Of a DNA stretch of 35,466 nucleotides, positions 1-35,466 are shown one piece after another. Positions within the stretch are counted from its first letter, which is position 1, and the number at the start of each line of letters is the position of its first letter. Source of the stretch: Chitinophagaceae bacterium (GTDB lineage Bacteria > Bacteroidota > Bacteroidia > Chitinophagales > Chitinophagaceae); contig SCQV01000291.1 in NCBI GenBank assembly GCA_004299085.1, positions 1 to 35,466 of the forward strand, in the 5' to 3' direction. The translations under genes and the position numbers were made by a program. Under the pieces are notes generated by a model. That model saw only the letters and a program-made list of their open reading frames with translations. It did no database searches and had not been told where the DNA came from.

Positions 1-2
1 AG

Positions 3-113
3 TCCATCTACAAACTCAAAATAAAAGATGAATGGAAGACTTCAGAAATCACAAAGAATACGCTCAACCTTTTCAAACTCCTGGGCATAGACTACCTAAA
101 TAAGCGGAGTTAG
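3..113 (+). CDS. C-terminal end of an unrecognised ORF entering from the left edge
   Basis: An open frame runs from the first bases of the window to a TAG at 111-113 and gives 36 residues ending in LGIDYLNKRS. It is rich in Lys, Leu and Ile, and the start lies outside the window. I do not recognise it. It could be the end of an antitoxin-like or transposase gene, since the next genes are a broken PIN toxin and transposase debris. With so few codons it could also be chance. Confidence 0.22.
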   Translation, partial: SIYKLKIKDEWKTSEITKNTLNLFKLLGIDYLNKRS

Positions 114-211
114 GGTTTAATAAGAAAAAAACCATTAAAGATTTCTATGGAGCATTGAGACGTGGCATTGATGGACTTACCTATCAAAAAGAAATGCGTA
201 ATGAAGACTGA
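104..211 (+). pseudogene. possible antitoxin C-terminal tail upstream of the PIN toxin
   Basis: A frame open from 104 to the TGA at 209-211 reads through IKDFYGALRRG and ends in QKEMRNED. Short acidic tails of this kind, placed just before and overlapping a PIN toxin start, are typical of antitoxins of toxin-antitoxin pairs. Here the tail overlaps the toxin ATG at 201 by 11 bases. No N-terminal DNA-binding part is visible in frame, because a TAA at 101-103 closes the frame upstream. If it is an antitoxin, it is broken or its front half lies in another frame. The assignment rests on position and general character only. Confidence 0.2.
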
Positions 212-568
212 GGCGTATTTTGCCGATACGAACGCTTTCCTATATCTGCTCGAGAAAAAGCTTTTATTCTCCCTTTTACAGATGCTCCAAGGCATTTTTC
301 CGTTATTACAGAGGTTGAGCTGTTGGGGTGGCACAAAATCTCCCGCCGGGAAGCAGGTATTATCCTGGAAGCCCTTTCTTTCTGTGTCCGCCATCCTGTA
401 ACTGATGCTGTATTGGAGCAGGCTATCAGCATAAAGCAGGCGCAAAAGCTCAAAACAACCGATGCACTTATTGCAGCTACTGCCATTACCCTGCAAATGC
501 CTGTGTTAACAGCCGACAAGGAATTTGCTCCCATAAAAGGGCTGGATATCATTCTTATTGAACTGTAG
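201..568 (+). pseudogene. PIN-domain toxin (VapC-like), broken by a -1 frameshift
   Basis: The first part, from ATG 201, reads MKTEAYFADTNAFLYLLEK and carries the first PIN acidic residue (D of DTN). The sense then moves to another frame (AFILPFTDAPRHFSVITEVELLGW) and continues to the TAG at 566-568. It keeps the other PIN acidic residues: E in ITEVELLG, D in TTDALIAA and D in TADKEF. Joined, the product is about 122 residues, normal for a PIN ribonuclease. The break maps to the run of five A at 255-259; one extra A restores the frame exactly. PIN toxins cut RNA and are held by a cognate antitoxin. The break may be real inactivation, a sequencing error in a homopolymer, or, less likely, programmed slippage. 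Confidence 0.75.
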
Positions 569-679
569 CTATTCATTTCCTTATTAATTCAAGGAATTGA
601 TATAACTATTTATCGTTTCTACAAATATTTCTGGTTCGATATGATACTTTAGTAATCTTGTCAAAATAAGTTGTTCATA

Positions 680-1292
680 TCAGGGAAAGATTCCATAGTT
701 CAATTCCGGCAATTGCGGGTGATGGGAGAGAGGCTGGTCGTAAATACCACGCGGTATTACTTTGCCTTGGCTCAAATATTCATCATCATGGTCATATACT
801 TTGATGGTCTTTGCACGAGAACGTGAGTCTAATGATCTATATCCTGCTCAAGCCATATCTCCTCCTTAACCCTACAGGTAAATCCGACTCATGGATGCCC
901 TTAGTGCGCTTTAACCATGCCTTATCCATACTCGACCCATGGAGTAGCCTCCCTCTACTCACTCTCCAACCTTTCAGGCTATTACAGGATGCAGGCATGC
1001 CTTTCTCTAACTAATTGATAACCATATAATTAATATTCCAGCTCGCGTTACAATAGCATTTCCCTTGTTTGGTTTGCTTGCGAAAGTCATAACTCCACTT
1101 TTTGAGCAAGCGTTTTACCAATCCATGGCTCATCGAAATCTGATACTGCCCGTAAAACAGCTTTACCACTTGCCAAAGCTGCAAACTTTTCCAATAAGCG
1201 CCTTCGATTGCCAGCCTGGTAGCTTTCTTTGAATTAAACAGGGTCTTTCTAAAAAAAGAAGAAGTTATTTCGGTATGGTTCCATCGGGTCTT
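680..1292 (-). mobile_element. degenerate transposase remnant, possibly ISAzo13-like
   Basis: The 728 bases between the PIN relic and the aminotransferase hold no intact gene. Two minus-strand open pieces look like protein. Piece one, 1292 down to the TAG at 1011-1013, is 93 codons without a good start. It contains a winged-helix-like stretch (YQISMSHGLVKRLLKKW, then KQTKQGK) of the kind found before the catalytic core of IS630/ISAzo13 transposases. Piece two, 847 down to the TGA at 680-682, contains IKVYDHDDEYLSQGKVIPRG followed by IYD, which resembles the conserved V-x-DF...G+xIPYGxYD block of ISAzo13 transposases. The order N-terminal then core is correct for one gene on this strand, interrupted by stops and shifts. 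The family call is from memory of the motif and remains tentative. Nothing was recognised in 569-679. Confidence 0.4.
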
Positions 1293-1297
1293 TTATT

Positions 1298-2521
1298 CTA
1301 AACAGTTGAATGCTTAAGCAATGACGCTACTTTTCTTCCCGGATAAACCTTTAAAGCTTCTTCGAGGCATATCATGGCATGGTGAATATCATTTTTATTC
1401 AACACATAAGCGAGCCTTACTTCTTGTTTTCCTAACCCGGGTGTGGCATAAAATCCTGATGCCGGAGCGAGCATGACGGTTTGGTTTTCAAAAGAAAATG
1501 CTTCCAAAAGCCATTGGCAAAATTTGTCGGCGTCATCAATGGGCAATTGTGCTATGGCATAAAATGCACCGCCCGGCAAAGGACATTTGACTCCTGGAAT
1601 GTCATTCAGCATTCTTACCAGCAAATTGCGCCTGGAACGATACTCCTCTTTCACCTGATTAAAATAATCTACCGGTAAATCCACTGCGGCTTCCCCTAAA
1701 ATTTGTGCAAATGAAGGTGGACTCAGCCGTGCCTGCGCAAACTTGATAACACTGTCCAGCACCTGTTGATTTTTGGTAACAAAAGCTCCAATCCTTCCAC
1801 CACAGGCGCTGTATCTTTTGGAAATAGTATCCAGTACGATCACGTTTTCCTCCATTCCCTCCAGATGCAACGCAGAAAAATGAGCGCCTTCATAACAAAA
1901 CTCACGGTAAGCTTCATCCGAAAATAAATAGAGATCATGCTTCAGGCATATTTGCCGGAGCGTTTCCAACTCTTCCTGGCTGTATAAATATCCTGTCGGA
2001 TTGTTCGGATTGCAAATTAAAATGGCTTTGGTCCGCTCGGTAATGAGCTTCTCAAAATCCTTCACAGGTGGTAGCGCAAATGATTTTTCAATGGTAGAAG
2101 TAACCGGTTTGATATGTACCTGTGCTTCCATGGCAAAGCCGTTATAATTGGCATAAAAAGGTTCCGGTATTATCACTTCATCATCCGGATTTAAACAACT
2201 CATCATCGCAAACAAAATAGCCTCAGAACCGCCGGTTGTAATGATGATTTGCGAATAATCCAAATGAATGTTGAAACGTTGGTAATAGGAGGTGAGCTTT
2301 TTGCGGTAGCTTTCGTTACCGGCACTATGACTGTATTCCAGTATTTTAAAAGTAGAATGGCGAACCGCATCCAATATAGGCTGAGGCGTTTCAATATCGG
2401 GCTGGCCGATATTCAAATGATATACCTTGATCCCTTTCGCCTTTGTTGCTTCCGCAAACGGAGCTAACTTCCTGATAGGAGATGGAGGCATTTGAATGCC
2501 CCTGTGACTGATTTTTGGCAT
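1298..2521 (-). CDS. PLP-dependent class I aminotransferase
   Basis: The product is a 407-residue fold-type I aminotransferase of the aspartate aminotransferase class, soluble and cytoplasmic. Visible landmarks are the N-terminal substrate loop (NIGQPDIETP), the cofactor-binding CNPNNPTG, SDEAYREF with the Asp that pairs with the pyridine nitrogen, the PLP lysine in TISKRYSACGGRIG, and a late Arg in VRLAYVLN that would hold the substrate carboxylate. It would move amino groups between amino acids and 2-oxo acids; the exact donor cannot be read from sequence. It lies 14 bases downstream of the DUF1573 gene on the same strand, so the two are probably co-transcribed. It ends in TAG. Confidence 0.9.
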   Translation of the reverse strand: MPKISHRGIQMPPSPIRKLAPFAEATKAKGIKVYHLNIGQPDIETPQPILDAVRHSTFKILEYSHSAGNESYRKKLTSYYQRFNIHLDYSQIIITTGGSEAILFAMMSCLNPDDEVIIPEPFYANYNGFAMEAQVHIKPVTSTIEKSFALPPVKDFEKLITERTKAILICNPNNPTGYLYSQEELETLRQICLKHDLYLFSDEAYREFCYEGAHFSALHLEGMEENVIVLDTISKRYSACGGRIGAFVTKNQQVLDSVIKFAQARLSPPSFAQILGEAAVDLPVDYFNQVKEEYRSRRNLLVRMLNDIPGVKCPLPGGAFYAIAQLPIDDADKFCQWLLEAFSFENQTVMLAPASGFYATPGLGKQEVRLAYVLNKNDIHHAMICLEEALKVYPGRKVASLLKHSTV

Positions 2522-2535
2522 AGCGCAAACTTACG

Positions 2536-2970
2536 CTATTTTTCCACTTTACCGATTAAATGGAGCTCTAAAGTTTGAGGAATACCTTCGAAATTTACGA
2601 ATACTGTTTTGTTTACAGGCCCTAGAACTGCCGAGTTATAAGTGGCTTTGATAACACCACTTTTGCCGGGAAGTACCGGGGCTTTGGTCCAGTCGGGCGT
2701 GGTACATCCACAACTTGGTTGTGCATTCTGAATGATTAATGGTTTCTCGCTAACGTTGGTGAAATTGAATTCTACGGTAACCGGTTTATTAAGCCGGGCA
2801 GTACCAAAATCAACCGTTTCTTTTTCAAATTTTACTGTTCCGTCAAAAGGGGATTTCTTCACGGCCTCCTTTACCTGATCTTTGGTGGCAGACTTAGATT
2901 GACCCTGGGCAAAAGCCGTTCCATAGCAAATAAAAAATGCAGCACTGGCTAAAACCAATAGTTTCTTCAT
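2536..2970 (-). CDS. DUF1573 secreted protein
   Basis: This 144-residue protein has a clear Sec signal peptide (MKKLLVLASAAFFICYGTAF, cut after AQ). It is followed by a single Ig-like DUF1573 domain with the usual VDFGTARLNKPV and a SCGCTTPDW motif, whose paired Cys residues are the family hallmark. Such proteins are common in Bacteroidota and are exported to the periplasm or cell surface; their biochemical function is not established. The gene leads a two-gene unit with the aminotransferase. The signal peptide begins at the chosen ATG, which supports this start. Confidence 0.88.
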   Translation of the reverse strand: MKKLLVLASAAFFICYGTAFAQGQSKSATKDQVKEAVKKSPFDGTVKFEKETVDFGTARLNKPVTVEFNFTNVSEKPLIIQNAQPSCGCTTPDWTKAPVLPGKSGVIKATYNSAVLGPVNKTVFVNFEGIPQTLELHLIGKVEK

Positions 2971-3002
2971 GATGTGGATATTTTTTTAATCAAGATTATA
3001 AA

Positions 3003-3034
3003 CAAAATCTAAACCAGAATTAATTTACATGCAA
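3003..3034 (-). promoter_or_regulatory. candidate Bacteroidota promoter for the DUF1573-aminotransferase unit
   Basis: On the minus strand, TTG at 3034-3032 is followed after 20 bases by TAGATTTTG at 3011-3003. This is close to the Bacteroidota consensus TTTG, 19-21 bases, TAnnTTTG; the G is displaced by one base. The start codon lies about 33 bases further on. The surrounding region is very AT-rich, so a chance match is possible. Confidence 0.3.
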
Positions 3035-3083
3035 TATTACTACTAATATTTATATAAATTTTAAGAATTTGAGGCTCCCGGCA

Positions 3084-3117
3084 GGATAAGGATAGGCATA
3101 AGGGATAAGCGGATAAA
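3084..3117 (+). repeat. GGATAAG direct repeats upstream of the dehydrogenase
   Basis: GGATAAG occurs at 3084-3090 and 3103-3109, with GGATAAA at 3111-3117 and a related GATAGG between them. The copies lie about 100 bases before the ATG at 3213, in a purine-rich patch. They could be binding sites for the AraC regulator encoded at 4236-5138, but nothing besides position supports that. Confidence 0.3.
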
Positions 3118-3212
3118 CAACAGGTCAAAATAATGCAGAAATCTGTTCATATTTAAGCATTCATAAAGGAAGATTATGATTCCCTTTGCAGGTAATAAAA
3201 AGATATGATTAT

Positions 3213-4235
3213 ATGAAGGCATTAGTTTGCATGGCGCCTGGGAAATTTGAATATAGAGAAATAAGCGATCCGGTTTTAGAACAAGATCACGTCATCATAA
3301 AAATCTCCCGGATTGGTATCTGCGGAACTGATTTACACGCTTACGAGGGCATCCAGCCTTTTTTTAAATATCCACGTATTTTAGGTCACGAATTATCAGG
3401 ACAAATAATAGCCGGTAACCATGTTGAGGGATTTGAATTGGGCGAGGCAGTTACTATCATTCCATACTTTAGCTGTGGAAAGTGTATAGCATGCTTGTCG
3501 GGGAAGTCTAATTGCTGTGTAAACATTCAGGTCTGTGGTGTACATATTGATGGAGGCATGACGGAATATTTATCGGTACCATCGTACTCATTAGTTCACG
3601 GGGATGGCTTGTCCATGAAAGAACTTGCATTGATAGAACCGCAAGCCATTGGAGCTCATGGGATCAGGCGTGCACATTTAAAAGTAAATGAATATGTATT
3701 GATAGTAGGTGCCGGACCTATAGGATTAGGTGCGGCTGAATATGCCAGGATAGCCGGCAGTAATGTCATTGTAATGGATATTCAGGAATACAGACTATCT
3801 ATATGTAAAGAAAAGCTGAGTATTCAGCATGTGATAAATCCTTCTGACGGAGATGTCAGAGAAAAGCTGATGGAGATCACTCACGGGAATATGCCAACGG
3901 TTGTCATTGATGCCACAGGTAATCTGAATGCCATTAATCATTCATTCGACTATTTAGCGCACGGAGGCCGCTATATCCTGATAGGATTACAGAAGGGCTT
4001 TATTGAATTCAGCCATCCTGAATTTCACAAGCGGGAAGCCACACTTAAAAGCAGCAGGAATGCTACCAGAGAAGACTTTGAGCATGTGATTCAATCAATG
4101 AAAACCGGAAAGGCAAATCCGGTATCCTATCTGACAGACAGTGTTAAATTCGATAGGGTACCCGGCAAATTTATTAGCCTGATAAATCATGAAAGCGACG
4201 CGGTAAAATCAATGATTGAAATGTATGATGTATAA
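3213..4235 (+). CDS. zinc-dependent sugar-acid dehydrogenase, LgoD/YjjN-like
   Basis: This 340-residue medium-chain dehydrogenase starts at MKALVCMAPGKF; a TTG at 3186 also opens the frame but adds nothing family-like. The catalytic zinc ligands are in GICGTDLHAY and LGHE. The four-Cys structural zinc lobe lies in SCGKCIACLSGKSNCC. The NAD(P) Rossmann loop is VGAGPIGLG. The stretch CGTDLHAYEGIQPFFKYPRI closely resembles L-galactonate/L-gulonate 5-dehydrogenases (LgoD/YjjN), which feed sugar acids to central metabolism. Beside fucosidases and an AraC regulator, a role in oxidising fucose- or galactose-derived acids is plausible but inferred. Its TAA abuts the stop codon of the convergent AraC gene exactly. 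Confidence 0.82.
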   Translation: MKALVCMAPGKFEYREISDPVLEQDHVIIKISRIGICGTDLHAYEGIQPFFKYPRILGHELSGQIIAGNHVEGFELGEAVTIIPYFSCGKCIACLSGKSNCCVNIQVCGVHIDGGMTEYLSVPSYSLVHGDGLSMKELALIEPQAIGAHGIRRAHLKVNEYVLIVGAGPIGLGAAEYARIAGSNVIVMDIQEYRLSICKEKLSIQHVINPSDGDVREKLMEITHGNMPTVVIDATGNLNAINHSFDYLAHGGRYILIGLQKGFIEFSHPEFHKREATLKSSRNATREDFEHVIQSMKTGKANPVSYLTDSVKFDRVPGKFISLINHESDAVKSMIEMYDV

Positions 4236-5138
4236 TCACTTGCGGGATAAAGGCGCTTTCAATTCGGATGAAAGATGGTCATATTGATGTTTATATTCAA
4301 GTGGGCTCATATTTTTTATTGTTCTGAACTGATGATTAAAATGGGACAGGCTGTTATATCCACAGGAATAACCCACTTCTGAAATGTTCATATTATCTTC
4401 TATAAGGCATTTACAGGCTTTCCCAATACGTATTTCCATCAGGAATTGCAGATATGTTTTGTTTGTCTTTTCTTTGAAGAAACGGCAAAATGTATGTTTG
4501 CCTACGTTGATCAGTGCAGCTAATTCGTCTATGGTTATTTGATTCTGATAATTGTTAAAAGTGTATTCGAATATAGCACTAAGACGAGCGTTGTCAATAC
4601 CGTCTGATTTATAGGAAAATCCTTCGGAAACAAGTTTTTGATATTGTTTCTTTTCTGCAATAAGCTGAAGTATCTGGAGAAGATCAAAGAATCTTTTTGA
4701 AGGATTTTCTTCAAGCATGGACGACATGATTCCCGCAACTTTTATTTTTGTCTGAGTAGCTAACTTGAGCCCTTTCCCCGACAAAGCAAGCATGGTGCCA
4801 ATTTCTTTCGTTTCGGGTAATTCAAGAAACCCTTTACCGAAAAGTTCTTTGGGAAATAATACTACTATAGCTTCTCCGGGTTGTTTATCTCTCTCCATAA
4901 TGTAAGAATAATCATGCCGGAAAGAATGGGGTAAATTAGGCCCAAGTAAAATAATATCACCGCTTTTGAATGGGCCTACATAGTCTCCGACGAGCCAGGT
5001 ACCCATGCTTCGCTTGATAAAGAGCAGCTCAAAGTCGGGATGATAATGCCAGTTATTTTTCATTTTGGTGCCGATGTCCTTTCGAACAATGAAAGAAGAT
5101 TCGGGTTCGGGAATTGCTTTACGTAAGGCAGGTTTCAT
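4236..5138 (-). CDS. AraC-family transcriptional regulator with cupin sensor domain
   Basis: This 300-residue protein has an N-terminal cupin-like ligand-binding half (WHYHPDFELLFI, then LLGPNLPHSF) and a C-terminal pair of helix-turn-helix units. The first unit is ITIDELAALINVGKHTFCRF; the second ends NISEVGYSCGYNSLSHFNHQ, followed by MSPLEYK, the AraC signature. These regulators usually activate sugar catabolic genes when the N-terminal half binds the sugar. It points toward the dehydrogenase and away from the GH29 gene, so it is the natural candidate regulator of either or both. The stop codons of this gene and the dehydrogenase touch (TAA|TCA), with no space for a terminator between them. 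Confidence 0.9.
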   Translation of the reverse strand: MKPALRKAIPEPESSFIVRKDIGTKMKNNWHYHPDFELLFIKRSMGTWLVGDYVGPFKSGDIILLGPNLPHSFRHDYSYIMERDKQPGEAIVVLFPKELFGKGFLELPETKEIGTMLALSGKGLKLATQTKIKVAGIMSSMLEENPSKRFFDLLQILQLIAEKKQYQKLVSEGFSYKSDGIDNARLSAIFEYTFNNYQNQITIDELAALINVGKHTFCRFFKEKTNKTYLQFLMEIRIGKACKCLIEDNMNISEVGYSCGYNSLSHFNHQFRTIKNMSPLEYKHQYDHLSSELKAPLSRK

Positions 5139-5248
5139 AATAAATACATTTTGGCTTAACTTTTAATTGTGTAAATATACTGCTTTTCCTTTCACAATAT
5201 TATTGAAATAAGCCGGGATTATAGCGACGTAAACTTTAAATAGTCAAT

Positions 5249-5419
5249 TTACAACAAAAAACTGCGCTGAAAGAGACGATATAGCGGTTTTTTAGAATTT
5301 AGCTTTGTGGATTCGGTTACTTTCATAATATACGGAGTACCAGGTAGCTCATACTGTATGTCCATAGTGAAATGCGTATCCTGTACGACTTCTGCGTCCA
5401 GATATGTCGTCCGGCCCAT
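5249..5419 (-). CDS. 56-residue hypothetical ORF or gene remnant in the AraC-GH29 gap
   Basis: The minus-strand frame from ATG 5419 to the TAA at 5249-5251 gives a protein-like sequence: MGRTTYLDAEVVQDTHF at the start, then IQYELPGTPYIMKVTES, and a basic hydrophobic end LYRLFQRSFLL. The frame stays open a further ten codons upstream of the ATG. The residue mix is ordinary for a folded beta-rich protein, unlike most shadow frames here. I recognise no family. It may be the C-terminal remnant of a larger deleted gene, since it has no evident promoter and occupies the fucosidase leader region. Confidence 0.3.
   Translation of the reverse strand: MGRTTYLDAEVVQDTHFTMDIQYELPGTPYIMKVTESTKLNSKKPLYRLFQRSFLL
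5300..5307 (+). promoter_or_regulatory. candidate -7 element upstream of GH29
   Basis: TAGCTTTG matches the Bacteroidota -7 consensus TAnnTTTG exactly. No TTTG or TTG lies at the expected distance upstream, and the start codon is 155 bases away, so the match is weak evidence. Confidence 0.25.
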
Positions 5420-5461
5420 GAGCGAAGGAGTATTTGACTTTGATTGTTAACTTAAATCAAT

Positions 5462-7012
5462 ATGAAAAAGCATTTTTTAATATTTTTATTTTGCTTTGCT
5501 TGCCGGTATGGGTTTGCCCAGGGAAATCATGAAATATATTGGCAATCGCTCAAGGACAGTGCTTATAAGTATGATCCCTCCTGGAGCTCCCTCAAACATT
5601 ATACGGTACCGGCATGGTTCCGGGATGCAAAATTCGGGATCTTTATTCATTGGGGAGTCTATGCTGTGCCGGCCTTCGGAGGTAATTCGTATGGTGAATG
5701 GTATCCTTATAATATGTATAGAAAGGGAACTAAGGTCTTTGAACATCATGTAAGCACCTATGGTACACAAGATACATTCGGCTACAAAGATTTTATACCG
5801 ATGTTTAAGGCGGATAAATTTGATCCGGATGATTGGGCCCGCCTGTTCAAAGAAGCCGGTGCTAAATACGTAGTGCCGGTTGCCGAACATCATGACGGCT
5901 TTGCCATGTATAAAACGTCTTTATCCAGATGGAATGCGGTTGATATGGGGCCGCATCATGATATAATTGGTGAGCTGGCTGAAGCTGTTCGCAAAGAAGG
6001 AATGATTTTCGGGCTGTCTTCGCATAGAGCGGAACATTGGTTTTATTTTTATAACGGCAGATTGATTAATTCGGACGTAAATGATCCTAAGTACAGTGAT
6101 TTTTACGGTCCTGCGAAAAAAGGGGGATATGATTTTCCAAATCATGAAATGACCACTGAATTTTTGAATGATTGGTTGTTAAGATGCATAGAATTAGTGA
6201 ATGAGTATCATCCTCAACTATTTTGGTTCGATCAATGGATAGAAAGGGACGGATTTCAACCTTATCTGAAAACTTTTGCCTCCTATTATTATAATCATGG
6301 ACTTCAATGGCATCAGGGAGTAGTGATCAATTATAAATACAATGCCTTTCCCGACAGCGCCGGCGTACTTGATATAGAACGCGGCAAGCAGGCTGATATT
6401 CGGTCATTACCATGGCAGTCTGATGATGCGGTCTCGTATAATTCATGGGGTTATATTAAAGGATTACGTTATAAAAGCGCCCAGTACCTGATAGATGAAT
6501 TAATAGATATTGTAAGCAAGAACGGGAATCTATTACTGAATATAGGTCCCCGTGCTGACGGGACTATCCCTGAAGAGCAAAGGCAATTGTTGCTGAGTAT
6601 AGGGGAGTGGCTTAAGGTAAACGGGGAAGCTATCTATGGAACGCGGCCCTGGGTAATATTCGGCGAAGGCCCTGCAAAAAGCATCGGCGGGGATCATATT
6701 GACAAGGATGTGAAGCCCTTTACTTCCAGGGATATCAGGTTTACAACCAAAGGGGGCTCGCTCTATGCTATCGTAATGGTAATACCCAGGGGAAAAATAA
6801 CGATACGATCCTTGTCGGATGAAAATCCCGACAGGAAGATCGCATCGGTGATGCTGGTGGGGAGCAATGAAAAAGTGTCATGGTCGCAAAATAAAGAAGG
6901 CCTGACGATAAAGCCTTCTGCTCGGTATCCCTCAGACTATGCGGCAGTTTACAGAATAGCATTTAAAAAAGATATTAAGCTAAGCAGCATAAATGTATCC
7001 GCGCTTAAATAA
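5462..7012 (+). CDS. GH29 alpha-L-fucosidase
   Basis: The product is 516 residues with a signal peptide (MKKHFLIFLFCFACRYGFAQ), so it is exported. The family GH29 TIM-barrel is clear: WFRDAKFGIFIHWGVYAVP near residues 52-70, AEHHDGFAMY at 141-150, then QLFWFDQW, where D257 fits the catalytic nucleophile. The late NGNLLLNIGPRADGTIP is a classic GH29 motif. The enzyme removes terminal L-fucose with retention of configuration. The last 110 residues are likely a beta-sandwich. It stands alone as one transcription unit in front of the susCD block, complementing the inverting GH95 enzyme there. The fucosyl linkage preference cannot be read from sequence. Confidence 0.93.
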   Translation: MKKHFLIFLFCFACRYGFAQGNHEIYWQSLKDSAYKYDPSWSSLKHYTVPAWFRDAKFGIFIHWGVYAVPAFGGNSYGEWYPYNMYRKGTKVFEHHVSTYGTQDTFGYKDFIPMFKADKFDPDDWARLFKEAGAKYVVPVAEHHDGFAMYKTSLSRWNAVDMGPHHDIIGELAEAVRKEGMIFGLSSHRAEHWFYFYNGRLINSDVNDPKYSDFYGPAKKGGYDFPNHEMTTEFLNDWLLRCIELVNEYHPQLFWFDQWIERDGFQPYLKTFASYYYNHGLQWHQGVVINYKYNAFPDSAGVLDIERGKQADIRSLPWQSDDAVSYNSWGYIKGLRYKSAQYLIDELIDIVSKNGNLLLNIGPRADGTIPEEQRQLLLSIGEWLKVNGEAIYGTRPWVIFGEGPAKSIGGDHIDKDVKPFTSRDIRFTTKGGSLYAIVMVIPRGKITIRSLSDENPDRKIASVMLVGSNEKVSWSQNKEGLTIKPSARYPSDYAAVYRIAFKKDIKLSSINVSALK

Positions 7013-7050
7013 AATGCCGGAAAAAATAATGGAGAGCCTGTGCGGATCTC

Positions 7051-7083
7051 ACATTTATTTCAGGAAGGAAATAAATGTTTTTC
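7051..7083 (+). terminator. intrinsic terminator after GH29
   Basis: ACATTTATTTC at 7051-7061 pairs perfectly with GAAATAAATGT at 7068-7078 around the six-base loop AGGAAG, followed by a run of five T (7078-7082). The hairpin lies 38 bases after the GH29 stop. It also overlaps the last codons of the minus-strand AraC relic and could stop transcription both ways. The stem is AT-rich, so its strength is uncertain. Confidence 0.55.
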
Positions 7084-7384
7084 TTGTATGCAATTTAAAA
7101 TACCGGTAAAAAACTTCCGCAGCTCTTTCCTTTGATGTGATTGTCCGTTCACTCTTATCCGAAATAAACCGAATGACTTCGTTCATTTGGATTTCCTTGT
7201 GCTCTTTGATAAAATTCCAATTGCCGAAATAATTACCGGTAGTGTATTCAATATATGTGATTTGTATTTCAGGGTGTTTATGAAACTTATCATAGAAATA
7301 GGAAAGTCTGTTTTTTGGGAAATGATATAGTTCTTCTTTAATCTTTGAAAGTTTAAAGAAAATAGTTTTCATTTTTATTTTCAT
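7055..7384 (-). pseudogene. AraC-family regulator relic with internal deletion and missing C-terminus
   Basis: From MKIKMKTIFF the frame gives about 109 residues. The front (LSYFYDKFHKHPEIQITYIE, then YTTGNYFG) is the cupin start of an AraC-type sensor. The end (IQMNEVIRFISDKSERTITS, then FYRYFKLHTRKTFISFL) is the first helix-turn-helix region, where RYFKLHTRKT is the usual recognition segment. The roughly 100 residues that should link them are missing, and the protein stops before the second helix-turn-helix. It cannot be a complete regulator. A longer frame opens at 7453, but the family similarity begins at 7384. Divergent to susC, it was probably once the local regulator of that operon. 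Confidence 0.7.
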
Positions 7385-7505
7385 AAATTTTATTCTTTTT
7401 TCTATAGATGCCGAACCCAGAGAATATTTTTTTGATAATGCTGAAGATGTCAAAATCGGACAAATAATTGCTAATATTAATATTACATCTATCCTTATGA
7501 GCGGC

Positions 7506-7513
7506 TAATTTTG
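7506..7513 (+). promoter_or_regulatory. candidate -7 element for the susC operon
   Basis: TAATTTTG matches TAnnTTTG exactly and ends 45 bases before the susC ATG, a suitable distance for a short leader. No TTTG or TTG is found at the expected 19-21 base spacing, which would fit an activator-dependent promoter. No other good match is seen in 7454-7558. Confidence 0.4.
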
Positions 7514-7558
7514 TTTCCGTATTAAATGGATAATTAATAAATGATTTAAATAATTATT

Positions 7559-10500
7559 ATGAAAAGGATTATTCTTTTACTAGGAATTTTTACAGGTTGT
7601 TTTGCTTTCTGCAGCGTTGCCCTTTCCCAGCAACGACAAATAAATGGGACTGTGGTCAGCAGGGAGGGTAAACCCATTCAGGCCGCTACCCTGCAAATAG
7701 TTGGAACCACTATAGGTACCACTACGGATGAAAATGGCCATTTTATTTTGGAGGCCTCTCCCGGACAAAAGCTGAAAGTATCCTCTATAGGCTATGAGGC
7801 GTCCATTATCTCAGCAGATGCTCGGCTTTCCTATAAGATAGTTCTCACCTCTTCAGGTAAATCACTTGGAGAAGTTGTGGTTACTGCCCTGGGAGTAAAA
7901 AGGGAAAAGAAAGCCCTCGGTTATTCGGTACAAGAATTACAAGGTACTGATGTGAATATAGCAAAAGCTCCTGATTTAATTAATTCCCTTTCTGGAAAAG
8001 TGGCGGGACTTCAGGTGACAAGCGGAGGAAGTGCAGTGGGAACCTCCTCAAGGATAACGATCAGAGGAAGCTCGTCCTTCGGTGATAATTCTCCTCTTTT
8101 TGTAATTAATGGTGTTCCGGTGCTGAATTCATCCTCCGACTTAGATGGCGGAGGTGGAGTTGACTGGGGAGATCTGACTTCTGATATAGATGCCAATAAT
8201 ATAGCCTCTATTTCGGTTCTCAAGGGGCCAACTGCAGCAGCCTTATACGGAAGCCGGGCGGCAAATGGTGCTATTTTAGTTACTACTAAAGACGGGAGCA
8301 ATCTTAACAGGCGCCTCGGCGTGGATTATTCTTTTTCTTATGTCCTTAATAAGCCTGTGAATATATTAAGATGGCAGAATCAATATGGAGGAGGACAGGA
8401 CGGTGAGGAGTTTATATGGAAAAGGGATCATCCTGAAATGTCCTATCAGGATTATGCTAAAAAATATTCCTATAATTATGTGGATGGAAATGGAGGAGGC
8501 GTAAATGATGCGAATCCAGTTTCATGGGGACCGAGATTAGATGACGGGCTTAAGTTGGACCAATGGTCAACGGGACCTAATAGTCCATGGATATCCAGGC
8601 CGGATAATTACAAAGATTTTTTCCGTACAGGGAGTACGATGGAACATAGCATTGCAGTCTCTTCAAATGGTGAAAAAGCATCCGGAAGATTGGGTTTTAC
8701 CAGATCTGATATTTCCGGAATACTTTGGAATACCGATCAATCTCAGAATTCATTGGAAACAGGTATTACACTGACTCCTTCAAAAAAATTAACTGCTAAT
8801 GCAAATCTGACTTATTTGAAAAAAGAGAGCACAATTCCTCTTATAGGTTATTCGGGCGCAGGAATATATTACGGTTGGGTTCAGCGGGATTTTGACACTA
8901 AATATTCCTGGGATCAATTCAGTAAGCAGGGAAATAAAGGGTTTATGTTCCCTTTTCTGGATAATCCTTATTACTCTCTCATCAATACAAACACCCTGTC
9001 GAGAAACAGGTTATTTGGAGATGCCAAGATCAATTATCAAATCTTTGACTGGCTGAGTGCTACCGTAAGAGTTGGTACGGATTTTTATAATCAGTATAAC
9101 GAAAGTATTACGCGTGCGGGAGACGTTGCTAATGTAAGCACAGGAAAAGGGGGCCAGTATAGTTTAACAAGCATACAAAGCCAGGAAACAAACGCAGATT
9201 TCATTTTAAATTTTAATAAGAAAATAAACGAAAGATTTAGTATAGACGGCTTGGCCGGAGCCAACTATAGGGATAATATTTACAAAAGTATGTGGATGTA
9301 CGCTCCTGATCTGACGGTTCCTGATTTCTTTGCCATTTCAAACGTAAAAGGTACTCCGAGCGTTAATAATTATCTTTCACATAGAAGAACAAACGGCATT
9401 TATGGATCGGTAAATTTTTCTTATAATAATTATCTTTATCTGGGTCTTACCGGACGCAATGACTGGAGTTCTACTTTGCCGCCCAATTCCTGGTCATATT
9501 TTTATCCGTCTGTGAGCCTTTCATTCATTTTTACTGATGCATTGGGTATCAAATCTGATGTGTTGTCTTATGGCAAGATCCGGGGAAGCTGGTCGGAAGT
9601 GGGGCAGGATACAGGTCCTTATCAATTAAATAAGACTTATTCAATAGGAAACTTTGGAGGGGTATCCGTTTTTTCTCCTACCGGCACTCTCCCTCCTCTC
9701 AATCTTATGCCTCAGAAAACTAAATCTTTTGAATTTGGTACCAATCTGCGGTTTTTTAATAACCGGATAGGCCTCGATGTGACCTATTATGATCAAAAAA
9801 CGACCAATCAAATATTATCGGTACCTATTTCGATTGCAACAGGTTATGGATCAGAACTGATCAATGCAGGTGAAATTGAAAATAAGGGAGTGGAGGTAAT
9901 GCTGACCGGAGATATTTTAAAGAACCCAAATGGAGTTTCATGGGACATATCCATTAACTGGGCGAAGAATAAAAATATAGTGAACAAGCTTTATCATGGA
10001 ATAACAAATTATATTATGGGAACAGGCCCGGGAGGAATTGCCGTAGCGGGAATTCCGGGACAACAATGGGGTGTTCTATACGGAGTAGGGTATGTGCGGG
10101 ACGCGGGAGGTAATATTGTGATTGATGACAACGGTGTTCCGCTGACTTCAAATACTCCTAAAATATTAGGAAATACTTCTCCTAAATGGATAGCCGGGAT
10201 TCAGAACAATTTTTCATATAAAAATTTTAACCTTAGTTTCCTTTTAGATTCCAGGTGGGGTAGCCAATTCTTCAGTACTACATTGTGGCATGGATATTCT
10301 ACGGGTACCGCCCCTGTCACAGTGGCGAATAATGTCAGGGAGACGGGTATCATTGTAAAAGGAGTTACCGCAGATGGTAAGCCAAATACCAAGCGTATTT
10401 CGGCTCAGGACTACTTCGAAGGTCCATGGATGTGGAATAATGAAGAATATCCCATTATAGACGGGACTTTTATTAAATTAAGGGAAGTATCGTTGGGATA

Positions 10501-10714
10501 TTCTTTTAATGTAAGCAAAGTGAAATGGTTATATTCATTGAGGTTGTCTTTTATTGGAAGAGATCTGGATATCTTATATAGAAGTAAAAAAGCAAAAGAA
10601 AACGGCATCGATCCTGAAACCGGTTTTGGCGGGGGCAGCGCAGGTGTTGGGTGGGAGGATTATCAATTGCCCACCACTGCAAGTTATGGACTGAAGCTTA
10701 ATATTGGCTTTTAA
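7559..10714 (+). CDS. SusC/RagA-family TonB-dependent outer membrane transporter
   Basis: The product is 1051 residues. In order: a signal peptide (MKRIILLLGIFTGCFAFCSV), a carboxypeptidase-like regulatory domain (INGTVVSREGKPIQAA to VSSIGYEASI), the SusC linker TALGVKREKKALGYSVQE, a plug domain with ITIRGSSSFGDNSPLFVING and the conserved NIASISVLKGPTAAALYGSR, and a long 22-strand barrel ending in an aromatic residue (LKLNIGF). SusC proteins form the import pore closed by the SusD lid and use TonB energy to move oligosaccharides or peptides into the periplasm. There is no STN domain, so it is not an obvious sigma-factor transducer. It opens the eight-gene block; SusD follows after 34 bases. 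Confidence 0.95.
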   Translation: MKRIILLLGIFTGCFAFCSVALSQQRQINGTVVSREGKPIQAATLQIVGTTIGTTTDENGHFILEASPGQKLKVSSIGYEASIISADARLSYKIVLTSSGKSLGEVVVTALGVKREKKALGYSVQELQGTDVNIAKAPDLINSLSGKVAGLQVTSGGSAVGTSSRITIRGSSSFGDNSPLFVINGVPVLNSSSDLDGGGGVDWGDLTSDIDANNIASISVLKGPTAAALYGSRAANGAILVTTKDGSNLNRRLGVDYSFSYVLNKPVNILRWQNQYGGGQDGEEFIWKRDHPEMSYQDYAKKYSYNYVDGNGGGVNDANPVSWGPRLDDGLKLDQWSTGPNSPWISRPDNYKDFFRTGSTMEHSIAVSSNGEKASGRLGFTRSDISGILWNTDQSQNSLETGITLTPSKKLTANANLTYLKKESTIPLIGYSGAGIYYGWVQRDFDTKYSWDQFSKQGNKGFMFPFLDNPYYSLINTNTLSRNRLFGDAKINYQIFDWLSATVRVGTDFYNQYNESITRAGDVANVSTGKGGQYSLTSIQSQETNADFILNFNKKINERFSIDGLAGANYRDNIYKSMWMYAPDLTVPDFFAISNVKGTPSVNNYLSHRRTNGIYGSVNFSYNNYLYLGLTGRNDWSSTLPPNSWSYFYPSVSLSFIFTDALGIKSDVLSYGKIRGSWSEVGQDTGPYQLNKTYSIGNFGGVSVFSPTGTLPPLNLMPQKTKSFEFGTNLRFFNNRIGLDVTYYDQKTTNQILSVPISIATGYGSELINAGEIENKGVEVMLTGDILKNPNGVSWDISINWAKNKNIVNKLYHGITNYIMGTGPGGIAVAGIPGQQWGVLYGVGYVRDAGGNIVIDDNGVPLTSNTPKILGNTSPKWIAGIQNNFSYKNFNLSFLLDSRWGSQFFSTTLWHGYSTGTAPVTVANNVRETGIIVKGVTADGKPNTKRISAQDYFEGPWMWNNEEYPIIDGTFIKLREVSLGYSFNVSKVKWLYSLRLSFIGRDLDILYRSKKAKENGIDPETGFGGGSAGVGWEDYQLPTTASYGLKLNIGF

Positions 10715-10748
10715 GATAAATATTCTTTAACATAGTAAAGCTAATAAA

Positions 10749-12221
10749 ATGAAAAATATATTTAAATTGAGATTCATTGCCGCCTTCATTATATTGATAT
10801 TGTCAGGATCATGTACAAAGGATTTTATAAAGATCAATACAAATCCTAACTCTCCGACTTCCGTACCGGCAAGCAATGTATTGGGACAAGGCATTATTTC
10901 TACCGCCGGTTCTCTATTCAACACTAAAATGGACCTGTATTATGCCGGGTCTTATTCAGGAATGTCAGCAAGTCTTGGAGCGGGTAACGGAGATTATGAA
11001 TTCAGAGTTGATATAAACAACAGTTGGTGGTCGCGATTATATTCCTGTATGAACGACTTTGTGAGTGCAGATAGTTTAGCCAGCAAGGAGGGCAATACTA
11101 TTCTGGAGGCTGTTGCTTTAACAATGAAAGCATATACGGCGCAAACTACGACTGATATGTTTGGTGCAATCCCTTATTCGGAGGCCTTTGAAACGTCTAA
11201 AGGGATCATCTATCCTAAGTACGATAGCCAGCAGGATGTATATAAGGCCATTTTAAGTGAATTGAAGACAGCAGCGGATATTTTTAATAACGGACAAGGG
11301 GAAATTGGAGAAGGGGATTTTATTTTTCATGGAGACGTTTCTAAATGGAGAAAATTTTGCAATTCAATCAGGTTGAGAGCGGCTATGAGAATATCCAATG
11401 TGGACCCTGAAACTGCAAAATCTGTGGTCACGGAAATATTGGGAAATCCTGCCAACTATCCTGTGATGGCAAGCAATGATGATAATGCTTATTTATATTA
11501 TCCCGGTGGTTCCTTTAAGGATTTATGGAATTCTGATTCACAGGTTGGGAATGAAACATGGGGATGGTATAGATTGAATGATGTTTTAATTAGTACACTT
11601 AAGATGTTTAATGATCCCAGGTTGCCTGTCTATGCATTGCCTAATATCTGGGGGATTTATAATGGATATAAGTTTGGCCCTGCTCAACGTAGCGATACGA
11701 TGAATAACAGCAACAATTTGTCAAGGATAGGAGACCGGTTTGCTAATGATCCCCAGGGCTTTTCCCCTTTTATGAACTGCGCGGAAGTTTATTTTATGCT
11801 GGCGGAAGCTTATGAACGTAATTTGGCTTCCGGAGATGCACAAGAGGCATACGAAAATGGTATTAAAGCGTCAATGGAAGAAAACGGTGTGAATACTTCC
11901 GGCATTAATCAATTCCTGGCGGAACCAGGCATTGCCTGGAATACAGGCACGACAAGTAATTTGGATAAAATTTATCTTCAGGAATGGGTTTCTCTTTTCA
12001 AACATAGCCTTGAAGCCTGGTGTGTGGCAAGGAGAACAGATGTACCTCTTATGACAAATATTTCACAAGATTATGCGGGCAAGCATAACAGGCCTCCTTT
12101 CAGATTTCCGTATCCTAACTCCGAGATAACTTTAAATGTCCATTTTCCTAAAGATGTGAATAGTGTGGATATTTTTTGGGGAGATCAATTGTGGTGGGAT
12201 ACCAGAAAGAATGTTCATTGA
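10749..12221 (+). CDS. SusD/RagB-family nutrient-binding lipoprotein
   Basis: This 490-residue lipoprotein has a type II signal peptide with the lipobox LSGSC; Cys22 would be lipidated and the protein displayed on the outer face of the outer membrane. After KDFIKINTNPNSPTSVP it has the helical TPR-like scaffold of the SusD family (ALTMKAYTAQTTTDMFGAIP, KFCNSIRLRAAMRISNVD, FMNCAEVYFMLAEAYER). It should be the lid partner of the preceding SusC and choose which ligand enters. Its subgroup (starts with NTNPN, ends with DQLWWDTR) includes proteins paired with carbohydrate and with peptide loci, so the ligand class is not settled. Confidence 0.93.
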   Translation: MKNIFKLRFIAAFIILILSGSCTKDFIKINTNPNSPTSVPASNVLGQGIISTAGSLFNTKMDLYYAGSYSGMSASLGAGNGDYEFRVDINNSWWSRLYSCMNDFVSADSLASKEGNTILEAVALTMKAYTAQTTTDMFGAIPYSEAFETSKGIIYPKYDSQQDVYKAILSELKTAADIFNNGQGEIGEGDFIFHGDVSKWRKFCNSIRLRAAMRISNVDPETAKSVVTEILGNPANYPVMASNDDNAYLYYPGGSFKDLWNSDSQVGNETWGWYRLNDVLISTLKMFNDPRLPVYALPNIWGIYNGYKFGPAQRSDTMNNSNNLSRIGDRFANDPQGFSPFMNCAEVYFMLAEAYERNLASGDAQEAYENGIKASMEENGVNTSGINQFLAEPGIAWNTGTTSNLDKIYLQEWVSLFKHSLEAWCVARRTDVPLMTNISQDYAGKHNRPPFRFPYPNSEITLNVHFPKDVNSVDIFWGDQLWWDTRKNVH

Positions 12222-12267
12222 TTAAAAGATACAGCAATAGTTTATTAAATCATGTAATAGGTAACTT

Positions 12268-14739
12268 ATGGATAAGGGGATAAAAAGAATATTGTTAACC
12301 CTCGGGTGTAGTATGATGGTTTTATTTGGGTATGGTCAATATAAGGATGATATACCCGACAATATTCAAAATAAATCTTTTGATCCTTATACCCTTTTAT
12401 GGTACACCTCACCGGCTTCAAGGTGGAACGATGCATTGCCTGTAGGGAATGGCAGATTGGGAGCCATGGTATTTGGCGGCGTAGATGCAGGGCGCATTCA
12501 ATTGAATGAAGATACTTATTGGACCGGTGGTCCTTATTCCTCCGTAGTGAAAGGCGGATACAAATATCTGCCCGAAGTGCAACAACTGGTCTTTAAAGGG
12601 GAATGGTGGAAAGCGCAAAAATTGTTCGGCAGAAAGTTAATGGGTTATCCGGTTGAACAACAAAAATATCAGTCTTTAGCCGATTTGGTATTGTTTTTTG
12701 ATCATGAAGGGCAATATCAAAAATATCATCGTTGGCTTGATTTGAAAACAGGAATTGCCGGTATTCAATATACTGCTAATGGGATTACGTATAATCGTGA
12801 GGTATTTGCTTCAGATCCAGACCAGGTGATTGTGGTAAGGCTGACTGCTGATAAGCCTGGGAGCATCTCCTTTACAGCCAATCTCCGGGGTGTAAGAAAT
12901 CAGGATCATTCAAATTATGGAACTGATTATTTTGAAATGAACGGTGAAGGAAATAATCAATTGGTCTTAACAGGTAAATCAGCCGATTATCTTGGTATCA
13001 AAGGGAGAGAGAAATATGAAGCCAGGATTAAAGCTGTTCCCGAAGGTGGAACGATGACAATCAGTGAGGATACCCTGTTTATTAAAAATGCCAATGAGGT
13101 CACTCTTTATTTTGTCGCTGCCACTAATTTTGTCAATTACAAGGAGGTGAGTGCAGATCAGCATGCCCGGGTGATGGCTTACCTTGACGAATTCAGCCAT
13201 AAATCGTATCATGATATCAGAGAAACGGCTATACGGGATTACCAAAATCTGTTTGGAAGAGTTAAATTAAATCTTCCGCTGACAGCGGGTTCTTTTCTTC
13301 CTACGGATGAACGATTAAAGAACAGCAAAAAAGCCTCCGATCCCGCCTTAGCAGCTTTGGCTTACCAGTTCGGAAGGTTTGTGCTCATTACTTCCTCTCG
13401 TCCGGGTACACAGGCAGCTAACCTTCAGGGGATTTGGAATGAAGATTCAGATCCCATGTGGGATTCCAAATACACGACGAACATCAATACGGAAATGAAC
13501 TACTGGCCTGTAGAATCAGCTAATTTATCGGAATGTGCACAGCCCCTGATTCATTTGGTGGAGGACCTGACGGATGAAGGGGCTAAGGTGGCCAGAGAGC
13601 ATTATGGATGCCGTGGCTGGGTGTTTCATCAAAATACGGATTTATGGAGAGTGGCAGCTCCAATGGATGGCCCTACCTGGGGTACATTTACTGTGGGTGG
13701 AGCTTGGCTTACCACCCATTTATGGGAGCATTTTCTGTTTACAAGAGATACAGCCTATTTGAAAAAAATATATCCGGTAATCAAAGGATCCGTACAGTTT
13801 TTTATGGATTTTCTTGTAAAGCAGCCGGGAAGTGACTGGCTGGTGACAAACCCTTCTACTTCACCCGAAAACTTCCCCGAGCGACCGGGCAACAAACCTT
13901 TTTTCGACGAGGTAACGGGTGGTATCCGCCCGGGTACTAATATTTGCGCAGGCTCTTCTATTGATATGCAGATACTGCACGATTTATTCGGCTATTATAT
14001 TCAGGCAACAGAAGTACTTGACACAGACCATAATTTTGCCGCTAAAGTATCGGAATCCAGAAAAAGATTGCTTCCGCCTCAGGTAGGTAAAGATGGCATG
14101 TTGCAGGAATGGGCACAGGATTGGGGACAGACCGAAGCGCATCATCGCCATCTCTCTCCTTTATATGGATTATACCCTGGAAATGTATTTTCTTCTGCTG
14201 AAACACCCCGGTTGATAGGGCCCTGTAAAGCATTGCTGGAGCAAAGAGGCGATGAAAGCTCGGAATGGTCAAGGGCGTGGAAGGTATGCTTATGGGCACG
14301 TTTAGGTGACGGCAACAGGGCAAATAGCATCCTGACGGGCTATTTTAATGAAGGATGCCATTCCCAACTTTTCGCGGGTATGTCAGATGGAAGAGTAATG
14401 CAGATAGACGGTACCATGGGTGTAACTGCCGGAATAACAGAAATGATCATACAGTCACAACAAGGCATTATAAGGCTTTTGCCGGCATTACCTGATGTAT
14501 GGAGTAAGGGAGAGTTTAACGGGGTATGTGCAAGAGGAGCGTTCGAGATAAATATGCAATGGGCAAAGAAGCAGATTATCCGGGCCGAAGTCCTTTCAAA
14601 AGAAGGAGGTATATGCCGCATTAATGCAGGACGCGCCGTGCAGGTAACTCATAACGGAAAAAGAATACGCACAAAAAAAATGAATGACGGCTCCATAGTC
14701 TTTACAACTCTAAAAGGAAATACATACCTGCTTAATTAA
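12268..14739 (+). CDS. GH95 alpha-L-fucosidase (or alpha-L-galactosidase)
   Basis: The product is 823 residues with a signal peptide ending near GYGQ. Family GH95 is shown by RWNDALPVGNGRLGAMVFGG and RIQLNEDTYWTGGP in the N-terminal beta domain. Catalytic (alpha/alpha)6 motifs follow: NINTEMNYWP (N405 and N407, which position the water), TNPSTSPENFPE (E534 fits the acid) and GRVMQIDGTMG (D714 fits the base partner), numbered here by motif alignment. GH95 enzymes cleave terminal alpha-1,2-L-fucose with inversion; some prefer L-galactose. The gene is 46 bases after SusD, so it belongs to the operon, and together with the GH29 enzyme it covers several fucosyl linkages. Confidence 0.93.
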   Translation: MDKGIKRILLTLGCSMMVLFGYGQYKDDIPDNIQNKSFDPYTLLWYTSPASRWNDALPVGNGRLGAMVFGGVDAGRIQLNEDTYWTGGPYSSVVKGGYKYLPEVQQLVFKGEWWKAQKLFGRKLMGYPVEQQKYQSLADLVLFFDHEGQYQKYHRWLDLKTGIAGIQYTANGITYNREVFASDPDQVIVVRLTADKPGSISFTANLRGVRNQDHSNYGTDYFEMNGEGNNQLVLTGKSADYLGIKGREKYEARIKAVPEGGTMTISEDTLFIKNANEVTLYFVAATNFVNYKEVSADQHARVMAYLDEFSHKSYHDIRETAIRDYQNLFGRVKLNLPLTAGSFLPTDERLKNSKKASDPALAALAYQFGRFVLITSSRPGTQAANLQGIWNEDSDPMWDSKYTTNINTEMNYWPVESANLSECAQPLIHLVEDLTDEGAKVAREHYGCRGWVFHQNTDLWRVAAPMDGPTWGTFTVGGAWLTTHLWEHFLFTRDTAYLKKIYPVIKGSVQFFMDFLVKQPGSDWLVTNPSTSPENFPERPGNKPFFDEVTGGIRPGTNICAGSSIDMQILHDLFGYYIQATEVLDTDHNFAAKVSESRKRLLPPQVGKDGMLQEWAQDWGQTEAHHRHLSPLYGLYPGNVFSSAETPRLIGPCKALLEQRGDESSEWSRAWKVCLWARLGDGNRANSILTGYFNEGCHSQLFAGMSDGRVMQIDGTMGVTAGITEMIIQSQQGIIRLLPALPDVWSKGEFNGVCARGAFEINMQWAKKQIIRAEVLSKEGGICRINAGRAVQVTHNGKRIRTKKMNDGSIVFTTLKGNTYLLN

Positions 14740-14761
14740 ATAATACATCCAAACGGAATTG

Positions 14762-17008
14762 ATGAAAACAAAAATCTTTTTTTCAGCCTGTTTTATCTTA
14801 CTTAGCTTTGTCTGCCCATTTGCGGCTCGCGGACAACATGCTGTCTTGACACTACGGGATATTTATTCAAACAACATTTATAGTTCAAAAGGCTTTGGAC
14901 CGGTCAGGTGGATGAAAGATAATACCGGTTATTCTACGCTCGAAAGAAATGAACAATATGGCGGAAACGACATCGTGAGATATGATGCTGAAACAGGTAA
15001 GAGGACGGTACTGGTTTCTGCCAAGCAGTTGATACCTGCAGGAGAGACTACTCCTCTGAACGTCGAAAATTATAGTTGGTCGGACGATGATAATGAGCTG
15101 CTGATATTTACAAATACAAGACGGGTATGGAGATATCATACACGCGGCGATTACTGGGTACTGAACCTTAAATCGGGCAAACTGCAGCAACTTGGCCTGT
15201 CGGTGAAACGTACCACCATGATGTTTGCGAAATTCTCACCGGATGGATCCAGGGTTGCGTATGTAAGCGAGCAAAATATTTATGTGGAATATCTGACCAC
15301 AGGAAGGATCAAGCAAATAACGTTTGATGGAGGCAAAAATATTATCAACGGTACTTTTGATTGGGTCTATGAGGAGGAATTGGACGATAGGGATGGTTTT
15401 CGATGGAGCCCTGATGGGAAATATATTGCCTATTGGCAATCCGATACGAAAAATATAGGTACATTCTATTTAATTGATAACGTTGATTCCCTGTACTCAA
15501 GGCCTATTCCGTTACCTTACCCCAAGGTCGGAACAGCTCTTTCGGCTGTGAAGATTGGTGTCATTCCTGCTTCAGGTGGTAATACGAAATGGTTCAATAT
15601 ACCTGGTGATCCTGCGAATAACTACCTTGCCCGGATAGATTTTATTCCCCATTCAAACGAGGTGATGATCCAGCAACTGAACCGAAAGCAGGATACAAAT
15701 AAAATCTGGATCGGCGATATTTCATCCATGAAAATAAAAAATATATTGACCGATAGGGATCCTTGTTTTCTGGATGTACATGATGATATACGTTGGTTTG
15801 ATCATGAAAAATATTTTACATGGACAAGCGAGCGGGACGGATGGAGGCATTTGTATAAAGTTTCCAGAGACGGGAAGGAAATAGAGTTGATAACCAAAGG
15901 TGATTTTGATGTAGTAAACATTAATTGTATTGATCCCACAGGTGGATTCGTTTATTACATAGCTTCTCCGGAAAACTATACACAAAGATATCTTTACCGA
16001 AGCAGGATGGATGGAAAAGGTGGTGCTGAACGAGTGACGCCTGAAGATATGAAGGGAGAGAGCAGTTACCAGATTTCTGCGAATGCAAAGTGGGCCATTC
16101 AAATGTTCCAGAATGTTACTACCCCACCGGTGTATTCGTTGATCAGCCTTCCCAGTCATTCTGAAGTAAGGGTATTAGAAGATAATCATGAATTAAAAGA
16201 GAAGTATGAAAACCTTGGCTTAAATTCTAAAGCATTCTTTAAGGTAAATATCGGAGAGGTGACGTTGGACGCATGGATCATAAAACCCCGTGGTTTTGAT
16301 CCTCAGAAGAAATATCCGTTACTTTTTTACGTATATGGCGAACCTGCAGGCTCTACGGTGCAGGACGATTGGGAAGGCGGCGACCTCTGGCATCAGTATA
16401 TGGCGCAACAGGGATGTGTGGTAATCAGCATTGACAACAGAGGTACAAAAACACCGCGTGGAAAGGCATGGCGTAATTCCATTTACGGCCAAATAGGTAT
16501 TCTGGCTTCACAGGATCAGGCAAAAGCGGCGCTTAAGATATTTAAGATGTTTCCGTTTATTGATACTTCCAGAGTGGGAATATGGGGCTGGAGCGGAGGA
16601 GGCCAAATGACCCTTAATTGTATATTCAGGTATCCGGAAATTTATAAAACAGGCCTGGCAGTTTCATTTGTTTCGGATCAGCGGCTTTATGATGCAACCT
16701 ATCAGGAGCGATATATGGGATTGCTCAGTGAAAATGCCAAAGGATATCATGATGGTTCGCCAATTAATTATGCCCGAAACCTGCAGGGAGAATTAATGAT
16801 TATACATGGAACAGCCGATGATAACGTTCATTATCAAAGCTTTGAAATGTTGGTCAATGAGCTGATAAAAGATAATAAGCTTTTTTACATGATGTCTTAT
16901 CCAATGCGTTCGCACGGCATTTATGAAAGGGAAAACACTTCCCTTCATTTGCGGGAAATGATGGAGCGTTATTGGAAGGAACATTTGCTCGGAAGCCCGT
17001 GTAAATGA
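14762..17008 (+). CDS. dipeptidyl-peptidase IV-type serine peptidase (S9B)
   Basis: ATG 14762 gives 748 residues with a signal peptide ending near ARGQ; a TTG three bases upstream is less likely. The front is a DPP-IV beta-propeller containing FDWVYEEELDD, whose Glu pair anchors the substrate N-terminus and marks it as an exo-dipeptidase. The C-terminal alpha/beta hydrolase domain has GWSGGGQ (nucleophile S611, with Gly where many members have Tyr), HGTADDNVHYQ (D686) and TSLHLREMM (H729). It removes X-Pro or X-Ala dipeptides from peptide N-termini in the periplasm. It sits 22 bases after the GH95 gene and 20 before serine dehydratase, clearly within the operon. Confidence 0.93.
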   Translation: MKTKIFFSACFILLSFVCPFAARGQHAVLTLRDIYSNNIYSSKGFGPVRWMKDNTGYSTLERNEQYGGNDIVRYDAETGKRTVLVSAKQLIPAGETTPLNVENYSWSDDDNELLIFTNTRRVWRYHTRGDYWVLNLKSGKLQQLGLSVKRTTMMFAKFSPDGSRVAYVSEQNIYVEYLTTGRIKQITFDGGKNIINGTFDWVYEEELDDRDGFRWSPDGKYIAYWQSDTKNIGTFYLIDNVDSLYSRPIPLPYPKVGTALSAVKIGVIPASGGNTKWFNIPGDPANNYLARIDFIPHSNEVMIQQLNRKQDTNKIWIGDISSMKIKNILTDRDPCFLDVHDDIRWFDHEKYFTWTSERDGWRHLYKVSRDGKEIELITKGDFDVVNINCIDPTGGFVYYIASPENYTQRYLYRSRMDGKGGAERVTPEDMKGESSYQISANAKWAIQMFQNVTTPPVYSLISLPSHSEVRVLEDNHELKEKYENLGLNSKAFFKVNIGEVTLDAWIIKPRGFDPQKKYPLLFYVYGEPAGSTVQDDWEGGDLWHQYMAQQGCVVISIDNRGTKTPRGKAWRNSIYGQIGILASQDQAKAALKIFKMFPFIDTSRVGIWGWSGGGQMTLNCIFRYPEIYKTGLAVSFVSDQRLYDATYQERYMGLLSENAKGYHDGSPINYARNLQGELMIIHGTADDNVHYQSFEMLVNELIKDNKLFYMMSYPMRSHGIYERENTSLHLREMMERYWKEHLLGSPCK

Positions 17009-17028
17009 GGACTTAAAGCAGTAGCTAC

Positions 17029-18591
17029 ATGACAAATTATCCCAGTATTTTCAATGATATCATCGGCCCGGTAATGCGGGGGCCGTCCAGTTCCCATTCT
17101 GCAGCTTCCCTGAGAATAGGGAGGCTTTGCAGGGACCTGATGGATGGTAATATAACGCATGTTTTGGTCGAGTTCGATCCTAACGGCTCTTTGGCAAATA
17201 CGCATAAGGGCCAGGGATCGGATATGGGATTATTCGGCGGGTTTCTCGGATGGGAAGCGGATGACGAACGCTTGCCTGTATCAGAGCGATATATTTCTGA
17301 TGCCGGCATTCAAGTCAAATTTGTAATCAGGGATATCGGTGCAAAACATTTAAATACTTATCACATTACATTGAGTAATCCCCTTGAAACGAGGACCTTA
17401 ATGGCGATCTCCACAGGCGGAGGTATGATTGAAGTGATAGCCATTGACGGAGCCGGAGTCTCTGTAAAGGGAGATTTCTATGAAACTCTGATTTATTGCA
17501 AGGCGACAGACAGGATTTTAGAATTAATTAATAAAGAGATGTCTTATGATTACCTGACCGTGTATAAGGGCAATGACGGCGCGGTTTTCATTGAAATAAA
17601 GGCGCAAAGTTTTCCGGGTGGATCGCTTTACGTACCATTGGCTTCTATGGAGGAAGTGATGTTTATCAAAAAGCTGGCCCCTGTACTTCCTGTCTTGTCC
17701 AGGAAAGATATTAAAGTACCTTTTACTACATGCAATGAAATGCTGGATTATAATAGGGGCAAAGATATTTCCTTATTGGAGCTGGCTGTTCGTTATGAAA
17801 GTGAGCGGGGAAATATTTCTGAAGAAGAAATTTTTGAGAAGATGGGGAGGATAGTGCGTATTTTACAAGATTCCATTAAACAGGGGTTGCAAGGCACGCA
17901 ATATGCAGACCGGTTGTTAGGAAGCCAGTCTGTAAACTTTAAGGATCAGTTACAACGCAAGCGATTGATAGAAGCGGGAGTACTTCATAATATTGTGATG
18001 TATGTCTCTGCATTAATGGAGGTAAAAAGTTCTATGGGAGTCATTGTGGCGGCTCCCACTGCCGGATCGTGCGGTGCGCTCCCGGGTGCTGTGATGGGAA
18101 CCGCCGATTTTCTTGGAATGCCGGAAGTTGAGGTCATTAAAGCCATGTTGGTAGCAGGTATAATTGGGATTTTTATTTCGACACAGTCCACTTTTGCAGG
18201 AGAAGTAGCGGGTTGTGGAGTGGAGTATGGATCCGGAGGCAGCATGGCCTCTGCAGCGATAGTTTATCTGGCTAAAGGCTCGCTTGCCCAATCTCTTGCT
18301 GCAGCTTCTCTGGTACTGCAAAGCACTCTTGGTATGACGTGTACGCCCATCGCCAACAGAGTGGAAGCCCCCTGTCTGGGCAATAATGTGATGGCAGCTA
18401 CCAACGCAATCTCTTTTGCCAATATGGCGCTTTCGGGCTATGACGAATTAATTCCCCTGGATGAAGTGATCAAAACGATGTACACCATTGGAATGGGAAT
18501 ACCGCATGAATTCAAGTGCACTAATATAGGTGGGTTGTGTGCTACAAGAACAGCTAAAATACTGGAAGAAAGATTGAACTCAGCACAGTAA
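17029..18591 (+). CDS. sdaA: iron-sulfur L-serine dehydratase (beta and alpha domains fused)
   Basis: This is a 520-residue cytoplasmic enzyme. The beta domain opens with FNDIIGPVMRGPSSSHSAAS. The alpha domain begins around residue 230 (LLELAVRYESERGNISEEE), then has VAAPTAGSCGALPGAVMG, the Gly-rich EYGSGGSMAS, and MTCTPIANRVEAPCLGNN. The Cys residues in these motifs hold the oxygen-sensitive [4Fe-4S] cluster. It converts L-serine to pyruvate and ammonia. At 520 residues it is longer than the common single-chain form of about 400-460, because of an extended link between the domains. Its place between two peptidases suggests it uses serine released from imported peptides. Confidence 0.9.
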   Translation: MTNYPSIFNDIIGPVMRGPSSSHSAASLRIGRLCRDLMDGNITHVLVEFDPNGSLANTHKGQGSDMGLFGGFLGWEADDERLPVSERYISDAGIQVKFVIRDIGAKHLNTYHITLSNPLETRTLMAISTGGGMIEVIAIDGAGVSVKGDFYETLIYCKATDRILELINKEMSYDYLTVYKGNDGAVFIEIKAQSFPGGSLYVPLASMEEVMFIKKLAPVLPVLSRKDIKVPFTTCNEMLDYNRGKDISLLELAVRYESERGNISEEEIFEKMGRIVRILQDSIKQGLQGTQYADRLLGSQSVNFKDQLQRKRLIEAGVLHNIVMYVSALMEVKSSMGVIVAAPTAGSCGALPGAVMGTADFLGMPEVEVIKAMLVAGIIGIFISTQSTFAGEVAGCGVEYGSGGSMASAAIVYLAKGSLAQSLAAASLVLQSTLGMTCTPIANRVEAPCLGNNVMAATNAISFANMALSGYDELIPLDEVIKTMYTIGMGIPHEFKCTNIGGLCATRTAKILEERLNSAQ

Positions 18592-18667
18592 ATCTTTCGG
18601 AGAATGATTTATATAAGCTTTTCGTTAAAGGATCTTTTCAGGGTGTTTAATCGCAAAAACAGCATAA

Positions 18668-20326
18668 ATGAGGAAGACTATTCTATTTCTTTTTTTGACC
18701 TTACTTGTTTTTCAGGAAGTGTTTTCTCAGGATAAGAAGGTGTTTACTCATGCCGATACCTTGCGCGGTTCCGATACTCCTCAGCGCGCATGGTGGGATG
18801 TTACATTTTATGATTTGCATGTATGCGTAAATCCTGAGGACAGTAGCATTTCAGGATACAATGGAATTACTTACAAAGTCATAAAAACTTCTTCTTCTCA
18901 AAATGACCCTTCCGGTAATGAAATGCAGATTGACCTTATGACCCCGCTGATGATAGATAGTGTTGTCCAGGATGGCAGGAGGCTACAATTTCACAGAGAA
19001 GAAAATGCTTTCTTTATTGAGCTGATATCCGAACAGCCTTTAGGTTCACATAATTCACTCAGGGTCTATTACCATGGCAGGCCAAGGATAGCTAGGAATC
19101 CACCCTGGGACGGAGGGTTTATCTGGAAACGGGATAGTCTTGGTAACCCATGGATCGCGACGGCATGCCAGGGAGTTGGTGCGAGTATTTGGTGGCCCAA
19201 CAAGGATTTTCAGGCAGATGAACCTGACAGCCAGCGGATAGCTATTACCGTGCCCGATACTTTAATGGATGTATCCAATGGACGTTTACGAAAAAGGATC
19301 CTAAATCCGGATGGAACAATGACTTATGAATGGTTCGTACGCAATCCTATCAATAATTATGATGTGGCTGTAAATATTGCCAAATATGTCCACTTCCATG
19401 ATGTGTATAAGGGTGAAAAAGGTCCGCTTACTCTGGATTATTATGTATTGCCTTATCATCTGGAACAGGCCGAAAGCCAGTTTCAGCAGGTCAAATCCAT
19501 GCTGAAATGTTTTGAATATTGGTTCGGGCCTTATCCCTGGTACAAAGATGGATATAAGTTGGTGGAAGCGCCTTATTTGGGTATGGAACACCAAAGTTGT
19601 ATCGCTTATGGCAATCATTACGGTAATGGTTATTTGGGCCGCGATCTTTCGGGTACCGATTGGGGATCGAAATGGGACTTTATTATCGTACATGAAAGTG
19701 CACATGAATGGTTCGGTAATAATATTACCACAAAGGACCTGGCGGATATGTGGGTGCATGAAAGCTTTGCCAACTATGCAGAGAGTCTATATACTGAATG
19801 CCTGTTTGGCAAAAAAGCAGGGGCGCAGTATGTGGAGGGTGTTCGCCATGTTAAAAATGATGAACCTATTGTCGGGCGCTATGGAGTGAATGATGAAGGA
19901 TCGGGAGACATGTATAACAAAGGAGGTAATATGCTGCATACCATCCGTCAGATTCTTCATGATGATACGAAGTGGCGGAATATATTACGCGGGTTGAACA
20001 GAACCTTTTGGCACCAAACAGTTACCGGAAAACAAATTGAAGATTATATCAGTGAAAATTCAGGAATTGATTTGAGTAAAGTATTTCATCAATATCTGAA
20101 CACTACTGAAATTCCGGTCTTTGAATATAAGATACATGGCTCATTGCTAAACTACAGATGGTCGAATGTCGTTCCCGGTTTCAATATGCCGTTAAAGGTT
20201 TCTTTTTCAAGAGATCAATATGTCTTTATTTATCCTATTACGGCATGGAAAAGTATGCCGGTGCCAGATATAAAGGATTTAAAAGTGGATCAAGATTTTT
20301 ATGTGGAGGCAAAACGAGTTAATTAG
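18668..20326 (+). CDS. M1-family zinc aminopeptidase
   Basis: The product is 552 residues with a signal peptide (MRKTILFLFLTLLVFQEVFS). The gluzincin site is complete: HESAHEW (H342, E343, H346) and WVHESFANY supplying the third ligand E365 at the standard spacing. The exopeptidase motif, usually GAMEN, reads YLGMEHQS, a form found in Bacteroidota members. The N-terminal part is a beta saddle domain. At 552 residues it lacks the long helical C-terminal domain of PepN and resembles the short LTA4H-like type. It would take single residues from peptide N-termini in the periplasm, following DPP-IV. The 76-base gap before it is the largest inside the operon. It ends in two consecutive TAG codons. 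Confidence 0.9.
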   Translation: MRKTILFLFLTLLVFQEVFSQDKKVFTHADTLRGSDTPQRAWWDVTFYDLHVCVNPEDSSISGYNGITYKVIKTSSSQNDPSGNEMQIDLMTPLMIDSVVQDGRRLQFHREENAFFIELISEQPLGSHNSLRVYYHGRPRIARNPPWDGGFIWKRDSLGNPWIATACQGVGASIWWPNKDFQADEPDSQRIAITVPDTLMDVSNGRLRKRILNPDGTMTYEWFVRNPINNYDVAVNIAKYVHFHDVYKGEKGPLTLDYYVLPYHLEQAESQFQQVKSMLKCFEYWFGPYPWYKDGYKLVEAPYLGMEHQSCIAYGNHYGNGYLGRDLSGTDWGSKWDFIIVHESAHEWFGNNITTKDLADMWVHESFANYAESLYTECLFGKKAGAQYVEGVRHVKNDEPIVGRYGVNDEGSGDMYNKGGNMLHTIRQILHDDTKWRNILRGLNRTFWHQTVTGKQIEDYISENSGIDLSKVFHQYLNTTEIPVFEYKIHGSLLNYRWSNVVPGFNMPLKVSFSRDQYVFIYPITAWKSMPVPDIKDLKVDQDFYVEAKRVN

Positions 20327-20355
20327 TAGAATAATTATTAATCAATAAAATTATT

Positions 20356-21747
20356 ATGTTCAAAAAAGAAGTATATATCAAAAGAAGACAACGACTGAAG
20401 GAACTGGTCGGCAACGGTATGATCCTTTTGTTGGGAAATGATGAAAGTAGCATGAATTATAAGGATAACTGCTATGCCTTCCGCCAAGACAGTACCTTTC
20501 TGTATTTTTTTGGAATAGACAGGCCGGGTCTTACTGCTGTTTTAGATATTGACACGGATAAAGAAATAGTATTTGGGAATGACATAAGCGTAGAGGATAT
20601 TATTTGGACAGGGCCTCTGGAATCCCTGGCTGATCAGGCAAACAGAGCCGGCATTAGGGAGGTGAGGCCTTTGGGTGATATCGAAAAAATGATTGATAAA
20701 ATCCGGTCTAAGGAGAGTTTCATACATTTTCTGCCTCCCTATAGGCCTGAAAATAAGCAAAAATTAAACAGTTGGATCCATATACCGCTTGAAAAGGTTA
20801 ATGAAAGCGCTTCCGTTCTGTTGATCAGGTCGGTAGTTGCCTTGAGATCCGTTAAAGATGCAGAAGAGATTGAAGAAATAGAAAAAGCGATTAATGTGAC
20901 CATTGATATGCAGAAGAAAGCAGGCAATCTTGCCAGAGAAGGAATATCTGAAACTGCAATTGCCGGAGATCTTCATGGAATGGCGCTAAGTGCCTGTGGC
21001 GACCTGTCCTTCCCGACAATTCTGACGGTGAACGGACAGATCCTTCATAACCATTTCCAAGGAAATATTTTGAAAAGCGGACAAATGATCCTATGCGATT
21101 GTGGTGCAGAAAGTTCTATGCATTATGCCGGAGATTTAACCCGCACTTTTCCGGTTGACAGCACATTTACAACAAAGCAAAAAGAAATCTACCATATTGT
21201 GCTAATGGCACATGAAGCCGCTGCCGGAGCCCTCAAAGCCGGTATTTTATTTAAGGATATTCATGTGTTAGCCTGTGAAAAGTTGGCGGAAGGATTGAAG
21301 GATATAGGCCTGATGAAAGGAGATATAAAAGAAGCGGTGGTGGAAGGCGTCCATGCCATGTTTTTTCAGTGTGGCTTGGGACACATGCTGGGCCTTGATG
21401 CACATGATATGGAAGATCTCGGAGAACAATATGTCGGATATACTGATCAGTTACAAAAAAGCACACAATTCGGATTAAAATCGTTACGGTTGGGCAAAGC
21501 AATAGAGCCTGGTTTTGTATTGACCGTAGAACCCGGAATTTATTTTATACCGGAATTAATTGATTGGTGGAAAGGAGAAAAGCGGTTTCCTGATTTTATC
21601 AATTATAATGAGCTGGAAAGATATAAAAATTTCGGAGGTATCAGGATTGAGGAAGATTTTTTGATCACGGAAACAGGCAGCCGTTTATTAGGAAAGTACT
21701 TGCCCAGAACGGCAGAAGCTGTTGAGTCCATTAAGGTCGGATTTTAA
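20356..21747 (+). CDS. M24B Xaa-Pro aminopeptidase / prolidase
   Basis: This is a 463-residue cytoplasmic metallopeptidase without a signal peptide. An aminopeptidase-P N-terminal domain (FRQDSTFLYFFGIDRPG) precedes a pita-bread domain. The five ligands of its two metals are seen in ILCDCGAESS (D248), YAGDLTRTF (D260), GLGHMLGLDAHD (H343), VEPGIYF (E392) and IRIEEDF (Glu near 432). It cuts the bond between any N-terminal residue and a following proline, in peptides or X-Pro dipeptides. This is exactly the step needed after import of DPP-IV products. Its stop codon overlaps the next gene's start (TAATG), so the two are translationally coupled. Confidence 0.93.
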   Translation: MFKKEVYIKRRQRLKELVGNGMILLLGNDESSMNYKDNCYAFRQDSTFLYFFGIDRPGLTAVLDIDTDKEIVFGNDISVEDIIWTGPLESLADQANRAGIREVRPLGDIEKMIDKIRSKESFIHFLPPYRPENKQKLNSWIHIPLEKVNESASVLLIRSVVALRSVKDAEEIEEIEKAINVTIDMQKKAGNLAREGISETAIAGDLHGMALSACGDLSFPTILTVNGQILHNHFQGNILKSGQMILCDCGAESSMHYAGDLTRTFPVDSTFTTKQKEIYHIVLMAHEAAAGALKAGILFKDIHVLACEKLAEGLKDIGLMKGDIKEAVVEGVHAMFFQCGLGHMLGLDAHDMEDLGEQYVGYTDQLQKSTQFGLKSLRLGKAIEPGFVLTVEPGIYFIPELIDWWKGEKRFPDFINYNELERYKNFGGIRIEEDFLITETGSRLLGKYLPRTAEAVESIKVGF

Positions 21748-23417
21748 TGGCTGATAATACTATAGCTGAGAACGGGCACCCGAGAGGCCTTTATGTGCTC
21801 TTTTTCACTGAATTATGGGAGCGTTTCGGCTTCTATCTCATGGTGGGCATATTTATGCTTTACCTGATTGACCCTGCCAGCAACGGGGGAAAAGGAATGA
21901 GTATTGCCCGTGCTGCTGATATGGTGGGTTCCTACATTGCACTTGTATTTTTTACTCCTTTTATAGGTGGTTTATTGGCCGACAGGGTATTAGGCTACCG
22001 AAAAGCAATTATACTGGGAGGCATTTTACTGGCTCTCGGCTATTACGGACTTGCCCTTGGAGGGAATACCAGTATGTATATCTCTCTGTTGCTGATCATT
22101 GTGGGTAACGGATTTTTTAAGCCGAATATCAGCACCTTACTGGGAAATCTTTATAACAAAGAAGGACTCCGCTCAAAGAAAGATACGGCCTATAATATCT
22201 TTTATATGGGCACCAACATTGGTGCGTTCGTTTGCAATTTTGTAGCTGCTTATATGCGTAATCATTTTGGCTGGGGATATGCTTTTGCCACTGCCGGTGT
22301 AGGGATGACACTCGGCGTCCTTTGGTTTATTTTGGGAATGAAGCATGTCAAAGAAGGGGATGCCATTCGTCCTGTCCAAAAGGAAGACATGCCATTAAAA
22401 AAGATCGGAGCTTATGTTTTTCTTCCTGCAATGCTGGCAGCAGGTGCCGGTTGGTTTTACACTGATATCTTCGGATATGCTCTCTTCGGTACCCGCTCCA
22501 ATGATGCTTTTATGTTTGCCTGTATTCCTGTAATTATATTTTATATATTACTGTATGTACGTTCTTCGAAAAAGGACAAACGGGGATTAGGCGCTCTTTT
22601 TTCTTTCTTTATCGTGACATTGGTCTTTTGGGTGGTTTTTAATCAGAATAGCACTGCGCTGACGGTTTGGGCTGATCAATATACGAACCGGGAAATGCCT
22701 GTTTCCATAGAAAAAGCCGTACGCCCGTTTGGGATGTTGCAAACAGTTTCTGCTGTTCCCCATGAGGTTCCCAAAGTGGATCAATACCTGCGGGTACAGG
22801 TTGATGCACATGGACGGGAAATGCAAACAATGGGAACTGATCCTTATTTTCAGAACCTCCCAAAAGAAAAGTGGCCTCATAATGGGGAATTGAAACTACT
22901 CTCTCCGGAAATATTTCAATCCATTGATCCTCTTTTTATCATATTGCTGACTCCTTTGTTGGTGGGATTGTTTTCCTGGTTGGCCCGGCGAAAAAAGGAA
23001 CCCGCAACACCTGTAAAAGTAAGCCTGGGTGTTTTTATTGCAGGATTATCCTCTTTATTAATGATCATTGCAATTTCTACCACCGATATTTATCACAATA
23101 AGGTAGGCATGCTTTGGCTGTTCTCAACTTATGTGATGGTAACCATCGGAGAATTGCTGGTGAGTCCCATTGGCTTATCCATGGTGTCTAAGCTGTCCCC
23201 TGTCAGGCTCACTGCATTAATGATGGGCGCCTGGTTTCTTGAGAATTCTATTGCGGGTAAATTAGCCGGCCTTATGACCAGTTTCTGGGGCAGCTTTATA
23301 GACAAAAGAAATTATTTTCTGATCCTGGTGATAGCCGCCTGTATTGCTGCATTGGCAACCTTTATTATAAGTAAACCTTTGTCCGGAGTAATTCGTGAAA
23401 GGACAGGTTCAAATTAA
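21747..23417 (+). CDS. POT/PTR-family proton-coupled di/tripeptide transporter
   Basis: This 556-residue inner membrane protein has 12 or more hydrophobic segments. The POT signature ExxERF is in TELWERFGFYLM near residues 18-29, where the Glu and Arg couple protons to peptide binding. A second family motif is NGFFKPNISTLLGNLY. A soluble stretch around residues 300-390 breaks the helices, a common feature in Bacteroidota POT proteins. It imports di- and tripeptides with protons. Coupling by a one-base overlap to the Xaa-Pro aminopeptidase gene suggests that X-Pro dipeptides are the cargo. It ends the operon; no clear terminator follows. Confidence 0.93.
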   Translation: MADNTIAENGHPRGLYVLFFTELWERFGFYLMVGIFMLYLIDPASNGGKGMSIARAADMVGSYIALVFFTPFIGGLLADRVLGYRKAIILGGILLALGYYGLALGGNTSMYISLLLIIVGNGFFKPNISTLLGNLYNKEGLRSKKDTAYNIFYMGTNIGAFVCNFVAAYMRNHFGWGYAFATAGVGMTLGVLWFILGMKHVKEGDAIRPVQKEDMPLKKIGAYVFLPAMLAAGAGWFYTDIFGYALFGTRSNDAFMFACIPVIIFYILLYVRSSKKDKRGLGALFSFFIVTLVFWVVFNQNSTALTVWADQYTNREMPVSIEKAVRPFGMLQTVSAVPHEVPKVDQYLRVQVDAHGREMQTMGTDPYFQNLPKEKWPHNGELKLLSPEIFQSIDPLFIILLTPLLVGLFSWLARRKKEPATPVKVSLGVFIAGLSSLLMIIAISTTDIYHNKVGMLWLFSTYVMVTIGELLVSPIGLSMVSKLSPVRLTALMMGAWFLENSIAGKLAGLMTSFWGSFIDKRNYFLILVIAACIAALATFIISKPLSGVIRERTGSN

Positions 23418-23427
23418 AAAAAGCGAT

Positions 23428-23441
23428 TCAATGTCGTTCAG
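23428..23441. repeat. solitary MITE-end-like sequence
   Basis: TCAATGTCGTTCAG matches TCAATGTCGTTTAG, the left border of the MITE at 35014-35027, at 13 of 14 bases. No partner end is visible nearby. It may be the scar of an excised or deleted copy, or chance. Confidence 0.3.
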
Positions 23442-23712
23442 ATAGTCAATTTTTCGTTTCAATTTGATTTAAGAATGTGGATTATCCAAGAGATTCCTTT
23501 GGAAACGATTTAAGATTTTCGATCTGTGAAGTGCTTCTGAAATCTCCAAGGGGTTGAATGAAGATTTTATAAACACCTCTGAAATCAGAGATCAATGTTC
23601 GATATCGGATCGAAAATTTCATATAGGTTCCTTTATTATGGCGGATGGGTATCATTATTTTATGTATATATCAAGATTTTAAAAGCTCAGTAAAGCAGAC
23701 ATATACAAACCC

Positions 23713-23744
23713 CCTTTGCCCGGCAGCCCTCCGTCGGGCGAAGG
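23713..23744. repeat. GC-rich hairpin, REP-like, just before the rhamnosidase start
   Basis: CCTTTGCCCG (23713-23722) pairs with CGGGCGAAGG (23735-23744) over ten positions with one T-G wobble and a 12-base loop. It stands out in an AT-rich region and ends 16 bases before the ATG at 23761. It may be a short palindromic repeat, or a leader structure that would hide the ribosome entry site. Confidence 0.5.
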
Positions 23745-23760
23745 ATTAAAATTTCGTAGT

Positions 23761-26700
23761 ATGGTAAAGCCGTATTGTTTTTTATTTTTTGTCCTTATTT
23801 TTTTGTTGGCAGGTTGTACAAAAGGGGGAATAAGTCTTGTAAGGGTACAAAATCTTCGATGTGAATTTATCACTAATCCTTTAGGTATAACTGCCCTCCA
23901 TCCCAGGTTGAGTTGGGAGCTTGCTTCTGGAGCTAATGTACAGCGTCAGGTAGCCTATCAGATCATGGTATCGGCCGATTCTATGAGGCTGGTGAATGGT
24001 AAAGCTGATCTGTGGAACTCGGGGAAAGTATAGTCTCCTGAGACCAATCAGATCCTGTATGAGGGGAAAGAATTATCACCGGGGATGATCGGTTACTGGA
24101 AAGTGAGGATCTGGGATGAAAGCGAAAGGTAGAGTAGCTGGAGCCCGGTTGCCTGCTGGTCGGCGGGATTTTTACAAAAAAGTAATTTATCGGTGACACA
24201 TGGGATATGGAAGGCCCAATGGATTGGCGCTTCCGCTGATACCACCCCTGTTCTTTATCCGATCCATCTCCGTTTTGGTTTTCATACAGAATTTTCACAA
24301 AAATCCAATACCATTAAATGGGTGATCTTAGATTTAGGAAAGACGAGAGAAATCAATGAGGTCAAACTCTATCCGGCAGATCTCTCTGCTATAAATGCTA
24401 AGGGCTATTTATTTCCCGTTCGTTTTCGGATAGATGTTTCCGACAATCCTGGTTTTGAGCCTTTTAAGACAGTGATAGATGCAACAAAAAAAAATGTTCC
24501 TAATCCCGGCGACAAGGTATGGGAAAGATCTTTTCAAATGGTAAGCGCCAGGTATATAAGATTATTTATTACAAAACTGGCACAAAGGAATAAAAACGTA
24601 TATGCTGCCTCCCTGGCGGAATTCCAGGTATTACATCATGGTGAAAACAGCGTGCTGAATGCAGCCGTTACAGCCTCTGATACGCTGATAAATAACAATG
24701 ATAACGGAGGGTGGAATATTTCTTATATCACAGACGGTTCAACGCAATCATCCTATATCCCCAAAATGGAACCCTCTCCGCCCTCTCCGCTTTTACGGAA
24801 GGAATTTTCAATATCCGGAAAAATAAAAAGAGCTTTTTTATATATCAGTGCGCTTGGTTTGTATCAGGCTACTGTTAACGGAAAAAAAGTTGGGGATTAT
24901 ATTCTGGCTCCTGAATGGACGGACTATCGCAAACGCGTCCAGTATCAAACGTACAATGTGACCCCTCTCTTAAGGGATGGGAAAAATGTGATAGGCGCTA
25001 TGCTGGCTGACGGATGGTATGTAGGCCCTTTGATGACCAACCCGCAAAGAGGAGTCTATGGTATCAACCGAAGATTGATCGCCCAACTGGAAATAGAAAA
25101 GGAAGACGGAAGTTGGGAAACGATCTGTACAGACAGCTCATGGAAGGTGTACCCCAATGGTCCCGTCCGGAGTGCTTCCGTGTATAACGGGGAAACATAT
25201 CATGGAAATCTTGCCATAAAAGGCTGGGCCACCCCGGGATATGATCCGGCCATCCTTTTATCCAAATGGAATAAGGCCACTATGGATACTACCGTTCATG
25301 TTTTACTGTCTTCCCAACGAGACCAGCCTCTCAGGATAATCAGTACTATCAAGCCGGTACAGATCATTCACCCCGGGAAGGATGTCTATATTTTTGATAT
25401 AGGGCAGAACTTTGCCGGTTGGTGCCAGATCAACTTACCCGAATATGAAGGACAACAAATTGTTTTGCATCACGGGGAAATGCTGAATAAGGATAGTACA
25501 CTATATACGGCGAACCTTAGGGGTGCCGGACAGGTGGATAGTTTTTCAGCTCCTCCCAGTCCGGTATCCTTTGAACCCTGTTTCACCTATCACGGGTTCC
25601 GATATGTGTCGGTTACCGGTTTGCATCATGCACCCGGGCTTTCCGTGGTAACGGGAAGAGTGATCAGTTCATCGAATCCGCAAACGGGACATTTCTCCTG
25701 TTCAGATAGCTTGTTGAACAAGTTATGGGAAAATATTCTTTGGACGCAATGGTCGAATACTATGGGAGTGCCTACAGATTGTCCGCAACGGGATGAACGT
25801 ATGGGATGGATGGGCGACGCACAGGTATTCTCTCAAACGGCTATCTTCAACATGGATATGTCAGGCTTCTATACAAAATGGATGCAGGATATCAGAGACG
25901 GGCAATTGGCTGATGGAAGATTTCCCGATTATGCTCCCGCGCTTAATACCTCTTTCTCCTATTATAATGCACCTGGTTGGGCCGACGCGGCGGTGATCAT
26001 TCCCTGGAGATTATATCTTAACTATAATGATAAACGGATCCTGGAGGAACAATATACTGCATTGAAAAAATATAATGCTTTTATAAAAAAGATGAACCCT
26101 GATCTCATCTAGAAAAATGGTATCATCTATAATTATGGAGATTGGCTTAATGGGGATTGGGTGATCGCAAAAGACTATCCGGGGACAGGAGGCAGTGTGC
26201 CCGAAGATGTTTACTCAACTGCTTTTTTCGCGCATTCTACCCGGTTGATCGCTAAGATAGCCGCTGTATTGGGAAAGGATGAGGATGAGAGATATTATAC
26301 TGCTTTATCCGACAGCATAAAACAGGCCTTTAACAGCAAATTTGTAAATCCTGAAAATGGAATGGTCAAAGGTAATACCCAGGCGGGGTATGCACTGGCG
26401 CTTAAATTTCATTTATTACCTGATTCAGTGCGTGCTCTTGCTGTAAAAAATATGATAGATAATATTCATTCGTACGATGATCGTATGTCAACAGGTTTTC
26501 AGTCATCTGTGAGAATGATGGATGTATTGGTGAATAACGGATATGCAGGATTGGCGTATCGCTTACTGGAAAGCCAACGTATGCCTTCCTGGTTGTATTC
26601 TGTGGATCAGGGAGCCACTACCATTTGGGAACGCTGGGATGGCTATGTGAAAGGACGCGGATTTCAAAGCCCCGGAATGAATTCTTTTAATCATTATGCT

Positions 26701-27051
26701 TTTGGATCGGTGAGTCAATGGATATATGAACATATTTTAGGTATTCAGCCGGATGAGAAACAACCAGGATACCATCATTTTATAATTCATCCGGTGCCCG
26801 GTGGAGATCTGAAATGGGCTACAGGAAGTTATCATTCAATCAATGGTATGATAGTGAGCGATTGGAAGAGAAAAAATAACCACTTTACTTTACAAATTGA
26901 AATACCTGTGAATACTACTGCTACGGTGTATGTACCTATGTGGGGAAACAGGCATAGGGAGCAGATGGAAGGAATTAAGTTTCTGCGGTATAATAATGAT
27001 GAAGCCATTTACCTGGTCCTGCCGGGAAAATATACATTGAAAAATTTCTGA
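23761..27051 (+). pseudogene. GH78 alpha-L-rhamnosidase with three in-frame TAG codons
   Basis: From the ATG at 23761 a single frame runs 1096 codons to a TGA at 27049-27051, interrupted by TAG at 24031, 24130 and 26110 (codons 91, 124 and 784). The front is a lipoprotein signal (LLAGC, Cys19). An Ig-like rhamnosidase N-domain follows, split by a discoidin-like insert (WVILDLGKTREINEVKLYP to RYIRLFITKL), then a carbohydrate-binding domain (YISALGLYQATVNGKKVGDY) and the (alpha/alpha)6 core. The acid motif RDERMGWMGD (D678 to D686) and the base motif TTIWERWDG (E957) are intact. At codon 784 relatives usually have Trp (LIW...YGDWL), so TGG to TAG is likely there. It would release L-rhamnose at the cell surface. 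As written, no full protein is made. Confidence 0.85.
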
Positions 27052-27186
27052 GAGGGTTAAATACTTTTAATGATTATCCTTATCAATACAAGAGATAATG
27101 CACCTTCCGTTAACCTTGGCGAAATGAAGGCTTACCTCAATTTTCAATTAGCTGCAAAAATCTGCATACGATGCTTCGATAGGTGT

Positions 27187-27399
27187 TTTTAACCCAGACC
27201 GAAGCGTCTGGGCCGACGAAGCATAGCTTGTCGGGTGAGCGACGATGAATGTCGCCACACCGACTGAAACGTCGGCGGTTAACCTCTTACGGAGTCTGAT
27301 ACTCATCAGAGTCGTCAGACCTGACGAAAAAATGGCAAGAAAGCCATTTTTTCGTCACTGCTTCGCAGAAATTTTGCTACTGCAAAATTTGGGTTAAAA
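27187..27399. repeat. 213-base array of consecutive hairpins with inverted ends
   Basis: Ends TTTTAACCCA (27187-27196) and TGGGTTAAAA (27390-27399) are perfect inverted repeats. Between them hairpins follow one another almost without gaps: 27193-27212 (7-bp CCCAGAC stem), 27213-27234 (CCGAC plus AAGC stem), 27235-27258 (GTG and GCGAC stem), 27260-27275 (CCGAC stem), 27295-27310 (TCTGAT stem), 27313-27326 (CGTCAG stem, exclusive with the next), 27322-27357 (perfect 15-bp stem, loop AAGAAA), 27358-27368 (CTGC stem) and 27369-27390 (perfect 9-bp stem, loop TACT). There is no ORF and no clear target duplication. It fills most of the 461-base gap 27052-27512 and could be a MITE-like or REP-cluster element, possibly also ending upstream transcription. 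Confidence 0.7.
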
Positions 27400-27484
27400 G
27401 GGCATTTTGTCCACGTCAATATGGTTCTGTTAAAATTTTACTCTTTCTGGGTAAGTTACCAGCGTCTATTTTTTCTGTTTTTAT

Positions 27485-27492
27485 TACATTTG
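27485..27492 (+). promoter_or_regulatory. candidate -7 element for the fused E1 gene
   Basis: TACATTTG matches TAnnTTTG exactly, 20 bases before the ATG at 27513, which would give a leader of roughly 14 bases. No TTTG is seen at the expected spacing upstream. Confidence 0.4.
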
Positions 27493-27512
27493 CGGATAAA
27501 GCCTCATCAAAA

Positions 27513-29906
27513 ATGCAGACACAAAGTAATCTCGATCTGAATAGCCCCCTATCATTTGAAGAATTCAAAGCAGAGGTATTGCAAGACTATCGGATTGCCT
27601 GTGAGAGCCGCGAAACCAGTGTGCAGGCAAGAAAGGAAGTCTTTTCGGGGAAGGCCAAGTTTGGAATTTTCGGGGATGGTAAAGAGATTCCACAGATTGC
27701 CATGGCAAAATTTTTCAAACCGGGCGACTGGCGGTCAGGGTATTATCGTGATCAGACGTTTGCAATGGCGGTAGGAATGTGTACGATTGAACAATATTTT
27801 GCGCAGCTTTATGCAGACCCCGATCAGCATAATGATCCTAATTCTGCCGGGAGACAAATGAATGCCCATTTTACCACTCAGAATATTGATGAAAATGGCC
27901 ACTGGCTGAACCTGACTGAAATAAAAAATACGGCCGCCGACCTGGCGCCTACTTCATCACAGATGCCCCGTGCTGTCGGCCTGGCTTTTGCTTCTAAGCT
28001 TTTTCGGGAAATAGATTCTTTACAACAATTCCCTTATTTATCCCGCCGGGGTAATGAGGTATGTTTTGCTACTATTGGCGATGCCAGCACTTCTGAAGGG
28101 CATTTCTGGGAAACGGTGAATGCTGCCGCTGTTTTGCAGGTTCCGTTAGCTCTTTTTGTGTGGGATGATGGCTATGGTATATCTGTACCCAGAAAATATC
28201 AAACGGTCAAAGGCTCTATTTCTGCTGCATTAGAGGGTTTCCAGAAAACAGATGGTTCAAATGGCCTGGATATTTATCGTGTGAAGGGATGGGATTACGC
28301 TGCAGTATGTGAGGTATTTGAAAAGGGAATTCAGCGAGTGCGGGAAAAGCATATCCCTGCTGTTTTTCATGTGGAAGAGCTGACGCAGCCGCAAGGCCAT
28401 TCTACTTCGGGATCGCACGAGCGCTACAAAAGCCCCGAAAGATTGGCATGGGAAAAAGAATGGGACTGTATCAGCCAGATGCGCCAATGGCTTATCGAAA
28501 ATGCGCTGGCAACAGAAGATGACCTTAAGAAAATAGAAAAGGAAGCGCATGAAACGGTGATAGAAGCAAAAAACAGGGCTTTTAAGCGATTTCATGCACC
28601 GGTTAAGGAACAGGTAAAGGCGGTTATTGCTCACTGCAATATACTTATAAAGGAGGCCAATAATAATAATGCGCATATCAAAAAGGTGGCGAAAGCGTTG
28701 CTGGCAAATAAAGAAGCATTAAGGCGTGATGTGCTGGCGGCTGTTTCGGAAATTGTCCAGGTGAAAGATCGGGTAGAAACATCCGGGATGTCGCAAATGA
28801 AGGATTTGTATAAAAAATTAAAATCTGAAGGAGAAGAATTATATAGTTCATTTTTATATGCCAAAGGCGCCAATTCTGCCTTAAATGTTCCGGAAGTTCC
28901 GGTACGTTATGATGAGGATGCCCCCATCATAAATGGATATGAAGTGCTGAATCGTTTCTTTGATCAGTTACTGGAAAACAACCCGTTGGTTTTTGCTTTT
29001 GGCGAGGATGTCGGTAAAATAGGCGGAGTGAATCAGGCATTTACGGGGTTACAGCTCAAGCATGGTGAAGACAGGGTGTTCGATACCGGCATCAGGGAAC
29101 TGACTATTATGGGGCAGGCAATAGGAATGGCCATGCGCGGATTGAGACCTATCGCAGAAATTCAATATTTGGATTATATTCTTTTCGCCCTGGAGCAGTT
29201 GAGTGATGAAGTAGCTACGCTCCAGTATCGTACAAAAGGGCTGCAATTTTGTCCCTTGATTATTCGTACAAGAGGCCACAGGCTGGAAGGCATCTGGCAC
29301 TCCGGTTCGCCGTTAGGGCTTCTGACTCATGCTTTACGGGGAATGTACGTGTGTGTGCCGCGGGATATGACAAAAGCAGCGGGCATGTATAACACTTTAT
29401 TGCAGGCGAATGAACCGGCACTGATCATTGAGTGCCTGAATGGTTACCGGTTGAAAGAAAAATTGCCTTCCAATCTTCATGAATATACCGTGCCACTGGG
29501 AATACCGGAAATTATAACCGAAGGTGAAGATATTACGATCGTTTCTTATGGTTCTGTGCTGCGCATTGCTCAGGAAGCTATAGTCCGGTTGCAAAGTCTG
29601 GGTATTTCCTGTGAGCTTATAGATGTTCAAACACTGCTTCCTTTTGACATTCACCATAAAATCTTAGAATCGCTGAAAAAAACCAACCGGATTCTCTTTT
29701 TGGATGAAGATGTTCCCGGAGGTTCTTCTGCCTATATGTTCCGTCATGTCATGGAAGTGCAGGGTGGATACCGTTGGATGGATGTGGGATCTCGCTGTCT
29801 TTCCGGTACTTCACACCGGCCTGCTTATGGGTCTGACGGCGACTATTTCTCCAAGCCGAACCGTGAAGATATTGTCAATACCGTTATCAGTATGATGCAG
29901 GAATAA
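27513..29906 (+). CDS. 2-oxo acid dehydrogenase E1, alpha and beta fused
   Basis: This 797-residue cytoplasmic thiamine-diphosphate enzyme is of the branched-chain/pyruvate type. The alpha half (about 1-370) carries the ThDP-Mg motif GDASTSEGHFWETVNAAAV, ending at DDGYGIS. A charged helical linker (about 370-460) joins it to the beta half (465-797), with AFGEDVGKIGGV, DTGIRELTIMGQAIG, EIQYLDYI and the C-terminal transketolase-type domain (IVSYGSVLRIAQ). It would decarboxylate a branched-chain 2-oxo acid or pyruvate and hand the acyl group to a lipoyl E2. The substrate cannot be decided from motifs. No dedicated E2 or E3 lies beside it; the next genes are sucA and sucB. Confidence 0.9.
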   Translation: MQTQSNLDLNSPLSFEEFKAEVLQDYRIACESRETSVQARKEVFSGKAKFGIFGDGKEIPQIAMAKFFKPGDWRSGYYRDQTFAMAVGMCTIEQYFAQLYADPDQHNDPNSAGRQMNAHFTTQNIDENGHWLNLTEIKNTAADLAPTSSQMPRAVGLAFASKLFREIDSLQQFPYLSRRGNEVCFATIGDASTSEGHFWETVNAAAVLQVPLALFVWDDGYGISVPRKYQTVKGSISAALEGFQKTDGSNGLDIYRVKGWDYAAVCEVFEKGIQRVREKHIPAVFHVEELTQPQGHSTSGSHERYKSPERLAWEKEWDCISQMRQWLIENALATEDDLKKIEKEAHETVIEAKNRAFKRFHAPVKEQVKAVIAHCNILIKEANNNNAHIKKVAKALLANKEALRRDVLAAVSEIVQVKDRVETSGMSQMKDLYKKLKSEGEELYSSFLYAKGANSALNVPEVPVRYDEDAPIINGYEVLNRFFDQLLENNPLVFAFGEDVGKIGGVNQAFTGLQLKHGEDRVFDTGIRELTIMGQAIGMAMRGLRPIAEIQYLDYILFALEQLSDEVATLQYRTKGLQFCPLIIRTRGHRLEGIWHSGSPLGLLTHALRGMYVCVPRDMTKAAGMYNTLLQANEPALIIECLNGYRLKEKLPSNLHEYTVPLGIPEIITEGEDITIVSYGSVLRIAQEAIVRLQSLGISCELIDVQTLLPFDIHHKILESLKKTNRILFLDEDVPGGSSAYMFRHVMEVQGGYRWMDVGSRCLSGTSHRPAYGSDGDYFSKPNREDIVNTVISMMQE

Positions 29907-29979
29907 ATATTACCTTTTTTATAAGGCTAATATGACCGATATTTGCGGCAAACTAATTGTTTGTTAAGCAAACGTATAG

Positions 29980-32736
29980 ATGATGAAAGATTTTTCATTT
30001 GTCTCCGGCGCACACCCCGCTTACATAGAGTCTTTGTACAAGGAATATGTACAATCAGCGGACTCTGTAGATACTGAATGGGCAAGATTTTTTGAAGGTT
30101 TTGATTATGCTTATAATCGTACCAATGGCAACCCGGTGGCAGCCGTGGACGGTGGCGCAGGCATCAGCGGTAATCTCCTCTCTAAAGAATTTTCTGTCTA
30201 TAAGCTCATTCAGGCTTACAGGAAAAAGGGGCATTTAATTGCGCAGACAAACCCTATTCGCCCAAGAAAAGACAGAAAAGCCAATTTAGACCTTTCTTAT
30301 TTTAATTTAAGCAAAGATGATCTGTCAAAGGAGTTTTTTGCCTCGTCATTTGTCGGCATGCAAAAAGCAACCTTGCAACAAATTCTTGATTTTTTACACA
30401 CGTGTTATACTTCTTCCATTGGGGTGGAATGGACTTATATTGATGACCAGGAGAAATATGACTGGATACAACATCAGGCAGAAGTGGAATTGTTGCAACC
30501 TGTCCCTGTTGAAAAGAAGAAACGGATTTTGGAGAAATTGAATGAAGGTACCATTTTTGAGAAATTTCTGCAGACTAAATTTATCGGACAAAAGAGGTTT
30601 TCCTTAGAAGGCGGAGAGAACACCATTGCAGGATTAGATGCTATTATTAATCTTTCTGCCGAAATGGGAGTACAGGAAGTGGTTATCGGCATGGCCCACC
30701 GCGGCAGGCTGAATGTATTGGCTAATATTTTGCAAAAAACTTACCAACAGATTTTTAATGAATTTGAGGGGAATGTGACGGAAGAAGATATTACCATGGG
30801 TAGCGGTGACGTTAAATATCATGTTGGATTCCGCTCGGATATAACTACCATGAATGGTAAAAAGGTCAATATTCAATTAGTCCCCAATCCGTCTCATCTG
30901 GAGTTGGTAGATCCCGTGGTGGTAGGATATACCCGAAGTAAAGCGGATGTGATGTATGAGAGCGACTATGATAAAATACTTCCTATTTTAATACATGGGG
31001 ATTCCGGGGTGGCAGGGCAGGGGATAGTGTATGAAGTGCTGCAGATGAGCAAGCTCAAAGGTTATTATACAGGTGGTACTATTCATTTCGTTATTAATAA
31101 CCAGATTGGTTTTACCACTGATTTTGATGATGCACGTTCTTCAGATTATTGCACCAGCCTGGCAGCTATGGTGGAAGCCCCTGTGTTTCATGTAAACGGA
31201 GATGATGCCGAAGCGGTTTTAAAAGTATGTGAAGCGGCAGCCCGCTATCGTGAAAAATTTAACAGCGATATTTTCGTGGACATGGTATGCTATCGTAAGC
31301 ATGGCCATAACGAAGGCGATGATCCGAAATACACGCAGCCTAAGCTGTATGCTTTAATTGATAATCATCCCGATCCGCGGCAGGTATATTCTCAAAAGCT
31401 GACAAATGCCGGAGATGTGCATGCCAATCTGGCAAAAGAAATGGAGAAACATTTCTGGACAATTTTACAAGAAAGATTAGATGAAGTAAAGCAACGTCCG
31501 CTACCTTTTATTTATCAAAAGCCGGAATTATGGTGGCAGAAATTGCGTAAGTCAACTCCGGAAGATTTTGACAAATCACCTGTTACAGCAGTTACAAAGG
31601 AACAACTCGACAAGGTGGTGAAAGCTTCTCTTACTTTGCCTGATGGATTTAAGCCATTAAGGAAAATGGGAAAGCTTTTGGATGAAAAGGAGAAACTTTA
31701 TGATAGTGGTTCCCTCGATTGGTCTATGGGTGAATTGGCTGCTTATGGAACGTTATTATTAGAAGGACATGATGTACGCATGAGCGGACAGGATGTGAAA
31801 CGGGGCACTTTTTCACATCGTCATGCATGCCCGCGTGACGAAGAAACGGATGCGGAGTTTAACCGCCTGAGCGCCATAGCGCCGGATCAGGGCAAATTCA
31901 GAATATACAATTCATTATTGAGTGAACTGGCAGTGGTTGGATTTGAATATGGGTATGCTTTGGCAAATCCGAGCATACTGACTATCTGGGAAGCACAATT
32001 CGGCGACTTTGCCAACGGTGCACAAACGCTGGTTGACCAGTTTGTTACTTCCGCCGAACAGAAATGGAACCGGATGGATGGATTGGTCATGCTGATGCCG
32101 CATGGTTATGAAGGGCAGGGGCCGGAACATTCCAGTGCGAGATTAGAGCGGTTTCTACAAATGGCTGCTGAGTATAATATCATTGTCACTAATTGTTCCA
32201 CGGCCGCTAATTTCTTTCATGTTTTGCGCAGGCAGTTGGCCTATCCTTTCCGCAAGCCGCTGATTAATTTTTCACCCAAAGCCAATTTACGTAATCTGCG
32301 TACTTATTCTCCCATAAGTGCATTTACAGAAGGAGGGTTTAAAGAAATCATCGAAGATGAATATTGTTATGCAGATCCTAAAAAAATAAAAAAGGTATTG
32401 CTTTGCAGTGGAAAACTATATTTTGATCTCAGCGAAAAACAAATGCATGACGAGAGAAAAGAAGTAGCTGTCATCCGGATGGAACAGTTGTATCCATTGC
32501 CGTTGAAGCAATTAAATGCACTTTATGAAAAATATAAGCAGGCTAACTGGTTTTGGGTGCAGGAAGAGCCGCTGAATATGGGCGCAGCCTGGTTTTTAAA
32601 GATGAATCTGGAACAATATAATTTTGGAATCATCAGCCGGAATGCGAGTGCCGCCACAGCCACAGGTTACAACAGGTTGCATAAAGAAGAGCAAAATGAA
32701 ATTATCGAAACGGCTTTTTCTATTTTAAATCATTGA
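29980..32736 (+). CDS. sucA: 2-oxoglutarate dehydrogenase E1 component
   Basis: The product is 918 residues, near the usual length of about 930. The N-terminal segment FVSGAHPAYIESLYKEYVQS, then DTEWARFFEGF, is the E2-contact region of SucA proteins. EFSVYKLIQAYRKKGHLIA, GMAHRGRLNVLANI, the ThDP region around IHGDSGVAGQGIVYE and FVINNQIGFTT, and the C-terminal LMPHGYEGQGPEHSSARLER are all characteristic. It decarboxylates 2-oxoglutarate in the TCA cycle and passes the succinyl group to SucB. It begins 73 bases after the fused E1 gene and ends 6 bases before sucB, forming an operon. Start codon ATG 29980 is followed directly by a second ATG. Confidence 0.96.
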   Translation: MMKDFSFVSGAHPAYIESLYKEYVQSADSVDTEWARFFEGFDYAYNRTNGNPVAAVDGGAGISGNLLSKEFSVYKLIQAYRKKGHLIAQTNPIRPRKDRKANLDLSYFNLSKDDLSKEFFASSFVGMQKATLQQILDFLHTCYTSSIGVEWTYIDDQEKYDWIQHQAEVELLQPVPVEKKKRILEKLNEGTIFEKFLQTKFIGQKRFSLEGGENTIAGLDAIINLSAEMGVQEVVIGMAHRGRLNVLANILQKTYQQIFNEFEGNVTEEDITMGSGDVKYHVGFRSDITTMNGKKVNIQLVPNPSHLELVDPVVVGYTRSKADVMYESDYDKILPILIHGDSGVAGQGIVYEVLQMSKLKGYYTGGTIHFVINNQIGFTTDFDDARSSDYCTSLAAMVEAPVFHVNGDDAEAVLKVCEAAARYREKFNSDIFVDMVCYRKHGHNEGDDPKYTQPKLYALIDNHPDPRQVYSQKLTNAGDVHANLAKEMEKHFWTILQERLDEVKQRPLPFIYQKPELWWQKLRKSTPEDFDKSPVTAVTKEQLDKVVKASLTLPDGFKPLRKMGKLLDEKEKLYDSGSLDWSMGELAAYGTLLLEGHDVRMSGQDVKRGTFSHRHACPRDEETDAEFNRLSAIAPDQGKFRIYNSLLSELAVVGFEYGYALANPSILTIWEAQFGDFANGAQTLVDQFVTSAEQKWNRMDGLVMLMPHGYEGQGPEHSSARLERFLQMAAEYNIIVTNCSTAANFFHVLRRQLAYPFRKPLINFSPKANLRNLRTYSPISAFTEGGFKEIIEDEYCYADPKKIKKVLLCSGKLYFDLSEKQMHDERKEVAVIRMEQLYPLPLKQLNALYEKYKQANWFWVQEEPLNMGAAWFLKMNLEQYNFGIISRNASAATATGYNRLHKEEQNEIIETAFSILNH

Positions 32737-32742
32737 TAAATT

Positions 32743-34353
32743 ATGATTGATATTAAAGTACCTCCTATCGGAGAATCTATTAGTGAAGCTACCATTGCGA
32801 AATGGTTAAAAAAAGATGGTGAATATGTAGAGCGTGATGAAGTGATTTGTGAATTGGAATCAGAGAAAGCCTCTTTTGAGCTGAATGCCGAAGAAGCCGG
32901 CGTATTAAAGATACAAGCCAAAGAGGGTGATACCGTTAAGATTGGTGAAGCAATTGCGCAGATTGATGAAAATGCCCAAGCGCCTTCTTCAAAGAAAGAT
33001 GAAGCAGCACCTTCAGTGAAGGAAACAAGTATCGTTACTCCCGCTCCCGCTACTCCTGCCACTCCTGTTCCTGCTGTTGCAAATACGAATAGTGCTACTC
33101 CTTCTAATAAGGGCATCATTGAAATGAAGGTTCCCACCGTGGGGGAATCCATTAATGAAGTTACTTTATTAAGCTGGAAAAAGAATAGCGGTGAATATGT
33201 AGAACGCGATGAAGTGATTTGTGATCTGGAATCTGAGAAAGCTACCTTTGAATTAAATGCGGAGGAAGCAGGTTCTTTACAGCAGGTGGGGAAAGAAGGC
33301 GATACTTTAAAAATAGGCGATGTAGTGGCAAAGATTGATACTTCTGTAGCTGCATCTGCCGGAAAAGCCGCTCTTTCAAATGGTGCCAAAAGAGAGGTCC
33401 TCTCTGAGTCTGAAATCCGTGAACGGATAACCGTAGAAAAACCTGAGCCTAAGCAGGCTGCCGAAGTTACGGCCAAAGCTACACCCGTTGCTGCAGCCAT
33501 GATGGCAGAGAAACAAGTAAGCTCCGCACAGGTTCATGGCAGTGGCGCAGGAGGTAAAATTGTGAAAAATGATGTGATGGCAGCGCTCGAACACCCGGGT
33601 ACGAATATTGAAAAACCTCTGTTCAGCAGAGAAGAGCGAAGGGAAAAAATGAGCAACCTGCGCAAGACTATTTCCCGCCGGTTAGTGGAGGCAAAGAATA
33701 GTACCGCCATGCTGACTACATTTAATGAAGCAGATATGAGCGCTATTATGGCCATCCGTAAGCAATATAAAGATAAATTTAAAGAAGCGCATGGCATAGG
33801 ATTGGGCTTTATGTCTTTCTTTACCAAAGCCTGCTGCTTTGCTTTACAAGAATGGCCGGCAGTGAATGCTTACCTTGATAACACAGATCTTATTTATCAT
33901 GATTATTGCGATATATCCATTGCCGTTAGTACCCCGAGAGGATTAGTTGTACCTGTTATTCGTAATGCGGAAAGCCTGAGCATGGCGGATATTGAAAAAG
34001 AAGTAGCTTCCCTGGCACATAAAGCAAGAGACGGGAAATTATCCATTGAGGAAATGACGGGAGGAACATTTACCATTACAAATGGCGGTGTGTTTGGCTC
34101 CTTAATGAGTACGCCTATATTAAATCTCCCTCAATCTGCCATCCTGGGTATGCATAAAATTGAAGAGCGTCCGAAAGTGATGAATGGCCAAATTGTTGTC
34201 CGGCCCATGATGTATTTAGCGCTTAGCTATAACCATCAGGTAATTGATGGAAAAGAATCTGTCAGCTTTTTAGTTCGTGTGAAGGAATTACTGGAAAACC
34301 CCGAGCAATTATTATTCGGCAGAGATCCGGTGAAAGCGCTGCTGCAGATGTGA
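32743..34353 (+). CDS. sucB: 2-oxoglutarate dehydrogenase E2 (dihydrolipoyl succinyltransferase), two lipoyl domains
   Basis: The product is 536 residues. Two lipoyl domains occupy about 1-75 and 126-199, with lipoylated lysines K42 and K166 in ESEKAS and ESEKAT. They are joined by an Ala/Pro/Thr-rich linker ([13 protein letters not shown]). A peripheral-subunit-binding domain follows ([20 protein letters not shown]), then the catalytic acyltransferase core ([27 protein letters not shown] with H498 and D502). The DGKESV end favours succinyltransferase over acetyltransferase. Typical SucB has one lipoyl domain and about 400 residues, so the extra domain is notable. It sits 6 bases after sucA. 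The E3 subunit is not in the window. Confidence 0.94.
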
Positions 34354-34455
34354 TGGCTTATCCCTATTAGTAGTTGGCAGGCGGTTTTGGGCCTCTGTAA
34401 TATTTCCGGATTTTTCTTCCAATAGTCCAATCACTAAATAACCCAATAATAAAAC

Positions 34456-34947
34456 ATGCTCATTTCCGCCATTACCGCAGTTTCTCAAAACAATGTTATC
34501 GGATTAAACAATGATTTACCCTGGCATTTACCCGCTGATATGAAGTTTTTTAAACGCACAACCGTCGGGCATACGGTCGTGATGGGCAGAAAAACTTATG
34601 AAGCGTTTGGAAAAGCCTACCCCGACAGGACAAACATTGTCATCACGCGCCAGATGGATTATACTTTGCCGGATGCTGCCGTGGTGCATAGCCTGGAAGA
34701 GGCTGTCAGTAAAGCAAAGGTATCAGAACAGGAGGAAATATTTATTCTGGGCGGGGCGCAGATATTTAAACAAAGCATGCCAATCATTGGCCGCATCTAT
34801 CTGACACGTATATATGAAAACTTTGATGGGGATGCATTTTTCCCTGAGATCAGTCAGAATGAATGGAGGCTGGTAAAAGACGAGCAACATGAACCGGATG
34901 AAAAGAATAAGTATAAATATGCTTTTCAGACGTGGGAACGTGTTTGA
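34456..34947 (+). CDS. folA: dihydrofolate reductase
   Basis: The product is 163 residues, full length for bacterial DHFR. Motifs: ISAITAVSQNNVIGLNNDLP, WHLPADMKFFKRTT with the active-site acidic residue in the ADMKFF helix, the NADPH-binding VVMGRKTYEAFG, and ILGGAQIFKQ, ending with a typical YAFQTWERV strand. It reduces dihydrofolate to tetrahydrofolate with NADPH, needed for thymidylate and purine synthesis. It lies 102 bases after sucB and may be read with it or from its own start. It is convergent with the UbiA gene, with the MITE between them. Confidence 0.95.
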   Translation: MLISAITAVSQNNVIGLNNDLPWHLPADMKFFKRTTVGHTVVMGRKTYEAFGKAYPDRTNIVITRQMDYTLPDAAVVHSLEEAVSKAKVSEQEEIFILGGAQIFKQSMPIIGRIYLTRIYENFDGDAFFPEISQNEWRLVKDEQHEPDEKNKYKYAFQTWERV

Positions 34948-35004
34948 AGCTGGAGGTAGCAGCCATAGCAGCAAGTATGTATTAGGGTTAATTTGTAAAT
35001 GATA

Positions 35005-35014
35005 ATTGGTAAGT
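35005..35014. repeat. target-site duplication, left copy
   Basis: ATTGGTAAGT directly precedes the MITE and is repeated exactly at 35137-35146 directly after it. Confidence 0.85.
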
Positions 35015-35136
35015 CAATGTCGTTTAGTTAAGGTTTCCCAGCCACCCTTCGACAGGCTCAGGGTGACGTCCTGTGTCATAGTGAGCTAGTCGAACTATGG
35101 CAAAAATGGAAATATTTTCTTAACTAAACGACATTG
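35015..35136. mobile_element. 122-bp MITE with perfect 18-bp terminal inverted repeats
   Basis: CAATGTCGTTTAGTTAAG (35015-35032) and its exact reverse complement CTTAACTAAACGACATTG (35119-35136) bound a 122-base element without coding capacity. It is flanked by the identical 10-bp duplication ATTGGTAAGT. Inside are two head-to-head 26-base palindromes (35042-35067 on minus, 35075-35100 on plus), each forming a 6-bp hairpin. A 10-bp duplication fits IS4-type transposases, which would act in trans; the family is inferred. It lies between the convergent genes folA and UbiA. Confidence 0.85.
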
Positions 35137-35146
35137 ATTGGTAAGT
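35137..35146. repeat. target-site duplication, right copy
   Basis: ATTGGTAAGT follows the right end of the MITE and is identical to 35005-35014. The perfect match suggests a recent insertion. Confidence 0.85.
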
Positions 35147-35177
35147 AGTGTTTTTACTAGCCTGGAACCTGGAACCA

Positions 35178-35466
35178 TTAATAAACGCCAATAGTTCCTA
35201 CTCCAATCAATATAGCTTGCAATAACATCATGCCATCTACACCTGCCAGATACAACATATCGGTATTTTTCGTTTTACCATATTCAATCATGAAATAAGT
35301 AGCTAAAGCAGAAAGAATCATACCGTTCAGTTGCATAAAATGGAGTGTTACACGGAAGTGTAATAAAGACAAAACCAGAAACAATACCAAAGCAAGGTTG
35401 ATAATCTGGTAACTTGTTCGCTTGCCTAATGCGACAGGCAGCGTATGAATTCCTTTTTGCCCGTCA
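35178..35466 (-). CDS. UbiA-family prenyltransferase, C-terminal part
   Basis: The minus-strand frame is open from the right window edge to the TAA at 35178-35180, giving 95 residues. It begins with DGQKGIHTLPVALGKR, the second Asp-rich region plus TLPVxLG of UbiA prenyltransferases, where Asp binds Mg-diphosphate. Three hydrophobic helices follow (LALVLFLVLSLLHF, MILSALATYFMI, GMMLLQAILIGVGTIGVY). Members attach prenyl chains to aromatic rings in quinone, heme or other lipid synthesis. Which one cannot be told from this end; a menaquinone-related role would be usual in this phylum. The start lies beyond the window. Confidence 0.8.
   Translation of the reverse strand, partial: DGQKGIHTLPVALGKRTSYQIINLALVLFLVLSLLHFRVTLHFMQLNGMILSALATYFMIEYGKTKNTDMLYLAGVDGMMLLQAILIGVGTIGVY

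Follow-up and report, generated by a model that had tools for sequence, protein, structure and literature searches.

We read an eight-gene block of a Chitinophagaceae bacterium as a putative locus for utilising a fucose-bearing, Ser/Hyp-rich (or Pro-rich) glycoprotein of plant or green-algal walls, namely an extensin- or arabinogalactan protein (AGP)-like hydroxyproline-rich glycoprotein (HRGP), and give this reading a probability of about 0.55. The block lies in a DNA stretch of 35,466 nucleotides, analysed as a whole and called here the window. It consists of eight plus-strand ORFs, all open, spanning positions 7559 to 23417 in the order SusC, SusD, GH95, dipeptidyl peptidase IV (DPP-IV or DPP4), serine-dehydratase-like enzyme (SDH-like), M1, prolidase-like M24 and POT. 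Each matches its named family in profile searches (Table 1), and the same-strand block described in an earlier note is thus real. The intergenic gaps are, in order, 34, 46, 19, 20, 76, 29 and -1 bases. This agrees with the one-base overlap reported for the last pair (M24/POT) and with the upper end of the reported 20-76 base range, but the smallest positive gap is 19 bases. The DPP4 ORF begins with TTG followed by ATG; the ATG at 14762 is probably the start, and the gap upstream of it is 22 bases.

Table 1. Features of the block and its flanks in the window
Feature	Position	Strand	Evidence
AraC-type regulator, divergent from GH29	4236..5138	-	PF12833 E 2e-18
GH29 alpha-L-fucosidase	5462..7012	+	PF01120 E 6e-106
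TAATTTTG, candidate -7 box before SusC (weak)	7506..7513	+	motif scan
SusC/RagA TonB-dependent transporter	7559..10714	+	TIGR04056 569.5 bits, cut-off 368
SusD-like_2 surface lipoprotein (predicted)	10749..12221	+	PF12771 E 3e-90; nearest solved chain 5j5u
GH95 exo-glycosidase, alpha-L-fucosidase or alpha-L-galactosidase	12268..14739	+	PF22124 E 7e-153
Dipeptidyl peptidase IV-like S9B	14759..17008	+	PF00930 (DPPIV_N) + PF00326 (Peptidase_S9)
Divergent [4Fe-4S] serine-dehydratase-like enzyme	17029..18591	+	PF03313 (SDH_alpha)
M1 metallopeptidase	18668..20326	+	PF01433 E 4.5e-17; HESAH-x18-E motif
M24 prolidase-like (Xaa-Pro / Xaa-Hyp dipeptidase, predicted)	20356..21747	+	PF00557 + PF05195 (AMP_N)
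POT-family di/tripeptide:H+ symporter	21747..23417	+	PF00854 (PTR2); TIGR00924 307.7 bits, cut-off 130
GH78 alpha-L-rhamnosidase pseudogene	23761..27051	+	three in-frame TAG codons

The adjacent SusC and SusD homologues (TIGR04056 above cut-off; PF12771) and the carbohydrate-active enzymes linked to them are those of a Sus-like polysaccharide utilisation locus (PUL). GH95 lies inside the block, and a GH29 fucosidase that the earlier note overlooked adjoins it, with 546 bases between its 3' end and SusC. GH29 is likely periplasmic, from a leader judged by eye, and is preceded by the divergent AraC-type gene, a candidate regulator. The GH78 pseudogene lies downstream of POT; TAG recoding as the cause of its disruption was ruled out, because TAG serves as the stop codon of other genes, M1 among them. 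Among matches to the -7-like motif TANNTTTG from GH29 to the end of POT, the candidate box before SusC is alone intergenic, and the motif is not above chance in the window (31 found, 35.5 expected). Scans for sigma-70 promoters (66 found, 53.2 expected) and terminators (20 found, 16.2 expected) gave no lead.

The GH95 protein exhibits the family architecture of three GH95 Pfam domains. Its best solved relatives in a structure-database comparison are 7kmq, 2rdy and 4ufc, and the catalytic Asn pair is kept in a NIN motif aligned with solved relatives. At the Thr370/His419 position these alignments reveal a Thr, which is found in both fucose- and L-galactose-specific GH95s (PMC4491172, PMC8245568). 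Assigning the sugar from this residue was dropped, because fucosidase activity is proven for an enzyme with Thr there (PMC8245568).

Peptidase or peptide-transport genes make up half of the block (4/8). The nearest solved structures of the DPP-IV are 5olj and 7y4f; alignment to 5olj identifies the Ser-Asp-His triad (GWSGG at 610, DDNVH at 687, HGI at 719) and the Glu pair (EE at 205). The M1 metallopeptidase is likely periplasmic and the M24 enzyme likely cytosolic. The latter, previously called an Xaa-Pro aminopeptidase, does belong to the M24 family, but among solved structures human prolidase (Xaa-Pro dipeptidase, E-value = 4e-55) matches it better than E. coli aminopeptidase P does (best E-value = 2e-40).

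The gene combination recurs in relatives. We compared neighbours within 10 kb at 39 deduplicated loci of the SDH-like subfamily (>=49% identity, window excluded), two loci at 97% identity having been dropped as duplicates. Three more distant loci (L157-L159, 35-38%) lie outside the 39, L157 having DPP4 nearby, and 24 of the 47 loci of one SDH search were canonical-type (<=34%) and not counted as subfamily. DPP4 is present in 14 of the 39 loci, GH95 in 9 and M24 in 6. At the identity thresholds used, M1 is present in one and POT in none, and DPP4, GH95, M24 and Hyp genes are all missing from the neighbourhood of 22 loci; SusC and SusD are present in one. The neighbourhoods of 20 canonical SDH genes exhibit no DPP4, GH95, M24, Pyr4H2C-deaminase-like DHDPS or Hyp epimerase; an M1 relative (41%) and a SusC relative (25%) each occur at one of them. 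With loci treated as independent, Fisher tests of subfamily against canonical loci give 0.001 for DPP4 (14/39 vs 0/20) and 0.017 for GH95 (9/39 vs 0/20), and chance assembly of the neighbours was rejected on these counts. A GH95-DPP4-SDH-M24 core recurs in several genera. The earlier note had named the scattering of the peptidases over unrelated positions in every close relative as contrary to its proposal, and that is not what we find. Neither M1 nor POT is a conserved part of the block.

Among 294 genomes of the family, the SDH subfamily is patchy (13 genomes). The DPP4 subfamily, with at most three candidates scored per genome, is found in 7, all within those 13 (Fisher 5e-11). In one relative (G264, contig C13, ~41.7-84.3 kb) a 43-kb locus exhibits the order POT, DHDPS, GH127, Melibiase_2 (GH27-type), SusD, SusC, GH95, DAO, HypE-like, AraC, M24, M1, SDH, DPP4 and Melibiase (GH36-type). 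A Ginsengibacter block contains in addition an aldo-keto reductase, an Amidohydro_2 protein and an alcohol dehydrogenase, presumably for fucose oxidation.

This recurrence bears on whether the block is an ordinary PUL for a fucosylated polysaccharide (GH29, GH95, GH78) beside peptidases of general turnover, their common strand being incidental. Xyloglucan is indeed among the glycans that GH95 enzymes attack (PMC8245568, PMC4491172), a GH78 pseudogene follows the block, and neither M1 nor POT is conserved in it. However, the joint recurrence of GH95, DPP4, SDH and M24, not seen around the canonical SDH genes, and the lack of any endo-glycanase among the window proteins scanned make such a PUL unlikely.

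The best clue to the substrate is hydroxyproline (Hyp), which the earlier note overlooked. Hyp-catabolism genes lie within 10 kb of SDH in 5 of the 39 loci, with a Pyr4H2C-deaminase-like DHDPS in four and a Hyp epimerase in one: a D-amino-acid oxidase (DAO) and a proline-racemase family gene in L081, DHDPS and an aldehyde dehydrogenase (ALDH) in L089, and DHDPS in L032, L033 and L080. In the bacterium's own genome, DHDPS-like, ALDH, HypE-like and DAO genes stand together on contig C22 (L107, 10.2-15.3 kb), ALDH and DAO being assigned by BLAST only. By similarity, all members of the trans-4-Hyp pathway (4HypE, DAAO, DHDPS-family deaminase and aldehyde dehydrogenase) are thus present together, and the set would form a route from Hyp to alpha-ketoglutarate on a contig other than that of the block. 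The route and its enzyme superfamilies are as described in PMC4113996. Epimerase, DAO, DHDPS-family and aldehyde-dehydrogenase-family genes, typical of the clusters described there, are shared by C22 and in part by relatives' blocks. In contrast to those clusters, some relatives join Hyp genes to GH95 and DPP-IV, and two also to SusCD, whereas the present genome has them on another contig.

In the family survey, the SDH subfamily and Hyp genes tend to co-occur. DHDPS is found in 12 of the 13 subfamily genomes against 127 of 281 others (Fisher 7e-4); for HypE the counts are 10 of 13 and 128 of 281 (Fisher 0.026). This co-occurrence is weak evidence, because about half of the family has these genes anyway (138 and 139 of 294) and genomes are not independent. 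Counted by genus, the figures are 9/9 against 58/101 overall (p = 0.005). Each of the 13 genomes has DHDPS, HypE or both; G161 (100% complete) has no DHDPS match and G292 (99%) no HypE match. A congener (G001) without the SDH and DPP4 subfamilies also has Hyp genes.

Alternatively, the block could serve general scavenging of Pro-rich peptides, with a peptide-importing SusCD, a GH95 trimming incidental glycans, and a collagen-like or mixed protein as substrate. The peptidase-rich content of the block would fit, and the weaker solved matches of SusD include BT_2263, which we take to be a peptide-importing SusD. Hyp is also highly abundant in collagen (PMC9044972). We nevertheless consider such scavenging improbable, given GH95 near SDH in 9/39 loci and GH127 with alpha-galactosidases in one relative's block.

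Returning to a wall HRGP as substrate, we infer locations and reactions from gene content, order, recurrence and the association with Hyp genes. SusCD would bring in the glycopeptide, and periplasmic GH95 and GH29 would take off terminal fucose (or L-galactose). DPP-IV would release N-terminal X-Pro/X-Hyp dipeptides while M1 clears other residues; POT would move di/tripeptides to the cytosol, where the prolidase-like M24 would split imported dipeptides. Hydroxyproline could then be converted by the C22 set (epimerase-like, D-amino-acid-oxidase-like, Pyr4H2C-deaminase-like and alpha-KGSA-dehydrogenase-like) to alpha-ketoglutarate, and the SDH-like enzyme would deaminate an amino acid with a beta-hydroxyl group, serine or threonine being the simplest candidates.

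Extensins and AGPs occur widely in the cell walls of plants and green algae. Since extensin consists of Ser-Hyp3-5 with Hyp-arabinosides and Ser-galactose (PMC8160292), the GH127 and alpha-galactosidases (Melibiase_2, Melibiase) found beside peptidases in the G264 locus are as expected for extensin; in the window they were not found, and the searched text of that extensin review contains no occurrence of fucose. The earlier proposal of a Pro/Ser-rich fucosylated glycoprotein is strengthened in its plant/algal half by the Hyp genes, GH127 and alpha-galactosidases of relatives, but its mucin half is not favoured. Mucin-like glycoproteins are indeed Pro/Ser/Thr-rich and fucosylated. For utilisation of these or other animal glycoproteins one may also cite a known mucin PUL with a peptidase (PMC11992087) and sialate-acetylesterase-type (PF03629) genes in the Ginsengibacter and G264 blocks. 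Because neither hexosaminidase nor sialidase nor M60-like genes turned up among the scanned window proteins and the annotated subset of neighbours, which exhibit Hyp genes instead, we regard mucin as a quite improbable substrate. Fucose is a constituent of Bacteroidota general O-glycans. That the locus serves to recycle fucosylated O-glycoproteins made by the bacterium itself is scarcely probable, despite general O-glycosylation in Bacteroidota species (PMC10897501), as SusCD, POT and Hyp genes suggest an external Hyp-containing protein and the SDH subfamily is so patchy in the family.

The SDH-like enzyme requires a separate comment. Its domain order is beta domain, ACT-like segment, alpha domain; its SDH_beta match is under the cut-off, as are its scores against all five NCBIfam models matched. 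The best fold match of its predicted model is 4RQO, the Legionella pneumophila L-serine dehydratase LpLSD (TM 0.74 by target), and the cluster cysteines C396, C438 and C449 are invariant in 26 aligned rows. The fold and cysteines of an iron-sulfur L-serine dehydratase, the activity named in the earlier note, are therefore present, but its catalytic-base His is absent. At the position of LpLSD His61, read by eye from aligned rows, 39 of 40 subfamily members have Gln and one (L048) has His, whereas all 42 canonical sequences compared keep His. The GPSSSH motif is also common to both enzymes; the SDH-like enzyme differs in an invariant His three residues earlier, an extra conserved Cys, and the ACT-like segment between the two parts. 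The proposed serine step is weak, because alanine substitution of this His (H61A) inactivates LpLSD (PMC12647591), and the name "L-serine dehydratase" may misdescribe the subfamily. A joint reading, possible but rather doubtful as a whole, is that this is a new [4Fe-4S] amino-acid lyase and not a serine dehydratase, with the base shifted from the GHGTD His to the invariant Thr-His three residues earlier. Within Bacteroidota the occurrence of the subfamily would tend to follow that of Hyp genes, so that its substrate would then be another hydroxy amino acid of HRGPs, and the locus a single programme in which glycans are stripped, X-Hyp dipeptides cut and the imino acid burned.

Among known systems, the B. 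thetaiotaomicron mucin PUL BT4240-50 (PMC11992087) likewise combines a SusCD pair, exo-glycosidases and a peptidase for glycan and protein in one locus. The earlier statement that loci of the usual polysaccharide type have only glycosidase genes goes too far, BT4240-50 having an M60-like glycopeptidase. The present block differs in its Pro/Hyp exo-peptidases, inner-membrane peptide transporter and amino-acid lyase and in its glycosidases, and no M60-like endo-glycopeptidase is seen in it. The HypBA systems of Bifidobacterium longum and Xanthomonas euvesicatoria (PMC7263609, PMC6085000) also target plant HRGPs, and GH127 occurs in the G264 block. Descriptions of those systems concern the arabinose chains, whereas here peptide and amino acids appear to be used and no GH127 was found in the window. 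In searches of the open-licence PMC literature we recognised no described locus of this kind, although one may still be in print; in the literature found, bacterial use of the protein part of extensins and AGPs is little described. If our reading is right, a locus coupling deglycosylation, prolyl-dipeptide release and Hyp catabolism shows a return of wall-glycoprotein nitrogen and carbon, and supplies a concrete gene set for use of HRGP protein.

Pairwise identities of SDH, DPP4 and GH95 correlate (r 0.63-0.86); we do not use these correlations as evidence, because they mostly reflect shared ancestry. SDH relatives without DPP4 exhibit no common theme among their scanned neighbours, with the exception of L048, where SDH adjoins OCD-family, AcnX and distant proline-racemase-relative genes.

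The window spans one entire contig (C225 of its genome). The eight plus-strand genes form the single tightly spaced block that the earlier note had claimed, with intergenic distances, in order, of 34, 46, 19, 20, 76, 29 and -1 bases. A GH29 fucosidase gene and a divergent AraC regulator lie 5' of the block; on its 3' side come a GH78 rhamnosidase gene and, beyond that, 2-oxo-acid dehydrogenase genes, sucA and sucB types among them. Other genes use TAG as an ordinary stop codon, so the GH78 gene looks like a pseudogene. The best supported reading of the block, to which we give slightly better than even odds (about 0.55), is a locus for serine- and hydroxyproline (Hyp)-rich, fucose-bearing wall glycoproteins, the mechanism of which is built from known parts. 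Translations, read by eye rather than with a signal predictor, exhibit a lipoprotein-like leader in SusD, export leaders in GH29, GH95, DPP-IV and M1, and none in M24 or the divergent iron-sulfur serine-dehydratase-like enzyme (SDH). This pattern fits a pathway that would run from outside to inside.

Coordinates and gene content of the block, its flanking GH78 gene and two compared loci
Feature	Position	Strand	Content
Eight-gene block	window 7559-23417	+	SusC, SusD-like_2, GH95, DPP-IV, SDH-like, M1, M24, POT
SDH-like gene	window 17029-18591	+	
GH78 rhamnosidase gene	window 23761-27051		one frame from ATG, interrupted by three in-frame TAG codons
Locus of compared genome G264	contig C13, ~41.7-84.3 kb		first part: POT, DHDPS, Bac_rhamnosid6H protein, GH127, Melibiase_2 (GH27-type); middle: SusD, SusC, GH95, DAO, HypE-like, AraC; last part: M24, M1, SDH, DPP4, Melibiase (GH36-type)
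L048, Geobacteraceae MAG	8915-15296		SDH-subfamily gene, aldo-keto reductase, ornithine-cyclodeaminase family, aconitase X, distant proline-racemase relative

Because the SDH subfamily is rare (13/294 family genomes, E 1e-60), its gene is a handy anchor; the ordinary SDH of the window genome lies on a separate contig (C577). We collected 41 subfamily loci, 23 from a genome-contig scan (of 47), 12 from a family survey and 6, with 58-62% identity, from a phylum survey (10/395 genomes at E 1e-100); 39 were left once duplicates were dropped. As far as the contigs reach, DPP4 (DPP-IV-like S9B) is found within 10 kb of SDH in 14 of these 39 loci, GH95 in nine, M24 in six and a Pyr4H2C-deaminase-like DHDPS in four. 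The Hyp epimerase (HypE), D-amino-acid oxidase (DAO), aldehyde dehydrogenase (ALDH), M1, SusC and SusD occur there in one locus each, and POT in none. The neighborhoods of 20 canonical SDH genes (14-20 kb) hold no DPP4, GH95, M24, HypE-like or DHDPS gene, with M1 in one and a weak SusC relative in one. Within 5 kb, DPP4 accompanies 9/24 SDH loci having 5 kb on both sides, versus 0/20 canonical ones (Fisher 0.002). Thus GH95-DPP4-SDH-M24 is a recurring module. This core of the glycosidase-peptidase set proposed earlier holds, whereas M1 and POT are more loosely attached to the module. Against such recurrence, 22/39 loci have neither a module member nor a Hyp gene nearby at the thresholds used, many of them being near contig ends or in other phyla.

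Pfam scans of unassigned SDH neighbors, together with similarity, revealed the Hyp genes. By Pfam, L081 has proline-racemase family and D-amino-acid oxidase genes near SDH, L089 has DHDPS family and aldehyde dehydrogenase genes there, and L032 (Algoriphagus antarcticus) has a DHDPS gene; similarity places DHDPS near SDH in L080 and in L033 (Ginsengibacter hankyongi, of a Chitinophagaceae genus) as well. These four superfamilies make up the trans-4-hydroxyproline route in the available text of PMC4113996. All four genes adjoin one another on contig C22 of the window genome. Its DHDPS-like and HypE-like genes have matches in 139 and 138 of the 294 family genomes, respectively. Among the 13 SDH-subfamily genomes, DHDPS-like is present in 12 (not G161) and HypE-like in 10 (not G135, G205 or G292, the first two being 69% and 63% complete), with at least one in all 13. 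Fisher values are 7e-4 for DHDPS and 0.026 for HypE on the assumption, which does not hold, that genomes are independent; counted by genus, the figures are 9/9 versus 58/101 overall (p 0.005). Thirty further SDH-bearing genomes yielded DHDPS in 21 and the HypE family in 21 (E 1e-60), three of the HypE matches being weak (34-37%). The ten of them with DPP4 near SDH (genomes of nine of the 39 loci plus the distant G443) all have DHDPS or HypE, seven having both; the other 20 have DHDPS in 12 and strong HypE in 10. The Hyp genes are mostly absent in distant SDH genomes (Planctomycetota, Desulfobacterales, Oceanospirillum; SDH 49-54%), so the tie is not general. Ginsengibacter (L115 and L079, G068 C33) has three Pyr4H2C-deaminase-like DHDPS genes, two of which lie ~25 kb or less from SDH; sulfatases, M28 and two M1 peptidases are encoded close by.

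The G264 locus brings together block relatives, Hyp genes and extra glycosidases, with other genes interspersed. According to the available part of PMC8160292, the Ser-Hyp3-5 of extensin bears arabinose chains on Hyp and galactose on Ser, and GH127 releases arabinose from extensin Hyp according to that of PMC4454575. The latter proposed HRGP (hydroxyproline-rich glycoprotein) degradation in Latescibacteria on the basis of gene inventories that include GH127, GH29 and GH95, but a locus combining Hyp and peptide catabolism is not found in the available text of that study. Fucose is absent from the text at hand of the extensin review (PMC8160292), and arabinogalactan proteins (AGPs) are listed together with alpha-fucosidase in that of PMC4454575; an AGP-like or algal HRGP may therefore be a better fit than land-plant extensin. 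The GH95 and GH29 assignments support L-fucose or L-galactose as the cap, the residue at the GH95 -1 site not separating the two specificities. Of the Pro/Ser-rich fucosylated glycoproteins first suggested as substrate, the plant/algal side is strengthened by the Hyp genes near SDH in relatives, which add hydroxyproline. The Ginsengibacter block also has aldo-keto reductase, Amidohydro_2 and alcohol dehydrogenase genes, which we take to represent oxidative fucose use; a 43% Amidohydro_2 relative is on a 4.7-kb contig of the window genome.

The SDH subfamily, spread over several phyla, has an ACT-like segment between its beta and alpha domains. Its structure model (mean pLDDT 76.9) best matches the L. 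pneumophila L-serine dehydratase, and the three cluster cysteines are retained. However, TH-x-x-Q replaces the canonical TG-x-x-H: glutamine occupies the base position in 39 of 40 members (the window gene and 39 related loci) and histidine only in L048, versus histidine in 42/42 canonical sequences. The Thr-His near this glutamine is invariant, and two extra cysteines (C348, C497) are conserved. In the Legionella enzyme, His61 is reported to be the probable base, and replacing it by Ala to abolish activity (PMC12647591, available text), so the name L-serine dehydratase given earlier is unsafe despite the fold and cysteines; the subfamily may act on serine using another base. The neighbors of the L048 gene resemble a 3-hydroxyproline set.

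The window SDH is 83% identical to that of Algoriphagus (L032) and 82% to that of Ginsengibacter (L033), versus at most 65% for the 11 other family loci, and the subfamily is absent from a congener. The gene was thus likely acquired by horizontal transfer. In L083 (genome G294), the genes on either side of an SDH-GH95 pair are related to the aminotransferase, DUF1573 and E1-dehydrogenase genes flanking the window block, which suggests that pair and block occupy the same chromosomal site; genome G294 has its DPP4 far from the pair.
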